Assembly: GCA_004020545.1 (NCBI GenBank) | Contig: SAQE01000016.1 | Span: forward strand, 33,825-97,824 | Direction of reading: 5' to 3' | DNA: 64,000 nt | Origin: Mesorhizobium sp. | GTDB lineage: Bacteria > Pseudomonadota > Alphaproteobacteria > Rhizobiales > Rhizobiaceae | Shown here: one piece after another, positions 1 through 64,000 of the stretch | Numbering within the stretch: position 1 is the stretch's first letter | Layout of the letters: the number at the start of each line of letters is the position of its first letter | Notes under the pieces: generated by a model | Database searches by the model: none | What the model saw: the letters and a program-made list of their open reading frames with translations, nothing else | What the model was told of the DNA's origin: nothing | Translations under genes and position numbers: made by a program

Positions 1-139
1 GCAAGACGAAGATCGCCGATACTTGCAGGAAACACGCCATCAGCGCCAATGCGCTGTGAACAGGATTGCGCGCCAGGACCAAGGTCAGGGCCGTGACCAC
101 GGACGCCGCGGCAAACAGAAGAAAGAACCCCTGATCCAT
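1..139 (-). CDS. nuoJ: NADH-quinone oxidoreductase subunit J, N-terminal part (runs off left edge)
   Basis: The reverse strand from an ATG at 139 encodes 46 residues that read off the left edge, beginning MDQGFFLLFAAASVVTALTL and continuing with NPVHSALALMACFLQVSAIF. A hydrophobic first segment followed by the NPVHSAL turn is the characteristic start of NuoJ, a membrane subunit of respiratory complex I. A strong ribosome binding site (GGAGGAG) lies about 6 bases upstream of the ATG. Only the start is present, so completeness cannot be judged, and nothing upstream on this strand in the window belongs to a nuo operon. Fairly sure of the family; unsure whether it belongs to the main or a second nuo cluster. 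Confidence 0.8.
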   Translation of the reverse strand, partial: MDQGFFLLFAAASVVTALTLVLARNPVHSALALMACFLQVSAIFVL

Positions 140-281
140 CGACGCCGCTCCTCCGACCGAACTGTCACTCGGCGCGACAGGGCCGGACTTGAGATAGCTG
201 TCCACTTCCGTTTACAAATTATGCCCTAGTCTCGGATTTTTCTCAAGATTATCGCGGTTTAGTGCTGCGCTAAACTCACTA

Positions 282-616
282 CTCATATTTGAGAGAGAGG
301 CGCACTTCTCGGAATCCGTCGAACTGACGCTCGACCGCGTCGGTGATGGCGCGACGAGTCATCCGTTGATCCCACCGCAGCCCGGCAACGTCGCCACGAC
401 GATTGCCAAGCCAAGTGTCAACCCGTGCGCGGCGCGCTGCCGAGCGGCCAACGGGTTTCGAATTGCGCCATCGCGTCGCGCGGCCACGCTTTCCAGCCGG
501 CATAGGCAGGCCGCCATTCGACCGCGGCTGTGGGGTCGATTTCGATCCAGTCTTGGCGTAGGGCGACATAGACCAGCTTGCGTATCCCCACCAACAGGTG
601 CTTGGCCTTATGGGGC
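282..616 (-). pseudogene. Decayed tyrosine recombinase (phage-type integrase) fragment
   Basis: Two reading frames join at about 418-420. The upstream frame reads KHLLVGIRKLVYVALRQDW, then IEIDPTAAVEW and AMAQFETRWPLGS. This is the end of the core-binding domain and the start of the catalytic domain of a tyrosine recombinase. The next frame continues WLGNRRGDVAGLRW, which fits the conserved TGQRRSDV-type box around the first catalytic Arg. The Arg-His-X-X-Arg and Tyr regions cannot be found downstream, and the frame ends at 282. A frameshift plus C-terminal loss makes it non-functional. The 5' extent is uncertain: weak open frames continue to about 950 without recognisable similarity. It marks a former integrative element beside nuoJ. 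Confidence 0.6.
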
Positions 617-959
617 GGGGCGATGAAGCGGCCAAGAAGCTCACCTGACGTCCCCACACGAGGGCTTCGAGATCGAGGTGAAAGGCAAGCTTGCCGCCCT
701 TTTGGTGGCGGCGCAAATTCTGTGCGCGTCGCCAAATGCAACTCGCCAACGGCTTCTGAGGGGCCGATTTGGCAGGTCGGCAGGCTCCTCGCAGCAATGC
801 ATCGAGCACGGTGCGTTCGATACTTGACGATGGCAAGTGCTTCGTATTGCAACGCAACGGCTGTGGTGACGTCCGGCCTGAGTTGGTTGTGCCAGGCTCT
901 CGAAACAAGGTGCGTTCTCGTTCGGGATATCCTCGATCGAAAGCCTTTATGTAGTTCGT

Positions 960-1754
960 TCAACTTCTCCGCACTTGCCAGGCGAGGTAGGCAACAGCCG
1001 CACCCTCGCTGATCAGTTCTACCCCTAACAGCAGTCCGATCAGCCACGCGGCCGTCACGGGGATCCTGACCCACAGTATTAGGGAAAGAAGAATGCCGAC
1101 ACCTCCACTTCCCAACACCCAGCCCCAATTGGGAAAGGGACGGATGGTGAGGGCGAAAACCAGCTTCGAGATACCCTCGATCATGAAGAAGACGATCAGC
1201 AGCAAGGTGATAGTCAGCAGGCCGTTTCCCGGATGGCGCAGAAAGAGGAGACCGATCATCACTGCAAGGATGACGGAGATGAGTTGCAGCCAGAAATGAG
1301 GCACGTGGCCCGCACCGACCAGGCTTATGCCTTGCAGGCCCCCACTGATGATCAGCAGCCACCCGAGCAGAACCACCACAGCGACCGACGAGATCACAGG
1401 AGAGATCACCGCCAAAATTCCGGCCACGACCAGCAACACGCCCTCTACCAGATACCAGAGCGAATACCGCTTGACGGTCCGCCGCATTGCCTCGCGAAAG
1501 ACCTCTGCGGCGGCATCCAACGAGTTCGGCCCGGCCCGCCCCCCAAAATCGCCTGTATCTAGGATAACCCCGAGCCGGTCCGCATGGGCTTTCGCAATCC
1601 TAAGGAGAGTTGCCGCTGTTTCTTGGGCAGTCCATCCGCGGTTTTGTGACGCTGCGACCAGCTCTTTGAAGGCAGGCTCTAACGCGACCTCACAGTTGAC
1701 TTCCCGATCCGGGCTTGTCTCCGGCAGGATTGGCGGTTCAACCTTCTGGGACAT
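960..1754 (-). CDS. HdeD-like (DUF308) integral membrane protein
   Basis: About 264 residues from ATG 1754. The first 90 residues are soluble and polar. The rest holds six closely spaced hydrophobic helices (for example VVAGILAVISPV, VVVLLGWLLIISGG and VIGL-type stretches), the pattern of the HdeD/DUF308 family, whose members are linked to acid or general stress tolerance at the inner membrane. No catalytic residues are known for the family. The reading frame is open well upstream of 1754, but that upstream part is low-complexity and probably not translated. No clear ribosome binding site was found at 1754, so the start is tentative. It diverges from the small gene at 2062. The N-terminal extension is longer than in classical HdeD. 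Confidence 0.7.
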   Translation of the reverse strand: MSQKVEPPILPETSPDREVNCEVALEPAFKELVAASQNRGWTAQETAATLLRIAKAHADRLGVILDTGDFGGRAGPNSLDAAAEVFREAMRRTVKRYSLWYLVEGVLLVVAGILAVISPVISSVAVVVLLGWLLIISGGLQGISLVGAGHVPHFWLQLISVILAVMIGLLFLRHPGNGLLTITLLLIVFFMIEGISKLVFALTIRPFPNWGWVLGSGGVGILLSLILWVRIPVTAAWLIGLLLGVELISEGAAVAYLAWQVRRS

Positions 1755-2061
1755 GCACAAGAAGTGCACCAGGGAGGAAAGGTTCCGATACGCCTCAACA
1801 ATTGACCACAAAACTGAAAGAGCGCCCCGCTCAATGGCCAAGAAGCCGCCGCTCGCGCGCCAAGCCTTGGGCAGGCCTCTATGACAATTGTCGCCAAAAG
1901 AAGGGAGGATGCAGAGGAAACAGCGGCCGCTTGTAACAAGGGCCGTGGCACCTAAGCCGCACGCTCCGCTAACGCAACGCACGCCGATTGCGCGCGTTTT
2001 ACCGTAGGGATTGGTCAGAAGGGTGGCCTGATGCGCCGACAAAGTCGGAGGAACAGCTAGT

Positions 2062-2508
2062 ATGTCTAAGTTCAAAGATGCCCTTGAGCGCGGAAAGGAA
2101 GCTCGCCGTCGGCAAGAGAAGCATGACAGCAATGTGGAGGCGGAGCGAGATGCCCTTACGGCAGACTTCGGCGAGCAAGCCAAGGTTTGGCTTAACGACG
2201 TCGCGGTTGCATCGTTGGAAGCGGCCAAGGCTGAGGTGGCGAGCGAAGTGATTGTCGACATAGACACCTCGCCACGCCGAGAGATGAAAGCCTCAACGCC
2301 GTCTATTCGCTTCCAAATCTACAGCAGGCGAGAATCGGAGAAGGCGGCCAGAAGGACCTTCACGGTCAAGGTTGAGGTAAGCGGGGCGGTGTCAGTGTCT
2401 TCGCCCGGAACCGTGGCTAAGGATGTGGGAAACATAGGGGATAGGTCTGACTTGCGGTTCCGCAGCTTGATAGCCGAGTTGATCGAGGAGGCTGCCAAGG
2501 ACACCTAA
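2062..2508 (+). CDS. Hypothetical protein, 148 aa
   Basis: An ATG at 2062 preceded by a good GGAGGAA ribosome binding site opens a 148-residue frame. The N-terminal half is highly charged and predicted helical (KDALERGKEARRRQEKHDS and similar). The middle carries beta-rich segments (PSIRFQIYSRRESEKAARR, FTVKVEVSGAVSVSS), and it ends RFRSLIAELIEEAAKDT. There is no signal peptide or membrane segment. The composition and the ribosome binding site argue for a real gene, but the family is not recognised. The 307 bases between it and the divergent gene ending at 1754 contain no other convincing gene and presumably hold both promoters. Confidence 0.55.
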   Translation: MSKFKDALERGKEARRRQEKHDSNVEAERDALTADFGEQAKVWLNDVAVASLEAAKAEVASEVIVDIDTSPRREMKASTPSIRFQIYSRRESEKAARRTFTVKVEVSGAVSVSSPGTVAKDVGNIGDRSDLRFRSLIAELIEEAAKDT

Positions 2509-2892
2509 GCAGGACTACGCCAACCGGCACGTTGTGGAACTCAACGGGCGCGGGGCGCGCGTGCTATCGAATCCTCAGTTCAGAAATCTCAACCAACTAC
2601 TCTGACCTCCATAGACAACCGCCCCAAGCTCAACCCTGCGGCAAAGAGGGCAGCGCTATCGGTGGATTGGTGGCGGAGGGAAAGATCGCACGCTGGTGCG
2701 AAAATCGAGCCCGGGCCTTGCCGCTGGCGCCGCGCGCCGCCTGGCCGCCCCTTAATGCAACTGCTTCCCCGCAGGCAGGGCGCTCGTTGTAGAATCGGCA
2801 CCGGGCCCGAAGACCGGACATTTCTGCCGACGCGCTGTGTTCAGCGCGGCGGCAAGTTGAGACCTTCGCTCAAAAGCACGGTGAGCCGCCCT
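2509..2892. other. 384-base stretch with no recognised gene
   Basis: Short frames exist on both strands, but none has a recognisable domain, a plausible ribosome binding site or amino-acid composition typical of the neighbours. No tRNA, terminator with T-tract or repeat was recognised. It separates the hypothetical gene from the convergent CBS-domain gene. Confidence 0.4.
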
Positions 2893-3315
2893 TCAGTGGT
2901 GATGGGCTGAAACGCGCTTGACGTATTCGGACACGAGTTCCCTAGGCGCCGACTGACTGACGTCGCCGACGCTAAGGATGCCGACCATGCGCATATTCTT
3001 ATTGATCACCGGCAACCGGCGGATTTTTAGTTCCTCCATGTGCCGTACCGCCTTGGCCAGATCGTCGTCTTCGCGGCAGCAGTGAATGCCGGCCGTCATG
3101 ACATCGCGCGCCGTAGCGGTGCGGCTGTCAAAACCATCCTCCGCCAGTCCTTTGCAGACGATGTCGCGGTCGGTCACCATTCCGATCAGCCGGTCATTCT
3201 CGCCGATGGGAATCGACCCAATGTCCTGGGTTCGCATCATTTTCGCCAGTTCGGCGACAGGGGTTTCGGGGCTGACCCAGTCGACACCCCTATGCATTGC
3301 GTCTTTGACTTTCAT
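2893..3315 (-). CDS. CBS-domain-pair protein
   Basis: 140 residues from ATG 3315, chosen because GGGAGG lies 6-10 bases upstream; the frame extends further upstream without a ribosome binding site. Two CBS repeats are visible: residues about 7-60 (VKDAMHRG, TPVAELAKMM, IPIGENDRLIGMVTDRDIV) and about 73-130 (ARDVMTAGIHCC, DLAKAVRHMEELKIRRLPV, MVGILSVGDVS). CBS pairs (Bateman modules) bind adenosine nucleotides and act as energy or redox sensors. Stand-alone versions of this size are common in rhizobia and often stress-induced. No fused effector domain is present, so the target is unknown. Cytoplasmic. Confidence 0.85.
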   Translation of the reverse strand: MKVKDAMHRGVDWVSPETPVAELAKMMRTQDIGSIPIGENDRLIGMVTDRDIVCKGLAEDGFDSRTATARDVMTAGIHCCREDDDLAKAVRHMEELKIRRLPVINKNMRMVGILSVGDVSQSAPRELVSEYVKRVSAHHH

Positions 3316-3377
3316 GACGGACCTCCCTTGCTGGGGTTGGGTAATGTCCCTCCGTCTCATGTTACCCCGGACCGGGA

Positions 3378-3983
3378 TTGGCTGCCAGAGGTCGTCAATC
3401 CCGACGGGCGCTTCTCCCGGCAGGCTTCAAAGCCGCCGACTTCAACCAGTGGCTTGCTCAGAGAGACCCTGTCACCTTCACGGACTTCGAACTGCAAGGA
3501 AACTGGCCTCGCTGGGCGCGTGACGTCACACTGAAGCTCTCGTCGGCGCGCGTCGAGGCTGTGATCGTTGCAAGGCTTTCAGGGAGCGGGATCGATGTCC
3601 CAGCCGACCTCAAGACTTTGGTAGGCGTCGCCCGGGAGGACAATTGGATTCTGAATCCGGAAGAAAGCGCTGCGGTAGTCGAAGGCCCGGCCGAACTATG
3701 GGCTCTGGGCGATCCAATCCCATCTTTCATCGGAGCCGTATGGATTTCCCCGGAGAATCCATTCTCGGGTCGGACGGACACGGCGATGGTCAGCAGAATC
3801 CTGGAGGAGGCACGAAGCGACGGCGCCATCATCGCCCCGGCGATGTCGCTGTTGGCGGACATCGAGGCGGTGGAAGAGAAGGTTCTTGTCGAAGTCCGCA
3901 CCGCTTTGGAAAAGCGTCTGGCCGACGTGCCCCCCACCCAGCTCGGGGCTTTGAAGAACCCAATCCGGATTTCATGGCACTAA
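3378..3983 (+). CDS. Hypothetical protein (possibly 5'-truncated)
   Basis: A 201-residue open frame with TTG as its first possible start. The first 15 residues are arginine-rich and look untranslated. From FNQWLAQRDPVTFTDFELQ onward the sequence looks like a genuine globular protein, with alternating polar and hydrophobic residues, tryptophans (NWPRWARD, ELWALGDPIP) and a helical tail (LLADIEAVEEKVLVEVRT). I cannot assign a family. No ribosome binding site was found, and the 5' part overlaps the upstream region of the divergent CBS gene. It may therefore be a remnant that lost its N terminus. The 271 bases after it hold no clear gene. Confidence 0.4.
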   Translation: MAARGRQSRRALLPAGFKAADFNQWLAQRDPVTFTDFELQGNWPRWARDVTLKLSSARVEAVIVARLSGSGIDVPADLKTLVGVAREDNWILNPEESAAVVEGPAELWALGDPIPSFIGAVWISPENPFSGRTDTAMVSRILEEARSDGAIIAPAMSLLADIEAVEEKVLVEVRTALEKRLADVPPTQLGALKNPIRISWH

Positions 3984-4254
3984 CCCATGTTGGATTATGT
4001 GAACCAACAAGCATCTGTGGCCGCTGCATCATCAGACGACTGTCGAGCAAGCACAATTCCACTTTCGGCGACGTTCAGCGCAAAATGGACCGCGATATCA
4101 TGGCTCGGAGCGCGGCGGTTCGGGAGCCGCAACGTGCGGCCGCGCAATTGTTCAGTGTTGGCCGGGGTCAAGTCTTTTCGCAGGCCGCCATGCTCCAACG
4201 CAACCGATAACAGAGTAATCCCGCCGACCGCGGCAGCCCAGCCATAGGGAGTGA

Positions 4255-5226
4255 TCAGAATTCCACTCGCGATCCGAGGCCTTTGTCGGTCGCACGCCGC
4301 ACAGCAAGATTTGCCACGACCAGATCCTGAAGGGACACGCCGGTGCCGTCGAAAATTGTAATCTCCTGTGCCGATCGGCGTCCCTCGGCCATGCCTGCAA
4401 TGACGGCGCCGATCGAACCGCGAATGTCACTTTCCCCGATCAGGGCCTGCGCGTAAGCATGCTGAAATTCGCCTATGCTGAGTGACTGTGCCATCTCGTC
4501 GACGAAGAGCGCCGCGGCGGAGACAAGCTCCGGATCGAGCTCCTGCTTGCCCCGCGTATCCGCCCCCATGGCGGAAATATGGGTTCCGGGCACAACCCAC
4601 TCTCTTTCGACAAGCACCTTGGTGGAGGGCGTGACCGTGACAAGGATGTCAGAGAGCCGGACGGCGTCCTCGCGGTTTTTATGGGCGCGGTAGGCAATGC
4701 CAAGCTCGGCAACTGTCTTGCCGAAGGCCGTCAGATTGTCTGGCGAGGGATCCCAGGCGTGGACGGTCTTAATGCTGCGGACAGCCAGGGTCGCCTTGAG
4801 CTGATAGACAGATTGCGTACCCGTCCCGATGATCCCGAGCGACTCGGAATCCGGGCGCGACAGGTGCTTCGTGGCGATCGCGCTTGCCGCTCCGGTACGG
4901 ATGCCTGTCAAGTAATTGGCGCTGACCAGAGCCGAAGCCCGTCCTGTATCGGGATCGAAGAGCAGCGTCGAGGACTGATGATTGGTCAATCCACGTGCCA
5001 GATTGTGTGGCCAGTAGCCGCCAGCCTTGAGGCCGAGAAACGGTACAGAATTGTCCGCGCCGGTCTTCACACCGAATACGGCGTCCGCGTGGCCGACCAC
5101 TTCCCGCACGACAGGGTAGTTCCGGGCCAAGCCGCGGGCCATGGCGCAGAAGGTTTGCTCGACGGCCTCTAACGCCTCCTCGATGGCCACAAGATCCCGA
5201 GCAAGTGTTTCGCAAATGACTAGCAT
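4255..5226 (-). CDS. Ornithine cyclodeaminase / mu-crystallin family protein
   Basis: 323 residues, the usual length for the family. Residues 100-125 carry the substrate-loop region (YLTGIRTGAASAIATKHL), and residues 131-139 the dinucleotide-binding turn GIIGTGTQS of the Rossmann domain. The C terminus returns to the oligomerisation domain. Members use NAD(P)H to deaminate or reduce amino or imino acids (ornithine cyclodeaminase, alanine dehydrogenase, ketimine reductase). The specific substrate cannot be read from sequence. It is the second gene of a two-gene minus-strand unit, 17 bases after the SDR at 5244-6038, and diverges from the sugar-transport operon at 6254. A role in metabolising an amino-acid-like part of the transported compound is possible. 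Confidence 0.85.
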   Translation of the reverse strand: MLVICETLARDLVAIEEALEAVEQTFCAMARGLARNYPVVREVVGHADAVFGVKTGADNSVPFLGLKAGGYWPHNLARGLTNHQSSTLLFDPDTGRASALVSANYLTGIRTGAASAIATKHLSRPDSESLGIIGTGTQSVYQLKATLAVRSIKTVHAWDPSPDNLTAFGKTVAELGIAYRAHKNREDAVRLSDILVTVTPSTKVLVEREWVVPGTHISAMGADTRGKQELDPELVSAAALFVDEMAQSLSIGEFQHAYAQALIGESDIRGSIGAVIAGMAEGRRSAQEITIFDGTGVSLQDLVVANLAVRRATDKGLGSRVEF

Positions 5227-5243
5227 GGATCCCCCTGGCGGTC

Positions 5244-6038
5244 TCAGGTTTCGAGGATGAATTCGTCGATCATGACGTTCATGCCTGCCAGCATGCCGCC
5301 GTCGACCGGCAGGACTACTCCCGAAATAAACGCGGCGTCATTGGACCCCAAGAAGGAGACAGCCTTGGCGATATCCATCGGCTCGGCGACGCGGCCAAGC
5401 GGATACCAGCGGTCAAGTTTCTCGAAGATGCCCGGGTCCTTTTGCTGGCGAATGGTCCAAGTGATGTTGTCGGTGCGCACCGAACCAGGAGAGACGGCGT
5501 TACATCGAATGCCGTCACGGCCGAATTCGGAGGCCACCGACATGGTTAGGTTGATAACGCCCGCCTTCGCGGCGCTGTAGCTCGGATTGCCGAAATAGCG
5601 CATCCCGTTTACCGACGCGATGTTGACGATGGCGCCGCCGCCCCGGGATCGCATGCGCGGGAGGACGGCGCGTATGCAGTGATAGGTGCCATTGAGATTG
5701 ATATCGATTTCGCGATGCCAGGAGTGGAGGCTTATGCCCTTGAGATCGCCTGCGTCGGTAAAGGCTGCGTTGTTGACAAGCAGGTTGACCGGACCAAGCG
5801 CGTTCTCGGCCGCGGCGAAGGCACTCTCCACCTGATCGGCATTTGTTATGTCGGCCTCGACAAAAACCGCACGGCCGCCGGCCTCAACGATCTGCCTGAC
5901 CGTCTCGCTCCCCTTAGGCTCATCGATTTCGAGAACCGCCACTGCAGCGCCCTCGGCGACCAACTGTCTGGCGATAGAACGCCCAATCCCGTGACCTGCA
6001 CCCGTCACGACCGCAATCGTCCCGTCATGGCGAGCCAT
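5244..6038 (-). CDS. Short-chain dehydrogenase/reductase (SDR)
   Basis: 264 residues of classical SDR architecture: cofactor motif TGAGHGIG at 12-19, NNAA at 89-92, catalytic Ser142, Tyr154 and Lys158 in the Y-S-A-A-K box, and the PGSVRT turn after strand beta-6. The acidic residue after beta-2 (LEIDE) suggests NAD over NADP. It likely oxidises or reduces a polyol, sugar or sugar acid in the cytoplasm; the substrate is unknown. It is the first gene of a minus-strand pair with the ornithine-cyclodeaminase-like gene, and it shares a 215-base divergent promoter region with the epimerase and sugar-importer genes starting at 6254. Confidence 0.9.
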   Translation of the reverse strand: MARHDGTIAVVTGAGHGIGRSIARQLVAEGAAVAVLEIDEPKGSETVRQIVEAGGRAVFVEADITNADQVESAFAAAENALGPVNLLVNNAAFTDAGDLKGISLHSWHREIDINLNGTYHCIRAVLPRMRSRGGGAIVNIASVNGMRYFGNPSYSAAKAGVINLTMSVASEFGRDGIRCNAVSPGSVRTDNITWTIRQQKDPGIFEKLDRWYPLGRVAEPMDIAKAVSFLGSNDAAFISGVVLPVDGGMLAGMNVMIDEFILET

Positions 6039-6253
6039 GTCTAATCTCCCGGTCGCCTGTCCAGGCGGTTGCTCTTCTCACCGATCAACCACTACCGGCC
6101 GTCAATGCGGTCTTCCAATGCAGAACGGGCATGGCAGGATCAGTATTTCGCATTCGCCTACCGATACCCTGGGACCGTAGGGTGTCCTCGATTGGCTGGC
6201 CGGGTGAAATCCGCAGGAGCTTTGGCCGGCGTGGCAGATACAGGGAACGGTCA

Positions 6254-7129
6254 ATGAAGAACATCGTCGTTACCGGCGGCAGCGGCAAGGCGGGCAGGGC
6301 AGTCTGTCGTGGTCTGGTGGAACACGGTTACAGCGTCTTGAATGTTGACGTGCAGACTTCACGGGATCCCGTCTGCCCGTTCTACAAAGTCGATCTCAAT
6401 GATCTTGGCCAGGTGATCGACGCTTTGCAGTGGGGCGGCGGCAAGGATCACCCTTTCCGCAAGTTCCGCACGCCAGATGCCGTGGTGCATCTGGCGGCGA
6501 TTCCGGCACCCGACCTGATGCCCGACGATGTCATTTTCCGCAACAATGTCGTGACAACCTATAATGTCTTTGACGCGGCCATCCGCGTGGGCGTCAGGCG
6601 GATCGTTTGGGCATCGAGCGAGACCACGTTGGGCCTGCCTTTCAGCCCCTCCAACCCGCCGTCCTACGCGCCGATTGACGAAGACCACCCCATGCGGCCG
6701 GAAAGCGCCTACTCGCTGTCGAAGGACCTTGGCGAGGAAATGGCCCGACAGATGCAACGGTGGAACCCCGATACGACCTTCATTGGGCTCAGGCTTTCCA
6801 ATGTCATGGAGCCATCGGATTACGACCGCTTCTCGTCCTGGCAGGACGACCCGCATGTCAGGGAGTGGAACTGCTGGGGCTATATCGACGCGCGCGATTG
6901 CGCCCAGGCGGTGCGCAAGGCGCTGCAAGTTGATCTCGTCGGTGCAGATCATTTCATCATCGCCAACGCCGACACCGTGATGGAGCAAGAAAGCGCTGAG
7001 CTCATGAAAACGGTCTTTCCAGACGTGCAATTCAAGCGCGAGATCAAGGGCCGCGAGACATTGTTGTCGATAGATAAAGCGCGACATGTCCTCGGCTACG
7101 AACCGGAGTTCAATTTCGGGCGAATCTAG
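6254..7129 (+). CDS. NAD(P)-dependent epimerase/dehydratase-family oxidoreductase
   Basis: 291 residues from ATG 6254. The frame is open upstream, but the GGGAACGG just before 6254 and the immediate Rossmann start favour this codon. TGGSGKAG at 7-14 binds NAD(P); ASSETT (120-125) and Tyr153-X-X-X-Lys157 supply the extended-SDR catalytic triad. A sugar or sugar-acid substrate is likely, as in uronate dehydrogenases. It leads the plus-strand operon encoding a binding-protein-dependent sugar importer. It is a clear paralogue of the protein at 27991-28884, with the same glycine motif, ASSETT box and Y-I-D-A-R-D motif. A terminator-like hairpin follows the gene (7162-7191). Confidence 0.85.
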   Translation: MKNIVVTGGSGKAGRAVCRGLVEHGYSVLNVDVQTSRDPVCPFYKVDLNDLGQVIDALQWGGGKDHPFRKFRTPDAVVHLAAIPAPDLMPDDVIFRNNVVTTYNVFDAAIRVGVRRIVWASSETTLGLPFSPSNPPSYAPIDEDHPMRPESAYSLSKDLGEEMARQMQRWNPDTTFIGLRLSNVMEPSDYDRFSSWQDDPHVREWNCWGYIDARDCAQAVRKALQVDLVGADHFIIANADTVMEQESAELMKTVFPDVQFKREIKGRETLLSIDKARHVLGYEPEFNFGRI

Positions 7130-7161
7130 AACGCGTCGTCACAAGTATGCTATTTATGCGC

Positions 7162-7191
7162 AACAAAAGGCGATCAAGTTCGCCTTTTGTT
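7162..7191 (+). terminator. Perfect 12-bp stem hairpin after the epimerase gene
   Basis: The arms 7162-7173 and 7180-7191 are perfectly complementary around a 6-base loop, and the downstream arm contains a TTTTGTT run. The hairpin sits 32 bases after the epimerase stop and about 190 bases before the binding-protein gene. It most likely ends or attenuates the upstream transcript, so the importer probably has its own promoter in the AT-richer stretch that follows (7192-7381). Confidence 0.65.
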
Positions 7192-7381
7192 ATACTACAC
7201 TCGTTGCGAAAGGCATCCGGGATGCCTTCATGCGACCTATGCTACTTCTTCATGCCCCCATGCGATAATTGTATTTTCACCTGTCGTTTTGCTGGCGCAC
7301 AGTGTCTTGGTCAGCGCGGCGCCTGAGTGCTGCCGCTTCGGTTCGAAAAGAAGAGAAACACCTCATGAGGAGAACAAATTC

Positions 7382-8614
7382 ATGACTTTCAGTATTCGCA
7401 AAGCGATGGCTGCGTCGGCCCTCGCCGTGGGCATGGCTTGGGCGGGCAGCCCGGCTTATGCCAAAACGCAGGTCAACTTCACTGTGGCGGAGTACAGCTC
7501 CAAGACTGGCCCGTACTTTGAGGAAGTGGCGGCGGCCTTCGAGAAGGAGAATCCCGACATCCATATCAACATCCAGGTGGTTCCGTGGGACACGCTCCTG
7601 CAGCGGCTAACCACCGATATCGCCGGCGGCCAAGCCCCCGACATTTCGATCATCGGTACGCGCTGGCTGGTTGACTTCGCCTCCCAGGGCATCGCCGAAC
7701 CGGTCGATTCCTACTTGACGCCAGAATTCAAGTCGACCTTCATCGACACTTTCATGGCGCCGTCCGTCATCGATGGCAAGACCATGGGGCTGCCGGTCGC
7801 CGCCTCTGCCCGCGCCATGTTGGTCAACACCGATCTGCTCGACAAGGCCGGCGCCAAGGCTCCCGCCAACTGGGACGAGTTCTATACGACTGCCGAGAAG
7901 CTCAAGGCTGTTCCCGACACCTTTGCCTTCGGTCTGCAGGGCAAGGAAATCGAGACCGACGCCTATTTCTACTACAGCCTTTGGACTCACGGCGGCGACA
8001 TCCTGAAGGGTGATGGGACGTCGGGCCTCGACACGCCTGAGGCACTCCAGGCTGTGACATTGTACAAGAAGATGATCGACGAAGGACTGACCCAGCCTTC
8101 TCCGACCAACTACACCCGTGAAGACGTTTTCAACCTCTTCAAGCAAGGCAAGGTCGGGATGGTCTTCACCTTCCCGATGCTCATTCCCCAGATCAAAGCC
8201 GAGGCGCCGAACCTGAAGTACAAGGTCCTGCCCTTCCCGGAAGGCAAGGCCAAGGCGACCTACGGTGTGACCGACACGCTGATGCTCTTCTCTTCCTCGC
8301 AAGTGAAGAAGGAAGCCTGGAAGTTCATCGAGTTCGCCTACAAGGACGAATGGCGGACCAAGTTCGATCACGGCGAAGGCTTCCTGCCCGTAACGAAGAA
8401 TGTCGCGGCCGAGAAATACTACAGCAGCGATCCTGATATTGCCGGCTTTGCAGCGGGTCTGCCCTATGCGAAGTTTGCTCCGACCATCGCGAATTGGGAA
8501 GAGATCGCCGACACGACAGTTCGCGCCTTGCAGCAAATCTATCTTGGCCAAGCCAAGCCTGACGAAGCGCTCAAGGCTGCCGCGGCCGATATCAACAAAA
8601 TTCGCAGCAAGTAG
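7382..8614 (+). CDS. ABC transporter extracellular sugar-binding protein (family 1, MalE/UgpB-like)
   Basis: 410 residues from ATG 7382, preceded by GAGGAG. An N-terminal signal peptide (hydrophobic ASALAVGMAWAG, cleavage after AYA near residue 27) sends it to the periplasm. The mature protein has the family-1 solute-binding pattern (FEKENPDIHINIQVVPWD near the start, a DISIIGTRW segment, and the C-terminal half with repeated tryptophan and aromatic positions). It captures a sugar, polyol or oligosaccharide for the two permeases and the ATPase that follow. The first permease begins 80 bases downstream, after a stem-loop at 8631-8656. The substrate is not deducible; the neighbouring oxidoreductases suggest a polyol or sugar acid. 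Confidence 0.92.
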   Translation: MTFSIRKAMAASALAVGMAWAGSPAYAKTQVNFTVAEYSSKTGPYFEEVAAAFEKENPDIHINIQVVPWDTLLQRLTTDIAGGQAPDISIIGTRWLVDFASQGIAEPVDSYLTPEFKSTFIDTFMAPSVIDGKTMGLPVAASARAMLVNTDLLDKAGAKAPANWDEFYTTAEKLKAVPDTFAFGLQGKEIETDAYFYYSLWTHGGDILKGDGTSGLDTPEALQAVTLYKKMIDEGLTQPSPTNYTREDVFNLFKQGKVGMVFTFPMLIPQIKAEAPNLKYKVLPFPEGKAKATYGVTDTLMLFSSSQVKKEAWKFIEFAYKDEWRTKFDHGEGFLPVTKNVAAEKYYSSDPDIAGFAAGLPYAKFAPTIANWEEIADTTVRALQQIYLGQAKPDEALKAAAADINKIRSK

Positions 8615-8630
8615 GCGCTGCCGCAAAAGA

Positions 8631-8656
8631 TGGGCGGGCGTGGGGTAGCCCGCCCA
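8631..8656 (+). terminator. Stem-loop between binding-protein and permease genes
   Basis: A 9-bp GC-rich perfect stem (8631-8639 with 8648-8656) and an 8-base loop are followed by only three T. The short T-tract suggests partial termination or protection of the upstream mRNA rather than full termination. This is a common arrangement that leaves the periplasmic protein more abundant than the membrane components. Confidence 0.6.
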
Positions 8657-8694
8657 TTTCCCTGAGCGAGCCTCAATAGCCGTGGAACGGGATC

Positions 8695-9606
8695 ATGAAA
8701 TCGCGGACGCGTATACCGACGACACCCCTGTTGATGATCCTGCCGAGTTTCCTTCTGGCGATGTCGATCATCGGCTATCCGATCCTTGACCTCGCGTGGA
8801 CGTCAATGCAGGAGGTCAGCCGCTTCGGAAAGATGATGGGCTTCGTCGGCTTGGTGAATTTCTCCGAAGTGTTTCGCGATCCGCTTTTCTATTCATCATT
8901 GGTGCGCACGGTGATCTGGACGGTCGCGGTGGTTGGCGGAACGCTGATCATATCACTGCCGATCGCGATAATGCTCAACGACGATTTCTATGGTCGAGGC
9001 CTAGCCCGCGTCATTGTCATGTTGCCCTGGGCGATTTCACTAACCATGACAGCCGTGCTCTGGCGCTGGAGCCTCAACGGTCGCGCCGGACTCATCAATG
9101 CGACGCTGATGGATTTCCACATCATCAGCGAGCCGATCGAATGGCTCGCCACGGCTCCACTTGCCTTCACCGTCGAGATCCTTGTCGGTATCCTGGTCTC
9201 CATTCCATTCACAACGACGATCTTTCTTGGCGGCCTGTCCTCTCTGCCGCAGGATTCTTATGAGGCCGCGGTTGTGGACGGCGCCAAGCCCTGGGAGCTG
9301 TTCCGCTATATCACGCTGCCGCTGATGAAGCCCTTCATCAACATCGCGATAGTGCTCAACGTCATCTATGTCTTCAATTCGCTTCCAATCATCTGGGTCA
9401 TGACGGAAGGCGGGCCAGCCAACGGCACCGACATCCTGGTGACCTACCTCTACAAACTGGCTTTTCGCTTCGGCCAGCTCGGTAAAGCGTCTGCGATCTC
9501 GCTTATCATGTTCTCCGTCCTGTTCGTCTTCACCATCGCCTATGTGCTGATGGTGATGCGGCAGGAACACGACAGCGCTGACGAGGAGGTGAAACATGAC
9601 GCCTAA
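8695..9606 (+). CDS. Sugar ABC transporter permease (MalF/UgpA type)
   Basis: 303 residues with six predicted transmembrane helices. The cytoplasmic EAA loop is at about 190-211 (YEAAVVDGAKPWELFRYITL), the contact site for the ATPase, followed by P and aromatic-rich helix 5. It forms the membrane channel together with the second permease, whose start codon overlaps the last 11 bases of this gene and so implies translational coupling. Inner membrane. Normal length for the family, with no anomalies seen. Confidence 0.93.
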   Translation: MKSRTRIPTTPLLMILPSFLLAMSIIGYPILDLAWTSMQEVSRFGKMMGFVGLVNFSEVFRDPLFYSSLVRTVIWTVAVVGGTLIISLPIAIMLNDDFYGRGLARVIVMLPWAISLTMTAVLWRWSLNGRAGLINATLMDFHIISEPIEWLATAPLAFTVEILVGILVSIPFTTTIFLGGLSSLPQDSYEAAVVDGAKPWELFRYITLPLMKPFINIAIVLNVIYVFNSLPIIWVMTEGGPANGTDILVTYLYKLAFRFGQLGKASAISLIMFSVLFVFTIAYVLMVMRQEHDSADEEVKHDA

Positions 9607-10426
9607 GCTGAAAAAGAGCCTTCTTTACTGGCTTTTGCTGTCACCGCTTTGCGTTGTTATCCTGTTGCCATTCGGCATCATGTTCGTGACCGCCCTGCGA
9701 CCACGCGACGAACTCTTCGTCTACCCGCCGACCTGGACCTTCAGCGAATTTCGTTGGGAAAACTTCGCCGAAATGTGGGTGAAGACCAATTTCGGCGGGG
9801 CGCTTCTAAACAGTCTCTATGTCAGCCTGACCTCGACGATCATTGCCATCGCGCTGTCTATTCCTGCCGCTTACGCGCTGTCGCGCTACCGCTTTTCCGG
9901 TAAAGGGCTCTACAGGAATTTCCTTTTGATGACACAGATGATGTCGCCGATCGTGCTTGTCCTAGGCCTGTTCCGGCTGATGGTGCATCTCAACCTGGTC
10001 AACAGCCTCAATTCGCTGGTCGTCACCTATGTCGCCTTCAATATGGCCTTCACGATCTGGATGCTGCAGAGCTACTTCAACACGATTCCGCGTGAGCTCG
10101 AGGAAGCGTCCTGGATAGATGGCGCGACCGGCTTTACCAGCTTGGTGAAGATCTTCTTGCCGCTGGCCATTCCAGCCATGGTCGTGACCGCGATATTCAC
10201 CTTCATCAACAGCTGGAATGAATTCGTGCTGGCGCTCACTTTGATCCGCAGCCAGAACGATTACACGTTGCCGGTACAGATATTCTCCCAGGTGGCTGGA
10301 CGTTACCAGGTCGAGTGGCACCACGTCATGGCGGCGACTGTGCTTGCCACGGTCCCTGTCGCCATCGTCTTCTCCTGGCTGCAACGCTATCTCATCCGCG
10401 GCATGGCGCTCGGAGCGGTCAAATAA
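9596..10426 (+). CDS. Sugar ABC transporter permease (MalG/UgpE type)
   Basis: 276 residues and six transmembrane segments, with the EAA loop at about 168-190 (LEEASWIDGATGFTSLVKIF). MalG-type proteins form the second half of the translocation channel. The gene overlaps the preceding permease by 11 bases and is followed after 27 bases by the ATPase gene, so the three are co-translated or co-transcribed. The family position is clear; the substrate follows from the binding protein and is unknown. Confidence 0.93.
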   Translation: MTPKLKKSLLYWLLLSPLCVVILLPFGIMFVTALRPRDELFVYPPTWTFSEFRWENFAEMWVKTNFGGALLNSLYVSLTSTIIAIALSIPAAYALSRYRFSGKGLYRNFLLMTQMMSPIVLVLGLFRLMVHLNLVNSLNSLVVTYVAFNMAFTIWMLQSYFNTIPRELEEASWIDGATGFTSLVKIFLPLAIPAMVVTAIFTFINSWNEFVLALTLIRSQNDYTLPVQIFSQVAGRYQVEWHHVMAATVLATVPVAIVFSWLQRYLIRGMALGAVK

Positions 10427-10453
10427 GCCTTGGAAATATAAGGACCTCCCAAC

Positions 10454-11524
10454 ATGGCATCGGTTACCATCAGCGGCGTCGAGAAGTGGTTTGGCACCCT
10501 GCAGATCCTCCATGGCATCGATATTGACATTGAGGACCAGGAGTTTGTCGTCCTGGTCGGGCCATCCGGCTGCGGCAAATCCACGTTGCTGCGCATGATC
10601 GCCGGCTTGGAATCGATATCGGACGGCGAGATATCGATCGGCACACGGATGATCAATGACGTACCGGCCCGCGACCGCGACATCGCCATGGTCTTTCAAA
10701 ACTACGCCCTCTATCCGCATATGAGCGTCTTTGACAATATCGGCTTCAGCTTGAAGTTGAGAAAAAGGTCGAAGCAGGAGATTTCGGAAAAGATCAACGA
10801 AGCCGCCGAGATACTCGATCTTACGCCCTATCTGGAGCGCTCGCCGCGACAGTTGTCGGGCGGACAGCGACAACGCGTTGCCATGGGCAGGGCTCTGGTC
10901 CGGGATGCGCAGGTCTTCCTCTTCGACGAGCCGCTTTCGAATCTGGATGCCAAGCTTCGGGTTGTCATGCGGACTGAGATCAAGGCCCTTCACCAAAGGC
11001 TCAAGACCACGTCGGTCTATGTGACACATGACCAGATAGAGGCCATGACGATGGCGGATCGCATCGTCGTCATGAACAAAGGGCGTGTGGAACAAATCGG
11101 TACGCCGATGGATCTTTATGACTTTCCGGCCAATCTGTTTGTGGCGGATTTCATTGGCTCGCCGTCAATGAATTTCATCGAGGGCATCGTTGCCGCTGAT
11201 AACGAGGGACCTTTTGTAACGGCTAAGGATGGAACCCGGCTCGCCATCTCACGCGAGTCCTCAGCCGCCCTCGGCCAGAAGGTTGTCTATGGAGCAAGAC
11301 CTGAACATCTGGTTTTGGCTAGCGGAAACGAAGGCTTTGACGCGACCATCGAAGTCATCGAGCCGACTGGCCCTAACATACAGATCTTCGCAGACGTCGC
11401 GGGACAGCGAATTTGCGCGCTCTCCACTGAACGTCGTACCCACAAGCCGGGACAGAGGATCAGATTGCACTGTCCTGAGACGTCCGTTCACCTTTTCGAC
11501 GCCTCTTCAGGCGCAAGGATTTGA
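10454..11524 (+). CDS. Sugar ABC transporter ATP-binding protein (MalK/UgpC type)
   Basis: 356 residues. Walker A GPSGCGKST at 36-44, Q-loop FQNYALYPHMSV, signature LSGGQRQR, Walker B FLFDEP and switch His in YVTHDQ are all intact. The last 110 residues form the OB/TOBE regulatory domain typical of MalK-type ATPases. It drives import through the two upstream permeases. An AAGGA ribosome binding site precedes the ATG. It is the last gene of the plus-strand operon, with a bidirectional-looking terminator at 11648-11687 separating it from the convergent gene at 11771. Confidence 0.93.
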   Translation: MASVTISGVEKWFGTLQILHGIDIDIEDQEFVVLVGPSGCGKSTLLRMIAGLESISDGEISIGTRMINDVPARDRDIAMVFQNYALYPHMSVFDNIGFSLKLRKRSKQEISEKINEAAEILDLTPYLERSPRQLSGGQRQRVAMGRALVRDAQVFLFDEPLSNLDAKLRVVMRTEIKALHQRLKTTSVYVTHDQIEAMTMADRIVVMNKGRVEQIGTPMDLYDFPANLFVADFIGSPSMNFIEGIVAADNEGPFVTAKDGTRLAISRESSAALGQKVVYGARPEHLVLASGNEGFDATIEVIEPTGPNIQIFADVAGQRICALSTERRTHKPGQRIRLHCPETSVHLFDASSGARI

Positions 11525-11539
11525 GAGCGTCTCTCGCAA

Positions 11540-11650
11540 GTATCCTGTAGCGAATGTTATCCCGAAGCGCGTTAAGTCGAAAAGGCTTCGAGCGACGCGC
11601 CTTCTTCCCAAACCGGCTGACCGGCCGCATTTCGCGCGACATGCATTAAA
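11540..11650. repeat. Fragment of rhizobial interspersed palindromic repeat
   Basis: This intergenic stretch contains GCGCGACATGCATTAA (ending about 11649), also present in the repeat block after otnI near 22100, and short GC-rich inverted segments such as AAGGCTTCGAGCGACGCGCC. Both features are typical of mosaic repeats scattered between genes in rhizobial genomes. No coding potential was seen. Confidence 0.45.
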
Positions 11651-11687
11651 AGCCCCTTGACGCCATGTTGGCGCAGGGGCTTTCTTT
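11648..11687. terminator. Intrinsic terminator between convergent genes
   Basis: The outer stem AAAGCCCC/GGGGCTTT (11649-11656 with 11676-11683) and the inner stem CGCC/GGCG (11661-11664 with 11670-11673) are followed by TTTCTTTG on the plus strand and preceded by AAA on the other. It can serve both the plus-strand sugar-import operon and the minus-strand gene ending at 11771. Confidence 0.7.
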
Positions 11688-11770
11688 GTTGCCAGGCGCG
11701 AGGTCTGCAATCAGATCGGTTCTGCAATCAGATCGGTGCTGAACGGGCGCAGGAAATCCTCGACAGCTCC

Positions 11771-12910
11771 TCACCAGCCGTTGATGCGTGGCCATTCGAC
11801 GATGTTGCCGTCATGATTCCCGGCAACGGCATGATATCGATCGTACATCGCCGCGGTCATGCAGGCATGGTTGGGGAGAATCCGAACCTTGGAACCAACT
11901 GGCAAGGCGTCATAGGGGAAGGGCCCCTGGCTCACTAGGAGGCCGTGTTCCTGGTAGACATGGCCAACAGTGACCCCCGGAATCCGTTCTTGGCAATGCA
12001 CGTCCATGACCATGCCGAAGCCGACATCCTCCGTCAGACCCGAAGCCGCCGTGCTGCGATCCTTGGACAAGGCAAGCGCGCCCGCATCGATGAGTGCGGT
12101 GTTGAACTGGGGCCGATGGCCGATGACCGTCGCGAGAACCGAAAGCGAAATGTCCTCCCGCCCACAGGAATAGATCTCGGACTGCATGACATCGCCGAAC
12201 ATGTAGACGCCGCAACGCACCTCCGTCACGCCGGCAAAGTTCACACCATGGGTCGCTGTCGGTGTCGAGCCGACGCTAACGACCGGAACGGCAAGGCCAA
12301 TCGCCCTTAGTCGTTCAGCAGCGGACACTGCTACGACACGCTCTTCCTCCGCCACCTTTCGGATATCCTCGATGGTGCGTGATTGATAGGAATGACCGGC
12401 ATGGGTCAGCACGCCCTCGAGCCGGGTTCCCGGCAGTTCGGCAAGCGTCCGGCCGATATCCAGCAATTCCTCAGAACCGCTAGGAACGCCGGCACGCTGC
12501 TCGCCTGAATCGAGTTCGATGAGAACGTCAACCACAATGCCCAAGTCGAGGGCTTGCCGGTTGACTTCCCGGACAAGGCCTAGCTGGTCGAGTATGACGC
12601 TCACCTTGATGCCGCGTTTGACGAGTTCGGCGATCCGAGCCAGCTTGTCAGGCAGAACGGTAACGCCATAGGTGATGTCGGAAATTCCGTGGCTTGCGAA
12701 ATATTCAGCTTCCTTGAGAGTCGACACCATCACCCCGCCGAAATTTCCGGCGATCGCTATGCGCGCAACCTCAATGGATTTAGCCGTTTTCATGTGAGGC
12801 CGAAACCGGACGCCATGATCCTTGAGCCTGCGGGTCATCCGGCGCGTATTTGCCTCGAGCAGCATCCTGTCCAGGATCAGGCTCGGTGTGCTGAGATTAT
12901 TCAATTCCAT
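11771..12910 (-). CDS. DSD1-like PLP enzyme (D-threonine aldolase / D-serine dehydratase family, alanine racemase fold)
   Basis: 379 residues from ATG 12910, which has an AAGGGGAA ribosome binding site; the frame extends upstream without one. Residues 36-45 (RFRPHMKTAKS region) carry the PLP-binding Lys41, and the C terminus has PNHACMTAA with His348 and Cys350, the metal ligands of eukaryotic-type D-serine dehydratases and D-threonine aldolases. The enzyme probably deaminates or cleaves a D-beta-hydroxy amino acid in the cytoplasm. The next gene in the transcription direction upstream is an M81 peptidase-like gene (29 bases away), suggesting an operon with a shared substrate. The exact activity is inferred from family only. 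Confidence 0.85.
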   Translation of the reverse strand: MELNNLSTPSLILDRMLLEANTRRMTRRLKDHGVRFRPHMKTAKSIEVARIAIAGNFGGVMVSTLKEAEYFASHGISDITYGVTVLPDKLARIAELVKRGIKVSVILDQLGLVREVNRQALDLGIVVDVLIELDSGEQRAGVPSGSEELLDIGRTLAELPGTRLEGVLTHAGHSYQSRTIEDIRKVAEEERVVAVSAAERLRAIGLAVPVVSVGSTPTATHGVNFAGVTEVRCGVYMFGDVMQSEIYSCGREDISLSVLATVIGHRPQFNTALIDAGALALSKDRSTAASGLTEDVGFGMVMDVHCQERIPGVTVGHVYQEHGLLVSQGPFPYDALPVGSKVRILPNHACMTAAMYDRYHAVAGNHDGNIVEWPRINGW

Positions 12911-12939
12911 GGTTCCCCTTGCGCAATTCGTGTCGGAGC

Positions 12940-14460
12940 TCAGGCGCGTGGCCACGTCACGTCGCGATCGACGGGGAAAATCGGCCGCGGCAAGAACTTA
13001 AAATCGAAACGTGTGAGAATTGGCGATGACAGGCCGGGCGCGTCCACCTCGATCACCTGGTCTGGTCCGAAGAATTCGTCAAAGCCGGCACGGAAATGAC
13101 CGCGTGATTTTACGACGATCGAACGTGCCTTGCTGATGTCGATCCCCATCATCTCGAAGAAGACCGGGTCGGCACACTGTGTACGTATGGAGATGATGAC
13201 AACCTTGATGCCTTCGACGTCGAGAAGCACTGTCGTGCCGAGATCGAGCCTGCGATTGGCGTAGAAACCTCGGCGGCCGACACAATCGCCGTCGCGGATC
13301 CGTAGCACGGTCGCATTGGCTTCAAATCGGCGGGAGAACCTGTCTGGCTCAACCCGGTTGAAGACCGCCCGGAAACAAGCGCCTTCTCCCAATTCCATGG
13401 CCTCCCGCGCCAGCGTCGGATCGTTGAAAATGCCAAGCACGGCTCCATTGGCTCGAGCCTTGATCAATGCTTCGAGAAGCCATGTTGTGTTGCCGTTCGC
13501 CCCGCCGCCGGGATTGTCGGCGACATCGGCGAGGATGACGGCTGGCAGGCTCGGATCTTCTCCAGCCGCAACCGCCTTTGCCACCGCCTCGTCGAGCGGG
13601 GTGAGGTGCGGGTCATAGCGCCGGTAGTCACTCCAGGCATACTCGGCAATATCCTGGGCTACTGCCTCGGCGACGGCGCGGTCGCTGCGGGCGGTCACGA
13701 TGATGCACAAGCCGTTTTTTGCTGTGTCGGCATAGGCAAAACCGCCGAGTATCGAGACATTCATGATTTCGCCGCCGGACTTGGCCTGACCATATCTCAT
13801 CAGATCGGCATAGGGTCCCTTGTCGGTGAGAAGGGTCACGGTCGGCGGGCAAATTGGCAGGCGGATGATTGCAGACGCCGGCCGCAATCCAGATAGCATG
13901 GAGCTCATTGCAAAAGCCGCCTCGCGACCGCGAGCGACCATGTCGACGTGCGGATTGGTCTGGTAGGCCACCACCAGATTGACTGCCGCAACCATCCGGT
14001 CGGAGACGTTTCCATGAAGATCGAGAGTCGCGACGATGGGGCAGTCTTTTCCGACCACGGAACGGGCCATTTCGAAGATATCGCCGTCGGGATCTCGGTC
14101 TTGTGTCGTGATCATGGCGCCGTGGTTGCATATGTACACCCCGTCGAGCGGCATTGCCGCTTCAAGCCTACCTTTCATGTCTTCCAATGTCTGGGCGAAG
14201 AAATCATGGTCAATCGGTCCACCTGCCTCGACAAGGCCGATCAGTATCGGAGCGGCTTCCCATTCGACGGAACTGTCCATAGCGGCGCAGAAGCTGTGCA
14301 TTTCCGCAGGGATCTTCGACTCGTCCTTACGGAGCTCCTCGGCCATTTCGATGCCGGCCACGTAGAGCCGACTGAGGAAATCATCGCGCCCGGTTACCGG
14401 AGCGAAGCTGTTGCTCTCCAGCATAAGTCCCAGAAGGGCGATTTTCTTTTTTCGAAACAT
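12940..14460 (-). CDS. M81 family protein (MlrC/microcystinase C-like)
   Basis: About 506 residues from ATG 14460; a GTG 21 bases upstream is an alternative, but its Shine-Dalgarno sequence abuts it. The N-terminal DUF1485-type domain shows ESNSFAP near the start, ICNHGAM, ATLDLHGNVS and YQTNPHVD; the acidic and His residues are the proposed zinc ligands. The C-terminal MlrC domain shows DVADNPGGGANG. Family members hydrolyse small modified peptides or lactam-like compounds. In most soil bacteria the substrate is unknown, so the microcystin link should not be assumed. It is followed by the PLP enzyme gene, with a LysR gene just upstream in the same direction. Confidence 0.85.
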   Translation of the reverse strand: MFRKKKIALLGLMLESNSFAPVTGRDDFLSRLYVAGIEMAEELRKDESKIPAEMHSFCAAMDSSVEWEAAPILIGLVEAGGPIDHDFFAQTLEDMKGRLEAAMPLDGVYICNHGAMITTQDRDPDGDIFEMARSVVGKDCPIVATLDLHGNVSDRMVAAVNLVVAYQTNPHVDMVARGREAAFAMSSMLSGLRPASAIIRLPICPPTVTLLTDKGPYADLMRYGQAKSGGEIMNVSILGGFAYADTAKNGLCIIVTARSDRAVAEAVAQDIAEYAWSDYRRYDPHLTPLDEAVAKAVAAGEDPSLPAVILADVADNPGGGANGNTTWLLEALIKARANGAVLGIFNDPTLAREAMELGEGACFRAVFNRVEPDRFSRRFEANATVLRIRDGDCVGRRGFYANRRLDLGTTVLLDVEGIKVVIISIRTQCADPVFFEMMGIDISKARSIVVKSRGHFRAGFDEFFGPDQVIEVDAPGLSSPILTRFDFKFLPRPIFPVDRDVTWPRA

Positions 14461-14553
14461 AGACCGCACTCTCTCTTGCACCTCCAGGAAGGATAGGCCG
14501 GTGTGTCGGCCTCCTCCAATGCAAGCTTGGCCTTGTTCGATGCGTGAGGGGTA

Positions 14554-15489
14554 TCAGTAGTTCTCTGGTGAGAGGAGTTCTGCCGGCCGGGCCTCACCGT
14601 CCAGCATGGACCACAACTCTTCCGCCATCGCGGGCAGCCGCTCGCGCGAGCGGAAGATGCGAATTTCAACGGGGATGAACCATTTTTCGCCGCCGGCCAA
14701 TACAAGGCTGCCGGATGTCAGTTCTTCTGAGATACTGCTCTCCGGAAGCCAAGCCATGCCTCGGCCCTCGCGACTTAGCGTTTTGAGTACAGCCGCCAGT
14801 TGGCTGACGAAAACCTTATCCAGATAGACCGGTTCTTCCACATTTTGGATCATGTGTTCGACAGCCTGCCCGATCGCAGACGTTTCAGTATAGGCTAAAT
14901 AGTGAACGGGCTCTTCCTCTGTGCCAGGAAGTTTATCAAGGGGGGAGCCGGCGGAATCGGGCAGTGTAACCGGCAGTAGCCGGTCGGTGCCGACAAGCTT
15001 CGAGGTGAAGTGCATCGGCGGCAAATTCATCTCGACCTGCGGGTGAGCGTGACTGATGGCAAAATGGGATTCACCCTTGATCAGCGACTGCATGCAATCG
15101 TTGAACTGGCACGAATCCAGTCTGATGTTGAAGGTATGGGTCTTGGCCTCGATCGACCTGATCCAGTTGGGAAAGAAGGTCAGTGAAAGGCTGTGCGTTG
15201 CAGAAAAGCGGATGAGATTGGCCGAAGTCTCACCGACCCGGCGTGCATCCTCCCGTCCCTGGAGGAGTCTTCTAAGTACCTCCTCGGCGACAGGCCGGAA
15301 CCGTTCGCCCGAGGGCGTTAAACTGATCGGTTGGGTGGTCCGATCAAACAGCTTCGCGCCGACCCAATCCTCGAGGCTCTTGATACGGCGGCTGAACGCT
15401 GGTTGGGTGGTGTAGCGCGCCTCGGCCGATCGGGAGAAATTTCGAGTGTCCACCAGGCTGAGAAAGTCCTCAAGCCAACGGCTTTCCAT
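14554..15489 (-). CDS. LysR-family transcriptional regulator
   Basis: 311 residues. The winged helix-turn-helix is at about 1-60 (FLSLVDTRNFSRSAEARYTT, QPAFSRRIKSLEDWVGAKLF), followed by a linker helix and a substrate-binding-like effector domain. Its close position upstream of, and in the same orientation as, the M81 and PLP-enzyme genes, with the aldehyde dehydrogenase ahead of it, suggests it controls this amino-acid-derivative cassette. Regulators of this type normally bind T-N11-A sites near their own promoter; no particular site is claimed here. Confidence 0.9.
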   Translation of the reverse strand: MESRWLEDFLSLVDTRNFSRSAEARYTTQPAFSRRIKSLEDWVGAKLFDRTTQPISLTPSGERFRPVAEEVLRRLLQGREDARRVGETSANLIRFSATHSLSLTFFPNWIRSIEAKTHTFNIRLDSCQFNDCMQSLIKGESHFAISHAHPQVEMNLPPMHFTSKLVGTDRLLPVTLPDSAGSPLDKLPGTEEEPVHYLAYTETSAIGQAVEHMIQNVEEPVYLDKVFVSQLAAVLKTLSREGRGMAWLPESSISEELTSGSLVLAGGEKWFIPVEIRIFRSRERLPAMAEELWSMLDGEARPAELLSPENY

Positions 15490-15632
15490 TTCGCTCCCCG
15501 GTCACTCGCTTTTGGTCGTAGTATTGTCAAAACGAAGACCGTGTCCAGCCAAGTTATGACGTCGTTTCCCGGTCCTGCCCGTCATACCCAGGGGTGTCCG
15601 GTTGGAGATATCGGGACGGTGCTGGCGATAGT

Positions 15633-17075
15633 TTACAGCCTGATCCCGACGTTCTTGGTCTGCACATAGCCTAGAAGGGCTTCCTGTCCCTTTTCTCGGC
15701 CATAGCCGGAGCGCCGCGTCCCGCCAAAGGGTGTCTCGACACCGCCTACCCACCAGTCATTCACATAGACTTGGCCAGCGACGAGACGATCAGCCGTCCA
15801 AAGCGCTAGTTTGAGGTCGCGGGTAAAGACTCCAGCCGCGAGCCCGTAGTCGGTCCCATTGGCAATAGCGATAGCTTCCTCGGCAGTGTCAAACGGGATA
15901 ACAACCAGGACCGGTCCGAAGAATTCCTCCTGCGCGACGCGCATATCTGGCCGAACGTCGGTGAAAATCGTTGGCGGCAAGAAAAATCCCTCGCGCGCCA
16001 GCCGCTTCCCGCCTATTGCAAGGGTGGCACCTTCCGCAACGCCAACGTCGCACAATGTCTCAATGCGCTGCAGTTGGCGCTCCGAGATCACGGGTCCCAT
16101 GTCGTAGCCCTCAACCCCCGGGCCGACAGTCCGTCGGGCTGCCTCGGCCTTGAGCTTTTCAACCAACGGCCCGATGATTGAACGATGAGCCACGAGCCGA
16201 GAGGCGGCCGAACAGATTTGGCCGGCATGATGCAGTATACCGCGGGCGATGTTTCGCGCTGCATTGTCGAGGTCTGCGTCTGCATAGGCGATGGCGGCCG
16301 ATTTGCCACCAAGTTCCATGACGCACGGGATAACCCGCTCCGCAGCCGCTCGTAGCACGCTCTTTCCTGTTTCCACTGACCCTGTGAAGACGATGTGGTC
16401 TATATCCTTATGTGCAACGAGAGCTGCTCCCGCCTCGGAGCCATAACCGCAAACTATGTTGACGGCGCCTTTGGGGACACCGGCGCGTTGGCAGGCTTCT
16501 GCCAACACGAAGAGACTGAGAGGCGAGTCCTCCGGCGACTTCAGCACAACCGTGTTGCCTGTCACAAGGGCGCAGGCAATAGATCGCGCGCCCACCGGAA
16601 GCGGTCCATTCCAGGGCACGATCTGAGCGGACACGCCGTAAGGCATTCTAATCGTATAGTCGACGACGTTCTCTCCGAGCGGGATCTGCCGTCCTTCCAG
16701 CTTGTCGGCCATCCCACCGTAATACCGAAGGTAGCGTTGGGTGAGCTTCACCTCGTTGTACCCGGCGGCGCGCGTCTTGCCGTTGTCGCGGACTTCCAGC
16801 TCCGCGATCTCATCCGCAAGCGTTTCGAGCTCCTCGGCAATCGCAAACATCAGTTCGCCACGGGCTGCTGGCGTCAGCGACTGCAGCCGGCGTTCTTGGA
16901 AGCAACGCCTTGCCGCGGCGACGGCCAGATCAATCTCAACGGCTCCTCCGCACGCGACCTGAGAAATGACCTTGCCATTGCCCGGGTCGACGATTGGGAT
17001 CGAGCGCCCGTCAGAACTATCCACCCATTCGCCACCAATAAAGTTTCGCCAATAAGGTCGAATTTCCGCAGCCAA
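15633..17075 (-). CDS. Aldehyde dehydrogenase (NAD(P)+), ALDH superfamily
   Basis: About 480 residues if translation starts at the TTG at 17075, the first codon compatible with the usual ALDH N terminus (AAEIRPYWRNFIGGEWVDS) and preceded by AGG. The longer frame to 17189 adds 38 unlikely residues. NAD-binding PWNGPL is near 154, Glu254 lies in MELGGKS and nucleophile Cys288 in HHAGQICSAAS, so the enzyme looks active. It oxidises an aldehyde to the acid in the cytoplasm; the substrate is unspecified. It lies upstream of the LysR, M81 and PLP-enzyme genes on the same strand and may belong to that regulon. Confidence 0.9.
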   Translation of the reverse strand: MAAEIRPYWRNFIGGEWVDSSDGRSIPIVDPGNGKVISQVACGGAVEIDLAVAAARRCFQERRLQSLTPAARGELMFAIAEELETLADEIAELEVRDNGKTRAAGYNEVKLTQRYLRYYGGMADKLEGRQIPLGENVVDYTIRMPYGVSAQIVPWNGPLPVGARSIACALVTGNTVVLKSPEDSPLSLFVLAEACQRAGVPKGAVNIVCGYGSEAGAALVAHKDIDHIVFTGSVETGKSVLRAAAERVIPCVMELGGKSAAIAYADADLDNAARNIARGILHHAGQICSAASRLVAHRSIIGPLVEKLKAEAARRTVGPGVEGYDMGPVISERQLQRIETLCDVGVAEGATLAIGGKRLAREGFFLPPTIFTDVRPDMRVAQEEFFGPVLVVIPFDTAEEAIAIANGTDYGLAAGVFTRDLKLALWTADRLVAGQVYVNDWWVGGVETPFGGTRRSGYGREKGQEALLGYVQTKNVGIRL

Positions 17076-17263
17076 GATGCACCTGATGTTCCGCTGATTC
17101 TGATCCAGGTTAGGGCTTGCACGGGCAGGGGGCCAATGTCTTTTCTCTATAACGTGATGTAGATTTTGAATAGCGCGCCGGTGCCCCAAGTCATTCCGAC
17201 TCCCCTGGAGTATTGAATCCTCTAACCCCAGCGCACCGCGGCATCCGCGGGGCGGCCATGCGG

Positions 17264-18157
17264 CTATTCGATCCCGTTTGCCCGCGCGATGAAATCGGAC
17301 AAGTGAGGCACGTAATCAGCCGCCCCGTTCCCGCCATTCGCCATTGCCACTGCGAAAGAGTTCTTCACGGCGCTGGCCATTGTCGTGGTTACCGTGGCGG
17401 CATTCGCCATCGATTCGACATAACGCATGTCCTTGTAGGCGTTGCTAAGGCTGAACTTATGCGCCTCGCGGTCGCCTTCCAGCGCATAGCCCATGAAGGT
17501 CTGGTAAAAACCGCAATCCATACGCCCGCCGCGGATCACCTTGTCGAACTCGGCCACTGGAATGCCGACCTTGCGCGACAGCGCGAGCGCCTCGGAATAA
17601 AGCGCGGCATAGCCAAGCGAGAGGAAGTTGTTCAAAAGCTTCATCCGGTGGCCATCGCCTACCCCGCCGATATGCACGATCTTGGCAGCCCATGTGGCAA
17701 TAACCGGCTGAACCCTGGCGAAGATGTCCGCCTTGGCCCCAATCATACAATCGAGCGTTCCCGCCCACGCTTCTTTCGGGGTGCGGCTGAGGGGCGCATC
17801 GGCGAAATGCACGCCGACCGCGGCCAGTTCCACAGCAAGGCGCTGGGTGACCGTCGGATCACTGGTGGAACAATCGACGATCACGCTGCCCGCCTGAAGG
17901 CCGGACTTCAGTGCCGCAATTGCCGCAGCCACTTCGGGCGATCCGGTCAGGCACAGGAAGATGATGGTACAATCGCGCGCCATCTCCTCCATCGAGGCCG
18001 CTTCGACCGCGCCCCGCGATACAAGATCTTCGACCGGTCCGCGGTTGCGGTGCGCGACCACGGTTAATGGAAAGCCCTTTTCGACAATGTTCTTCGCCAT
18101 ACCATGGCCCATCAGACCGATGCCGATGAAACCGATCTTCTCATTTGTCTGTGTCAT
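17264..18157 (-). CDS. 3-hydroxyisobutyrate dehydrogenase-like beta-hydroxyacid dehydrogenase
   Basis: 297 residues. The Rossmann motif GFIGIGLMG lies at 9-17 and catalytic Lys173 in GHRMKLLNN; the C-terminal domain is all-helical. The substrate loop normally reading DAPVSGG is DAPLSRTPKEA here, so the substrate probably differs from that of the canonical LtnD at 20326. It is the last gene of a three-gene minus-strand unit (otnK, otnC, this gene), 21 bases after otnC. A plausible role is oxidation of another C4 sugar acid (for example D-threonate or erythronate) feeding the same pathway. Family certain, substrate inferred. Confidence 0.87.
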   Translation of the reverse strand: MTQTNEKIGFIGIGLMGHGMAKNIVEKGFPLTVVAHRNRGPVEDLVSRGAVEAASMEEMARDCTIIFLCLTGSPEVAAAIAALKSGLQAGSVIVDCSTSDPTVTQRLAVELAAVGVHFADAPLSRTPKEAWAGTLDCMIGAKADIFARVQPVIATWAAKIVHIGGVGDGHRMKLLNNFLSLGYAALYSEALALSRKVGIPVAEFDKVIRGGRMDCGFYQTFMGYALEGDREAHKFSLSNAYKDMRYVESMANAATVTTTMASAVKNSFAVAMANGGNGAADYVPHLSDFIARANGIE

Positions 18158-18178
18158 TGTCTTTGCGATCTTGGCTGG

Positions 18179-18820
18179 TCAGGGAAGGTTGAAGCGCACG
18201 CGCAGGTCAGCCACCTGCTCTGGGGTCAGCGAGCGCAGGACGTGGTTTTGCAGCATAAGGAAAAGCTTGGCCGTCTCTTCCAGCTCTTCGGTCGCATACT
18301 GGGCATTGGCCAGCGTCGTGCCGGCCACGACGGGCCCGTGATTGGCTAGCAGAACCGCATGGTGACGGCTGGCAAGGGCCTTGACCGCAAGGGCCAGGTC
18401 GGGGTCGCCGGGCGCGAAATAGGGCACCAGAGGCAGGCGTCCGACTCGCATCACATAATAGGCGGTCAGGGCGGGCAGTACATCCTGCGGATCGATGTCG
18501 CGAAGGATGCTGACGGCAGTGGCGTGGCTGGAGTGCAGATGCACCACGGCCCCCGCGTCGGCGCGTTCGCCATACATCGAAAAATGCAAAAACGCCTCTT
18601 TCGTCGGCGCGTCGCCCGACAACAGTCGCCCCTGCGCATCGAACCGCGACAGGCGTGCGGGGTCGAGCGATCCCATGGACACGTTTGTCGGCGTCATCAG
18701 CCAGCCGCCGTCGGGCAGCCTGACCGAGATGTTGCCGCTCGATCCTGCCGTCAGCCCGCGGTCGAAGAGCGAGGCACCGACACGACAAATTTCATCCCGG
18801 GCGCGGGTTTCATCAGACAT
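18179..18820 (-). CDS. otnC: 3-oxo-tetronate 4-phosphate decarboxylase (class II aldolase/adducin family)
   Basis: 213 residues from ATG 18820, whose first 8 bases overlap the end of otnK (ATGTCTGA), a hallmark of translational coupling. The class II aldolase fold shows the metal-binding pair VVHLHSSHATA and ANHGPVVAG, and a phosphate-binding GSSGNISVR loop near the start. OtnC decarboxylates 3-oxo-tetronate 4-phosphate to dihydroxyacetone phosphate, the last step of threonate/erythronate breakdown. Assignment rests on the family plus adjacency to otnK, otnI and ltnD. Confidence 0.87.
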   Translation of the reverse strand: MSDETRARDEICRVGASLFDRGLTAGSSGNISVRLPDGGWLMTPTNVSMGSLDPARLSRFDAQGRLLSGDAPTKEAFLHFSMYGERADAGAVVHLHSSHATAVSILRDIDPQDVLPALTAYYVMRVGRLPLVPYFAPGDPDLALAVKALASRHHAVLLANHGPVVAGTTLANAQYATEELEETAKLFLMLQNHVLRSLTPEQVADLRVRFNLP

Positions 18821-20096
18821 GTGCAGGATCCAACTCAAGCAGGCCCCAGGCCTTCAGAAAGAAATCGGGAGCGCCGAAGTTGCCGGATTTCAGCGCAAGC
18901 GCCAAGCTCGGCGAACCGATGCTGCGGGTCCACGGCACGCCGGGGTCGATCTCAGGGCCGATTTCCAGCATCGTCACCCCCAGCGAGGCAACGACTGCGC
19001 CGGACGTTTCCCCGCCTGCGATCAGAAACCGGCGGAAGCCTGCATCCCGCAACAAGGCAGCAACACGGGCCAGCGATTCTTCAACCAGTGCGCCGGACTC
19101 ATGCTGGCCCATGCACCGTTGGATGGCTTGCAGCGCCTCCGGGGTGGTGCTGGAGTAGATCACGGGCGTTGTGGTTTTTGGCTGCCTGATCGCCCAATCC
19201 GCCACCTGCGCGGCGGTCTGGCGACCATCGGCGAGGGCCGCGACATTCAATGGTAGCGTCGGCAGGCCAGCAGCCTGTGCGGTCGCGATCTGGTCACGGG
19301 TCGCCACCGAACAGGAACCTGCCAATATGATGGCGCGGCCCGCAGGCGCGGGCATTCGGGTCGTTGCAGGGCGAGGAGCCACCTTGCCCGCCTGCACGAA
19401 ATTCGCGGCGAGGCCGAGAGCAATCCCCGATCCGCCGGTAACCAGCTTCATATCGGCGCAGGCGGCACCGATCGTGCGCAGATCCGCATCGGCAAGCGTA
19501 TCGAGGATCAGGATGCGCTTTCCCGCTGCGCGTTGCCGGGCGAAGGCCGTACGCACGGCATCGGCACCCTGCCTGACCGTCCCGATGTCCACCAGCCCCA
19601 CTGGCAGCGCTGTCTGTCGCGACAGCACGCGCACGAGATTGGAGTCGTGCATCGGGTTCAGTGGATGATCCTTCAGTGGGCTGTCCGACAGCAATTGGCT
19701 GCCGACAAAAAGATGCCCCTGGTAGGTTGTGCGCCCTGCCGCAGGAAAGGATGGGCAGGCGATGGTCAACTCGACACCCATCTCTTCCATCAGCGCCTCG
19801 GCCACCGGGCCGATGTTTCCGTCATCTGTTGAATCGAAGGTCGAACAGTATTTGAACAGGATCTGCTGAGCCCCGTGTTCCAGAAGTACGCTAAGGGCGG
19901 AAACCGACATCGCCACGGCATCATCTGCGGGAATTGATCGTGATTTCAATGCGATGACAACCGCGTCGACATCTGGCAGGGCGGCACCCGGCGAAGGAAC
20001 ACCCATGACCTGAACCGTCCGCAGACCTTCGCGTGACAGCATCAGGCAAAGATCGGTGGCGCCCGTGATGTCGTCTGCAACTGCGCCAATCAACAA
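18813..20096 (-). CDS. otnK: 3-oxo-tetronate kinase (four-carbon acid sugar kinase, DUF1537 family)
   Basis: 427 residues, the usual length. The N-terminal domain begins with the signature ADDITGATDL (residues 8-17), and the C-terminal nucleotide-binding domain has RFLIAGGETSGAVV and GPEIDPGVPW. The kinase uses ATP to phosphorylate 3-oxo-tetronate at C4 before OtnC acts. The gene overlaps otnC by 8 bases and diverges from ltnD across a 229-base region. The whole set of ltnD, otnI, otnK and otnC is within 4 kb, so the pathway assignment is strong. Confidence 0.92.
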   Translation of the reverse strand: MLIGAVADDITGATDLCLMLSREGLRTVQVMGVPSPGAALPDVDAVVIALKSRSIPADDAVAMSVSALSVLLEHGAQQILFKYCSTFDSTDDGNIGPVAEALMEEMGVELTIACPSFPAAGRTTYQGHLFVGSQLLSDSPLKDHPLNPMHDSNLVRVLSRQTALPVGLVDIGTVRQGADAVRTAFARQRAAGKRILILDTLADADLRTIGAACADMKLVTGGSGIALGLAANFVQAGKVAPRPATTRMPAPAGRAIILAGSCSVATRDQIATAQAAGLPTLPLNVAALADGRQTAAQVADWAIRQPKTTTPVIYSSTTPEALQAIQRCMGQHESGALVEESLARVAALLRDAGFRRFLIAGGETSGAVVASLGVTMLEIGPEIDPGVPWTRSIGSPSLALALKSGNFGAPDFFLKAWGLLELDPAHV

Positions 20097-20325
20097 GATT
20101 CTGGTCCTTTTCCTCTGTGAACGGGCAACACCGTGCCGGTCGCTGCTCCGGGCGACCGTCGGGCGTGCAGCGCCTGACTGCTATGCGAAACGAGGGACTT
20201 GCTTTTCGTTCCGGTCCTAGGCTAACCAAGCAATGGCAACGCTATCATTCGTGCGTTGTCAACACAAGATCGGGCCCAAACTCAACCGGCAATTATGCCA
20301 AACATCCTGAAACCGAGGTTCTGAC

Positions 20326-21240
20326 ATGAACAGCAAGTCCGATCTGAAAATCTGTGTGATCGGCTTGGGGTCGATGGGATTCGGGGTGGCCGCCACGCTG
20401 CTGCGTGATGGTTTTGATGTCACGGGGTTTGACGTGAGCGCCGATGCGATGGCGCGGTTTTCGGCCCTTGGCGGCAAGACCGCCGACAGTCCGCCTGCGG
20501 CAGCCAAAGACGCAGACGTCGCCATCTGCCTGGTGGTAAACGCAGCCCAGACCGAAACGGTGCTTTTCGGTGCAGAGGGCGCGGCCGCCGCGCTGGCCTC
20601 CGGCGGCACGATACTGTCCTGCGCGACAATGTCCCCCGGTGCCGCCCGCGATTTCGCGGCCCGCGCCGAAGCGCTGGGCCTGAACTACGTCGACGCGCCG
20701 GTCAGCGGCGGCGCGACGCGCGCCGCCTCCGGCGACCTGACCATCATGGCATCGGGCGCGCCCGCCGGCATTGCGCATGCCCGACCGGTTCTGGATTGCA
20801 TCGCCTCCAAGGTTTACGAGTTGGGAGAAAAGCCTGGAACCGGCGCAGCGTTCAAGATCGTGAACCAGCTGCTTGCCGGTGTCCATATCGCCGCCGCCTG
20901 CGAAGCGATCACCTTCGCCAAGGCCATGGATCTGGACATCGCCAGGGTTTACGAGGTGATCACCGCATCGGCGGGTAGTTCCTGGATGTTCGAAAACCGC
21001 GTTCCGCACATCCTTGATGGCGACTACGCGCCGCGCAGCGCGGTCGACATCTTTACCAAGGACCTGGGAATCGTGGCCGACATCGGACGGGAGATGAAGT
21101 TCCCGACTCCGATCGCCTCGATGGCCTTGCAGATGTTCGTGATGACGGCTGCCGCCGGAATGGGCCGGGACGACGATGCCTCCGTCGCGCGGATGATCGC
21201 GGGCATTGCCGGGCTGCAATTGCCCGGAATGGAGGACTGA
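20326..21240 (+). CDS. ltnD: L-threonate dehydrogenase
   Basis: 304 residues of the beta-hydroxyacid dehydrogenase family: VIGLGSMGFG at 11-20, the substrate loop YVDAPVSGGATRA, and the catalytic Lys in FKIVNQLL. LtnD oxidises L-threonate to 2-oxo-tetronate with NAD+. Its stop codon is followed after 2 bases by the GTG of otnI, so the two are co-expressed, and the otnKC unit is divergent. The shared 229-base upstream region probably contains the operator for the LacI regulator encoded at 29022. Confidence 0.88.
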   Translation: MNSKSDLKICVIGLGSMGFGVAATLLRDGFDVTGFDVSADAMARFSALGGKTADSPPAAAKDADVAICLVVNAAQTETVLFGAEGAAAALASGGTILSCATMSPGAARDFAARAEALGLNYVDAPVSGGATRAASGDLTIMASGAPAGIAHARPVLDCIASKVYELGEKPGTGAAFKIVNQLLAGVHIAAACEAITFAKAMDLDIARVYEVITASAGSSWMFENRVPHILDGDYAPRSAVDIFTKDLGIVADIGREMKFPTPIASMALQMFVMTAAAGMGRDDDASVARMIAGIAGLQLPGMED

Positions 21241-21242
21241 TC

Positions 21243-22052
21243 GTGCCGCGTTTTGCCGCAAACCTGACCATGATGTTCAACGAGGTCGGGTTCATGGATC
21301 GCTTCGCTGCTGCCGCCGGGGCGGGCTTTGACGCGGTCGAATATCTGTTCCCCTATGCCTTCGATGCGCATCGCATCGCTGATGCCTTGCGGCGGAACGG
21401 CGTGACGCAGGCGCTGTTCAACCTGCCGCCGGGAAACTGGGGCGCCGGCGAGCGTGGGCTTGCGGCACTGCCGGATCGGCAGGACGAGTTTCGCGCTTCG
21501 GTCTGGACGGCGCTGGCCTATGCGTCGGCAACTGGCGTGGGCCGCGTCCATGTCATGAGCGGGCTTGCCGACAGGGCGGACCCTGTCGCGCATAAAACCT
21601 ATCGCGCGTCGCTCGCCTATCTGTGCGACGCGGCAGGAGCGAGGGGGCTCGACGTATTGATCGAACCGATCAATCCGCGCGACATGCCGGGGTATTTCTT
21701 GAACGATTTCAATCAGGCAGCCGATTTAATCGCCGAGATGGGTCTGCCGAACCTCAAGCTGCAATTCGACATCTACCACCGTCAGATCATCCACGGCGAT
21801 GTACTGACCGGCCTGCGCGAACTAATGCCGATCATTGGCCATGCGCAGATCGCTGCCGTGCCGCTGCGCAACGAACCGGGCACGGGAGAATTGGACGATG
21901 CCCGCATCCTGCGCGAGCTGGATGCGCTGAAGTATGACGGTTTCGTGGGCTTAGAGTATCGCCCTGCAGGCGAAACTGTGGCTGGCCTGGGCTGGCTGAC
22001 AGCTTATGCTAAAGCGCGTCGCGACGAAACGGATTCAGGCGACGCGCTTTAG
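21243..22052 (+). CDS. otnI: 2-oxo-tetronate isomerase (hydroxypyruvate isomerase-like TIM barrel)
   Basis: 269 residues from a GTG start 2 bases after ltnD. The start shows FAANLTMMFNEVGFMDRFAA, typical of Hyi/OtnI enzymes. The metal-binding acidic residues lie in LIEPINPRDMPGY and LQFDIYHRQIIHGD, with GLEYRPAG near the end. It converts 2-oxo-tetronate to 3-oxo-tetronate for OtnK. The last 13 residues (KARRDETDSGDAL) and the stop codon come from an interspersed palindromic repeat that begins at 22010, so the natural C terminus has been replaced by repeat-encoded sequence. Confidence 0.88.
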   Translation: MPRFAANLTMMFNEVGFMDRFAAAAGAGFDAVEYLFPYAFDAHRIADALRRNGVTQALFNLPPGNWGAGERGLAALPDRQDEFRASVWTALAYASATGVGRVHVMSGLADRADPVAHKTYRASLAYLCDAAGARGLDVLIEPINPRDMPGYFLNDFNQAADLIAEMGLPNLKLQFDIYHRQIIHGDVLTGLRELMPIIGHAQIAAVPLRNEPGTGELDDARILRELDALKYDGFVGLEYRPAGETVAGLGWLTAYAKARRDETDSGDAL

Positions 22053-22180
22053 GTCTTTGTTTTTGTGCATGTCGTTTTCGCAAAACCGCTGCACACTTTT
22101 GCGCGACATGCATTAAGCCTTTGTTTTGACGCATGTCGCCCAAAACGCTGCGCACTTTTGAGCGACGCGCATCAAGGCGT
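22010..22180. repeat. Rhizobial interspersed palindromic (RIME-like) repeat block
   Basis: It begins with a perfect 12-base inverted repeat (22010-22021 with 22040-22051). Two related units follow, each with a CATGTCG core next to a GCTGCRCACTTTTG core. The sequence GCGCGACATGCATTAA also occurs near 11635. Mosaic palindromes of this type are scattered between genes in rhizobia. Here the block runs into the 3' end of otnI and provides its stop codon; it may also act as a transcript end between otnI and the convergent gene at 22213. Confidence 0.7.
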
Positions 22181-22212
22181 ATGTGCCCGGTGTGCAACCG
22201 GGCGCAAGCTTT

Positions 22213-23268
22213 TCACCCTTCGGCTAGGTCTCGGTGCAGGGCCAGGTCGGCTTCGCAGAAACGATCCTTGGCAAAGTTGCGCTGGTGCCAATAGGGGTAG
22301 ATCAGCGGAATGGTGCTGGCCGCTGTCAGGCGGGCGCGTTCCTCATCCGACAGGCGCAGGCTGACGGCGGCGAAGTTATCGCGGAATTGGACCTCGTTCC
22401 GGCCCCCGATCACCAGCGAAGACACGCCGGGACGCTTTAGCAGCCAGGCCAGCGCTACCTGCGCAGCCGACACCCCATGCGCATCGCCGATTTCCACCAG
22501 GACATCCACGATGTTCCACAACCTTTCCGGGTCGCGGATCGGCGGCTCCGTCCAGCCTGCGGCCTGGCGGGAACCTTCCGGCGTGGCCATACCACGCCGG
22601 TGCTTCCCCGACAGCAGGCCAGCGGCAAGTGGGCTCCACACCAGAACGCCGAGCCCCTGATCGACGGAAATCGGCAGCAACTCGTACTCCGCCTCGCGCG
22701 CCTCGAGCGTGTAGTGGATCTGTTGGGTGACAAAGCGGGGGCGGCGGTCGCGGTCGCTGATGGCAAGCGATTTCATGATGTGCCAGCCGGAATAGTTCGA
22801 GCAGCCGACGTAACGCACCTTGCCCTGCTGGACGAGTGTATCCAGCGCGGCCATCTTTTCCTCGACCGGGGTCGTGCCGTCCCATTCGTGGATATAATAG
22901 ATGTCGATGCGGTCGGTGCGCAGGCGTTTCAGGCTGCGTTCGCATTCACGGATCAGGTGAAAGCGTGACGCGCCTTCGTCGTTGGGGCCGGTGCCGGTGC
23001 GCATCCGCGCCTTGGACGAAATCAGCACCTGGTCGCGCCTCCCGTCCAGCACCTCGCCCAGAATTTCCTCTGAGAGGCCGTTCGAATACATGTTCGAGGT
23101 GTCGAACAGGTTGACGCCCGTGTCGATGCACAGATCAACAAGCTGACGTGCTTCTTGCACCCCTTGCTGGCCCACCATCGCAAAGGGGCCGGTGCCGCCA
23201 AATGTAAATGTTCCCATCGTCAGGACGGACACCTTCAGGCCAGAGCGGCCAAGTGTTCTGTATTCCAT
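22213..23268 (-). CDS. Aldo/keto reductase
   Basis: 351 residues from ATG 23268, preceded by a strong GGAAGAAG site; an ATG 12 bases earlier lacks one. The (beta/alpha)8 AKR fold shows LFDTSNMYSNGLSE with catalytic Asp and Tyr, ISSKARM with catalytic Lys, and YYIHEWD with catalytic His. The closest general type is the L-glyceraldehyde 3-phosphate/voltage-gated-channel beta-like AKRs. It reduces an aldehyde or ketose with NADPH. It is transcribed with, and 22 bases after, the racemase-family gene upstream. A role in the sugar-acid island is likely, but the substrate is unknown. Confidence 0.9.
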   Translation of the reverse strand: MEYRTLGRSGLKVSVLTMGTFTFGGTGPFAMVGQQGVQEARQLVDLCIDTGVNLFDTSNMYSNGLSEEILGEVLDGRRDQVLISSKARMRTGTGPNDEGASRFHLIRECERSLKRLRTDRIDIYYIHEWDGTTPVEEKMAALDTLVQQGKVRYVGCSNYSGWHIMKSLAISDRDRRPRFVTQQIHYTLEAREAEYELLPISVDQGLGVLVWSPLAAGLLSGKHRRGMATPEGSRQAAGWTEPPIRDPERLWNIVDVLVEIGDAHGVSAAQVALAWLLKRPGVSSLVIGGRNEVQFRDNFAAVSLRLSDEERARLTAASTIPLIYPYWHQRNFAKDRFCEADLALHRDLAEG

Positions 23269-23290
23269 CACTTCTTCCATTTTCGGTTGG

Positions 23291-24019
23291 TCAAGCAGTC
23301 AGGGCCTTGCGCAGATGACGCATGCCGATTTCGGGGCTGGTCAGAACGGGCAGGGTGCCCATCGCCTCCCGCACCGATGGCAGCACCCGCGCCATAGAGG
23401 CTTGGGCCAGCAGTATCACGTCCACTTGCGGGGCGAGGTCACGCAGGCTTTGCGCCACCATGCGATCATGTCCTTCAGCGTCGCCTTGCGACAACCGTTC
23501 GAAGGCGCCTTCGGACAGGACGCTGGTGATGGCGCAATCGTGCCCAAGCCGGGCAGCGGTGCACCTGATCAGATTGGTTGTCGGGTCAAGCGTGGTGCGC
23601 AGCGTGGCCAGCACCCCGATGCGCCGGCCGGTTCCGATTGCCTCGATCGCCATGCCTTCATCGATGCGGAACAGCAGCACCGGGCAGAGCAGGCGTGCAG
23701 CCTCGATCGCCGGACCAAGCGACGAACAGGTGACGACGACCGCATCCGCGCCCGCGTCCACCGCCGACCAGACCATGCAGGTCAAGCGGCGCATCGTCGC
23801 TGCCGACAGGCCGCCTTCGCGGATCGTGATGCGTAGCAGGCTTTCGTCCAGCATGTTGAACGTCGCCCAGCAGGGCAGGTTTTGCCGCGCCAGCGGTTCG
23901 AGCACCGGGATCAGCCCCGGAACGGTGTGTATCATCGCAAGCGTGCCGGTCGAGGGGCTCTTTGCCAGTGGCATTTGGTGTCTTTCCCCTGATTCAGCCG
24001 GCCTGGTAAGCACGCTCAT
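23291..24019 (-). CDS. Aspartate/glutamate racemase superfamily protein
   Basis: 242 residues from ATG 24019 (GGAGGG five bases upstream). A second ATG at 23974, with AGGGGAAAG upstream, would give 227 residues and is closer to the usual family start (LAMIHTVPGL). The first catalytic Cys is in VVVTCSSLGPA. At the position of the second, the sequence reads LPVLTSPEIG with no Cys, so classical two-base racemization is doubtful and an isomerase or decarboxylase-type activity is possible. It precedes the aldo/keto reductase gene on the minus strand and diverges from the importer at 24329. Confidence 0.8.
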   Translation of the reverse strand: MSVLTRPAESGERHQMPLAKSPSTGTLAMIHTVPGLIPVLEPLARQNLPCWATFNMLDESLLRITIREGGLSAATMRRLTCMVWSAVDAGADAVVVTCSSLGPAIEAARLLCPVLLFRIDEGMAIEAIGTGRRIGVLATLRTTLDPTTNLIRCTAARLGHDCAITSVLSEGAFERLSQGDAEGHDRMVAQSLRDLAPQVDVILLAQASMARVLPSVREAMGTLPVLTSPEIGMRHLRKALTA

Positions 24020-24328
24020 TGCGCCCTCCGCTTCAAAATCGCAGCGCTGCCATCGCCGGCAAACGGATGGCATTCGCCACTGGAATTGATATTTTGCCAT
24101 TTTTCAAGCGGGATTTCGCCGCGAGCACCCGGATCATGATGAAAATTGCATACCGTTATTCGCAAAATGAAGGTTGACGGCCACTCATCGCTGGCGAGAA
24201 ATGACAGCGCTATCATCTGTCGCGGTCAGGATCAGCAGCCGGTGACGTTGCCTGGGCCAAACGGTGCGGCTGTGCCTGCCGGCACAATACGCGAACGCGC
24301 CCAGGTGAACACGAGCGGAGGAACGTGC

Positions 24329-25336
24329 ATGTCCGTATCTGATAACAAGGCGACGCTGGAAAAGTCGCCCGCTCGCATCTGGCACGACCTTTACCAACTG
24401 CGGCATGTGCGCGAAGTGAACGTGCTGATCGCCATGCTGATCGTGGGCGCGCTCATCAGCCTTTGGACGCCATACTTCCTGACCACCAACAACCTCATGG
24501 GCGTCTTTCGCGCTTTTTCACTGACCGCGATCATGAGCATTGGCATGGTCATGGTGATCGTCACGGGCGGCATCGACCTGTCGGTCGGATCGGCGATGGG
24601 CCTTGCCTCGCTTGTCACGGCGCTGTGCTTCGGTGCAGGCTATTCGACCGGCGCCAGCATTGGCGCGGGCGTCGCGGTGGGCATTGTCTTCGGTCTAAGT
24701 AACGGGCTCTTGATCACTGCCATCGGCCTGCCGCCCTTCATTGCCACGTTGGGAACCCTCAGCATTGGGCGTGGCATGATGTACATGGTGACGCGCGGCG
24801 TCCCGGTCACGCCCGAAACGCCCGATGCATTTTCCCTACTGGGGCAGGGTTACGTCGGGCCTGTCCCCGTTCCCGTTGTGATCATGCTGATTTTGATGGT
24901 GCTGTTCGCGCTGATCATGAAGCGAACGCGCTTTGGCCGCCACGTCTATGCCACCGGCGGCAACGAGCAGGCGGCCCGGCTCAGCGGGGTCAAGACAAAC
25001 CGGGTCAAGCTCGCGGTTTACATGCTGTCGTCGACCATCGCCTCGTTGGCCGGGATCATCGGGTTCTCGCGTTATCTGACGGCAGAGCCGGCGTCGGGCT
25101 TCGGCTCTGAACTGGACGTGATCGCCGCAGCGGCAATCGGCGGGGCCAGCCTTGCGGGCGGCGTCGGCAGCGTTACCGGGGCCGTGATCGGGGCAGCGCT
25201 GGTGGGCGTCATCGCCAACGGCGTCGTGCTGCTGAACATCAACACCTATGCCCAACAGGCAATCACCGGCGGGGTCATTCTGATCGCCGTCAGCCTTGAC
25301 GTGCTGCGCAACAAACTGACGGGAGGAAATGGCTGA
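24329..25336 (+). CDS. Ribose/sugar-type ABC transporter permease (RbsC family)
   Basis: 335 residues from ATG 24329 with GGAGGAAC upstream. Eight to ten hydrophobic helices are visible, with the RbsC hallmarks GGIDLSVGS (in the VMVIVTGGIDLSVGSAMG stretch), FIATLGTLSIGRG and FGRHVYATGGNEQAARLSG, and a glycine-rich IGGASLAGGVGS near the C terminus. It works with the binding protein (25429) and the two-domain ATPase (26428). The order permease, binding protein, ATPase is unusual for rbs-type loci. Given the surrounding tetronate genes it probably imports a four-carbon sugar acid. Inner membrane. Confidence 0.92.
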   Translation: MSVSDNKATLEKSPARIWHDLYQLRHVREVNVLIAMLIVGALISLWTPYFLTTNNLMGVFRAFSLTAIMSIGMVMVIVTGGIDLSVGSAMGLASLVTALCFGAGYSTGASIGAGVAVGIVFGLSNGLLITAIGLPPFIATLGTLSIGRGMMYMVTRGVPVTPETPDAFSLLGQGYVGPVPVPVVIMLILMVLFALIMKRTRFGRHVYATGGNEQAARLSGVKTNRVKLAVYMLSSTIASLAGIIGFSRYLTAEPASGFGSELDVIAAAAIGGASLAGGVGSVTGAVIGAALVGVIANGVVLLNINTYAQQAITGGVILIAVSLDVLRNKLTGGNG

Positions 25337-25428
25337 AGGGATAGTTTCTGATCAACACCGGGACGAAAAGTTACGACCAAGAACAAACAAAGGCCCGTCT
25401 CAGGAACGAGCGGGCAGGAGGAAAGACG

Positions 25429-26361
25429 ATGCGTATCTTTATGAAAGCAGCTCGTGCAGCGATGGCTTCCATTGCGATTCTGGCGGGTACCGCGGCGTTC
25501 GCCCAGGACGTCACGATTGCCGTGGTGCCGAAAGTGGCAGTGCCGTTCTTTGACGACTGTAACACCGGCGCGAAGACCGCTGCCGATGCTCTGGGTGTCA
25601 GCTACCAGTGGGTCGTTCCGCAAAACACGCAGGGCGCGACCCAAGTCAAGATCATCGAAGATCTGATCGCCCGCCAGGTCAACGGCATCGCCATTTCGGT
25701 GAACGAGCCGAAGTCGGTCGAAGGCGTGATCAAGCAAGCAATGCAAGCTGGCATCAAGGTCGTAACCTTTGACAGCGACAGCGCCAAAAGCGGCCGCAGC
25801 ATGTATATCGGCACGATCAACAAGCAGGCCGGCGTGACGATGGGCAACTCGATGGCCAAGGCGCTGGGTGGCAAGGGCAAGATCGCCATCGTGACCGGGC
25901 AGCTTGGCGCATCCAATCTGAACGAGCGTATCGACGGCGTGAAAGAAGCGCTGACTGCCTACCCAGGAATCGAGATCGTTGCCGTCGAAGGCACTGAAGA
26001 CGACCTCGCCAAGGCCGTCTCCGTGACCGAAGCGCTGCTGCGCGGTCACCCGGACCTGGCCGGCATCTTTGGCATGAGTCAAGTCGGTGGTCCGGCTGTG
26101 GCCAAGGTTCTTGCCGAGCAGGAATTCGCAGATCGCAAGGGTAAGGTGGCTGTCTTCGCCTTTGATGACCTGCCGGACACCATCAAGGGTGTGAAGGACG
26201 GCTACATCAACGGCATCATGGTGCAGCGCCCCGTCACCATGGGCAAACTGGCCGTCGAACATCTCGTTGCCCAGGTCAAGGGCAAAGAGGCCGAAAGCAA
26301 GGACATCGATACCGGCGTGACCGTGGTGAACGCTGATAACCTCGGCAGCTATACGAAATAA
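25429..26361 (+). CDS. Periplasmic sugar-binding protein (RbsB family 4 type)
   Basis: 310 residues from ATG 25429, with AGGAGG 7 bases upstream. A signal peptide ends after AAFA near residue 25. The mature start VTIAVVPKVAVPFFDDC and the segments GIAISVNEPKSVEGVI and VVTFDSDSAKSGR match the periplasmic-binding-protein type I fold (DSD hinge region). It captures the substrate for the RbsC/RbsA-like partners. A strong intrinsic terminator (26376-26409) follows directly, so downstream ATPase mRNA is likely less abundant. Substrate inferred as threonate/erythronate or a related acid from the neighbouring genes. Confidence 0.92.
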   Translation: MRIFMKAARAAMASIAILAGTAAFAQDVTIAVVPKVAVPFFDDCNTGAKTAADALGVSYQWVVPQNTQGATQVKIIEDLIARQVNGIAISVNEPKSVEGVIKQAMQAGIKVVTFDSDSAKSGRSMYIGTINKQAGVTMGNSMAKALGGKGKIAIVTGQLGASNLNERIDGVKEALTAYPGIEIVAVEGTEDDLAKAVSVTEALLRGHPDLAGIFGMSQVGGPAVAKVLAEQEFADRKGKVAVFAFDDLPDTIKGVKDGYINGIMVQRPVTMGKLAVEHLVAQVKGKEAESKDIDTGVTVVNADNLGSYTK

Positions 26362-26375
26362 ATGAGCTGCCGAGA

Positions 26376-26409
26376 GGGGCGAAGCTTCTCCCTGCTTCGC
26401 CCCTTTTTT
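26376..26409 (+). terminator. Intrinsic terminator/attenuator inside the sugar-import operon
   Basis: A perfect 10-bp GC-rich stem (26376-26385 with 26394-26403), an 8-base loop and a run of six T form a textbook rho-independent terminator. It lies between the binding-protein gene and the ATPase gene of one import system, so read-through must set the ATPase level unless the ATPase has its own promoter; only 18 bases separate the T-tract from its start codon. Confidence 0.85.
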
Positions 26410-26427
26410 ACGAAAGCCGAGACGACC

Positions 26428-27930
26428 ATGTCCCACTTCCTTGAAATGCGCGGCATCGCCAAGACGTTTCCCGGCGTTAAGGCGCTGAACAGGGTCGATC
26501 TCCAGCTGGCGCGTGGCGAGGTGCATGTGCTTGCCGGCGAGAATGGGGCCGGAAAGAGTACCTTGATGAAGATCATGACCGGCGTATATCGCGCCGATCC
26601 GGGAGGGGTGATCCGTGTCGATGGCCAAGACGTGGTGATCAGGGATCCCGTTCACGCCAGCGCGCTCGGGATCAGCATCATCTATCAAGAGCTGGCGGTG
26701 GTGAACAACCTGACCGTGGCCGAAAACATCTACCTTGCACGCGAACCGCTTGGCGCGGGCGGGCTGATCGACAGCCGCAGGATGAACGCCGATGCCAAGG
26801 CGGTGCTGGCCGAACTGGACATGAACATCGAGCCGACGGCAAAGGTCGGCAACCTCAGCATCGGGCAAAAGCAGATGGTGGAGATCGCGCGCGCGATTTC
26901 CTATCGCTCAAAGCTGATCATCATGGATGAACCGACCGCGTCCCTCAGTCACCACGAGGCATCGACGCTGATGCGGATGGTGCGCAAGCTGGCATCGCAG
27001 AACGTCAGCGTGGTCTATATCTCGCACCGGCTGGACGAGATTTTCGAGATAGGTGATCGCGTGACCGTGTTGCGCGACGGCGAAACCGTCGACACCCGCC
27101 CGATCGGCGACATGACGCGCGACATCCTCGTGCGCAAGATGGTCGACCGTGACATGTCGCAGCTTTTCGGAAAACACAACTCGCATGCCACCCGAGACGT
27201 GCTGCTATCCGTACGCGGCCTCGGGCTGAAGCGGCCCACCTTGCGCGGTGCGCGGGTGGCGGATGTCAGTTTCGATCTGCACAAGGGTGAGGTGCTGGGC
27301 TTCTTCGGGCTGGTCGGCTCCGGCCGGACCGAGATCATGGAAATGGTCTTCGGCAGCCGCCCCAGCGTCGGCGAAATCCGGGTCGAGGGGCAGAAGGTCT
27401 CCATTCGCGAGCCCTCGCAGGCCATCGACCTCGGCATCGGTTTCGTGACCGAAGACCGCAAGGAAATGGGCCTCGTCCTGGGCATGTCGGTGCGCGAGAA
27501 TTTCAGCCTGACACACCTGTCGGATTACTGCACGATGGGCGTGGTGCAACGCAGGCGCGAGACAAATGCCTGCCGCGCCTACATCCGCTCGCTGGGGATA
27601 AAGACACCGTCGCCCGAACAAAAGCTGCTGACCCTGTCGGGCGGGAACCAGCAGAAGGTCGTGATCGCCAAGTGGGTGGCGCGCAAGCCGCGCATCCTGA
27701 TCGTCGACGAACCGACGCGCGGCATCGACATCGGTGCCAAAGCCGAGGTGCACGCCCTGCTCAACCGGCTGGCCGAGGATGGGATGTCGATCATCGTCGT
27801 CTCTTCCGACCTGCCTGAGGTGCTTGCCATCAGCGACCGGGTGGTAATCCTGAAGGAAGGGCGTATCACCGGCATTCTTGACCGCGAAGACGCTACGCAA
27901 GAGCGGGTCATGCTGGCGGCTACGGGCTGA
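26428..27930 (+). CDS. Sugar ABC transporter ATP-binding protein, two-domain (RbsA/MglA type)
   Basis: 500 residues. The first ATPase domain has Walker [10 protein letters not shown], signature LSIGQKQM and Walker B LIIMDEP. The second has the degenerate Walker [10 protein letters not shown], signature LSGGNQQK and [12 protein letters not shown], the pattern of RbsA/MglA-type proteins in which the first site is canonical and the second divergent. Cytoplasmic side of the importer formed with the permease at 24329. A terminator lies just upstream of its start. Length and motifs are normal. Confidence 0.93.
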
Positions 27931-27990
27931 TCCCGCCAGGTGACAGATTGCGCAGCAGCCTGATGAATTATCCATTGACGGAGACTGAGC

Positions 27991-28884
27991 ATGACGAAAC
28001 GCATCATTTTCACCGGTGGCACCGGCAAGGCCGGTCGCCACGCGGTGCCGCATCTTCTTGCCAAGGGCTATTCGGTCCTCAACGTCGATCTGAAGCCGTT
28101 CGATCATCCGGGCGTCAACACCCTGATCACCGACATCACCGACAGCGGTCAGGTGTTCAACGCGCTGACCACGCATTTCGGCTTTGACGGCTACAATGAC
28201 GGTGCTCCACCCAAGGCCCCCGACGCGGTCGTGCATTTCGCCGCGGTGCCGCGCGTGATGATCAACCCCGACAACACGACCTTCTCCGCCAACACCGTGG
28301 GCACCTACAACGTGATCGAAGCGGCGATGAAGCTGGGCGTGCGCAAGGTCATCATCGCCAGCTCCGAAACGACTTACGGCGTTTGCTTTGCCGAAGGCGA
28401 CAAGGATTACCATTCGTTCCCGCTGGAAGAAGATTACGACAACGACCCGATGGACAGCTACGGCCTGTCGAAGCTGGTCAACGAAAAGACCGCCCGCGCC
28501 TTTGCGATGCGCTACGGCGCCGACATTTACGCGCTGCGCATAGGCAATGTGATCGAGCCGCATGAATATGCGAACTTCCCAGGCTACCTCGACGATCCGA
28601 TGTGCCGCAAGCGCAATGCCTGGAGCTATATCGATGCCCGCGACCTGGGCGAGATCGTGCATCTGTGCCTTGAAAAGGATGGGCTCGGGTTTCAAGTATT
28701 CAACGCAGTGAACGATACCATCACCGCCGACCTGCCTACGACGGAATTCCTTGCGAAATACTGCCCGAACACCCCCATCACCCGCCCGATGGGCCGGGAC
28801 GAGGCGCCATTGTCCAACCGCAAGATCCGCGAGGTTCTGAATTTCAAGGAAGCGCACCCGTGGCGCAACTACGTCAGGCGCTGA
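27991..28884 (+). CDS. NAD(P)-dependent epimerase/dehydratase-family oxidoreductase (paralogue of the 6254 gene)
   Basis: 297 residues. FTGGTGKAG at 7-15, the ASSETT box at 123-128, Tyr157-X-X-X-Lys161 and [10 protein letters not shown] are shared with the protein at 6254-7129. The overall alignment is continuous, with an indel in the 61-73 region. The extended-SDR fold suggests oxidation or epimerization of a sugar acid, perhaps uronate-dehydrogenase-like. It directly follows the RbsA-like gene (60 bases) and precedes the LacI regulator, so it belongs to the tetronate island. Cytoplasmic; substrate inferred only. Confidence 0.85.
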
Positions 28885-29021
28885 TCCTCACAAGGAGGGG
28901 GCGGCTGCGTGCCGCCCCTTCGTCCCCTCGGGCACAAAATGAATGTACAACCCCGCTGGCATCGTGGCATCACAAGCGTTCAACCGCGGTCAGAACGCTG
29001 CCTCCGCACAAGGGGATCCCG

Positions 29022-30047
29022 TTGACGAAGATCAGGCAACGCCTTCAGGAAAAGAAAAGCAAGGTGACGGTCCACGAGGTGGCGCGTCTGGCCGGCGTCA
29101 GTGAATCCACCGTGTCGCGGATCATGCGCAATCAGGGGCTGGTTGCGGAAGCCACCCGCGCCAAGGTGATGGAAAGCGTCCGCACTCTTGGCTACGTCCC
29201 CAACCGCATCGCTGGATCGCTGGCATCGCTGGATTCGTACCTGGTCGGCGTCGTGGTGCCCTCGCTTTCAAACATTGTCTTCCCCGAGGTGCTGCAGGGC
29301 GTCAGCGCCGGGCTGAAAACGTCGAACTATCAGGCAGTCATCAGCATCAGCGACTACGACATGGACCGCGAGGAAACGCTGGTGCGCGGGCTGCTTGCGT
29401 GGAAACCCGCGGCGATCCTAATCGCGGGTTTCGATCACACCATGGCCACCCGTCGCATGCTGGACCAAAGCGGTGTGCGCGTGGTCGAGATGATGGATAT
29501 CGACAGTGCGCCCATCGACATGGCCGTGGGCATGTCGCATCGGCGTGCGGGCTATGCGGTGGGCCAGCACCTGATCGCACGCGGTTACCGGCGGTTTGGC
29601 TATGTCGGACATGACTGGACCGCCGATCGTCGCGCACGCCTGCGCTATGATGGCATGTGCGAAGCGCTTGGCCAGGCAGGGCTGTCGTTCGTCGCCCATG
29701 CCATCGCCGATGGCCAAAGCTCCGTCGCCGCGGGACGGAAACAGACGGCGCAGCTCTGCGCCACCTCATCGGTCGACGTCGCAGTCTATTCCAACGACGA
29801 CATGGCGGTGGGCGGCATATTTCACTGCCTTGCAGCAAGCATTAGGGTACCGGACAAACTGGCGATCTTCGGCTTCAACGGTCTGGATATCGGGCTGGAA
29901 TTGCCGCAGCCCCTGTCGACGATGCGTTCGAACCGTTTCCTGATTGGGCAAAAGGCGATCGAGGCGATCCTTCTGGCCCCTGAACGTCCCGAGACACCGT
30001 CGATCATAGACACCGGATTTGAGATCTTCCCCGGGGCTACAGCCTGA
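29022..30047 (+). CDS. LacI-family transcriptional regulator
   Basis: 341 residues from the TTG at 29022 (AAGGGG upstream). No ATG or GTG suits the fold, since the helix-turn-helix begins 14 residues later (VTVHEVARLAGVSESTVSRI). The hinge helix (RIAGSLASLDS) and a periplasmic-binding-protein-like effector domain follow. Regulators of this type are released from DNA by a sugar or sugar acid. As the only regulator in the 17-31 kb catabolic island, it probably controls the divergent otn/ltn genes and the importer. The frame is open back to 28860, overlapping the epimerase gene, but that part is unlikely to be translated. Confidence 0.88.
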   Translation: MTKIRQRLQEKKSKVTVHEVARLAGVSESTVSRIMRNQGLVAEATRAKVMESVRTLGYVPNRIAGSLASLDSYLVGVVVPSLSNIVFPEVLQGVSAGLKTSNYQAVISISDYDMDREETLVRGLLAWKPAAILIAGFDHTMATRRMLDQSGVRVVEMMDIDSAPIDMAVGMSHRRAGYAVGQHLIARGYRRFGYVGHDWTADRRARLRYDGMCEALGQAGLSFVAHAIADGQSSVAAGRKQTAQLCATSSVDVAVYSNDDMAVGGIFHCLAASIRVPDKLAIFGFNGLDIGLELPQPLSTMRSNRFLIGQKAIEAILLAPERPETPSIIDTGFEIFPGATA

Positions 30048-30088
30048 CCCGGCAGCAATAGCCAAGGAAACCGCATGTCGCACTTGCT

Positions 30089-30160
30089 AGAGCAATTCCA
30101 GGAAAGTGTGTAACGGTTTTCCGTCCGGAATTGCGTGAAAACAAAGAGATAGAACGGTTC
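30089..30160. repeat. Rhizobial interspersed repeat with GCAATTCC/GGAATTGC arms
   Basis: The 72-base unit begins AGAGCAATTCC and ends AGATAGAACGGTTC, with inverted arms at 30092-30099 and 30127-30134. I recognise this as one of the common intergenic palindromic repeats of rhizobial chromosomes. It sits 41 bases after the LacI gene. The following 275 bases to 30435 carry no convincing gene. Confidence 0.7.
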
Positions 30161-30435
30161 GACTGCCGTCTGCAGCGCCGATTGCGATGCAGGCCGGATC
30201 ACGATGGCACGCTAGATCATGTTCGCAGACAATACCGCCCAGGCGACGTGATTGGGGCGCCGGCCGATGTGGCCGACAAGACGCAGCCGATCAGGCCTTT
30301 ACTTAACCTGAGTGCCGCCGTCCATGCCGCGGATGCATGGGGATATCCGAGCTTGGCATTCCACAAGGCGCGCGGCGTCGCGTAAACAAGGCGTCACGGT
30401 CCTGCTTCGGTGGCCGCGCGCGAGAGTGCAGCAGC

Positions 30436-31218
30436 ATGGGTGTTTTTGATCGGCTTCGCCTTGATGGCAAGCAGGTGTTTATCACGGGCGGCAGTCGGGG
30501 GCTGGGGCGTGAAATGGCCCTCGGGCTTGCCGAAGCTGGCGCCGACATTACGATGGCGGGCCGCACAGCGGAAAGTCTGGACAAGACCGCCGCCGACATC
30601 CGCGCGCTGGGCCGCAAGGTCGCGACCATCGTTGCGGATATGAGCGATCCCTCCACCTGCGAAGCTGCCTGCCTTAAGGCGGTGGCCGCGCAGGGCAGCT
30701 TTGACATCCTTGTGAACAATATCGGCGGGCGGCGAATGAACGTGCCTCTCGAGGATATGCCATTGGACCAGTGGAAGGCACTGGTTGACCTGAACCTGAC
30801 TTCGACCTTCCTGTGCTGCAAGCACATCGGCGGCGCGATGATCCGGCGCGGCCAGGGCGGGCGCGTGATCAACCTTGCCTCGATAAACGCCATGGTCGCG
30901 GGCCGCAACATCCAGGGCCGGCATTACGAGACGGCAAAGGCCGGGGTGCTGATGCTAACCCGGAGCCTTGCTGTGGACTGGGCACGGCACGGAATCACTG
31001 TCAACGCGATCTGCCCGGGCATCTTCGAAACCGAGCCGAACAAGCTTTGGGCACAGAAGAACCCGGAAATCATTGAAGCTTATGTGCAGACCATCCCGAT
31101 GGGTAAGCTGGGAGATCCCGAAGACCTCGGTGCGCTAGCGGTCTATCTGGCCAGCGACGCCGCCCGCTACATGACCGGGGCGGTGTTGGTGATCGACGGC
31201 GGTTATGTATGCCTCTAA
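30436..31218 (+). CDS. Short-chain dehydrogenase/reductase (gluconate 5-dehydrogenase-like)
   Basis: 260 residues from ATG 30436; no strong ribosome binding site is visible, so the start is based on the conserved N terminus (FDRLRLDGKQVFITGGSRGLG). Cofactor motif TGGSRGLG and the basic residue in MAGRT suggest NADP. NNIGG replaces the usual NNAG, and the catalytic Ser, Tyr and Lys are in NLASINA and YETAKAG. Sequence style resembles gluconate 5-dehydrogenases and 3-oxoacyl reductases. It lies between the repeat at 30089 and the tartrate-dehydrogenase-like gene. Substrate probably a sugar acid; inferred. Confidence 0.87.
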   Translation: MGVFDRLRLDGKQVFITGGSRGLGREMALGLAEAGADITMAGRTAESLDKTAADIRALGRKVATIVADMSDPSTCEAACLKAVAAQGSFDILVNNIGGRRMNVPLEDMPLDQWKALVDLNLTSTFLCCKHIGGAMIRRGQGGRVINLASINAMVAGRNIQGRHYETAKAGVLMLTRSLAVDWARHGITVNAICPGIFETEPNKLWAQKNPEIIEAYVQTIPMGKLGDPEDLGALAVYLASDAARYMTGAVLVIDGGYVCL

Positions 31219-31381
31219 GTGCATGCCTACCCGCGCAGGTACCTGCGCTACTCAGGCTCTATGGCCAGGCCAGAAGATCGAGCGCGAGGCCCTGAAGCTC
31301 AATGCGCAGCGCGCCCGGTCGCGATAGCCTCCATCCCTTGGCTTGGCGTTCCCTGCTCATCGCATGCCAAGGAGATTGACA

Positions 31382-32509
31382 GTGCGCACATATTCGATCG
31401 CCGCAATTCCCGCAGACGGAATTGGACCAGAGGTCATTGATGCCGGGATCACCGTGCTCGAGGTGCTGGCCGCGCAGCGCGGCGACTTGAAGCTGGAATT
31501 CAGCCTCTTCGATTGGGGATCGGATTATTATAAGCGCAACGGCGTCATGATGCCGGCCGACGGACTGGAACGGCTCAGGAAATTTGACGCCATCTATTTT
31601 GGCGCCGTCGGCGCGGCCGACGTACCCGACCATGTCACCCTTTGGGGGCTGCGCCTGCAAATCTGTCAGGGTTTCGATCAATACGCCAATGTGCGGCCGA
31701 CCAAGATTCTGCCCGGCATTGCTTCTCCGCTGCGCGACGTGCGGGCCGGCGACCTCGACTGGGTGATCGTGCGCGAGAATTCGGAGGGTGAGTATTCAGG
31801 CGCCGGCGGACGGGTGCATCGCGGTCTGCCGGAAGAAGTCGGAATGGACGTGTCTGTCTTCACCCGCGTCGGCGTGGAGCGCATCATTCGCTACGCCTAC
31901 CGGTTGGCGCAGTCCCGGCCGCGCAAGCTCTTGACCGTGGTCACCAAATCGAACGCGCAGCGCCATGGCATGGTGATGTGGGACGAGATCGCCGAGAATG
32001 TCTCGCACGAATTTCCCGACGTCACCTGGGACAAGATGCTCGTGGACGCCATGACCGTGCGCATGGTGCTGAAGCCGCAGAGCCTCGACACGATCGTGGC
32101 GACGAACCTTCATGCCGACGTGCTTTCGGATCTCGCAGGCGCACTGACTGGCAGCCTTGGCATTGCGCCGACGGCCAACATCGACCCCGAAAGGCGTTTC
32201 CCGTCTATGTTCGAGCCCATTCACGGATCGGCATTTGATATCGCCGGCAAAGGCATTGCCAATCCTATTGCCACATTCTGGACCGCGGTGCAGATGCTCA
32301 GTCACCTGAGCGAGCATGGGGCGGCCGATCAGCTTATGCGAGCCATCGAGCGCGCAGGTGAAGCCGGCATAATGACGCCGGATGTCGGCGGCAAGGCAAC
32401 CACGCGGCAGGTCACCGAAGCGGTCTGCAACGCCATACGGGGGTCAAGTTCAGCAAAATGGGGCGACCATGATGGCTGGTCATGCGGCTCGTCGCGGGGC
32501 CATCGCTGA
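31382..32509 (+). CDS. Tartrate dehydrogenase / D-malate dehydrogenase-like (isopropylmalate dehydrogenase family)
   Basis: 375 residues from GTG 31382 with AAGGAG upstream. IPADGIGPEV at the start and FGAVGAADVPDHVTLWGLRL (with WG-LR, typical of TtuC/DmlA rather than LeuB), VRENSEGEYSGAGGR, and the metal and NAD sites DAMTVRMVLKP and HGSAFDIAGKGIANP are all present. It oxidises tartrate or D-malate with NAD+ and a divalent metal. The natural end appears to be near VCNAIRG; the last 16 residues (SSSAKWGDHDGWSCGSSRGHR region) look like out-of-family sequence, suggesting the 3' end was replaced. Its activity may be unaffected, since the change is at the extreme C terminus. Confidence 0.87.
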   Translation: MRTYSIAAIPADGIGPEVIDAGITVLEVLAAQRGDLKLEFSLFDWGSDYYKRNGVMMPADGLERLRKFDAIYFGAVGAADVPDHVTLWGLRLQICQGFDQYANVRPTKILPGIASPLRDVRAGDLDWVIVRENSEGEYSGAGGRVHRGLPEEVGMDVSVFTRVGVERIIRYAYRLAQSRPRKLLTVVTKSNAQRHGMVMWDEIAENVSHEFPDVTWDKMLVDAMTVRMVLKPQSLDTIVATNLHADVLSDLAGALTGSLGIAPTANIDPERRFPSMFEPIHGSAFDIAGKGIANPIATFWTAVQMLSHLSEHGAADQLMRAIERAGEAGIMTPDVGGKATTRQVTEAVCNAIRGSSSAKWGDHDGWSCGSSRGHR

Positions 32510-32662
32510 CCGGTGGAATCGTTTTTCCGCAAGCTAGGTATGTCCCCGAAATCAAAAAAACCATCAGCGTCGAATCGAGAATGTCGTGGCCGCCGAGCAT
32601 GCCGGAGCAATTTGCGGGTTGCTTTTGCACCTCGATACATGAACCGCGAACGGCCGGGGGCA

Positions 32663-34255
32663 CTAAATCCCCAGAGCAATGCCGTCTTTCCTTGGTTCCG
32701 ACGCGCCGGTCAGAGTGCCGTTCTCCCAATCGATCCGGATCGCCTGAGCGCCGCCGATCGGCTCATCTGTTGGAGAAAAGGTGAAGCCTCGGCGTTCGAG
32801 TTCGGCCTTTGTCGAGCCATCCAACGTGTGCTCCGCCTCCACTCTCGTTCCGTGGGATGTCGGCATCAAGCGCGGCAGATCGATCGCCTCCTGCAGGTCC
32901 ATCCCATAGTCGAGCACCTTCGATATCAGATGGGCGTGGCCGAGCGCCTGATAGTAGCCGCCCATAACGCCGAACGGCATATCTACTCTGCCGTTGCGCG
33001 TAACCATTCCAGGGATGATCGTGTGAAGCGGCCGTTTCGAGGGCCCGATTCGATTGGGATGGCCGGGCTTGAGCGAGAAACTTTGACCGCGATTGTGCAG
33101 GATCACTCCCGAGCGAGGCGAGACGAGGCCGGTGCCGAAACTGTCAAAGATGGAGTTGATGAAGCTTACCGAATTCCGATTTCGATCGACGACCGAGATA
33201 TAGACGGTATCGCGATGAAGCGGCATTTCGAAGGGCGGCAGGTCCGTCAGCGCGTTGCTCAGGTCGATCATTCCCGCAAGCCTGTCCGCCAGTTCGTCGG
33301 ACAGCAGGTGGTCGACCGGGACGTCCGCCTTATCTGGATCGGCGATCCAGGCGTCGCGGGCGGCATAGGCAAGGCGCGTCGCCTCGATCTCGACATGCAG
33401 CCGGTCAGGCGACTGCGGATCCCCCTCGGCGTGGAAACGGTTCAGGATGTTGAGGATCAGGAGAGCAATGATGCCTTGGCCGTTCGGGGGACATTCATGG
33501 ACCGTGTAGCCGCGGAAATCGGTGGTCACCGGGGTCACGTACTCGCCGCGCGCATTCGCGAAGTCTTCCAGAGTGTGGAGCCCGCCGAGCGAGTTCAGAT
33601 AAGACACTATGTCATCGGCGACCCGCCCCTCGTAGAATGCGCCGCGCCCCTCTGCAGCAATGCGTTTTAACGTATGTGCCAGCTCTTGCTGCCGGTGAAC
33701 CTCTCCGATCCTTGGCGCCCGTCCGCCGGGAAGAAAAATTCGCGCCGCCGTGGCGTCGGCCGCGAGCAGTTTTTGCTCAAGCAACCAATCGCGATGAACG
33801 CGGGGAGTAATCGCGTATCCCTCCTCGGCAAACCGGATGGCGGGTGCGAGCACGTCGGCAAAGGGGAGCTCGCCGTGATCGGCGTGCAGGCGTGTCCACG
33901 CGTCGATCGCCCCGGGGATCGTTACTGCCGCGGGCGACTGGCGTGGCACCTCCATCAGTCCCCGCTCGTCGAACCAGTCGGCAGTGAGGGCCGCCGGTGT
34001 GCGGCCGGAGCCATTGTAGGCGATGACCTGATCAGAGCCGTTGGGCGCATAGAGCGCGAAACAGTCGCCGCCGATGCCGGTCGAGCCCGGTTCCACGACG
34101 CATTGGACTGCGCAGGCTGCAATGGCGGCATCCATGGCGTTACCACCCGCCTGCATGACCTGCAGCGCGGTGAGGGTGGCGGAAGGGTGCGAGGTCGCTG
34201 CCATCGCATGTCGCGACACGGCAACGGATCGCGTCGGCTTCTCGAAATCGCGCAT
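32663..34255 (-). CDS. Gamma-glutamyltransferase family protein (GGT, Ntn hydrolase)
   Basis: 530 residues from ATG 34255 (AGGAGAA upstream); a further ATG at 34276 lacks a ribosome binding site. SVAVSRHAMAATSHPSAT and GGNAMDAAIA open the family. The presumed nucleophile after self-cleavage is Thr350 in the HRDTVYISVVD stretch, and PSKRPLHTIIPG and GVMGGYYQALGH are conserved later. There is no signal peptide, so unlike E. coli Ggt it is predicted cytoplasmic. The upstream neighbours encode a polar-amino-acid importer, suggesting that a gamma-glutamyl compound is taken up and then cleaved. Possibly an acylase rather than a glutathione hydrolase. Confidence 0.9.
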   Translation of the reverse strand: MRDFEKPTRSVAVSRHAMAATSHPSATLTALQVMQAGGNAMDAAIAACAVQCVVEPGSTGIGGDCFALYAPNGSDQVIAYNGSGRTPAALTADWFDERGLMEVPRQSPAAVTIPGAIDAWTRLHADHGELPFADVLAPAIRFAEEGYAITPRVHRDWLLEQKLLAADATAARIFLPGGRAPRIGEVHRQQELAHTLKRIAAEGRGAFYEGRVADDIVSYLNSLGGLHTLEDFANARGEYVTPVTTDFRGYTVHECPPNGQGIIALLILNILNRFHAEGDPQSPDRLHVEIEATRLAYAARDAWIADPDKADVPVDHLLSDELADRLAGMIDLSNALTDLPPFEMPLHRDTVYISVVDRNRNSVSFINSIFDSFGTGLVSPRSGVILHNRGQSFSLKPGHPNRIGPSKRPLHTIIPGMVTRNGRVDMPFGVMGGYYQALGHAHLISKVLDYGMDLQEAIDLPRLMPTSHGTRVEAEHTLDGSTKAELERRGFTFSPTDEPIGGAQAIRIDWENGTLTGASEPRKDGIALGI

Positions 34256-34292
34256 TTCGTTAGTTCTCCTCGTCATTGCGGCGAGACATGTC

Positions 34293-34985
34293 TCAGGCCC
34301 GCGCCCGATAGGGGGTGAGCCGGATTTCCAGCGCGTTCAGTGCCGAGATGATTGTGAAATTGAGGGTGAGATAGATCGCGCCGGCAGCCACGAAGACCTC
34401 GACGGCGCGATAGGTTTGCGAGATCAGGCCTTGAGCGATGCCGGTGACCTCCATCAGCGTGATGATCGAGGCGAGCGACGTGCCCTTGACCATGAGGATG
34501 ATCTCGTTGCTGTAATTCGGGATCGCCTGGCGCAGGGCCAGAGGCAGCACAATCAGGCGCAGCGTGAGCAGCTTCGACATGCCGGAGGCTGTAGCGGCCT
34601 CGGTCAGTCCGCGCGGCACAGCCTTTATTGCGCCGCGCAGGATCTCGCTTCCATAGGCAGCTTCATTGAGACTGAGCGCGACGATGGCGCACCAGTAAGG
34701 CTCGCGGAACAGCCACCAGATTCCGATCGCCTGGAGCGACGGCCGAAACTGGCCGAGACCATAATAGATGAGGAAGATCTGCACCAGCAGGGGTGTTCCG
34801 CGAAAGACTGCAACGAAGGCACGGATGGGCCATACCACGATCCGGCGATTTCCCTGTTGGGCGAGCGCGAGCAGCAACGCCATAAGGAAACCGATGCCCA
34901 TCGAGGCTGCAGTAAGCTGCAGGGTCAACGGCAGGCCAGCAAGCAGGACGGGAATGATCTCGAGAAAGAAGGCGAAGTCGATCAC
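34293..34985 (-). CDS. Polar amino-acid ABC transporter permease (HisM type)
   Basis: 230 residues from the GTG at 34985, overlapping the stop of the preceding permease (GTGA, 4 bases). The His/Glu/Gln/Arg-opine 3-TM family is recognisable from FRGTPLLVQIFLIYYGL, the EAA-like loop EAATASGMSKLLTLRLIVLP, and ALRQAIPNYSNE. It forms a heterodimeric inner-membrane channel with the permease at 34982-35692. A much longer frame exists upstream, but it is only the shadow of that permease gene. It is followed by GGT after 37 bases, so the whole set is one operon. Confidence 0.9.
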   Translation of the reverse strand: MIDFAFFLEIIPVLLAGLPLTLQLTAASMGIGFLMALLLALAQQGNRRIVVWPIRAFVAVFRGTPLLVQIFLIYYGLGQFRPSLQAIGIWWLFREPYWCAIVALSLNEAAYGSEILRGAIKAVPRGLTEAATASGMSKLLTLRLIVLPLALRQAIPNYSNEIILMVKGTSLASIITLMEVTGIAQGLISQTYRAVEVFVAAGAIYLTLNFTIISALNALEIRLTPYRARA

Positions 34986-35692
34986 GCGTGGACCATGCCT
35001 CTCCAGGCCCGCGCCTCGCCATAACGGAAGACGGAAGCGGTCACGGCGGCGATGACGAAGTAGAGCGCGGCGGCCGCAATATAGAAGATGAAAGGTTCTC
35101 GCGTCGAACCTGCTCCGATCTGCGCCTGGCGCATCAGTTCGACGAGGCCGATGACGGAGATCAGTGCCGAGTCCTTGAGTACCAGCTGCCAGACATTGCC
35201 GAGCCCCGGCAGGGCGTGGCGCATCAGTAGCGGCACGATGATCAGGCGCAGCGATTGAGATCGGGACAGGCCGAGCGCCTTGCAGGCGTCGAACTGGCCG
35301 CGATCCACGGCCTGGTAGGCGCCGCGATAGACTTCTCCCTGATAGGCGCCCGATATGATGCCGATCGCCAGGACACCGGTTGCAAAAGTCGGCAGCCCGA
35401 CGAAGCCGGCACTGCCAAAAAACTTGCCAATCTGCGTCAGGGCGATGCTGCCGCCGTAGTAGAGGAGGTATATCGTCAGCAAGTCGGGCACACCGCGAAA
35501 TACTGTGCCGTAGACATGGGCGAGCCAAGCGGGGACGCCGCGGGACGAGAGCCGACCGGCCGCCGCCGCGGCGCCGAAGGCGGCGCCGAGGATAAAGCCG
35601 AGAACGGACAGTGCAAGCGTAACACCGGATGCGAGAAGCAGAGCGGCTCCCCAGCCGCCCTCTTCCAAACCCAAAATATGCATATTGGTCAT
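34982..35692 (-). CDS. Polar amino-acid ABC transporter permease (HisQ type)
   Basis: 236 residues from ATG 35692. Transmembrane helices and the signature regions TVFRGVPDLLTIYLLYYGG, EVYRGAYQAVDRGQFDACKALG and LIIVPLLMRHALPGLGNVW place it in the HisQ/GlnP permease family. Four bases overlap with the next permease, and it follows the binding-protein gene by 74 bases. No ATPase gene of this system is present in the window, so it must borrow one encoded elsewhere or have lost it. Inner membrane. Confidence 0.9.
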   Translation of the reverse strand: MTNMHILGLEEGGWGAALLLASGVTLALSVLGFILGAAFGAAAAAGRLSSRGVPAWLAHVYGTVFRGVPDLLTIYLLYYGGSIALTQIGKFFGSAGFVGLPTFATGVLAIGIISGAYQGEVYRGAYQAVDRGQFDACKALGLSRSQSLRLIIVPLLMRHALPGLGNVWQLVLKDSALISVIGLVELMRQAQIGAGSTREPFIFYIAAAALYFVIAAVTASVFRYGEARAWRGMVHA

Positions 35693-35766
35693 GTAAGTCG
35701 TAGCCTTTCAGCGCGCTGCCCGACGCAAACGGCTCGCGCCGCTCCGCCGGGCAGGTCCGCCCGCGC

Positions 35767-36618
35767 CTACTTGACCGGCGTCACATCCGTCTTCACCCAT
35801 TTCTCCGAGATACGCTTGATGGTGCCGTCGGCGATTGCACCGTCGATTGCCGCATTCAGCATCTCCTTGAGCTTGGTGTCTTCCTTGCGCAGCCCCGCGC
35901 CGGTTCCGAGGCCGAAAAGGCCGCCCACAAAGCCCGGTCCGGCGAGGGTGTAATCGGCAAATTCAGGTTTTGAGAGTGTCGCGGCGAGCGCCGTCTGCTG
36001 CGCAAAAAGAGCGTCGACCCGGCCGGCGGCGAGGTCGAGGTCATGTTGCTCGGTGGTCTTGTATTCACGGATTTCCACCGTGTCGCCGAAGTACGTCTTT
36101 ACGAAATCGAGCATCATCGTGGCCGCCTGTACGCCGACCACCTTGCCCTTCAGCAGCGGCTTCAGCTTCTCGATCGCGGCCATGGATGCAGCCTCGTCGT
36201 CCAGATTGAACTTTTCCGCGGAAAGACCGAGCTTGCCAAGCTCGCTGTCCTTGGCGACGGCGAATCCGCCCGGATCGACCGCGTAGGGCTGGGTGAAGTC
36301 TATGGTTTCGAGCCGCTTCGGTGTGATGAACATGCCCGCCATGATCACGTCGAACTTGCCGACCTTCAACGATGGAATAAGCCCGTCCCAGTCCTGCGCG
36401 ATGATCGTGCATTTGATCTTCATGCGCGCGCAGAGATCATTGGCCAGTTCGATCTCGAGGCCATCGAGCTTGCCGTCGGGCGTGGTGAAGTTCCAGGGCG
36501 CATAGGCGCCTTCGGTGGCGATGGTTATGGCCTTTGGAGCGTCCTGTGCGAGGGCGGTCTGGCTAAAGCCGAGCATACCAAGTACAGCCGCGACCGCGGC
36601 CAGCCGATGAATTTTCAT
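35767..36618 (-). CDS. Polar amino-acid periplasmic binding protein (family 3)
   Basis: 283 residues with a signal peptide cut after TALA near residue 24 and an AAGGGGAA ribosome binding site. Family-3 hallmarks: ITIATEGAYAPWNFTTPDG, GLEIELANDLCARM, IAQDWDGLIPSLKVGKFD, and MFITPKRLETIDFTQPY. It binds an amino acid, opine or small gamma-glutamyl compound for the HisQ/HisM-type permeases that follow. Transcribed toward GGT and downstream of a GntR gene in the same direction (36679), the likely regulator. Confidence 0.92.
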   Translation of the reverse strand: MKIHRLAAVAAVLGMLGFSQTALAQDAPKAITIATEGAYAPWNFTTPDGKLDGLEIELANDLCARMKIKCTIIAQDWDGLIPSLKVGKFDVIMAGMFITPKRLETIDFTQPYAVDPGGFAVAKDSELGKLGLSAEKFNLDDEAASMAAIEKLKPLLKGKVVGVQAATMMLDFVKTYFGDTVEIREYKTTEQHDLDLAAGRVDALFAQQTALAATLSKPEFADYTLAGPGFVGGLFGLGTGAGLRKEDTKLKEMLNAAIDGAIADGTIKRISEKWVKTDVTPVK

Positions 36619-36678
36619 GTCAGTTCCCCTTTTTTGACGCTGATCCAGCTGTTCCCATTTCTCTCCGGTCGGCGTTGA

Positions 36679-37320
36679 TCACCGGCTCGGAGTCACGAAC
36701 TCGGCCAGCATCGGTGCCGTGCCGAGAATATGTTCTTGCATCACCTGTTCCGCGTGGTGAGGCTCGCCCGAACGCAATGCTGCGATCACCGCTGCATGCT
36801 CCTCGCGTGCGGAGAGCGGCTTGTCGACGTCATCGAACCAGATGCGCATGTAGGGTTCGATCACCACGTGCAGTGCCGCAACCTGGTGGATGAGCTTGGG
36901 CCTCCGGCTGAGCGCGCAGATGCGGCCATGGAATTCCTGATGGCGGACCACCCAGTCGCTGCTGCCGCTCTGGCCGGCGCGTTCCATACGATCGAGCAGG
37001 CGCTCGAGTTCTTCGAGCTCCTCCTCGTCGATCCGTGGCATCGCCAGCCTGACCGCGAGTCCCTCCAGAACGGAACGTATCTCGAAAATCTCGTAGAGCT
37101 CATCAACCGTGAGCCCGGCGACGACACATCCCCGATTGGGGCGCAGAACCACCAGCCCGTCGGAAGCCAGACGCCGAAAGGCTTCGCGCACCGGCATGCG
37201 GCTCATGCCGATCTCCGCCGCAATCTCTTCCGGAATGAGCCGCTCGCCCGGTTTGTAGCGACCGAGGCGAAGCGCCTGCTGAACATGCCTGTACGCCTCC
37301 TCCTCTGCAGTGGCGGACAT
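36679..37320 (-). CDS. GntR-family transcriptional regulator (FadR/FCD subfamily)
   Basis: 213 residues from ATG 37320; an upstream GTG at 37380 would add 20 residues without a ribosome binding site, so the start is a guess. The winged helix is at about 10-70 (EIAAEIGMSRMPVREAFRRLASDGLVVLRPNRGCVV). The all-helical FCD effector domain shows HQEFHGRICALS and the His residues in EEHAAVIAAL that bind metal in many members. It probably represses the amino-acid importer and GGT operon until a small organic acid or amino acid binds. The operator is not identified. Confidence 0.85.
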   Translation of the reverse strand: MSATAEEEAYRHVQQALRLGRYKPGERLIPEEIAAEIGMSRMPVREAFRRLASDGLVVLRPNRGCVVAGLTVDELYEIFEIRSVLEGLAVRLAMPRIDEEELEELERLLDRMERAGQSGSSDWVVRHQEFHGRICALSRRPKLIHQVAALHVVIEPYMRIWFDDVDKPLSAREEHAAVIAALRSGEPHHAEQVMQEHILGTAPMLAEFVTPSR

Positions 37321-37394
37321 GCGTGGCTCTACAGAGAAGGCAGCTGGCACTTTGCACCCGGAAAGTATTTTTGTATCCACGTATCATAAGATCC

Positions 37395-37835
37395 GGGTTT
37401 GGTTGCAGCGTCAATACCCCGTGGCGCTCAGAAGCGGAGAACGGTCGGCAGTACACCCGTCGGGATACGAAATGGGCGGTCACCTAGGCACTGTTGGACA
37501 CGTGTTCAATTTGCTGGCGGGGGACGGTGCCGGCCGGGTTGATGACGCGGACACGAAGGCGGCGTCCGATCTGGCCGTGTCCAACCGTGCCATAAGCTTG
37601 CAGAGCCCGCTCACATGTCAGCGAGCATCTGGCGGCCGTGATGCGGAGCGGGGAGGAAGGTGGTTGTCGTGACATCGGCTGCTTCGCAGGCACAGTCAGC
37701 CGTTTGTTCCCAGCGGGTTAATCACAAAGTCGGCCGCCTCGATTCGGCTCCCGGTGGAAATGACCGTTTGCACGTAACCTGCATCACCCGCGTGCCGGAA
37801 TTGCCATCCAGTACATTTGGTGCAATCTGCTTTTC
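37395..37835. other. 441-base stretch with no recognised gene
   Basis: A 69-codon minus-strand frame and a 120-codon plus-strand frame exist, but neither has a ribosome binding site or recognisable domain and they overlap each other. No terminator with a T-tract or repeat was recognised. The right end presumably holds the promoter of the LysR gene at 37836. Confidence 0.35.
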
Positions 37836-38735
37836 ATGAAGATATCGGGGTCCGATCTCCACTTATTTCGTGTCTTTGAAAGCGTGGTCCGCAACGGCGG
37901 CATGTCTGCAGCGCAGATGGAACTGTCGCTCAGCCAGCCTACGGTCTCCAACCATCTGACCGCGCTTGAACAGCGGCTTGGCGTGAAGTTATGTGAACGC
38001 GGGCGTCGCGGGTTTTCGCTGACGGCGGAAGGGCGCCGGGTTTACGAAATCAGTACGGAAATCACCGGCATGCTGGACGCCAACTCGGCCCGGCTTTCGT
38101 GTGTTAGAAGCGCTTTGGCGGGAAAGGTCGGCGTCGGTATTGTCGACTGCTTGGCGACCGACCCAAGTTTCCGGATTGCCGACGCTATTGCCGAGCTTTC
38201 CGAAACTGCGCCGGAAATCGAGTTAGATCTCAAGATCATGCGGCCCAACGATATAACAAAGGCGGTGGCGGAAAACGACATAGACGGCGGAATAGGTGGC
38301 TCCGACATCAAAGTCGCAAGCGTGCAATACCAGATCATCTACCAAGAAGAGCACGCGGTATTTTGCGGCTCGACGCATCCCTTGTTTCGCCGAGATGACG
38401 AGACGATTACGAGTGCGGAATGCTACGGCCATCCATGGGTACACAGAGGCTATTGGTATGGTATTCGGCGTCACCGCTTCGACAACGCAGCCGCAAACCG
38501 GGTAACCTTCGATATTGAGGCGCAGCTTCTGATGGTCCTGTCAGGCGCCTACCTCGGGGTCCTGCCGATACATTTTGCCAGCATGTTCGAACAGCAGGGG
38601 CGTCTTCGCCGACTTCCAATAGCCGACGAGGCCTATTCAGCCGACATCGAGGTCGCCACGCGAGCAGGCGAGCAGGCTGCCAACGTCGCCTATGTCCGCG
38701 ACGCGATCATCAGGGCCCATCGGATGCATTTGTAA
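37836..38735 (+). CDS. LysR-family transcriptional regulator
   Basis: 299 residues. The helix-turn-helix spans about 1-60 (DLHLFRVFESVVRNGGMSAA, SLSQPTVSNHLTALEQRLGV), followed by the effector-binding domain with the usual PBP-like alternation. It lies 174 bases upstream of, and in the same direction as, the kinase/PLP-enzyme fusion gene and probably regulates it. The SQPTVSNHL recognition helix differs from the commoner SQPALSRRI type. Effector unknown. Confidence 0.9.
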   Translation: MKISGSDLHLFRVFESVVRNGGMSAAQMELSLSQPTVSNHLTALEQRLGVKLCERGRRGFSLTAEGRRVYEISTEITGMLDANSARLSCVRSALAGKVGVGIVDCLATDPSFRIADAIAELSETAPEIELDLKIMRPNDITKAVAENDIDGGIGGSDIKVASVQYQIIYQEEHAVFCGSTHPLFRRDDETITSAECYGHPWVHRGYWYGIRRHRFDNAAANRVTFDIEAQLLMVLSGAYLGVLPIHFASMFEQQGRLRRLPIADEAYSADIEVATRAGEQAANVAYVRDAIIRAHRMHL

Positions 38736-38909
38736 AAACCAATGTATCCGTTCTCTGAATGATATTCTTGCCATGTCGATAGAGGTCTAGCCTCTCGTAC
38801 GGCTGGCGATGCGCAGCGCAAAAAATGCCACCTGCGGACTTCCCTGCCAAACGTGCAACTGCGACGTGGTCGCCACGTCGGGTGTCGATATTTGGCCTTA
38901 AGGTATGGA

Positions 38910-41285
38910 ATGATCACAGACGCTCTGCTGCTTCGCAACCTTCCTAATTTTTCGCCGGAAGCGACAAGGCGCCTCGTGGCGACCCGGTACGGGATCGAGG
39001 GGACGTACAGGCAACTGGCTTCCGAGCGCGATTTGTCCTGGCGGATCGAGGGCACCGATGGCCGCGACGTCGTCGTCAAGATATCGAATATGGGCGAACC
39101 TGAAGGCGTCGTGGATCTGCAGGTCAAAGCCCTGAACCATATCTTCGAGCGCGATCCCGCCCTTCCGGTGCCTCGCGTTGTTCCGTCCCTCTCTGGCGCC
39201 CCATATGAATGGATCGAGGACGAACGCGGCTCCCGGCACATGGTGCGTGTGCTTACTTTCCTTCCGGGGAAGGTCATGGAGCAGGTTGAGGAAGCCTTTT
39301 CCGCCGGCACTAGGTTCAACATAGGCGTGATGGTAGGACGGCTTGCCTACGCGCTGCGGAATTTTTTTCATCCCTACGCAGGCAGCAATGTGCACCTCTG
39401 GGACATTTCACGTGCCCTGACCTTGCGCCCGCAGATAGCAAAGGTCTCCAACGTCAGGCTTCGGCAATTGTGCGAGGAAATCTTCGAGCGCGCCGAGCGC
39501 TTTACCCTTCCCCGATTGTCGAAGACGCGGCGGCAAGTCGTGCATCAGGATTCGCATGGCGGCAATATCCTTGTCGATCCCAATGACAGTACATCGCCGG
39601 TGGGCATCATCGATTTTGGCGATATGGGTTACAATTCCATTGTCGCGGACATTGTGACCGCTTCCGAGACATTCTCGAAATTCGATGACGATCCGATCGC
39701 CTACCTTTGCGACGTGACATCAGGTTTCGATTCAACATACCCGCTTGAAGAAAATGAGATCGATCTCCTTTTCGATGCGATGCTCCTGCGTCTCGCCATG
39801 GCCACCGTCATCGTGGAAGCGAGAGAAGCCACGGATGAATCCGGCATCCCGCATATCGAAAACGCCAGCCACTACCCTCGGATGATGGAGCTGCTCAGCC
39901 GTCAAGGTCGCACTCAGGCGGTCCGGCGGCTTCGTCAGGCATGCCGGTTCCCGGTGTATGGCGCCATGAGCAATGATGGCGAGCATCTCGCAACTGACTA
40001 TGACGTGCTCAGGCAAGAGCGCGAAGCTCACCTGGGACCTATATGGCATTTCTACGACAAGCCACTGCACATCACGCGCGCTCACGGAGCCTGGATGTAT
40101 GCCGCCGATGGCACCGCCTATCTGGATGTTTACAACAACGTCCCTCAGATCGGTCATTGCCATCCGCACGTGGCGAAGGCGATCTACCGCCAGGCCAGCG
40201 CGCTGAACACCAATACGCGGTATATGTGCGACGTGGCGGTCGAGTATGCGGCGCGTCTGACCGCCGACCTGCCTGATCACCTCGACACCTGCATCTTCGT
40301 CAACTCGGGCAGCGAAGCCAATGACCTGGCGATGCAGATAGCCATGTCGCTCAGCAGACACGATGGCGGTTTGATCGTTGACCAGGCTTACCACGGATGC
40401 ACCGAGCTCACGTCGGCGCTCTCCAATGAAAGCTGGCGTCACCTTCCCGCTGACGAGCATCCCAGACGGATTGAAACCTTGATGGCCCCGGATATGTACA
40501 GGGGTCCTTTCGCCAACGACCCGCAAGCAGCGGCAAAGTATGCTGCCGATGCCGACAGGGCGATAGCCGCCTTGCGCGAAAGAGGCCACAGGCCGGCGGC
40601 ATTCATGGTCGACACTGCCCTATGTTCGAGCGGAGTGCTGCGGGCTCCCGAAAACTATTTCAATCTCGTTGCGGAAAAGGTCCGCTTGGCAGGCGGATTC
40701 GTCATTGCGGACGAGGTGCAGGCCGGTTGTGGCCGCTTGGGAACCTTTTGGGGGTTCAGAGCAAACGGGCTCAGGGACGACAATGTCGACTTCATATCGA
40801 TGGGCAAACCGATTGGAAATGGCCACCCTCTCGGCGTTGTCATTCTCAGCTCGGCACTCATGAAGCGGTTCCTCAATGGCACCTACCCGCAGTTGTTCAG
40901 CACTTTCGGCGGCAACACCGTCGCATGCGCGGCCGGCATGGCCGTGCTGGACGTCATTGAGCGAGAAGACCTGATCAGGCGGAGCGCCGCCATCGGTGAT
41001 TATCTGCGGCAGGAGCTTAGGCGTCTGGCTGAACGGCACGCCATCATCGGCGACGTACGCGGCCTTGGAATGATGACCGGCGTGGAACTGGTGACGGATC
41101 GTCTCACAAAGGAACCGGCCGTGACACCGACCGAGCGGCTTGTTGAAGACATGCTTGCCCGAAACATCCTCATCGGGAAAGGCACGCCTAACACCCTCAA
41201 GCTACGCCCGCCACTGATCTGGTCGCGAAACGAGGTCGACATTTTCGTCAGCGCTTTTGACGGCAGCTTGGGAAGGCAGCAATGA
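38910..41285 (+). CDS. Fusion protein: aminoglycoside-phosphotransferase-like kinase plus class III PLP aminotransferase/phospho-lyase
   Basis: 791 residues from ATG 38910 (AAGGT upstream; the frame is open earlier). Residues 1-340 are an APH/choline-kinase fold with the catalytic loop HQDSHGGN at 212-219 and the metal-binding DFG at 235-237. Residues 360-790 are a class III aminotransferase fold with SGSEAND (466-472), DEVQAG (601-606) and the PLP Lys633 in SMGKPIGNG. A small-molecule kinase joined to this PLP family matches the logic of hydroxylysine kinase plus 5-phosphohydroxylysine phospho-lyase, or of ethanolamine kinase plus phosphoethanolamine phospho-lyase, both unfused in animals. 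Many bacterial relatives also carry a peptidase M23-like insert between the domains; here the linker is only about 20 residues. Followed by a PotF-like binding-protein gene. Substrate not established. Confidence 0.85.
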   Translation: MITDALLLRNLPNFSPEATRRLVATRYGIEGTYRQLASERDLSWRIEGTDGRDVVVKISNMGEPEGVVDLQVKALNHIFERDPALPVPRVVPSLSGAPYEWIEDERGSRHMVRVLTFLPGKVMEQVEEAFSAGTRFNIGVMVGRLAYALRNFFHPYAGSNVHLWDISRALTLRPQIAKVSNVRLRQLCEEIFERAERFTLPRLSKTRRQVVHQDSHGGNILVDPNDSTSPVGIIDFGDMGYNSIVADIVTASETFSKFDDDPIAYLCDVTSGFDSTYPLEENEIDLLFDAMLLRLAMATVIVEAREATDESGIPHIENASHYPRMMELLSRQGRTQAVRRLRQACRFPVYGAMSNDGEHLATDYDVLRQEREAHLGPIWHFYDKPLHITRAHGAWMYAADGTAYLDVYNNVPQIGHCHPHVAKAIYRQASALNTNTRYMCDVAVEYAARLTADLPDHLDTCIFVNSGSEANDLAMQIAMSLSRHDGGLIVDQAYHGCTELTSALSNESWRHLPADEHPRRIETLMAPDMYRGPFANDPQAAAKYAADADRAIAALRERGHRPAAFMVDTALCSSGVLRAPENYFNLVAEKVRLAGGFVIADEVQAGCGRLGTFWGFRANGLRDDNVDFISMGKPIGNGHPLGVVILSSALMKRFLNGTYPQLFSTFGGNTVACAAGMAVLDVIEREDLIRRSAAIGDYLRQELRRLAERHAIIGDVRGLGMMTGVELVTDRLTKEPAVTPTERLVEDMLARNILIGKGTPNTLKLRPPLIWSRNEVDIFVSAFDGSLGRQQ

Positions 41286-41481
41286 ACCCTGCCAGGGACT
41301 TACCTGGAATGATCTCTTGGGCTGGAGCGCCCAAGCCTGCTTCTCCTGCGCCAGGGAGAAGGGTGGCAAGTGGTGTCCAATCGGGAACGATCGGCAGGTC
41401 AACGATGCTCTCCTTGACCTCGAGAGTGCAACATCTGGCCTGCCGGCAGGATGGCAGGCTGGGCCAAACAGGAGAATCTTC

Positions 41482-42579
41482 ATGAAGAAACAGCTATTCG
41501 GACTGGCTGTCACGATGACGGCTGCCCTGTTTTCCGCAGGCGTCTCGTTGGCGCAGGACAAGGTCGTCAACGTCTACAACTGGTCTGATTATATCGACAG
41601 TTCCATCCTTGATGATTTCACGAAGGAGACCGGCATCAAGGTCGTCTACGACACCTTCGATTCGAATGAAATTCTTGAGACCAAGCTGCTTGCCGGCGGG
41701 TCCGGCTATGACGTGGTGGTTCCCACCGGACCATTCCTGGCCCGTCAGATCCAGGCCGGCGTGTTCCAGAAGCTCGACAAGTCCAAGCTGCCGAACCTCA
41801 AGAACATGTGGCCCGAGGTGATGGCGCGCCTGGCCAAGTATGACCCGGGCAACGAATATGCCGTCAACTATATGTGGGGCACCACCGGCATCGGCTATAA
41901 TGTCGACAAGGTGAAGGCAGCACTTGGCGACGTGCCGATCGACAGCTGGGACGTGCTTTTCAAGCCGGAGAATGCGGCCAAACTAAAGAGCTGTGGCGTC
42001 AATGTCGTCGATGCGCCCGAGGAGACTGTTGCCATTGCCATGAACTATCTCGGCAAGGATGGCGACAGCAAGAAGAAAGAGGACCTCGAAGCCGGCATTG
42101 ACATCTACACGAAAATCCGGCCCTACGTCCGCACTTTCAACTCCTCTGCCTACATCAACGATCTGGCGAATGGCGATAAATGCATCAGCATCGGCTGGTC
42201 GGGTGACGTGCTGCAGGCCAAGAACCGCGCCAATGAAGCCAACAACGGGGTCAAGATCGAATACCTGATCCCCAAGGAAGGCACCTATATGTGGTTCGAC
42301 AACCTGGCGATCCCTGCCGACGCCAAGCATGTCGATGAGGCGCACGCCTTCATCAACTACCTGATGCGGCCGGAAGTCATTGCCAAGGCAACCAACTATG
42401 TCCAAACAGCCAACGGCAATCTCGCCTCGCAGAAGTTCATCGACGAAGCAGTGTTGAAGAACCCGTCGGTTTATCCGACGCAGGAAACGCTGAAGAAGCT
42501 TTTCACGATTTCTCCGTACGGGTCCAAGGAGCAGCGCGTACTCAACCGCCTCTGGACCCAGATCAAGACGGGCAGCTAA
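41482..42579 (+). CDS. Polyamine-type periplasmic binding protein (PotF/PotD family)
   Basis: 365 residues from ATG 41482 (CAGGAGAA upstream). The signal peptide is cleaved after SLAQ near residue 24. The mature start VVNVYNWSDYIDSSILDDF is the classic PotF/PotD opening, and YDVVVPTGPFLARQIQAG, YMWGTTGIGYN and YMWFDNLAIPADA follow. It binds putrescine, spermidine or another amine. No potGHI-type permease or ATPase genes are near, so it must work with components encoded elsewhere or serve as an orphan. Location 196 bases after the kinase/PLP fusion suggests an amine or amino-alcohol substrate for both. A strong terminator follows. Confidence 0.9.
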   Translation: MKKQLFGLAVTMTAALFSAGVSLAQDKVVNVYNWSDYIDSSILDDFTKETGIKVVYDTFDSNEILETKLLAGGSGYDVVVPTGPFLARQIQAGVFQKLDKSKLPNLKNMWPEVMARLAKYDPGNEYAVNYMWGTTGIGYNVDKVKAALGDVPIDSWDVLFKPENAAKLKSCGVNVVDAPEETVAIAMNYLGKDGDSKKKEDLEAGIDIYTKIRPYVRTFNSSAYINDLANGDKCISIGWSGDVLQAKNRANEANNGVKIEYLIPKEGTYMWFDNLAIPADAKHVDEAHAFINYLMRPEVIAKATNYVQTANGNLASQKFIDEAVLKNPSVYPTQETLKKLFTISPYGSKEQRVLNRLWTQIKTGS

Positions 42580-42591
42580 ACGGGATATGGA

Positions 42592-42616
42592 TGGGGCGGT
42601 GACCGCCCCATTTTTT
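42592..42616 (+). terminator. Intrinsic terminator after the PotF-like gene
   Basis: A perfect 8-bp stem (42592-42599 with 42603-42610), a 3-base loop and six T. It lies 12 bases after the stop codon and closes the fusion-gene/binding-protein transcript. Confidence 0.85.
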
Positions 42617-42794
42617 CCAGCGGCGGCTCGAGGTGCAGGTCTGCCGCCACCTGATAGCTATGCGCAGAAGAATGGCGAATGGCGGGGGACATGCCGGACC
42701 GGTAACGCGCAGATTCACGCCCGCGGGCGGATCCGAATGCGGAGCCATCCATATCAATCGCCGACTTTGCTTCTAATTCAAATTGGGAGGAACT

Positions 42795-43766
42795 ATGCCG
42801 TTCCCAGATCTGATCCAGCCCGAACTGGGCGCTTATGTCAGCAGTGTCGGCATGCCGGGCGACTTTGCCCAATTCTGGACGTCGACCATCGCCGGGGCCC
42901 GCCAGGCCGGCGGCGAGGTCAGTATCGTGCGGGCGCAGACGACACTGAAGGCGGTCCAGTCCTTCGACGTCATGTTTCCGGGATACGGCGGTCATCCGAT
43001 CAAAGGATGGCTGATCTTGCCGACGCATCATAAGGGGCGGCTCCCCCTCGTCGTCCAGTACATCGGCTATGGCGGCGGCCGTGGCTTGGCGCATGAGCAG
43101 CTGCATTGGGCGGCGTCAGGATTTGCCTATTTCCGAATGGATACACGTGGGCAGGGAAGCGACTGGAGCGTCGGTGAGACCGCAGATCCGGTCGGCTCGA
43201 CCTCGTCCATTCCCGGCTTTATGACGCGTGGCGTACTGGATAAGAATGACTACTATTACCGGCGCCTGTTCACCGATGCTGTGAGGGCGATAGATGCTCT
43301 CGTAGGGCAGGACTTCGTCGATCCCGAACGCATCGCGGTTTGCGGTGACAGTCAGGGCGGCGGTATTTCGCTCGCCGTTGGCGGCATCGACCCGCGCGTC
43401 AAGGCCGTCATGCCTGACGTGCCATTTCTGTGCGACTTTCCGCGCGCTGTGCAGACTGCCGTGCGCGATCCCTATTTGGAAATCGTTCGTTTTCTGGCGC
43501 AGCATCGCGAAAAGAAGGCGAAAGTCTTTGAAACGCTCAACTATTTCGACTGCGTCAACTTCGCCCGGCAGTCCAAGGCGGCGGCGCTGTTTTCGGTGGC
43601 CCTGATGGACGAAGTGTGCCCGCCCTCTACAGTTTATGGTGCATTCAATGCCTACGCGGGCCACAAGACCATCGTCGAATACGAATTCAACAATCATGAA
43701 GGCGGGCAATGCTACCAGGAGCGCGAACAGATGGCCTGGCTCGGCGGGCTGTTCGGTGTCAGCTGA
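42795..43766 (+). CDS. Acetyl xylan esterase / cephalosporin-C deacetylase family (alpha/beta hydrolase)
   Basis: 323 residues from ATG 42795 (GGGAGGAACT upstream). The AXE1 family fold shows YIGYGGGRG and MDTRGQGSDWS near the oxyanion region, nucleophile Ser186 in CGDSQGGG, Asp272 in LMDEVCPP and His301 in FNNHEGG, so the triad is complete. There is no signal peptide; cytoplasmic. It hydrolyses short acyl esters, from acetylated sugars or cephalosporins in characterised members. It has its own upstream region after a terminator, so it is likely a separate unit. Gene-neighbour relevance uncertain. Confidence 0.9.
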   Translation: MPFPDLIQPELGAYVSSVGMPGDFAQFWTSTIAGARQAGGEVSIVRAQTTLKAVQSFDVMFPGYGGHPIKGWLILPTHHKGRLPLVVQYIGYGGGRGLAHEQLHWAASGFAYFRMDTRGQGSDWSVGETADPVGSTSSIPGFMTRGVLDKNDYYYRRLFTDAVRAIDALVGQDFVDPERIAVCGDSQGGGISLAVGGIDPRVKAVMPDVPFLCDFPRAVQTAVRDPYLEIVRFLAQHREKKAKVFETLNYFDCVNFARQSKAAALFSVALMDEVCPPSTVYGAFNAYAGHKTIVEYEFNNHEGGQCYQEREQMAWLGGLFGVS

Positions 43767-44000
43767 CGTCAGCGGCTAAGCACGTTTCGCTGGTTCCAGC
43801 ACCTTCGCGTCGCAGATCCGCGCCGGTCAAGTGCATCTCAACTACCCGGCGTGGGCAGGCGGCCTTTCTCGCCTTCCACCATCGTTCCCATTATCGGCTT
43901 CTCGCCAGATCCAATGAGTGCGCAGAATGCCTAGACTCTCCCTCCCAGGCTGGGAGGGGGAGCGGTTATGAACAAGCTTCTCGGTTGCCGCTAAAGATCC

Positions 44001-44774
44001 TCACGCAGGCCGTTCGGAAGCGCTCGGTCGCCACTTGATGAAGTGCTTCTCGGCGACGTCCAGGATGCTGTCGATAATCAGGACGAAGATCGCGAGGATA
44101 AGGATACCTGCGAAGACACCGACCGCATCGAAATTGCCTTCCGCCTGAGCGATCAGATAGCCAAGCCCGGCGGATGAGCCGAGATACTCGCCGATAATCG
44201 CCCCCACGACGGCAAAACCGACCGAAGTGCGCAACGAAGACAGAATCCAGCTTGCCGCTGCCGGGAAGTAGACGTGGCGAAGCAGGTCCGACCGCTTGGC
44301 TCCCAGGATGCGGGTGTTCGACAACACAACCGGGTTCACCTCACGGACGCCCTGCATGGCGTTGAAGAAAGTGACGAAGAACACCCGCGTGACGGCGAGC
44401 GCCACCTTGGACCAGAGACCGAGGCCGAGCCAGAGTACGAATATCGGCGCAAGCACGACGCGAGGTATCGCGTTCAAGCCTTTGATGAAAGGATCCAGAA
44501 TGCGCGCGGCCGAACGACTGAGGCCGAGCCAGACGCCTGCTGCCACGCCGAGTGCCGTCCCGACCAAATAGCCGAGCACGGTTTCCGTCAAGGTGATGGC
44601 CACATGGTTATAGAAGCTGGCGTCCACTACCCAGGACGCCACCTGCTTGAGGATGTCGACCGGAGCCGGGAAAAAGAAGACGTCGATGATGCCCGCCGCG
44701 ACACCGAGCTGCCAGCCGCCGACAATTGCCACCAGCAGTGAGACTTGGATGAGGCGTTCAGTCGTGGCGTTCAT
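44001..44774 (-). CDS. NitT/TauT-family ABC transporter permease (SsuC/TauC-like)
   Basis: 257 residues from ATG 44774, which overlaps the end of the ATPase gene by 17 bases. Six predicted helices; the EAA loop region is YFPAAASWILSSLRTSVGFAV, with LNAIPRVVLAPIFVLWLGLG before it. The family imports sulfonates, nitrate, hydroxymethylpyrimidines or aromatic acids. It is the last gene of the operon with the ATPase, binding protein and PrpF-like isomerase gene, and its ligand is probably the substrate or product of that isomerase. Inner membrane. Confidence 0.9.
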   Translation of the reverse strand: MNATTERLIQVSLLVAIVGGWQLGVAAGIIDVFFFPAPVDILKQVASWVVDASFYNHVAITLTETVLGYLVGTALGVAAGVWLGLSRSAARILDPFIKGLNAIPRVVLAPIFVLWLGLGLWSKVALAVTRVFFVTFFNAMQGVREVNPVVLSNTRILGAKRSDLLRHVYFPAAASWILSSLRTSVGFAVVGAIIGEYLGSSAGLGYLIAQAEGNFDAVGVFAGILILAIFVLIIDSILDVAEKHFIKWRPSASERPA

Positions 44775-45588
44775 AGCTTTTCTCCACTTCGCTGCGCAGC
44801 GATGACCAGATGTTGCGATAGAGATCCATGAAGCGTGGATCGAGCTTGATTTCAGCGACATCGCGGGGGCGTCGGAGATCGACGGGGAAGCTGTCGATCA
44901 CGTGCGAGCGCGGTCCGGCGGCAAGCACCACGACCCGATCCCCGAGAGCGATCGCCTCCTCAAGGTCGTGCGTGATCATCACCACGGCACGCCGTTCCTC
45001 CTGCCAAAGCCGCAACAGCTCATTCTGCATCAGGTGGCGGGTATGGATGTCGAGTGCCGAAAAAGGCTCGTCCATCAGGATGACCTTGGGGCCAGTAATC
45101 AGTGCCTGCGCCATCTGCACGCGCTTGCGCTGTCCGCCGGAAAGCTGATGCGGGTAGCGATGCTCGAAGCCCTTCAGGCCAACCTTCGCCAGCCACTTCA
45201 TCGACTGTTCGCGCCGTTCGGCAGCGCCTGTGCCCTTGAACATGGGGCCAAGTTCGACATTCTCGAGTGCAGTCTTCCAAGGAAGCAGTGCATCCTGCTG
45301 GAACAGATAGCCGATATCGTTTTGGATGCCGCGTACCGGCTGACCCTCAATCGCGACAGTACCGCTTGAGGGCTTCAGCAGCCCGGCAATCGCGTTAAGA
45401 ATCGTGCTCTTGCCGCAGCCGGTCGGCCCAACGATCGCGAGAAACTCGCCATCGGCGACAGCCAAGTTCACATTCTGCACGGCCACATAGGCGCCAAAGG
45501 ACATGGTGACCTTGTCGATGGAAACCATCGGCTTCGCATGATGCGGACTGTTCGTCGGGGATACGGTTTTCACTACGGCCAATGCCAT
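44758..45588 (-). CDS. NitT/TauT-family ABC transporter ATP-binding protein (SsuB/TauB-like)
   Basis: 276 residues with the ribosome binding site GGAGGAGG next to ATG 45588. Walker A GPTGCGKST at 54-62, Q-loop YLFQQDALLPW (the LLPW motif typical of SsuB/TauB ATPases), signature LSGGQRKR, Walker B VILMDEPFSALD and switch His in MITHDLEEA. It energises the permease encoded by the overlapping downstream gene. 12 bases separate it from the binding-protein gene. Cytoplasmic. Confidence 0.92.
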   Translation of the reverse strand: MALAVVKTVSPTNSPHHAKPMVSIDKVTMSFGAYVAVQNVNLAVADGEFLAIVGPTGCGKSTILNAIAGLLKPSSGTVAIEGQPVRGIQNDIGYLFQQDALLPWKTALENVELGPMFKGTGAAERREQSMKWLAKVGLKGFEHRYPHQLSGGQRKRVQMAQALITGPKVILMDEPFSALDIHTRHLMQNELLRLWQEERRAVVMITHDLEEAIALGDRVVVLAAGPRSHVIDSFPVDLRRPRDVAEIKLDPRFMDLYRNIWSSLRSEVEKSYERHD

Positions 45589-45600
45589 GACCTCCTCCTG

Positions 45601-46602
45601 TCAGTTGGCGGCGACGTTCGGGACTTTGTCGACGAATTCGTTCGTGTAGGTTTTCTTAAGGTCGATCTCAGCCGCTGCGACTTTTTCGTTGAAGCTCTTT
45701 AGGACCGCGAGCGGAGTCTTGATATCTTCCTCGTTGATACGGCCGTCCTTCGAGAAGATCGCCTTCGCGTTCTCTACCGCCTTGACATAGGTTTCACGAT
45801 CGCCGGAGATGAACTCCTTCGGCAACTTGTCGACGATCTCTTCCGCGGAGTGACTATTCATCCACTCCAGCGCCTTGACCGTCGCATTCGTGACCTTCTG
45901 GACTGTTTCCGGATTTTTCTCGATATAGCTCTGTGTGGCATAGAGGACGGAGGTTGGGTAAATCCCTCCATAGATCGCCTTGGCACCCTCGTCGCTGCGC
46001 CCATCTATCAGGATCTTGCCGACGCCCTTGGCGGCGATGAAGGTTGCCGCCGGGTCGTAGTTGACGAGGAGGTCGACCTTGCCCTGTTCGAGGGCCGCGA
46101 CGGCGGCAGACCCGGAGCCAACGCCGATCAGCGAGACGTCGTTCGCGGACAAGCCGTTGCGCTGCAGGTAATAGCGGACGAAGAAATCGGAAGACGAGCC
46201 TGGCGAGGTGATCCCGATTTTTGCGCCTTTGATCGTTTCCGGTTTTGCCGGGTCGAAAGTGCTGTTCTTGCCGCCAGCCAACACGAGCCCGGAATTGCGG
46301 GCGAGCTGCACGAACGCCACGACAGCCTTCTTTTGCGCCTGCATCTGGATCGTATGGTCGTAGAAGCCGACGGCGATATCCGTCGAGCCGGCGACAAGGG
46401 CCTGAAGCGTCTTCGACCCACCCGATGCGAAGTTCTCGACGGTCACCTCCAGGCCTTCCTTTTCATATAGGCCAAGCCCCTGGGCGACCGGAAAGGGAAG
46501 ATTGTTGAGATTGTACGAGCCGACGCTGATGCGGACCGGATCCGCGAACGCGGAACCGGCAAACACGACGGTTGCCGCGAGGGCGAGCATGAGCTTGCGC
46601 AT
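45601..46602 (-). CDS. NitT/TauT-family ABC transporter binding protein (NMT1/SsuA-like)
   Basis: 333 residues from ATG 46602 (AGGAGGAG upstream). The signal peptide is cut after SAFA near residue 20. Mature start VRISVGSYNLNNLPFPVAQGLGLYEKEGLEV, ASGGSKTLQALVAGSTDIAVG and a type II binding fold with VNYDPAATF at the hinge resemble SsuA, TauA and NMT1-like proteins. It is the second gene of the operon, 45 bases after the PrpF-like gene. Ligand unknown; an aromatic or unsaturated dicarboxylic acid fits the neighbour. Confidence 0.9.
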   Translation of the reverse strand: MRKLMLALAATVVFAGSAFADPVRISVGSYNLNNLPFPVAQGLGLYEKEGLEVTVENFASGGSKTLQALVAGSTDIAVGFYDHTIQMQAQKKAVVAFVQLARNSGLVLAGGKNSTFDPAKPETIKGAKIGITSPGSSSDFFVRYYLQRNGLSANDVSLIGVGSGSAAVAALEQGKVDLLVNYDPAATFIAAKGVGKILIDGRSDEGAKAIYGGIYPTSVLYATQSYIEKNPETVQKVTNATVKALEWMNSHSAEEIVDKLPKEFISGDRETYVKAVENAKAIFSKDGRINEEDIKTPLAVLKSFNEKVAAAEIDLKKTYTNEFVDKVPNVAAN

Positions 46603-46647
46603 GATATTCTCCTCCTATTGGTGGCGCCCTCCCGGCGGCCACGGTTA

Positions 46648-47745
46648 TTATGCCGCGCAACCCAATTGCGGGACAGGTTTTGCAAATACATGTCCTTCGA
46701 ACAGCCGGCGGGCGGTGCGAAGGATTCCGGCGACGACTTTGCCGTCCCTTTCATACAGCTTGACGTCCAGGTGGCCGCTTGGGTGCTCTATGGAAAGCAC
46801 GACTGGAGGGATCCGCCGGCCGATCAGAAGCGAAGCAACGGTATCCTGGCTGATACAGGCCGTGGCGATCCCCACGGCGCCCGTGGTTGCGAGCGACGGG
46901 TGACATTGATGCGGCATGAAATACCGCACGCTGATGTCGCCTCCCGACTTTGGCCGGGAAATCAGCACCGGCTTCGGCGTTACCTGATTGCATACATCCC
47001 CAAGGCCCATCCGTTCGCCGGCAGCGATGCGCAGCTTCTCCAGCCGTCCCAGCAACTCCTTATCAGCATTGAGTTCAGCCGCTGATTCGAAGCCCGTTGC
47101 GCCGACCGAGTCTGCCTCGATCAACATCATCGGCATTGCGCAGTCGATGCAGGTGACAACCACACCATCGATCATGTCTACTGGATTGCCAGTGGGAAAA
47201 AGCTGTCCGGTGCGGGCCCCCGCTGCGTCCATGAAGGTCAATGCGATCGGCGCTCCACGGCCGGGCACGCCGTCGATCGCAGCTTCACCGAGATAGGAGA
47301 CGCTGCCGTTTGGAGTGGGAACTTCGGCCTCGATCAGCTTGCTGGTGTTGACGTTATGGATCCGAACGAGCGTCGTGTCTCCACGAGCCGGGACAAGTCC
47401 AGCTTCAATGGCAAACGGGCCGACCGCGGCCAGCATGTTGCCGCAGTTCGGGGAGGTGTCGACAATCTGCTGGTCGACCCGCACCTGGGCAAACAGATAA
47501 TCCACGTCGGCGCCTGGAATGCTGGCAGGCCCGACGATGGCCACCTTGCTCGTAACCGGATTGCCGCCACCGATGCCGTCTATCTGCAACGGATGACCCG
47601 AGCCCATAACGGACAGTAGGATCTTGTCCCGCTCGATGGCGTCCGCAGGAAGATCGTTTGCCAGGAAGAACGGACCTTTTGAGGTGCCGCCTCTCATTAG
47701 AACGCAAGGGATAGCCAACAGGTCATTCATCGCTTGTGCTTGCAT
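46648..47745 (-). CDS. 4-oxalomesaconate tautomerase-like protein (PrpF/DUF453 family, GalD/LigU-like)
   Basis: 365 residues from ATG 47745, or 360 from ATG 47730; neither has a convincing ribosome binding site. IPCVLMRGGTSKGPFF, GSGHPLQIDGIGGGNPVTSK, VDTSPNCGNML (with Cys101) and MPHQCHPSLATTGAVG match GalD, which tautomerises 4-oxalomesaconate in gallate degradation, and LigU, the isomerase of lignin-derived aromatic catabolism. The diaminopimelate-epimerase-like fold moves a proton between carbon atoms. It leads an operon with a NitT/TauT-type importer and is divergent from a LysR gene. No gallate dioxygenase or hydratase gene is nearby, so the physiological substrate is inferred. Confidence 0.87.
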   Translation of the reverse strand: MQAQAMNDLLAIPCVLMRGGTSKGPFFLANDLPADAIERDKILLSVMGSGHPLQIDGIGGGNPVTSKVAIVGPASIPGADVDYLFAQVRVDQQIVDTSPNCGNMLAAVGPFAIEAGLVPARGDTTLVRIHNVNTSKLIEAEVPTPNGSVSYLGEAAIDGVPGRGAPIALTFMDAAGARTGQLFPTGNPVDMIDGVVVTCIDCAMPMMLIEADSVGATGFESAAELNADKELLGRLEKLRIAAGERMGLGDVCNQVTPKPVLISRPKSGGDISVRYFMPHQCHPSLATTGAVGIATACISQDTVASLLIGRRIPPVVLSIEHPSGHLDVKLYERDGKVVAGILRTARRLFEGHVFAKPVPQLGCAA

Positions 47746-47845
47746 CAGAATTATGTCATCGCCGTATTAATAGGCGCTCTTTGATCCAATTATCGGAAAA
47801 CACATTTATTTTGTGAAATGCTAAGAATCAGGGGATTGATGCAAA
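47746..47845. promoter_or_regulatory. Divergent promoter region with a LysR-type palindrome candidate
   Basis: 100 bases separate the PrpF-like operon from the divergent LysR gene. The region is AT-rich compared with its surroundings. It contains CACA at 47801-47804 and TGTG at 47812-47815, a short inverted repeat of the T-N11-A kind bound by LysR proteins. This is a visual candidate only; no footprint or conservation evidence is available. Confidence 0.35.
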
Positions 47846-48745
47846 ATGAGCATTAATTGCGAGATCCTTGACCTTCGAGCCTTCCTAAGCGTCGTAGAGT
47901 TGGAGAGCTTTCATCGCGCGGCCGAAGCTCTGCATCTGTCACAGCCCGCGTTGAGCCGCCGCATTCAAAAATTGGAGCAGGCTATCGGAGCGCCCATTTT
48001 GGAACGGACAACCCGGCACGTATCCGCGACGGCTCTCGGTACAGAACTCGTGCCGCTCGTGCGACGCATGCTGGAGGAGTTTGACGGCTCTCTGTTTGCT
48101 GTGCGTGACGTTGGAACCAACCGAGGTGGATTGGTGACGATCGCGTGCCTCCCCACCGCAGCATTCTACTTCCTGCCGACCGTCATCCGACAGTTCAATG
48201 AGGAGTACCCGAACATCCGTTTTCGCATCCTCGACTTGCCGGCGACCGACGGTCTTCAAGCCGTGGCGCGCGGGGAGGTGGAGTTCGGCATAAACATCAT
48301 GGGCACGTCGGATCCGGACCTGACCTTTGATCGGCTCGCGGAAGACCCATTTGTGCTTGCAGCGCGGAAGGATCACCCTCTGGCTGCCAAACCATCGGTC
48401 GGCTGGGCGGAACTAGAGCCCTATCATCTGATCACGGTTCATCGATCAAGCGGCAACAGAACGCTGCTCGACGCGGCACTGGCAAAATCGAACATCAAGC
48501 TTCGCTGGTTCTACGAGGTAACCCATCTGTCCACCTCCCTCGGGCTGGTGGAGGCAGGCCTCGGGATTTCCGTTCTGCCACGAATGGCAACCCCGGGAGA
48601 AGACCATCCGTTTCTGATCACCCGCCCCATCCGCAATCCCGAGATATCACGCACGATCGGCGTGGTTCGCCGTCGCGGCGGCACCTTGTCGCCGGCGGCA
48701 GAGCGATTCCTTAAGATGCTGATAGGTTTATGGGGCAGTGATTGA
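47846..48745 (+). CDS. LysR-family transcriptional regulator
   Basis: 299 residues from ATG 47846. The helix-turn-helix (FLSVVELESFHRAAEALHLS, QPALSRRIQKLEQAIGAPIL) is at about 10-65, and a periplasmic-binding-like effector domain follows. Divergent from the PrpF-like/NitT operon, which it most likely controls in response to an aromatic- or dicarboxylate-type inducer. The 361 bases after it (48746-49106) hold no recognised gene. Confidence 0.9.
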   Translation: MSINCEILDLRAFLSVVELESFHRAAEALHLSQPALSRRIQKLEQAIGAPILERTTRHVSATALGTELVPLVRRMLEEFDGSLFAVRDVGTNRGGLVTIACLPTAAFYFLPTVIRQFNEEYPNIRFRILDLPATDGLQAVARGEVEFGINIMGTSDPDLTFDRLAEDPFVLAARKDHPLAAKPSVGWAELEPYHLITVHRSSGNRTLLDAALAKSNIKLRWFYEVTHLSTSLGLVEAGLGISVLPRMATPGEDHPFLITRPIRNPEISRTIGVVRRRGGTLSPAAERFLKMLIGLWGSD

Positions 48746-49106
48746 GAGGCGCTAGGAAATCGCCAGCCGTAAAACCAGAAGCCTTATGCGGCCAGAAAGG
48801 AGTCGGTACCGCTTGCGGAAAAACTAGTTCTCTTCCTGGTCCTCAGGTTCGCCAGGCCATGCGAGAGAATACGAAGGAAATGGGTTGGCGAACCATCCGC
48901 TAACGAATTGATTTCCTGTAGAAAACATTGACCCTCAGCGACTAACAAAGTCGTTGTTCGCCAATGGGTTACGAAGCAGTTCGCCAAAGTTGATTCAAGA
49001 AGCTGATCCGGCCACTCGACGACCGCATTATTTTCTCCGAATGGCAGCTTTTAGGCTGCCAATAGCAGTTGATTGAAATCGAGCGATCCGGCCCGCACCT
49101 CCTCAA
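48746..49106. other. 361-base stretch with no recognised gene
   Basis: A 67-codon minus-strand frame at 48784-48987 has no recognised domain. The stretch is less GC-rich than the flanking genes. No clear terminator with a T-tract or known repeat was seen. Confidence 0.35.
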
Positions 49107-49919
49107 TCAGGCAAGGAAGCGGACCACGCCCCCGTCCACACGCAGAGCCGCACCGGAGGTTGCCGATGCCTGCTCCGAGCAGACGTAGACGATCATGTTG
49201 GCGACCTCATCGGTCGTCGCGAAGCGCTGAATGAGGGTGGTCGGACGCATCGCCTTTAGGAAACCTTGCTCGGCTTCCTCCTGGGTGATTCCGTTCGCCT
49301 CCGCCTGCTTCGCCATGAAGTTGCCCAGGATCTCGGACCGCGTCGGACCGGGCAGGACCGCGTTGACGGTAACACCCGTGCCCGCCACCGCTTCGGCCAG
49401 GCCGCGCGAAACCGCAAGCTGCGCGGTCTTGGAGACGCCGTAGTCGATCATCTCCTTGGGAATGTTGATCGCGGACTCGCTGCTGACGAACACAACCCGT
49501 CCCCAGCACCTGCGCGCCATGCGCGGCAGGTAATGGCGCGACAGGCGTACCCCGCTCATCACATTCAGCTGGAATAGGCCAAGCCAGTCCTCGTCGGGGA
49601 TCTTCGCGATGTCCTCGATGCCGTTGTAGTCCCGGATGTAAGCCGTACCCGCGTTGTTCACGAGGATATCGGCATCCGGCACCTGCGCGATCAAGGCCTC
49701 GCTACCCTCGGGGCTAGCCAGGTCCGCGGCGATGCCCGAAATATTGCTTCCGGGAATGGCCTGCTGCATCTGCCGCACCGCCTCGTCGACACGGGCATTC
49801 CCGCGACCATTGATCACGACCGAGGCGCCGGCGCGTGCCAGCCCTTCGGCGGTGGCGCGGCCGATGCCGGCGGTCGACCCGGTCACGATCGCCCTACGGC
49901 CACTAAGATTGATGTTCAT
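49107..49919 (-). CDS. Short-chain dehydrogenase/reductase (FabG-like)
   Basis: 270 residues: cofactor motif TGSTAGIG, basic NGRGNARV suggesting NADP, NNAG, catalytic Ser in SSESA, Tyr and Lys in YGVSKTA, and PGPTRS after beta-6. The insert before the end (EANGITQEEAEQGFLK) is longer than in FabG. It is the last gene of a four-gene minus-strand cluster, overlapping the SRPBCC gene by 17 bases. It reduces or oxidises an unknown carbonyl compound. Confidence 0.9.
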   Translation of the reverse strand: MNINLSGRRAIVTGSTAGIGRATAEGLARAGASVVINGRGNARVDEAVRQMQQAIPGSNISGIAADLASPEGSEALIAQVPDADILVNNAGTAYIRDYNGIEDIAKIPDEDWLGLFQLNVMSGVRLSRHYLPRMARRCWGRVVFVSSESAINIPKEMIDYGVSKTAQLAVSRGLAEAVAGTGVTVNAVLPGPTRSEILGNFMAKQAEANGITQEEAEQGFLKAMRPTTLIQRFATTDEVANMIVYVCSEQASATSGAALRVDGGVVRFLA

Positions 49920-50469
49920 CGTGAGTTTCTCTTGCTTGGTGTCCTAATTCTGAGTTTGCCGGGGGACAGTCATACGTGCGTGCAATGGCCGCCTCGGCTG
50001 CGCGGGCGAGGCTTTCGACCCAGTCCTGATGGTAGCGGTATAGCGCGCCGGGATGTTTGCGGCCTAGCTCCTCAAGGAACCAGGGACCTTGCTGCGTTTC
50101 CTCGGTCAGCACATGACAGCCGTCATCGGTCGGAGTGATCACCCAGCCGTGGTAAGCGCTCGAGCCGGTGTCATCGCCATCGACCGTCGTTGCCCAGGCG
50201 AGCCTGCGAAACGGCTCGCACTCCGTCACGACCAGGCTCATCGGGAATCCGACCGTCACCCGGCTATATCGCGTTCCGAGTGCCAGTTCCCGCTTGCCGG
50301 TCAGGATCTTGACCTGGTCTTCGGCGGGAAAGTAGCTGGACCAGTTCTCGGCCTCGACGAGCAGCTTCCAGACCACTTCGGGCGGCGCCTTCACGTCGAT
50401 GTCGTTGAGCGCGTAGATGGCCGAGGTCTTGGGATCGTACTTCTCGGGCCAGATCACGTGATCGTACAT
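49903..50469 (-). CDS. SRPBCC-family (START/Bet v1-like) protein
   Basis: 188 residues. The helix-grip fold is indicated by IDVKAPPEVVWKLLVEAENW at the start, VTECEPFRRLAWAT in the sheet and a long C-terminal helix (YRYHQDWVESLARAAE). Such proteins bind hydrophobic ligands; some are polyketide cyclases or stress proteins, but no catalytic residue is apparent here. It overlaps the SDR by 17 bases and follows the F420-reductase-like gene by 3 bases, so the cluster is translationally coupled. Its role is inferred to be handling a small hydrophobic compound that the SDRs modify. Confidence 0.8.
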   Translation of the reverse strand: MYDHVIWPEKYDPKTSAIYALNDIDVKAPPEVVWKLLVEAENWSSYFPAEDQVKILTGKRELALGTRYSRVTVGFPMSLVVTECEPFRRLAWATTVDGDDTGSSAYHGWVITPTDDGCHVLTEETQQGPWFLEELGRKHPGALYRYHQDWVESLARAAEAAIARTYDCPPANSELGHQARETHDEHQS

Positions 50470-50472
50470 CGA

Positions 50473-51072
50473 TTACTGCTCCTTCTTGAACAGATCCTGG
50501 AAGATCAGCTGGCCCCAAGTGCGGCCGCGTGCGTGCACCAGCGCGCCGCCCTCGTTGAGCTTTCCCAGCTTGATGGGTGCGAACCCGAGTTGTTTGGCCA
50601 AGGCCGCAACGTGAGCGGTCGCGTCCTCGTCGTCGCTCGACAGAAAGACGACCCGATGGCCGCCCTCGACGACCGGATCGGTAGCCAGGGTGGCCGCAAT
50701 CAGGTGATTGAACCCTTTCACGAGCTTGGCGCCGGTGAACGCCTGCGCGACGAAGGCGGAGGACGGGAGGCGGTCCAGCTCTTCGGGGACTGGAAACGCG
50801 TTCGTCGCGTCGATGACTGTCTTGCCTTCCCAACTCGGCAGAGCCTTCGCAACGTCGCGATGATCCCCGAACGGAACCGCCAAGATGATCGTGTCGGCCT
50901 CGAGTGCTTCCCGCAGCGACTTGGCGACGACCGTGGGTCCAATCGCCCGGGCCTGCGGCGCCAACGCCTCGGGCGGCCGGCGGCTCGCGACGGTCACGTC
51001 GATGTTTTTACGGGCGAAGGCGTGGGCGAGGGCCTGGCCTACCTTACCGAATCCTACAATCGCATAGCTCAT
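50473..51072 (-). CDS. NADPH-dependent F420 reductase-like dinucleotide-binding protein
   Basis: 199 residues from ATG 51072 with GGAGAAG upstream; the frame is open earlier. YAIVGFGKVGQALAHAF is the dinucleotide motif, DVTVASRRPPE suggests NADP binding, IDATNAFPVPE and FVAQAFTGAKLVKGFNHL follow, and the protein ends in a helical tail. Proteins of this size (Fno/YpdG-like) transfer hydride between NADPH and a flavin, or act on unknown substrates; F420 is not expected in rhizobia. Cytoplasmic, in the four-gene unit with two SDRs and an SRPBCC protein. Confidence 0.8.
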   Translation of the reverse strand: MSYAIVGFGKVGQALAHAFARKNIDVTVASRRPPEALAPQARAIGPTVVAKSLREALEADTIILAVPFGDHRDVAKALPSWEGKTVIDATNAFPVPEELDRLPSSAFVAQAFTGAKLVKGFNHLIAATLATDPVVEGGHRVVFLSSDDEDATAHVAALAKQLGFAPIKLGKLNEGGALVHARGRTWGQLIFQDLFKKEQ

Positions 51073-51112
51073 AATACTTCTCCGATCCGTGTTGGTATTG
51101 TTTCCCAACCTT

Positions 51113-51847
51113 TCAGATGGCCGAGAAGCCTCCGTCGACAGACAACTCCAGCCCATTCACGAAGCTCGAATCGTCTGAAGCGAGAAACAGCGCGGCCGTC
51201 GCAATTTCCTCAGGACGCCCCATCTTTCCCCGCGGGATCAGGGATTCGAACATCCGCTTCCCCTCCTCGTCGAGAACTTGGTCCTGCATCGGTGTGGCGA
51301 TCGGCCCCGGGTGCAGCACGTTCACCCGGATATTCCTGCCCTTCAGCTCGTTGAGCCACCCGCGTGCGAATGCGTGCAACGCCGCCTTGCTCGCCGCATA
51401 CACGCTGTAACCAGGAAAACCTTTCACCGAAGCAACTGATCCGGTCATGAAGATCGATCCGCCATCGTTGAACAGCGGCAATGCCTTTTGCACCGTAAAC
51501 AGCGTGCCGCGCGTATTCAGGCCGAAGGTCGCATCGAAATGCTGCTCGGTAATCTCGCCCAGTGGGACGGCTTCGCCCGTGCCGGCGCTCGCATACAGGA
51601 CGTCGATCTTGCCCTTTTCCCGCTTGACTGTATCGAACAGGCGGTCGAGGTCGCCGAGATTGGCCGCATCGCCGCGCACGCCGGTCACGTTCCGGCCAAT
51701 CAGCCTGATGGCCTCGTCGAGCGCCTCCTGCCTCCGACCCGTGATGAAAACGTAGGCGCCTTCTTCAACGAACCGCTTGGCGCTCGCCAGCGCCATGCCG
51801 CTCGATCCACCTGTGATGACTGCAACCTTACCCTCAAGCTTTCCCAT
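51113..51847 (-). CDS. Short-chain dehydrogenase/reductase (glucose 1-dehydrogenase-like)
   Basis: 244 residues from ATG 51847 with AAGGAG upstream. Cofactor motif TGGSSGMALA (Gly-X-X-X-Gly-Met variant), TGRRQEA with two Arg suggesting NADP, ASAGTG, catalytic Ser in TGSVAS, Tyr and Lys in YAASKAA, and PGPIATPM. It is the first gene of the minus-strand cluster, divergent from the LysR at 52115 across 267 bases. Such clusters are often induced by reactive aldehydes or quinones, but that is only an analogy. Confidence 0.9.
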   Translation of the reverse strand: MGKLEGKVAVITGGSSGMALASAKRFVEEGAYVFITGRRQEALDEAIRLIGRNVTGVRGDAANLGDLDRLFDTVKREKGKIDVLYASAGTGEAVPLGEITEQHFDATFGLNTRGTLFTVQKALPLFNDGGSIFMTGSVASVKGFPGYSVYAASKAALHAFARGWLNELKGRNIRVNVLHPGPIATPMQDQVLDEEGKRMFESLIPRGKMGRPEEIATAALFLASDDSSFVNGLELSVDGGFSAI

Positions 51848-52114
51848 GACTTCTCCTTTCGTGGTGTCGGGACAGCATCTGCCTCCGAGAACCTCGAAAT
51901 GGGTCCGCCGGCATCAGTTGTTGAGTGCGGAAGCGCGCACATCGGTGGTGCGAAATCGATCCGGCTGGACGGCTGACGCCAGCCGCGACGATCGGTGTCC
52001 GCCGTTCGGAATTGGGCCGCGCCCGTCGACATAGGCTAGGACATCGTCCGTACTGCTGTTCGATATGTTAGATACGGGCTTTGGAAGGCGCACCCCGCGG
52101 TGCGGGATTGCACC

Positions 52115-53011
52115 ATGATCGACTGGGATGACGTTCGCTACTTTCTTGCCGTCGCGCGTGGGGGCTCCGTCCGAGCCGCCGCCGGGCGCCTCGGGGTGAA
52201 TCACTCGACCGTGCTGCGACGCATCGCCCAGCTCGAGGAACGCCTCGGGGCGCAGATGTTCGAAAAGCTGCCTTCGGGCTACCGCCTGACGGCTGCGGGC
52301 GAGGAGGTCCTCGAGCTCGCGAACCAGATGGAAGCGTCGTCGCACCAGCTGGAGACGCGCGTCTTCGGTCGCGACCAGAGCGTGCGCGGGCTTCTGCGGG
52401 TGACGTTGGCTCCGACCCTTGCGACACATCTGCTAATGCCGGACCTCGCCGATTTCGCGCTTCTGCATCCGGACATCGAGATGGAGATCGTGTCGTCCGG
52501 CGAGCTGGCAAATCTGACCAACCGAGAGGCCGATATCGCGATCCGCGTCGTTTACGACCGCAAAACCCTGCCGCTCAATCTTCACGGTCTGAAGGGACCG
52601 GATGTATTCGGCGGTATCTACATGTCCCGCGATCGACTGGTCGCGAGGCGTGCGGGCGCGCCTGATCCCATCCGCTGGATCGTCATAAGCATTCATGGAA
52701 TCCCGGACTGGGCCCACGAGGGTGAGGTTCGCACCGCCGAGGTTCCGTTCAGGGTCACGGATGCCGAGGCGCAGATCGTCGCGGTGCGGCAGGGGCTCGG
52801 GATGACGACGCTGCCGTGCTTTGTGGGAGATGCCGACCCCCTACTGGTGAGGGTGCCGGGTACCAACCTGCACATGTACGGAACGCTCTGGCTTCTCACA
52901 CAGGGGGAGGCACGCAAGACGAAGCGCGTGCGGCTCTTCACTGAGTTCGTATCCCGCAGGCTCGCCGCCTACGCTCCGCTTCTCGCGGGGCTGTCTGTAT
53001 CGGGCGACTGA
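52115..53011 (+). CDS. LysR-family transcriptional regulator
   Basis: 298 residues from ATG 52115 (a GTG 15 bases earlier is an alternative). MIDWDDVRYFLAVARGGSVR, AAGRLGVNHSTVLRRIAQLE and the LysR effector domain are present; WDDVRYFLAVAR is the typical start of LysR regulators that sit divergently beside SDR genes. It very probably controls the 49107-51847 cluster. No strong ribosome binding site is visible. Confidence 0.9.
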   Translation: MIDWDDVRYFLAVARGGSVRAAAGRLGVNHSTVLRRIAQLEERLGAQMFEKLPSGYRLTAAGEEVLELANQMEASSHQLETRVFGRDQSVRGLLRVTLAPTLATHLLMPDLADFALLHPDIEMEIVSSGELANLTNREADIAIRVVYDRKTLPLNLHGLKGPDVFGGIYMSRDRLVARRAGAPDPIRWIVISIHGIPDWAHEGEVRTAEVPFRVTDAEAQIVAVRQGLGMTTLPCFVGDADPLLVRVPGTNLHMYGTLWLLTQGEARKTKRVRLFTEFVSRRLAAYAPLLAGLSVSGD

Positions 53012-53376
53012 TGCGTAGCAGGTCGCCCGCGACGCTTGCAGTGGACAGGTGCCTGCAAGCGGACATGCCCGGGACGTCGGAGCGCTTTGGTTGATGCGCT
53101 GGCTGGCCCCCGGACTACCGCGCCATTGCCGCGTTCCGGCACGACATCCGAAGACGTTCATGACGCTGTTCCCCGCGTCTCATCGTCGAGCTTGGTATCG
53201 GACAGAATCCGCTTAAGCCGTGTCCTCGTCCTCCAGCGCCTTCAGGCGTCCAGCCTCGGAGACATCCACCCCGCCGAAGGGCCTCTACACTAGCGGCTTT
53301 ATCCCAAGTCGCTGGCCATCCATCCCAACCGAGTCAGTACCTAGGCCAGGGCGCCGCAGGACGCCCCCCGTGGTGC
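53012..53376. other. Stretch without a recognisable gene
   Basis: Only short overlapping frames with arginine/serine-rich composition are found on either strand. It probably contains decayed sequence leading to the aminotransferase remnant at 53377. No tRNA or terminator with a T-tract was recognised. Confidence 0.35.
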
Positions 53377-53562
53377 GCAGGTACGATAGATTTCCACTGC
53401 CAACAGAAAGGGCTTCTGGTGCGCGCCCTTATCAACATGTGTGTGTCGCCCCCACTCATCATCACCCGAACTCAGATTGACACAATGGTCGCGGTGTTGC
53501 GTGAGGGGATCACATTAACCGCGAATGATCTGATAAATGAGGGGCTGTGGCGGCAACCTTGA
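53377..53562 (+). pseudogene. C-terminal remnant of a class III aminotransferase
   Basis: The plus-strand frame reads AGTIDFHCQQKGLLVRALIN, then a short stretch, then SPPLIITRTQIDTMVAVLRE and ends at the stop at 53562. This is the typical C-terminal region of omega-aminotransferases (GLLVR, then SPPLIIT, then the helix). Nothing recognisable of the rest of the enzyme precedes it, so it is a broken remnant. Upstream sequence is in-frame but unrelated. The 372 bases that follow, up to the acyl-CoA dehydrogenase gene, show no convincing gene either. Confidence 0.65.
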
Positions 53563-53934
53563 AGCCGTCTTGATCGGCTGGCATTAGCATGCCGTTCGGT
53601 CTCAGACCGAGGGCCGTCCCTTCCGGGTTCGTGAAGGGACCTCGCCAAAGAACTCTCGGTAGCGACCAGCAAAGCGGCCCCAATGGAAAAACCGTCGTGA
53701 AATTTCGCTTCGAAGTACATAGGTTGTTATGTCCTCCTACGCTTAGCAGAACCACCAGCCGAAGCGGAGGCTCCCGCCCGTCCATCCCGCCGGCGCCAAC
53801 CCACGGTCGGATTATGCGAGCATCCACGAGATCACCACGACCCTCGCAAGCATGCTTTGATTTCTTCCGGAAGGCTCCCCGCGAGTATCCTGATTGGGGA
53901 ACCGCTCTTGTCTTCCAGGCACCATAGGTAAACG

Positions 53935-55623
53935 CTACTGGAGATTATATGTTGCCAAAATCTCAGCTCCCGATAGTGCAGATTTTGCTGCAGCCATCGC
54001 GGTCGGCAATTCAACAGTGATGAAATAGCGCGCCTCAATTTCGGTGGCGCCGCCTTGTACGAGAGCCGCGCTTTCCGCCAGATATCCCCCGGCAATGACA
54101 GCGGCCAAGGCGCGGAGGAGCGGCATTGCTACCGCGAGCGACTGCACGCTATCGGGCGCGTCGGATAGCGTCTTCGCCAGTTCCGATATTTCAGACACAA
54201 TACGGCTTGCGAGCGGTTCGCCGGCAACGATCGTCAGTCCCTGCTGACTGGATTTCAAGGCATCAAACAGCGTTTCGCCGTCTTCGAGACGTAGCTTTCG
54301 CGAGACAAGATCAATGGCCTGTATGCCATTGGTGCCCTCGTAGATCGGCAAAATACGAGCGTCGCGATAAAGCTGCGCAACGCCCGTCTCCTCAATGTAT
54401 CCCATTCCGCCGTGGATCTGAATTGCACTTGAGGTTACTTCGACCGCTATCTCCGTCGAGTAGGCTTTGGCCAACGGCGTCAATAGTGAGGCCCTTGCAT
54501 GCGCGAGCCGTCTGTCATCGGCTGATTTTGCTCTCAGGCTCCCGTCGATCCAACAGGCGGTTGCCATGCAGAGCAGACGTGCAGCAGCAGTCTTGGCCCG
54601 CATTTCAAGGAGCATTCGTCTGACGTCAGGATGACGAATTATTGCGCTTGCGCCTGGTCCCTGATCCGGAACGCTTCCCTGGCGCCTTTCCTTTGCATAG
54701 GCGACTGACATCTGCGTGGCCCGCTCTGCAAGCGCAACTCCCTGGACGCCCACTAGAAGCCTGGCGTTGTTCATCATCGTGAACATACAATTGAGGCCGC
54801 GGTTCTCTTGTCCGATCAACCATCCTTTCGCGCCGCCGTTATCACCATAGGTCATGGCGCAGGTCGGTGAACCGTGTATGCCGAGCTTGTGCTCGAGCGA
54901 ATGGCAGCGCAGGTCGTTGCGTGTTCCGTCAGGCAGAAATTTGGGGACGAGAAACAGGGAGATTCCCCGCGTACCCGCAGGCGCATCGGCAAGTCGCGCC
55001 AAGACCAGATGCACGATGTTCGACGCGCAATCGTGCTCGCCATAAGTTATGAAAATCTTGCTGCCGGTGATGGAGTAAGTGCCGTCGCCCAAGCGTTCCG
55101 CCCGGCAGCGTAGATCCGAAAGATCGGAGCCAGCCTGCGGTTCCGTGAGGTTCATGGTACCGGTCCATTCCCCGGACACGAGCTTGGGCAGGTAAAAATC
55201 TTTGAGGTCCTGGCAGGCATGCGCCGCAATCGCTTCGATGGCACCTGCCGTCAGAAGCGGGCAGAGAGCAAAGGCCATGGAAGCCGAGTTCCACAGTTCG
55301 GTACATCCCACGGCCATCAACATGGGAAGTCCTTGCCCGCCATGGTTGGCGGGCCCCGCTAAACCGTTCCAACCAGCTACGCACCAGTCCCGGTAGGTTG
55401 CACGCCAGCCCGGAGGCGTGGTGACCTTCCCGTCGTTGATGGACGCAGGAAGCCGGTCGCCGACCTGGTTCAAGGGGGCGATACGTTCGGCGGCAAAACG
55501 CCCGGCCTCGGAAATGATGGCTTGCGCATCGTCGAGAGAGAGGTCGGCATAATGAGGAGCGCCGAACTTCCCGGCGCTCTGCATCGCCAAGAGAATCTGG
55601 GACACAGGTGGTTGATAGGTCAT
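53935..55623 (-). CDS. dmdC: Acyl-CoA dehydrogenase, DmdC-like (3-methylmercaptopropionyl-CoA dehydrogenase candidate)
   Basis: 562 residues, longer than classical acyl-CoA dehydrogenases because of the N-terminal extension (YQPPVSQILLAMQSAGKF) and the C-terminal domain typical of the DmdC/AcdN-type group. NLTEPQAGSDLSDLRCRAE and FITYGEHDCASNIVHLVLA form the FAD site; the catalytic Glu lies in PIYEGTNGIQA, and IQIHGGMGYIEE is conserved. In the DMSP demethylation pathway DmdC oxidises 3-methylmercaptopropionyl-CoA to methylthioacryloyl-CoA. It is the last gene of the operon, 3 bases after the crotonase gene. Family very likely; the sulfur-compound substrate is inferred from the operon. Confidence 0.85.
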   Translation of the reverse strand: MTYQPPVSQILLAMQSAGKFGAPHYADLSLDDAQAIISEAGRFAAERIAPLNQVGDRLPASINDGKVTTPPGWRATYRDWCVAGWNGLAGPANHGGQGLPMLMAVGCTELWNSASMAFALCPLLTAGAIEAIAAHACQDLKDFYLPKLVSGEWTGTMNLTEPQAGSDLSDLRCRAERLGDGTYSITGSKIFITYGEHDCASNIVHLVLARLADAPAGTRGISLFLVPKFLPDGTRNDLRCHSLEHKLGIHGSPTCAMTYGDNGGAKGWLIGQENRGLNCMFTMMNNARLLVGVQGVALAERATQMSVAYAKERRQGSVPDQGPGASAIIRHPDVRRMLLEMRAKTAAARLLCMATACWIDGSLRAKSADDRRLAHARASLLTPLAKAYSTEIAVEVTSSAIQIHGGMGYIEETGVAQLYRDARILPIYEGTNGIQAIDLVSRKLRLEDGETLFDALKSSQQGLTIVAGEPLASRIVSEISELAKTLSDAPDSVQSLAVAMPLLRALAAVIAGGYLAESAALVQGGATEIEARYFITVELPTAMAAAKSALSGAEILATYNLQ

Positions 55624-55626
55624 CTG

Positions 55627-56415
55627 TCACCTGGTCCCTGGTTCGAGACGTTCGGTCTTCTTGGAAAAGAAGGCCTCGAGCCGCTCCCTGATATCCGGGT
55701 TGGTTTGCACGGCTGCGGCAAGCAGGCCTTCTGCAAACAGGCCGTCCGTGGTGGACATGTCATTGATGCGGGATATGCCGGTCACGATGGCAAAATTGGT
55801 GGTTGGGGGATTAGAGGCAATCTGCGCAGCCAGCTTCTTGGCACGGGCGAGCGCCTGACCGTCGCCCACCACTTCATGGCATAGGCCAAGATCTAGCCCG
55901 CGTCGGGCGTCGTAGGTCCTTGCCGACAGCATCATGTCGATCATGCGCGCCGGCGTGATGATGCGGGCCACGCGTACCGTGGCGCCACCTCCCGTGAAGA
56001 TGCCGCGCTGGCCTTCCGGAAGAGCAAAGAAGGTATTCTCCTCTGCCACGCGGACATGCGCCGCCGCCGCCAGTTCGAGGCCGCCGCCCACGACTGCCCC
56101 CTTGAGTGCGGCGACCACGGGGATGCCGGTGAATTGAATGAGGTCGAAGGTTCGGTGCCAGCCTTGGCACATCGTCATGAATTCGACTGGGGAGCGGTCC
56201 TTCTCATAGTGCTCCCGCAGATCTAATCCGGCGCAGAAGTGGGCGCCCTTGGCCGAAAGCACGAAACACCGCGTACCCCGGGGTGGCGCCCGAAACACGT
56301 TTTCGATCTCCATCAGCATGTCTTCGCTAATGGCATTGCGCCGATCCTCGCGTGCCAGCGTTACGATTGTTACGGCGCCTTCCGTCTCGATCGTGATGTA
56401 CTGTTGTTTCATCAT
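55627..56415 (-). CDS. dmdD: Crotonase-family enoyl-CoA hydratase, DmdD-like candidate
   Basis: 262 residues from ATG 56415. The oxyanion-hole segment AKGAHFCAGLDLREHYEK and the catalytic pair are recognisable: one Glu in VVGGGLELAAAA and the other in FALPEGQRGIFTGGG. DmdD hydrates methylthioacryloyl-CoA and releases methanethiol and acetaldehyde; the FALPEGQRGIF segment is the kind seen in that group. Its stop and the dmdC start are 3 bases apart, and its start overlaps the dmdB-like stop by 4 bases (ATGA). Could instead be a hydratase for another enoyl-CoA. Confidence 0.8.
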   Translation of the reverse strand: MMKQQYITIETEGAVTIVTLAREDRRNAISEDMLMEIENVFRAPPRGTRCFVLSAKGAHFCAGLDLREHYEKDRSPVEFMTMCQGWHRTFDLIQFTGIPVVAALKGAVVGGGLELAAAAHVRVAEENTFFALPEGQRGIFTGGGATVRVARIITPARMIDMMLSARTYDARRGLDLGLCHEVVGDGQALARAKKLAAQIASNPPTTNFAIVTGISRINDMSTTDGLFAEGLLAAAVQTNPDIRERLEAFFSKKTERLEPGTR

Positions 56416-58028
56416 GGAAAAGCCTTGGCCCGTTCACGTAACTTGTACTTTTCGATCTTTCCCGTCGAAGTCTTGGGCAAAGTCTCAAAGATATAATGCT
56501 TTGGGACCTTGAAGCCGGGGAGACGTTGCCGGCAGAACTGGTTCAGTTCATCTGCGGTGGCATTTGCACCAGGCTTGAGTTCCACGAAGGCGCAAGGTGT
56601 TTCGCCCCATTTGACGTCGTGCTTGGCCACGACAGCGGCGGCGCTGACGGCCGGATGCCGAAATAGAACAGATTCTACCTCGATCGAGGAAATGTTCTCC
56701 CCGCCAGAGATGATGATGTCCTTGATTCGGTCTTTGATTTCGAGAAAACCGTCCGGATGCTGCACGGCGACGTCGCCAGTGTGGAACACCCCGCCTGCAA
56801 AGGCAGCTTCCGTGGCCGCTTCATCCTTGTGATAGCCTTTCATGATCGTGTTGCCGCGCAGCACGATCTCACCCATCGCCGTGGCGTCCTGAGGCAGGCG
56901 CGCTCCGGACTGAGCGTCCCAAATCTCAGCCGATTCCGTTGTTGGAAAGCGCACTCCCTGACGCGCTTTGATCATCGCGCGTCTCGTGAAATCCAAGCCG
57001 TCCCATGCCTGGTCCCAAATGGATTGGACGACATGGCCGTAGGTTTCCGTGAGGCCGTATACTTGCATCACATCGAAGCCCAGTGCTTCGACTTTCTCAA
57101 GAATGGCCGCAGGCGGCGGCGCTCCCGCCGTCATGACGCGAACGGTATGCGGCAGTGTACAAGGTTCTGCTTCGGCAGCCTCTACCAGCATGCCGAGCAT
57201 GACAGGCGCCCCGCCAAAATGGGTGACACCGAAAGTCTCGATGGCCCCGAAGATCGCCTTGGCCGAGATCTGCCTGCAACAGACGATCGTCGCGGCAAGC
57301 GCGGTCATGGTCCACGCATGCCCCCAGCCGTTACAGTGAAACATGGGCACCGTGTAAAGATAGATCGGATGGCCCGACAGTCCCCAGCCCGCGATGGTGC
57401 CCAATGTCATAAGATAGGCGCCGCGATGATGGTAGAGCACGCCTTTAGGCCGCCCGCTGGTGCCGGATGTATAGTTCAGGCACAGGGTCTGCCATTCGTC
57501 AGCCGGGAGCAGCGGCGAGAAGCCGGCGGCCTCGGACCGAACCAAATCCGCGTGGCGGACGCATCCGGCCGGACCATCCCCAGCCCCGCCCAGATCGATG
57601 AAGGTGGGAATGGCGCCCGTGACGCGTTCAAGCGCGGCCTCAGCCAATGGCCGGCATTGCCTGTCGACCATCAATACGCGCGTTTCCGCGTGGTCGAGAA
57701 TATAGGCTACGGTTTCGGCATCGAGCCGGATATTGATGGTGTTGAGGACCGCGCCGGTCATCGCGACGGCGAAGTGTGCCTCGACCATCTCAGCCGTGTT
57801 GGGAGCAAGCACCGAAACGACGTCTCCTGGCTTAACACCCAAGCGGATCAAGCCCGCCGCCAGAGCCTCGCAGCGGCGGCGCACTTCCAGCCAGGTGAAG
57901 CGACGTTCCTCATCGATGATTGCCACGCGATCAGGGTAAAGATCAGCCGTGCGGTAGAGGAATGAGATCGGGGTCAAAGGCACGTGATTGGCGGCCCGAG
58001 GTCGGAGATAAGGCGCCTCGTCAATCAT
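56412..58028 (-). CDS. dmdB: Acyl-CoA synthetase, DmdB-like (3-methylmercaptopropionate-CoA ligase candidate)
   Basis: 538 residues from ATG 58028, which overlaps the dmdA-like stop by 4 bases (ATGA); the frame extends upstream into that gene. Adenylation motifs: YTSGTSGRPKG (ATP loop), PMFHCNGWGHAW, QVYGLTETYGHV, GVFHTGDVAV, IKDRIKDIIISGGENISS and the C-terminal catalytic Lys in KTSTGKIEKYKLR. The length and HCNGWG motif match medium-chain fatty-acid/MMPA ligases such as DmdB. It activates a short acid with ATP and CoA for the dehydrogenase and hydratase that follow. Normal length. Confidence 0.85.
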   Translation of the reverse strand: MIDEAPYLRPRAANHVPLTPISFLYRTADLYPDRVAIIDEERRFTWLEVRRRCEALAAGLIRLGVKPGDVVSVLAPNTAEMVEAHFAVAMTGAVLNTINIRLDAETVAYILDHAETRVLMVDRQCRPLAEAALERVTGAIPTFIDLGGAGDGPAGCVRHADLVRSEAAGFSPLLPADEWQTLCLNYTSGTSGRPKGVLYHHRGAYLMTLGTIAGWGLSGHPIYLYTVPMFHCNGWGHAWTMTALAATIVCCRQISAKAIFGAIETFGVTHFGGAPVMLGMLVEAAEAEPCTLPHTVRVMTAGAPPPAAILEKVEALGFDVMQVYGLTETYGHVVQSIWDQAWDGLDFTRRAMIKARQGVRFPTTESAEIWDAQSGARLPQDATAMGEIVLRGNTIMKGYHKDEAATEAAFAGGVFHTGDVAVQHPDGFLEIKDRIKDIIISGGENISSIEVESVLFRHPAVSAAAVVAKHDVKWGETPCAFVELKPGANATADELNQFCRQRLPGFKVPKHYIFETLPKTSTGKIEKYKLRERAKAFP

Positions 58029-59128
58029 AGGAAAGGAAGCTCCACTAGCTGCGCGGCCATCGAACCGTTCTCGCGATTGACGGTGACTGTCGTTCCGGCC
58101 TTCACGGCGGTGGATATCAAGGCATATCCGATGTTGGCCTTCATTCGGGGCGACCATGTGCAATGCGTCATCACGCCAACCTTGGTGCCGTCGAAGGTGA
58201 TGTCCTCACGTTTGGCGCCAAACGGCACAGGCATCGAGGCATCGAGAATTAGGCCCAGTTGGTGCCGCTTCGGCCCCTCGGCTTCAATCTTTCGGAGCGC
58301 TCCGATCCCGACAACATCGTCCGGAACGCCGAGATCGACATACTTGCCGAGCCGAACTTCGAAGGGATTGGTTTCGTCGTCGGTGTCGCCTCCCACCGAC
58401 AGAAGCCCGCTCTCCGTGCGTTCCGCAGTTGCCGGGGCGCCAGGGCCGATACCCCAAGGCTTGCCTGCTTCCTTGAAGATGTTCCAGAGCTTCGTGCCCT
58501 TGGTCCCATCCCTCAGATAGATCTCAAATCCGCCTTGTTTGGACCATCCCGATCGCTGCACCGCTATCGGAATGCCTTCGATCTCGGTTTCCTTGAACCA
58601 GAAGTACTTTAGCGCGCGCACCCAATCGCCCAGAACATGGGCTACAACATCCTCGGCCTTGGGTCCTTGCAGAGCCATGGGCGAGACGTCGGGTTCGGTA
58701 ATTTCGACATTCAGCCCTCGTTCCGCCGCAATGGCACTGGCCCAAAGCCAGATGTCGCTGTCTGCAATCGAAAGCCAATAGAGGTCGTTGGAGAGCTTCA
58801 ACAAGATCGGGTCATTGATGACCGTGCCGCGATGGTTGCAAAGCGGGACATATTTTCCTTGGCCAATTTTACAGGCTGAGAGATCTCGCGGCGACAGGAT
58901 TTGTGCCAGCCGTCCAGCGTCCGGTCCCTTGAGCTGCACCTGGCGTTCTACACCGACATCCCATTGCGAGACGCCGTTGATCAGCCGCCAGTATTCTCCC
59001 TCCGGGTCGCCGAACGACGTCGGCATGATCATGCGGTTGTAGACATTTGCAGCCACCATGCCTTCCGCCACCACGGCTTCAAAGAAGGGCGACGGACGGA
59101 TGCGGGCTGTTGGGAAGAAGGAGAACAT
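58025..59128 (-). CDS. dmdA: DmdA-like tetrahydrofolate-dependent demethylase (GcvT family; DMSP demethylase candidate)
   Basis: 367 residues from ATG 59128 (GAGGGATTCA upstream), the length of characterised DmdA; the frame is open earlier. The GcvT fold shows YNRMIMPTSFGDPEGEYWRL at 30-49, SQWDVGVERQVQL, SPRDLSACKIGQG, ADSDIWLWASA, ALQGPKAEDV and RSGWSKQGGFEIYL at 192-205 (Glu202, Tyr204). The run PTSFGDP, IADSD and RSGWSKQGG-E-Y is that of marine DmdA proteins, in which the family's catalytic Asp is absent. DmdA moves a methyl group from DMSP to tetrahydrofolate, giving methylmercaptopropionate. It leads the operon with ligase, crotonase and dehydrogenase. Activity untested; GcvT relatives with other methylated substrates are possible. 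Confidence 0.75.
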   Translation of the reverse strand: MFSFFPTARIRPSPFFEAVVAEGMVAANVYNRMIMPTSFGDPEGEYWRLINGVSQWDVGVERQVQLKGPDAGRLAQILSPRDLSACKIGQGKYVPLCNHRGTVINDPILLKLSNDLYWLSIADSDIWLWASAIAAERGLNVEITEPDVSPMALQGPKAEDVVAHVLGDWVRALKYFWFKETEIEGIPIAVQRSGWSKQGGFEIYLRDGTKGTKLWNIFKEAGKPWGIGPGAPATAERTESGLLSVGGDTDDETNPFEVRLGKYVDLGVPDDVVGIGALRKIEAEGPKRHQLGLILDASMPVPFGAKREDITFDGTKVGVMTHCTWSPRMKANIGYALISTAVKAGTTVTVNRENGSMAAQLVELPFL

Positions 59129-59325
59129 TGAATCCCTCGGACTGCAATATCGGCGGTAACTGCCGCCTTCCTCATCGGGGACGGCTCTGATCTTCGGAAG
59201 TGGGGGCTCACTTCGTCCCGCATGGGGCAGGTGAGCCTTGAATGTCTCGGCAACGCGTGTTGCGTCAAACAACCGTTTCGCAGACAATGACCATGTTTTT
59301 GTTATACATAAGTTGGATGTGGCCC
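59129..59325. promoter_or_regulatory. Divergent promoter region of the DmdA-like operon and LysR gene
   Basis: 197 bases between the divergent starts. Near 59290-59312 lies an AT-rich TGTTTTTGTTATACATAAG stretch that includes a TATACA element resembling a -10 hexamer for the plus-strand gene. LysR operators are expected here, but I do not single out one with confidence. Confidence 0.35.
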
Positions 59326-60225
59326 ATGCAGCTCGATCTGCCACCTCTCATTTGGCTGCGCGCCTTCGAAGCCGCAGCGCGCCATCTCAGCTTCACCGAT
59401 GCTGCCATGGAGCTCAATCTGACCCAGGCCGCAATTTCCAAGCACGTCAAATCGCTCGAGCTCAGCCTGCGGCATCAGCTGTTCATCCGCCGCCCTCGCA
59501 GCCTGCAATTGACAAAGACCGGGGAGGCCTATCTACCGAAGGTGCGCGACGCATTCGAACGTCTGGCTATCGGTACCCGAGAGGTGTTCGGTGGGCGCCG
59601 AGCGAAGGAGCTGACCGTGCGATGCTCAGTGTCCTTTGCGGTCAATTGGCTGGCACCCCGCCTCCCGGAGTTTCTGGACTGTAATCCTGACAAGAATATC
59701 AGGATAATCTCAAGCGTCTGGAACGATGCCTTCGACACGGACGTCTTCGATCTCGATATCCAGTACGGCACCGGCGGCTGGAGCAACGTCCGGAGCCATC
59801 GTTTGACATGGGAGACCATCACGCCCCTTTGCGCCCCTGGCCTCGTCGATAAACGACCACTGAAGCGGCCCGACGATCTGCGGGAACACCGGTTACTGCA
59901 TGTGCTCGGATACCAGGAAGGTTGGGGGATCTGGCTGAATGCCGCTGAGGCAAAGACGGTCGACCCCGGGCAGGGCTTGCAACTCGACACCTCTTTAACG
60001 GCCTTCGAGATCGCGGCAGAAGGTGGCGGCGTGGCACTCGGGCGGTTGTCGCTTGCCAACCGAGAACGGAGATCTGGCAGACTGTTCGCGCCATTTGATC
60101 TCGAAGTTCCGATTGATGAGGCCTTTCACCTGTTGGAGTCCCTCGGAAGGGACCTGCATCCTGACGCCGCGCTTTTCGTCGACTGGCTGCTCGACGCCGC
60201 GGCTCGCGATCGCGTGAATTTATGA
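59326..60225 (+). CDS. LysR-family regulator, GcvA type
   Basis: 299 residues from ATG 59326; the start is chosen because MQLDLPPLIWLRAFEAAARH is the conserved GcvA-type opening, though the frame begins earlier. The helix-turn-helix (LSFTDAAMELNLTQAAISKHVKSLE) and the effector domain (VSFAVNWLAPRLPEFLD) are typical. GcvA-type regulators respond to glycine or methylated amines. Divergent from the DmdA-like operon and its probable regulator. Intact. Confidence 0.88.
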   Translation: MQLDLPPLIWLRAFEAAARHLSFTDAAMELNLTQAAISKHVKSLELSLRHQLFIRRPRSLQLTKTGEAYLPKVRDAFERLAIGTREVFGGRRAKELTVRCSVSFAVNWLAPRLPEFLDCNPDKNIRIISSVWNDAFDTDVFDLDIQYGTGGWSNVRSHRLTWETITPLCAPGLVDKRPLKRPDDLREHRLLHVLGYQEGWGIWLNAAEAKTVDPGQGLQLDTSLTAFEIAAEGGGVALGRLSLANRERRSGRLFAPFDLEVPIDEAFHLLESLGRDLHPDAALFVDWLLDAAARDRVNL

Positions 60226-60818
60226 AGTATCGGAAGCAGAGGGTATCTGGCGGTCAACACTGCTGGACTGGTCCGAACCGCAAATCCTGGTCACCAAGCA
60301 GGACCGAGCCGCAAGGTTTTCGAGGTGTCCAGGCGCGAACAATGCAGGAATGCACAGGCCCTGACAATATGGTCATGCTTGAGCGGGTACTGAAAACGTG
60401 CAAGCGAACGGCACTGCTCTCTTGTGGAACTGTTCAAACGTCTCGGCCCGGGTCATGGGTGCCAACCAGCGACTGAAGATCGTCTGCTCCGACGTACCGA
60501 AAGCAGAAAGTCCGCTTCCGTGATGAGTTTCGGGCGCCGGCAGGCGTACGAAAGTCCCCGAGGAAGGAACCCGCGGGCCACAGGCGGTGAGCTATGGGGA
60601 TTTCGATTTGCGGCTGCTGTCGGCGATGGCGCGACCGTCGTCGGGGGACGGCGGGTTCGATGCGGACAGCCCGCTTCGTTGCGCCTCCAAGCGATGTTGT
60701 CGGCCCGGCACGCGGCTGGGCGCGGCGCTGTCGGCGTCGATGATCACCATAGACGTGCGTCGATGCGTTGCCGGAGGCTGAGTGCCTGCGGCTGAATGCT
60801 GGATGATACCATGCCGGG
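60226..60818. other. 593-base stretch adjoining the IS91-family element, no recognised intact gene
   Basis: Short overlapping frames only. The part nearest the transposase (about 60550-60818) probably belongs to the non-coding 3' side of the IS91-family element, but I cannot define the end or the insertion site. No tRNA or terminator with a T-tract recognised. Confidence 0.35.
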
Positions 60819-61297
60819 TCATGGAGCGGTCTCCCGGTTCGTCGCGGTTGCGCCCGGTGGTCCGCGCGGCTGCCTCCATCGTTCGAAGGTCTCGATGATG
60901 ATCATGCGGCCGCCACAGCAGGGGCACGGCGGGCGGAAGTTGTCCGGTTCGTCCGTGGTGTCGTCATCGGACGGTACGGCGACATTCAGGAGTTCACGCG
61001 CAAGCGCGAGGCTGGCCTTGCGAGCCGAGCCGGCAAGCAGGCCGCAATGCCGGATGCGGTGGAATCCCTTTGGCAACACGTGGAGCAGGAAGCGGCGGAT
61101 GAACTCGTCGGTGGCGAGCGTCATGAGCTGCTGCCGGTCGGCGCCTTCGTGACGATAGTCCTTGTAGCGGAAGGTGACGCCGCTCTCGTCGAAACGGATG
61201 AGGCGGCTGTTCGAGATCGCGACCCGGTGCGTGTAGCGCGACAGATAGGCGAGCACCGCCTCCGGGCCGGCGAAGGGCGCCTTGGCGTAGATCACCC
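60819..61297 (-). pseudogene. IS91-family transposase, C-terminal part (interrupted)
   Basis: Residues such as VIYAKAPFAGPEAVLAYLSR, YTHRVAISNSRLIRFDES, RYKDYRHEG and GFHRIRHCGLLAG are the conserved second half of IS91/IS801-type transposases (HUH/rolling-circle type), ending in a cysteine-rich tail (FRPPCPCCGGRM). The first half lies at 63319-64000 on the same strand. Between them sits a group II intron in the opposite orientation, so the transposase is inactive in this copy. Confidence 0.85.
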
Positions 61298-63318
61298 TTG
61301 CGACAGGACAAGTCCTGGAAAGGAGAATGGAATGTAGATCCTGAAACCTTTCGAAGCGATCCAGAGGGTTCGACCCCCTCCCGGCAAAGGCGCAGCCCGC
61401 CAGCCGGAAGCGAGTCTTGCATGGGCGACGGCAACGTCGCTCGTGAAGCGTAGACAGCGGATGCTGAAGCCATGTGTCAGCCTCGAGATTATGTGCATGC
61501 GGAGGCCTTCGGCGTGGGTGGCCCGGGGGCAGCATCGTCGGAACCGCCAAGGGCGAGGTTCTGGCGGCTCGGCCGGGGTCTTGGAGCAGGGCAAAGGCAT
61601 GGGATGGATCGCCAGGGAACCTGTGAGATCCCGCTCGCGTCCACGGACGCAGTGTGCCGGATAAAGGGACGCCGACTGACCAATGGTCCCAGGCCCGACG
61701 GGCGTCCTCCACGCTGTCGGGAGCGCTTCGGCGAACACGAAGGACGGAGGAGCGCGTGGAGCCTGCAACCGAAACCATAAGGGAGCAGAAATGCGGGGGC
61801 GGGAAGTCGTAGCGCCTTCATAGTAGCGGTGAAAACGGGGAACTGGGCTCACCGGGACCCGACGGAGCGAAGGGAGGCGTCATGTGTAGAGAACCGTTGA
61901 CCTGAAACATGGGAGGGGGCTCTGAACCCCACAAACCTGTCTACGAACCGACAACGGATAGCCGAACTGGCGAGGACGAAACGGGGTGTGGCGCTGTACT
62001 CGCTCCACCATGTCATCGATCTGGACTGGATGAAGGAGGCCTACCGGCTGACCCGCAAGGATGGTGCCCCTGGCATCGACGGCGTCACGGCGGCGGACTA
62101 TGAGGTGAACCTGGAGACCAGACTTCTGGACCTCCTGGAGCGCATCAGGTCCGGCCGATATCGTGCGCCGCCGGTCCGGCGGGCCTATATACCCAAGGCG
62201 GATGGCTCGCAAAGGATGCTCGGCATTCCGACCTTCGAGGACAAGGTGGCGCAACGCGCCATTACGATGGTGCTGGAGACCGTCTATGAGGAGGATTTCT
62301 ACCCCTGCTCATATGGATTCCGACCGGGCCGCTCGGCCCATCAGGCGCTCCGCAATATGCAGAACGTGCTGTGGGCAAAGCGGCTCTATTGGGTGATCGA
62401 TCTCGACATACAGAAGTACTTCGACTCGATTCCGCACTCTCACCTCCGTGCGTTCCTCGACCAGCGAGTCACGGACGGCGTCATCCGACGGATGATCGAT
62501 AAATGGCTGAACGCAGGAGCCGTCGAAGACGGTCTTCTGCGCCGAACGGCCGAAGGATCCCCGCAAGGAGGCGTGGTCTCGCCCTGCCTCTCGAACATCT
62601 TCCTGCACCACGTGCTGGACGAATGGTTCGAGACCGAGGTGCGGCCGCGGCTCCGTGGGGGCTGTACCATTGCCCGCTACGCTGACGATGCGATCATGGC
62701 GTTCGACAACATCGTCGACGCCCAGCGTGTCCTGGCAGTGCTGGACAAACGTCTTGGACGGTTCGGGCTTACGCTCCACCCCGACAAGACGCGTCTCGTC
62801 GACTTCCGCCCGCGAAGGACGGAGAGCACACGGCATCCGGAGACGGACGGCACCAAGTTCGACTTCCTCGGCCTGACCCACGTGTGGGGACGGTCGCGCA
62901 GAGGCAAGGACATGGTGATGCAAGTCACGGCCAAGGGCCGTTTTGCTCGTGCGTTGGCTGCGGTAAGTGACTGGTGCCGGAAACACCGGAACTGGTCGAT
63001 CCGCGATCAGCATCGCCATCTCTCGTCCATGATGCGGGGCCACTTCGCCTATTATGGCGTCGGGGGAAATGCTCGGCGATTGCGATGGTTCGCCCACCAG
63101 GTCGTGAGGATATGGCGGAAATGGCTATCTCGGCGAGATCGTCAAAGCGTGTTCCGATGGACCCGCCTTAACGAAATCCTGAAACGCCATCCGCTGCCGC
63201 CAGCCAGGATTCTTCATTCGTTTGCCACCGTGAGCGAAACTCTACCATGAGGAACCGGATGCGGGAAAACTGCACGTCCGGGTCTGCGAGGGGTGGGGGC
63301 AGTAACGCCCCCACCTAC
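61298..63318 (+). mobile_element. Group II intron inserted antisense in the IS91-family transposase
   Basis: The junction sides are defined by the split transposase reading frame: near 61296-61298 on the left and 63318-63323 on the right. The left start reads TTGCG where the consensus is GTGYG. On the right, a domain V-like hairpin (stem 63255-63264 with 63270-63281, loop GAAAA, CG bulge at 63275-63276) and a domain VI-like hairpin (63293-63300 with 63307-63314) end at CTAC, giving the usual AY terminus. The intron-encoded protein lies on the plus strand within domain IV. Because the host gene runs on the minus strand, splicing cannot repair it. Exact ends need alignment. Confidence 0.75.
61988..63250 (+). 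CDS. ltrA: Group II intron reverse transcriptase/maturase
   Basis: At least 420 residues from the GTG at 61988. The reverse transcriptase motifs are DGAPGIDGVT, APPVRRAYIPKADGS, YGFRPGRSAHQAL, VIDLDIQKYFDSI, AEGSPQGGVVSPCLSNIFL and the catalytic IARYADDA, followed by a thumb/maturase X region and a short basic tail (RRLRWFAHQVVRIWRKWL). Conserved-looking residues (LSTNRQRIAELARTKRG) continue upstream of 61988 to about 61922, but no ATG, GTG or TTG occurs in frame before the stop at 61898. The true N terminus may therefore start at a CTG, or the gene may have lost its start. No HNH endonuclease domain is seen at the C terminus. Confidence 0.88.
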   Translation: MALYSLHHVIDLDWMKEAYRLTRKDGAPGIDGVTAADYEVNLETRLLDLLERIRSGRYRAPPVRRAYIPKADGSQRMLGIPTFEDKVAQRAITMVLETVYEEDFYPCSYGFRPGRSAHQALRNMQNVLWAKRLYWVIDLDIQKYFDSIPHSHLRAFLDQRVTDGVIRRMIDKWLNAGAVEDGLLRRTAEGSPQGGVVSPCLSNIFLHHVLDEWFETEVRPRLRGGCTIARYADDAIMAFDNIVDAQRVLAVLDKRLGRFGLTLHPDKTRLVDFRPRRTESTRHPETDGTKFDFLGLTHVWGRSRRGKDMVMQVTAKGRFARALAAVSDWCRKHRNWSIRDQHRHLSSMMRGHFAYYGVGGNARRLRWFAHQVVRIWRKWLSRRDRQSVFRWTRLNEILKRHPLPPARILHSFATVSETLP

Positions 63319-64000
63319 TCGGCAGCGCTTCTTTCGAACGGGAGCGAGGTGGCGCAGGAAGGCCCGCCGGTCGGTGAGGTGCGCCATCGATCCGAAGAAG
63401 CTGAGCCGGCCAGCGTCGTGCAGCGCGACCAGACGGGTGAGGAAGAGGCGGCGGAACAGCTTGCCGAGTACGCGCACCGGCAGCAGGAAGGCCGGACGCG
63501 ACGATATCCAGCGGCTTCCGTCCGGCGAGATGCCGCCGCCCGGCACGATCATGTGCACGTGCGGATGGTGCGTCATCGCCGAGCCCCAGGTGTGAAGCAC
63601 GGCGGTGATGCCGATGCGCGCGCCGAGATGCTTCGGATCCGCCGCGATGGTCAGCATTGTCTCCGATGCCGCCTTGAACAGCAGGTCGTAGACCGCCGCC
63701 TTGTTCTGGAAGGCGATGACGGCGACCTCGGCCGGCAGCGTGAACACGACGTGGAAGTAGCCGACCGGCAGCAGATCGGCCTGGCGCTCGGCCAACCATG
63801 TCCGCGCGGCCGCGCCCTGGCACTTCGGGCAGTGCCGGTTGCGGCAGGAATTGTAGGCGATGCGCCACTGGCCGCAGGCCTCGCAGGCCTCGACGTGACC
63901 GCCAAGGGCCGCGGTGCGGCAGTGCTCGATCGCCGACATGAGCTTGAGCTCGGCGAGGCTCAGATGTCCGGCATGGGCGGCCCGGTAGGCGGGCCCGGCA
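63319..64000 (-). pseudogene. IS91-family transposase, N-terminal part (interrupted; runs off right edge)
   Basis: On the minus strand the frame enters from the right edge with AAHAGHLSLAELKLMSAIEH and proceeds through the zinc-finger region CEACGQWRIAYNSCRNRHCP, KCQGAAARTWLAERQ, the HUH motif THHPHVHMIVPGG and the segment MAHLTDRRAFLRHLAPVRKK. It then stops matching at about 63323, where the group II intron begins. Since the frame is open to the end of the window, the start codon lies beyond 64000. Together with 60819-61297 this is one transposase gene. Confidence 0.85.

Follow-up and report, generated by a model that had tools for sequence, protein, structure and literature searches.

A run of four genes in a 64,000-nucleotide stretch of Mesorhizobium DNA (hereafter the window) probably encodes, at a probability that we place near 70%, a divergent DMSP demethylase together with the pathway that carries its product MMPA on to methanethiol. 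The observations concern gene content, phylogeny, the predicted fold, the recurring linkage and the replacement of the DmdA slot in related operons; the reactions, substrate and regulation are inferred. In the proposed pathway, the first enzyme, a member of a sister clade of DmdA, would use DMSP as the methyl donor for tetrahydrofolate, yielding 5-methyl-THF and MMPA, and the ligase would then convert MMPA to MMPA-CoA. The DmdC-type dehydrogenase may subsequently form methylthioacryloyl-CoA, from which the DmdD-type hydratase would yield methanethiol, CO2, CoA and acetaldehyde, with the LysR protein as the probable switch that turns the operon on.

Operon layout and cassette boundaries

The original prediction of a compact four-gene minus-strand run beside a divergent LysR gene was confirmed. 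Each of the four open reading frames (59128-53935) is intact, with one stop and an ATG start; the demethylase and ligase genes overlap by four bases (58025-58028), as do the ligase and crotonase genes (56412-56415), and the crotonase and dehydrogenase genes are separated by a 3-base gap (55624-55626). The genes for the DmdA-type enzyme, ligase, DmdD-type hydratase and DmdC-type dehydrogenase form one apparent transcription unit (Table 1). Chance open reading frames were considered and rejected, given that the four genes are conserved in identical order in five further genomes of the genus (G004, G084, G132, G103 and G105). The operon behaves as a cassette of approximately 6.3 kb: the block of nucleotide identity spans 53920-60215 against G004 and 53912-60206 against G084, and the flanks of this block are unrelated in the sequence compared from both genomes, which points to a cassette boundary.

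Table 1 Features of the operon region (positions in the window)
Feature	Position	Strand	Remarks
DmdA-sister-clade demethylase, GCV_T fold	58025..59128	minus	367 aa; predicted DMSP -> MMPA + 5-methyl-THF
AMP-forming acyl-CoA ligase, PRK08162 subfamily	56412..58028	minus	538 aa; putative DmdB role
DmdD-type crotonase, PRK08150 subfamily	55627..56415	minus	262 aa; putative methylthioacryloyl-CoA hydratase role
Long acyl-CoA dehydrogenase	53935..55623	minus	562 aa; putative DmdC role
Divergent LysR regulator, closest to GcvA model	59326..60225	plus	299 aa; ORF opens 59242
Divergent intergenic region, expected promoter/operator	59129..59325	no strand	position between divergent genes
Cassette extent	53912..60215	no strand	G004 and G084, both of the genus, match here at 92-93% on the nucleotide level

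The divergent LysR frame (59242..60225) is real, and with several homologues the alignment starts no earlier than about codon 29, which makes 59326 the likelier start. Its proposed GcvA type holds in so far as the GcvA model is the nearest, but the protein scores 271 bits, slightly under the 288 cut-off. A related LysR gene is absent beside the four genes in G103 and G105, and an alignment of nine loci across the intergenic region (54% mean identity) gave nothing convincing as a shared operator.

The first enzyme relative to canonical DmdA

The motifs on which the first product had been called DmdA (PTSFGDP, IADSD and RSGWSKQGGFEIY) are all found in the 367-aa protein; given that they are also common to the wider sister clade, they are insufficient by themselves for that assignment. 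The protein has a predicted GcvT-like fold whose best solved match is P. ubique DmdA (3tfh), and its scores against two GcvT models are low (150 versus a cut-off of 300, and 114 versus 236 bits). On this basis we rejected a GcvT, dimethylglycine or sarcosine enzyme; branching with GcvT or DMGDH, which would have refuted the call, is absent as judged by HMM and structure scores, the tree outgroup being made up of unannotated paralogues only.

The call therefore stands as far as a DmdA-type enzyme is concerned, but not as an orthologue of verified DmdA. Against the NCBI DmdA model NF009133 the protein scores 363.4 bits, under the 410-bit equivalog cut-off, while the DmdA proteins of P. ubique and P. 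inhibens reach 634.6 and 600.3 bits. In a 74-row tree whose chosen outgroup comprised four paralogues, unannotated and all from the same genome (no verified GcvT being among the rows), it belongs to a sister clade of canonical DmdA at 36-40% identity. It falls outside the canonical clade in all three trees, which were built without the DmdA proteins of R. pomeroyi and SAR92, and support for the large sister clade is uneven (95/89, 78 and 58). Although DmdA is the closest solved fold and the gene order matches that of Roseovarius mucosus (as given in an excerpt of PMC4511512), the position in the trees and the score under the cut-off make it highly improbable that the first enzyme is an ordinary canonical DmdA orthologue as in marine roseobacters.

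Ten group-conserved positions separate canonical DmdA from the close clade, including H50R, C93G, G134A, G138E, C260V and G261R (P. ubique numbering). Of the DMSP-linked residues, the Trp named as DMSP-specific in the alignment of PMC7487153 (W171, read as P. ubique W197 by our own inferred mapping) is kept as W195, but this is a weak test of DMSP binding, as 5 of the 11 canonical rows have Tyr at this position and 7 of the 8 outer rows share the Trp. Against the DMSP reading, just 7 of the 95 relatives in the 45-70% identity range stand next to a gene of the dmdB/C/D type.

Downstream enzymes and the exchanged DmdA slot

The predicted acyl-CoA ligase with its HCNGWG motif does lie beside the DmdA-type gene, but it is not a DmdB equivalog: it scores 296.8 bits against NF005426, far under the cut-off of 822, and passes the PRK08162 subfamily instead (746 versus 677 bits). 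We rejected this mismatch as a strong objection because the ligases adjoining canonical DmdA in two loci (L010 and L047) also fail the DmdB model and pass PRK08162. The crotonase passes PRK08150 (341 versus 232 bits), a subfamily wider than DmdD, and is 50% identical to 4izb, which we take to be R. pomeroyi DmdD. The expectation of both catalytic Glu residues was borne out, those of GGGLE and ALPE aligning with their counterparts in 4izb; the variant chain 4izc has Ala in place of the first. A quick tree of 20 rows (midpoint root, one very long row) appears to set the crotonase on a 4-row branch of its own, with a support of 99, rather than with 4izb and P. inhibens DmdD. Also against the DMSP reading, the hydratase family NF006013 did not track DmdA in the class (6/23 genomes with it, p=0.12). 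The dehydrogenase matches 6ijc, listed as an acyl-CoA dehydrogenase family protein and presumably the DmdC structure, with an E value of 1.9e-118; 8png and 8r1e match slightly better.

The strongest argument for a DMSP function is a swap of the DmdA slot, in which close relatives of the first enzyme are paired with orthologues of the three genes that neighbour dmdA in P. inhibens; such operons (type-2) occur on a Marivivens plasmid, in three Mesorhizobium genomes and in a Beijerinckiaceae MAG. Published excerpts report that deletion of P. inhibens dmdA abolishes a DMSP response (PMC11306105) and describe DmdD as a methylthioacryloyl-CoA hydratase (PMC5395565). In the type-2 operons, DmdA stands at 82% identity and the hydratase is 78-82% identical to 4izb and 75-79% identical to the annotated P. 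inhibens DmdD. The type-1 ligase, hydratase and dehydrogenase represent a lineage apart from the set of the P. inhibens locus (45-53% identity).

An unlikely alternative is that the operon degrades a DMSP analogue of the same C3-acid skeleton (for example, beta-alanine betaine or another sulfonium acid) and, by way of demethylation, CoA ligation, desaturation and hydration, expels a different leaving group. The ten differing positions, the separate type-1 lineage and the fact that one host is a forest MAG (L141), from no obvious DMSP habitat, are consistent with such a substrate, but the type-2 operons argue against it by pairing the 82% DmdA with a DmdD-like hydratase, the function of DmdD being that given in the excerpt of PMC5395565. 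Still more doubtful is a role of the first enzyme in one-carbon supply from another methyl donor such as glycine betaine, with the other three genes as a co-transcribed but separate MMPA or short-chain acyl-CoA module. Seven of 120 loci carry, within 5 kb, a member of a gene cluster whose representative scores above the choline dehydrogenase cut-off, a finding that also counts against the DMSP reading, and ordinary short-chain acids are reported as further substrates of DmdB and DmdC (PMC5395565), which would suit this role; however, the dmdB/C/D linkage persists in the close clade despite two differing downstream gene sets, and L144 combines the full operon with the BetA-cluster gene.

Wider meaning and known systems

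If the DMSP reading is correct, DMSP use and methanethiol release would extend to rhizobia, including the forest MAG. Two results count against that reading: SBP56 methanethiol oxidase shows no enrichment (2 of 10 genomes that carry the sister-clade DmdA versus 33 of 136), and no BCCT transporter was found in the genome. Six OpuAC-type matches lie elsewhere in the genome, unlinked to the operon. More broadly, the odds are about even that the sister clade represents a second, unannotated DMSP demethylase family (that is, a DmdA isozyme) that moves as compact cassettes in Mesorhizobium, Beijerinckiaceae, marine and freshwater bacteria (the freshwater habitat being taken from record names). DMSP demethylation would then be a trait of soil and freshwater as well, one overlooked by annotation; given that the NCBI DmdA model misses the sister clade, surveys with similar cut-offs may under-count the process. 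A 2020 survey, as excerpted, stated that DmdA isozymes might exist and that evidence was lacking at the time (PMC7039863), and the cassette provides a directly testable candidate.

Among the open-licence papers listed by our searches, none dealt with a dmdA operon from Mesorhizobium or other rhizobia. A complete four-gene operon, which had been expected to be unusual in a rhizobium-like genome, is not unprecedented. The same four enzyme types make up the DmdA-DmdB-DmdC-DmdD pathway of R. pomeroyi and of P. inhibens DSM 17395 (pPGA1_262), and in the latter all four genes are adjacent and dmdA has been genetically tested (PMC11306105, in part). Identity of the present proteins to those of P. inhibens is 40% for DmdA, 53% for the ligase, 51% for the hydratase and 45% for the dehydrogenase, and the P. 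inhibens cluster is adjoined by an AraC gene where a LysR gene stands here. In the marine roseobacter Roseovarius mucosus, compared here by locus order alone, dmdA, dmdB, dmdD and dmdC have consecutive locus numbers in the order seen here (PMC4511512, in part). The Marivivens sp. LCG002 plasmid operon (NZ_CP127166.1, L009) has an 82% identical DmdA and a divergent LysR protein (63-66% identical); its genes run A-B-C-D, and those downstream of dmdA are of the type found in P. inhibens.

P. ubique SAR11_1265, likened here by description, is a DmdA-close but distinct aminomethyltransferase paralogue that adjoins metF (excerpt of PMC3160333). The gammaproteobacterial SAR92 proteins (HTCC2207, H921 and H231), also likened by description, share 35-40% identity with verified DmdA and are peripheral to clades A-E; the excerpted account (PMC10746254) has their dmdA clustered with acuH (in place of dmdD), dmdB and dmdC and working in an R. 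pomeroyi dmdA mutant. The published SAR92 gene order was not found among the loci inspected from wider genome draws. Earlier publications already describe dmdA-B-D-C as an operon in Roseovarius mucosus and, in SAR92, a DmdA that is divergent yet functional.

Operon structure and the place of P0001

The locus had been predicted to comprise four minus-strand genes next to a divergent GcvA-type LysR gene, and this arrangement held up: all four open reading frames are intact, and the nearest model of the LysR gene is GcvA (271 bits versus a cut-off of 288). No operator was recognised in the divergent intergenic region. The G+C content of the operon unit is 59.4%, versus 60.3% for the remaining window. 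The source genome (7.0 Mb in 188 contigs, with the window on contig C77) contains 11 further matches to P0001, the DmdA-like first product of the operon, all of which are distant (22–31% identity), and a search of this genome for a BCCT carrier found none.

Features of the window
Feature	Coordinates	Strand	Remark
GCV_T-fold protein (P0001), 367 aa	59128..58025	-	ORF intact
AMP-forming acyl-CoA ligase, 538 aa	58028..56412	-	ORF intact
Crotonase, 262 aa	56415..55627	-	ORF intact
Long acyl-CoA dehydrogenase, 562 aa	55623..53935	-	ORF intact
LysR gene	start probably at 59326		divergent from the four-gene unit
PrpF / NMT1-type ABC transporter / LysR cluster	43855-48793		operon ~5 kb away
IS91-family transposase (zinc-binding and Y2_Tnp parts)	60819-63939	-	interrupted by a group II intron on the plus strand, which includes a reverse transcriptase (Rfam RF02005, RF00029)
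810-aa ORF	38853-41285		APH-type kinase domain fused to class-III aminotransferase

In the phylogeny proposed alongside the original prediction, P0001 fell outside canonical DmdA (that is, the rows grouping with verified marine DmdA) in each of three trees (74, 155 and 82 rows). The 74-row tree was rooted on four unannotated paralogues from the same genome, with verified GcvT not among its rows, after nine long-branched or divergent rows had been removed and the remainder thinned from 155. In this tree, 11 canonical rows form a single clade (support 100/100), P0001 lies within a 46-row sister clade (95/89), and a node with support of 100/99 unites both clades with L228, a locus that adjoins the canonical rows. 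The corresponding P0001 clade has 101 rows with support of 78 in the 155-row quick tree, and 47 rows with support of 58 in the 82-row tree, to which eight rows were added; given these values, monophyly of this large clade is only moderately supported. In P. ubique numbering, K199 is present in 11/11 canonical, 15/15 close and 27/31 other sister rows, and in 0/8 outer rows; position 200 is Q in all 57 canonical and sister rows and E in 8/8 outer rows; and E238 is found in 56/57 canonical and sister rows versus 0/8 outer rows. The Trp linked to DMSP by PMC7487153 is kept in P0001 but decides nothing, because Tyr occupies this position in 5/11 canonical rows.

Two operon types and gene linkage

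Type 1 operons have the order dmdA-dmdB-dmdD-dmdC (the window, G004, G084, G132, G103 and G105; L143 shows the first three genes before its contig ends), and type 2 operons have the order dmdA-dmdB-dmdC-dmdD (G025, G048, G019, a Marivivens plasmid and Beijerinckiaceae locus L144). Between the window and type 2 (Marivivens, G025 and L144), DmdA is 82% identical, whereas the ligase, hydratase and dehydrogenase are only 47–54% identical (the L144 hydratase comparison rests on 201–219 aligned residues). Type-2 hydratases are 78–82% identical to the structure 4izb (R. pomeroyi DmdD), with which the protein annotated as DmdD in P. inhibens shares 88% identity.

Grouped by their identity to P0001, and with the window itself and a frameshifted copy in G019 left out, loci were scored for a dmdB-, dmdC- or dmdD-type gene within 5 kb. 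Such a neighbour occurs at 13/15 loci at ≥78% identity, 11/25 at 70–78%, 3/30 at 64–70%, 1/28 at 58–64%, 1/23 at 52–58%, 2/14 at 45–52%, 4/11 at 38–45% and 1/13 below 38%, and in 5/23 canonical rows. With a duplicate dropped (L141 = L028), at least one linked gene is found at 12/14 loci at ≥78% identity versus 5/23 canonical (p=2e-4), and at least two at 11/14 versus 2/23 (p=3e-5); these p-values are not from clean trials, given the relatedness of the loci, the shortness of some contigs and the separate searches behind the two sets. A DmdD-type crotonase (E <= 1e-55) is present in 9/146 genomes of the genus, all among the ten with a close DmdA, a co-presence that is one physical linkage inherited together and not nine events.

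Several results run against a DMSP reading, the failure to find a BCCT carrier or recognise an operator among them. The window ligase falls below the DmdB model (297 versus 822 bits), though so do two ligases adjoining canonical DmdA, and the window hydratase lies on a separate branch in a 20-row quick tree rooted at its midpoint. Across the class, the hydratase family does not follow DmdA: 6/23 genomes holding the hydratase family also have a DmdA-family match, which occurs in 56/385 genomes overall (p=0.12), and SBP56 methanethiol oxidase is not enriched in the genus (2/10 genomes with close DmdA; 35/146 overall). Since a gene cluster whose representative (in L162) passes the choline dehydrogenase cut-off lies near 7/120 loci, parts of the wider sister clade may use other methyl donors. 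Genes of this cluster lie near sister-clade DmdA-like genes at L157, L161, L162, L170 and L201 (Planktomarina and other MAGs).

Distribution, mobility and decay

Close relatives of P0001 (81–100% identity) occur in 10/146 genomes of the genus, one of which has a second, 49%-identical copy, and distant ones (33–37%) in three more. Family-wide, 42/394 genomes have a match at E <= 1e-80, with identities down to 39%. A scan of named genomes gave at least 80 loci, the best 80 being 52–88% identical and assigned to Mesorhizobium, Beijerinckiaceae, roseobacters, SAR116 and MAGs with lake-suggesting names; the 88% match is in NZ_JANINM010000301.1 (Mesorhizobium sp., MAG Bin.005_Forest), and G132 likewise has 88%.

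Nucleotide identity of 92–93% to G004 and G084 stops at 53912-53920 and 60206-60215, and their flanks (~5 kb or more per side) are unrelated to the window, save for a single stretch of 74 bases that matches a remote region of it. A relative lies on a marine plasmid. The unit has also been lost in places, as G091 keeps the LysR gene and demethylase with a ligase reduced to its first 108 codons, and the G019 demethylase gene is broken across two frames.

The PrpF/NMT1/LysR cluster directly adjoins the type-2 operon in G019 (L033 13854-18779; 91% nucleotide identity, different arrangement), which may reflect a hot spot common to both or a link through transport. DUF1326/DUF2182 genes, which carry a DMSP-breakdown label in a Marinovum record, occur in canonical loci (L047, L048, L241-L243, L246), sister-clade loci (L148, L172, L287) and L277, outside both clades.

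Comparison with known DmdA systems

A complete four-gene operon in a rhizobium-like genome had been expected to be unusual; PMC4511512 already describes a four-gene dmdA operon in Roseovarius mucosus. Other papers note SAR11_1265, a DmdA-related paralogue of unknown substrate, in 2011 (PMC3160333) and state that evidence for DmdA isozymes was lacking (PMC7039863); work on SAR92 later showed a divergent one, 35–40% identical to verified DmdA, that works, raising methanethiol in a dmdA mutant of R. pomeroyi to 34–54% of the wild-type level (PMC10746254). The literature searches turned up no description of the P0001 clade as forming a cassette in Mesorhizobium and its relatives, or of one DmdA replacing another ahead of the same pathway.

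The P. inhibens P30 conjugative plasmid pP30_b carries a candidate unit for methanethiol oxidation (L044 938-8131), in which SBP56, CoA-binding, rhodanese and metallo-hydrolase genes stand in a row with an enoyl-CoA hydratase, a ligase of the PRK08162 subfamily and a DmdA-like gene from the outer clade.

The P. inhibens dmdA gene is PGA1_RS19020, whose sequence contains exact matches to the two qPCR primers for dmdA in PMC12366255. It was deleted in PMC11306105, where DMSP-dependent shortening of the lag is reported to have been abolished by the deletion. The three genes beside it are orthologous to the type-2 partners (62–64%, 75–79% and 57–60% identity for ligase, hydratase and dehydrogenase), whereas the DmdA comes from the other clade, with 38–40% identity to the type-2 DmdAs. 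That two distinct DmdA clades precede orthologous genes for MMPA, the product of DMSP demethylation, points to the same reaction for both.
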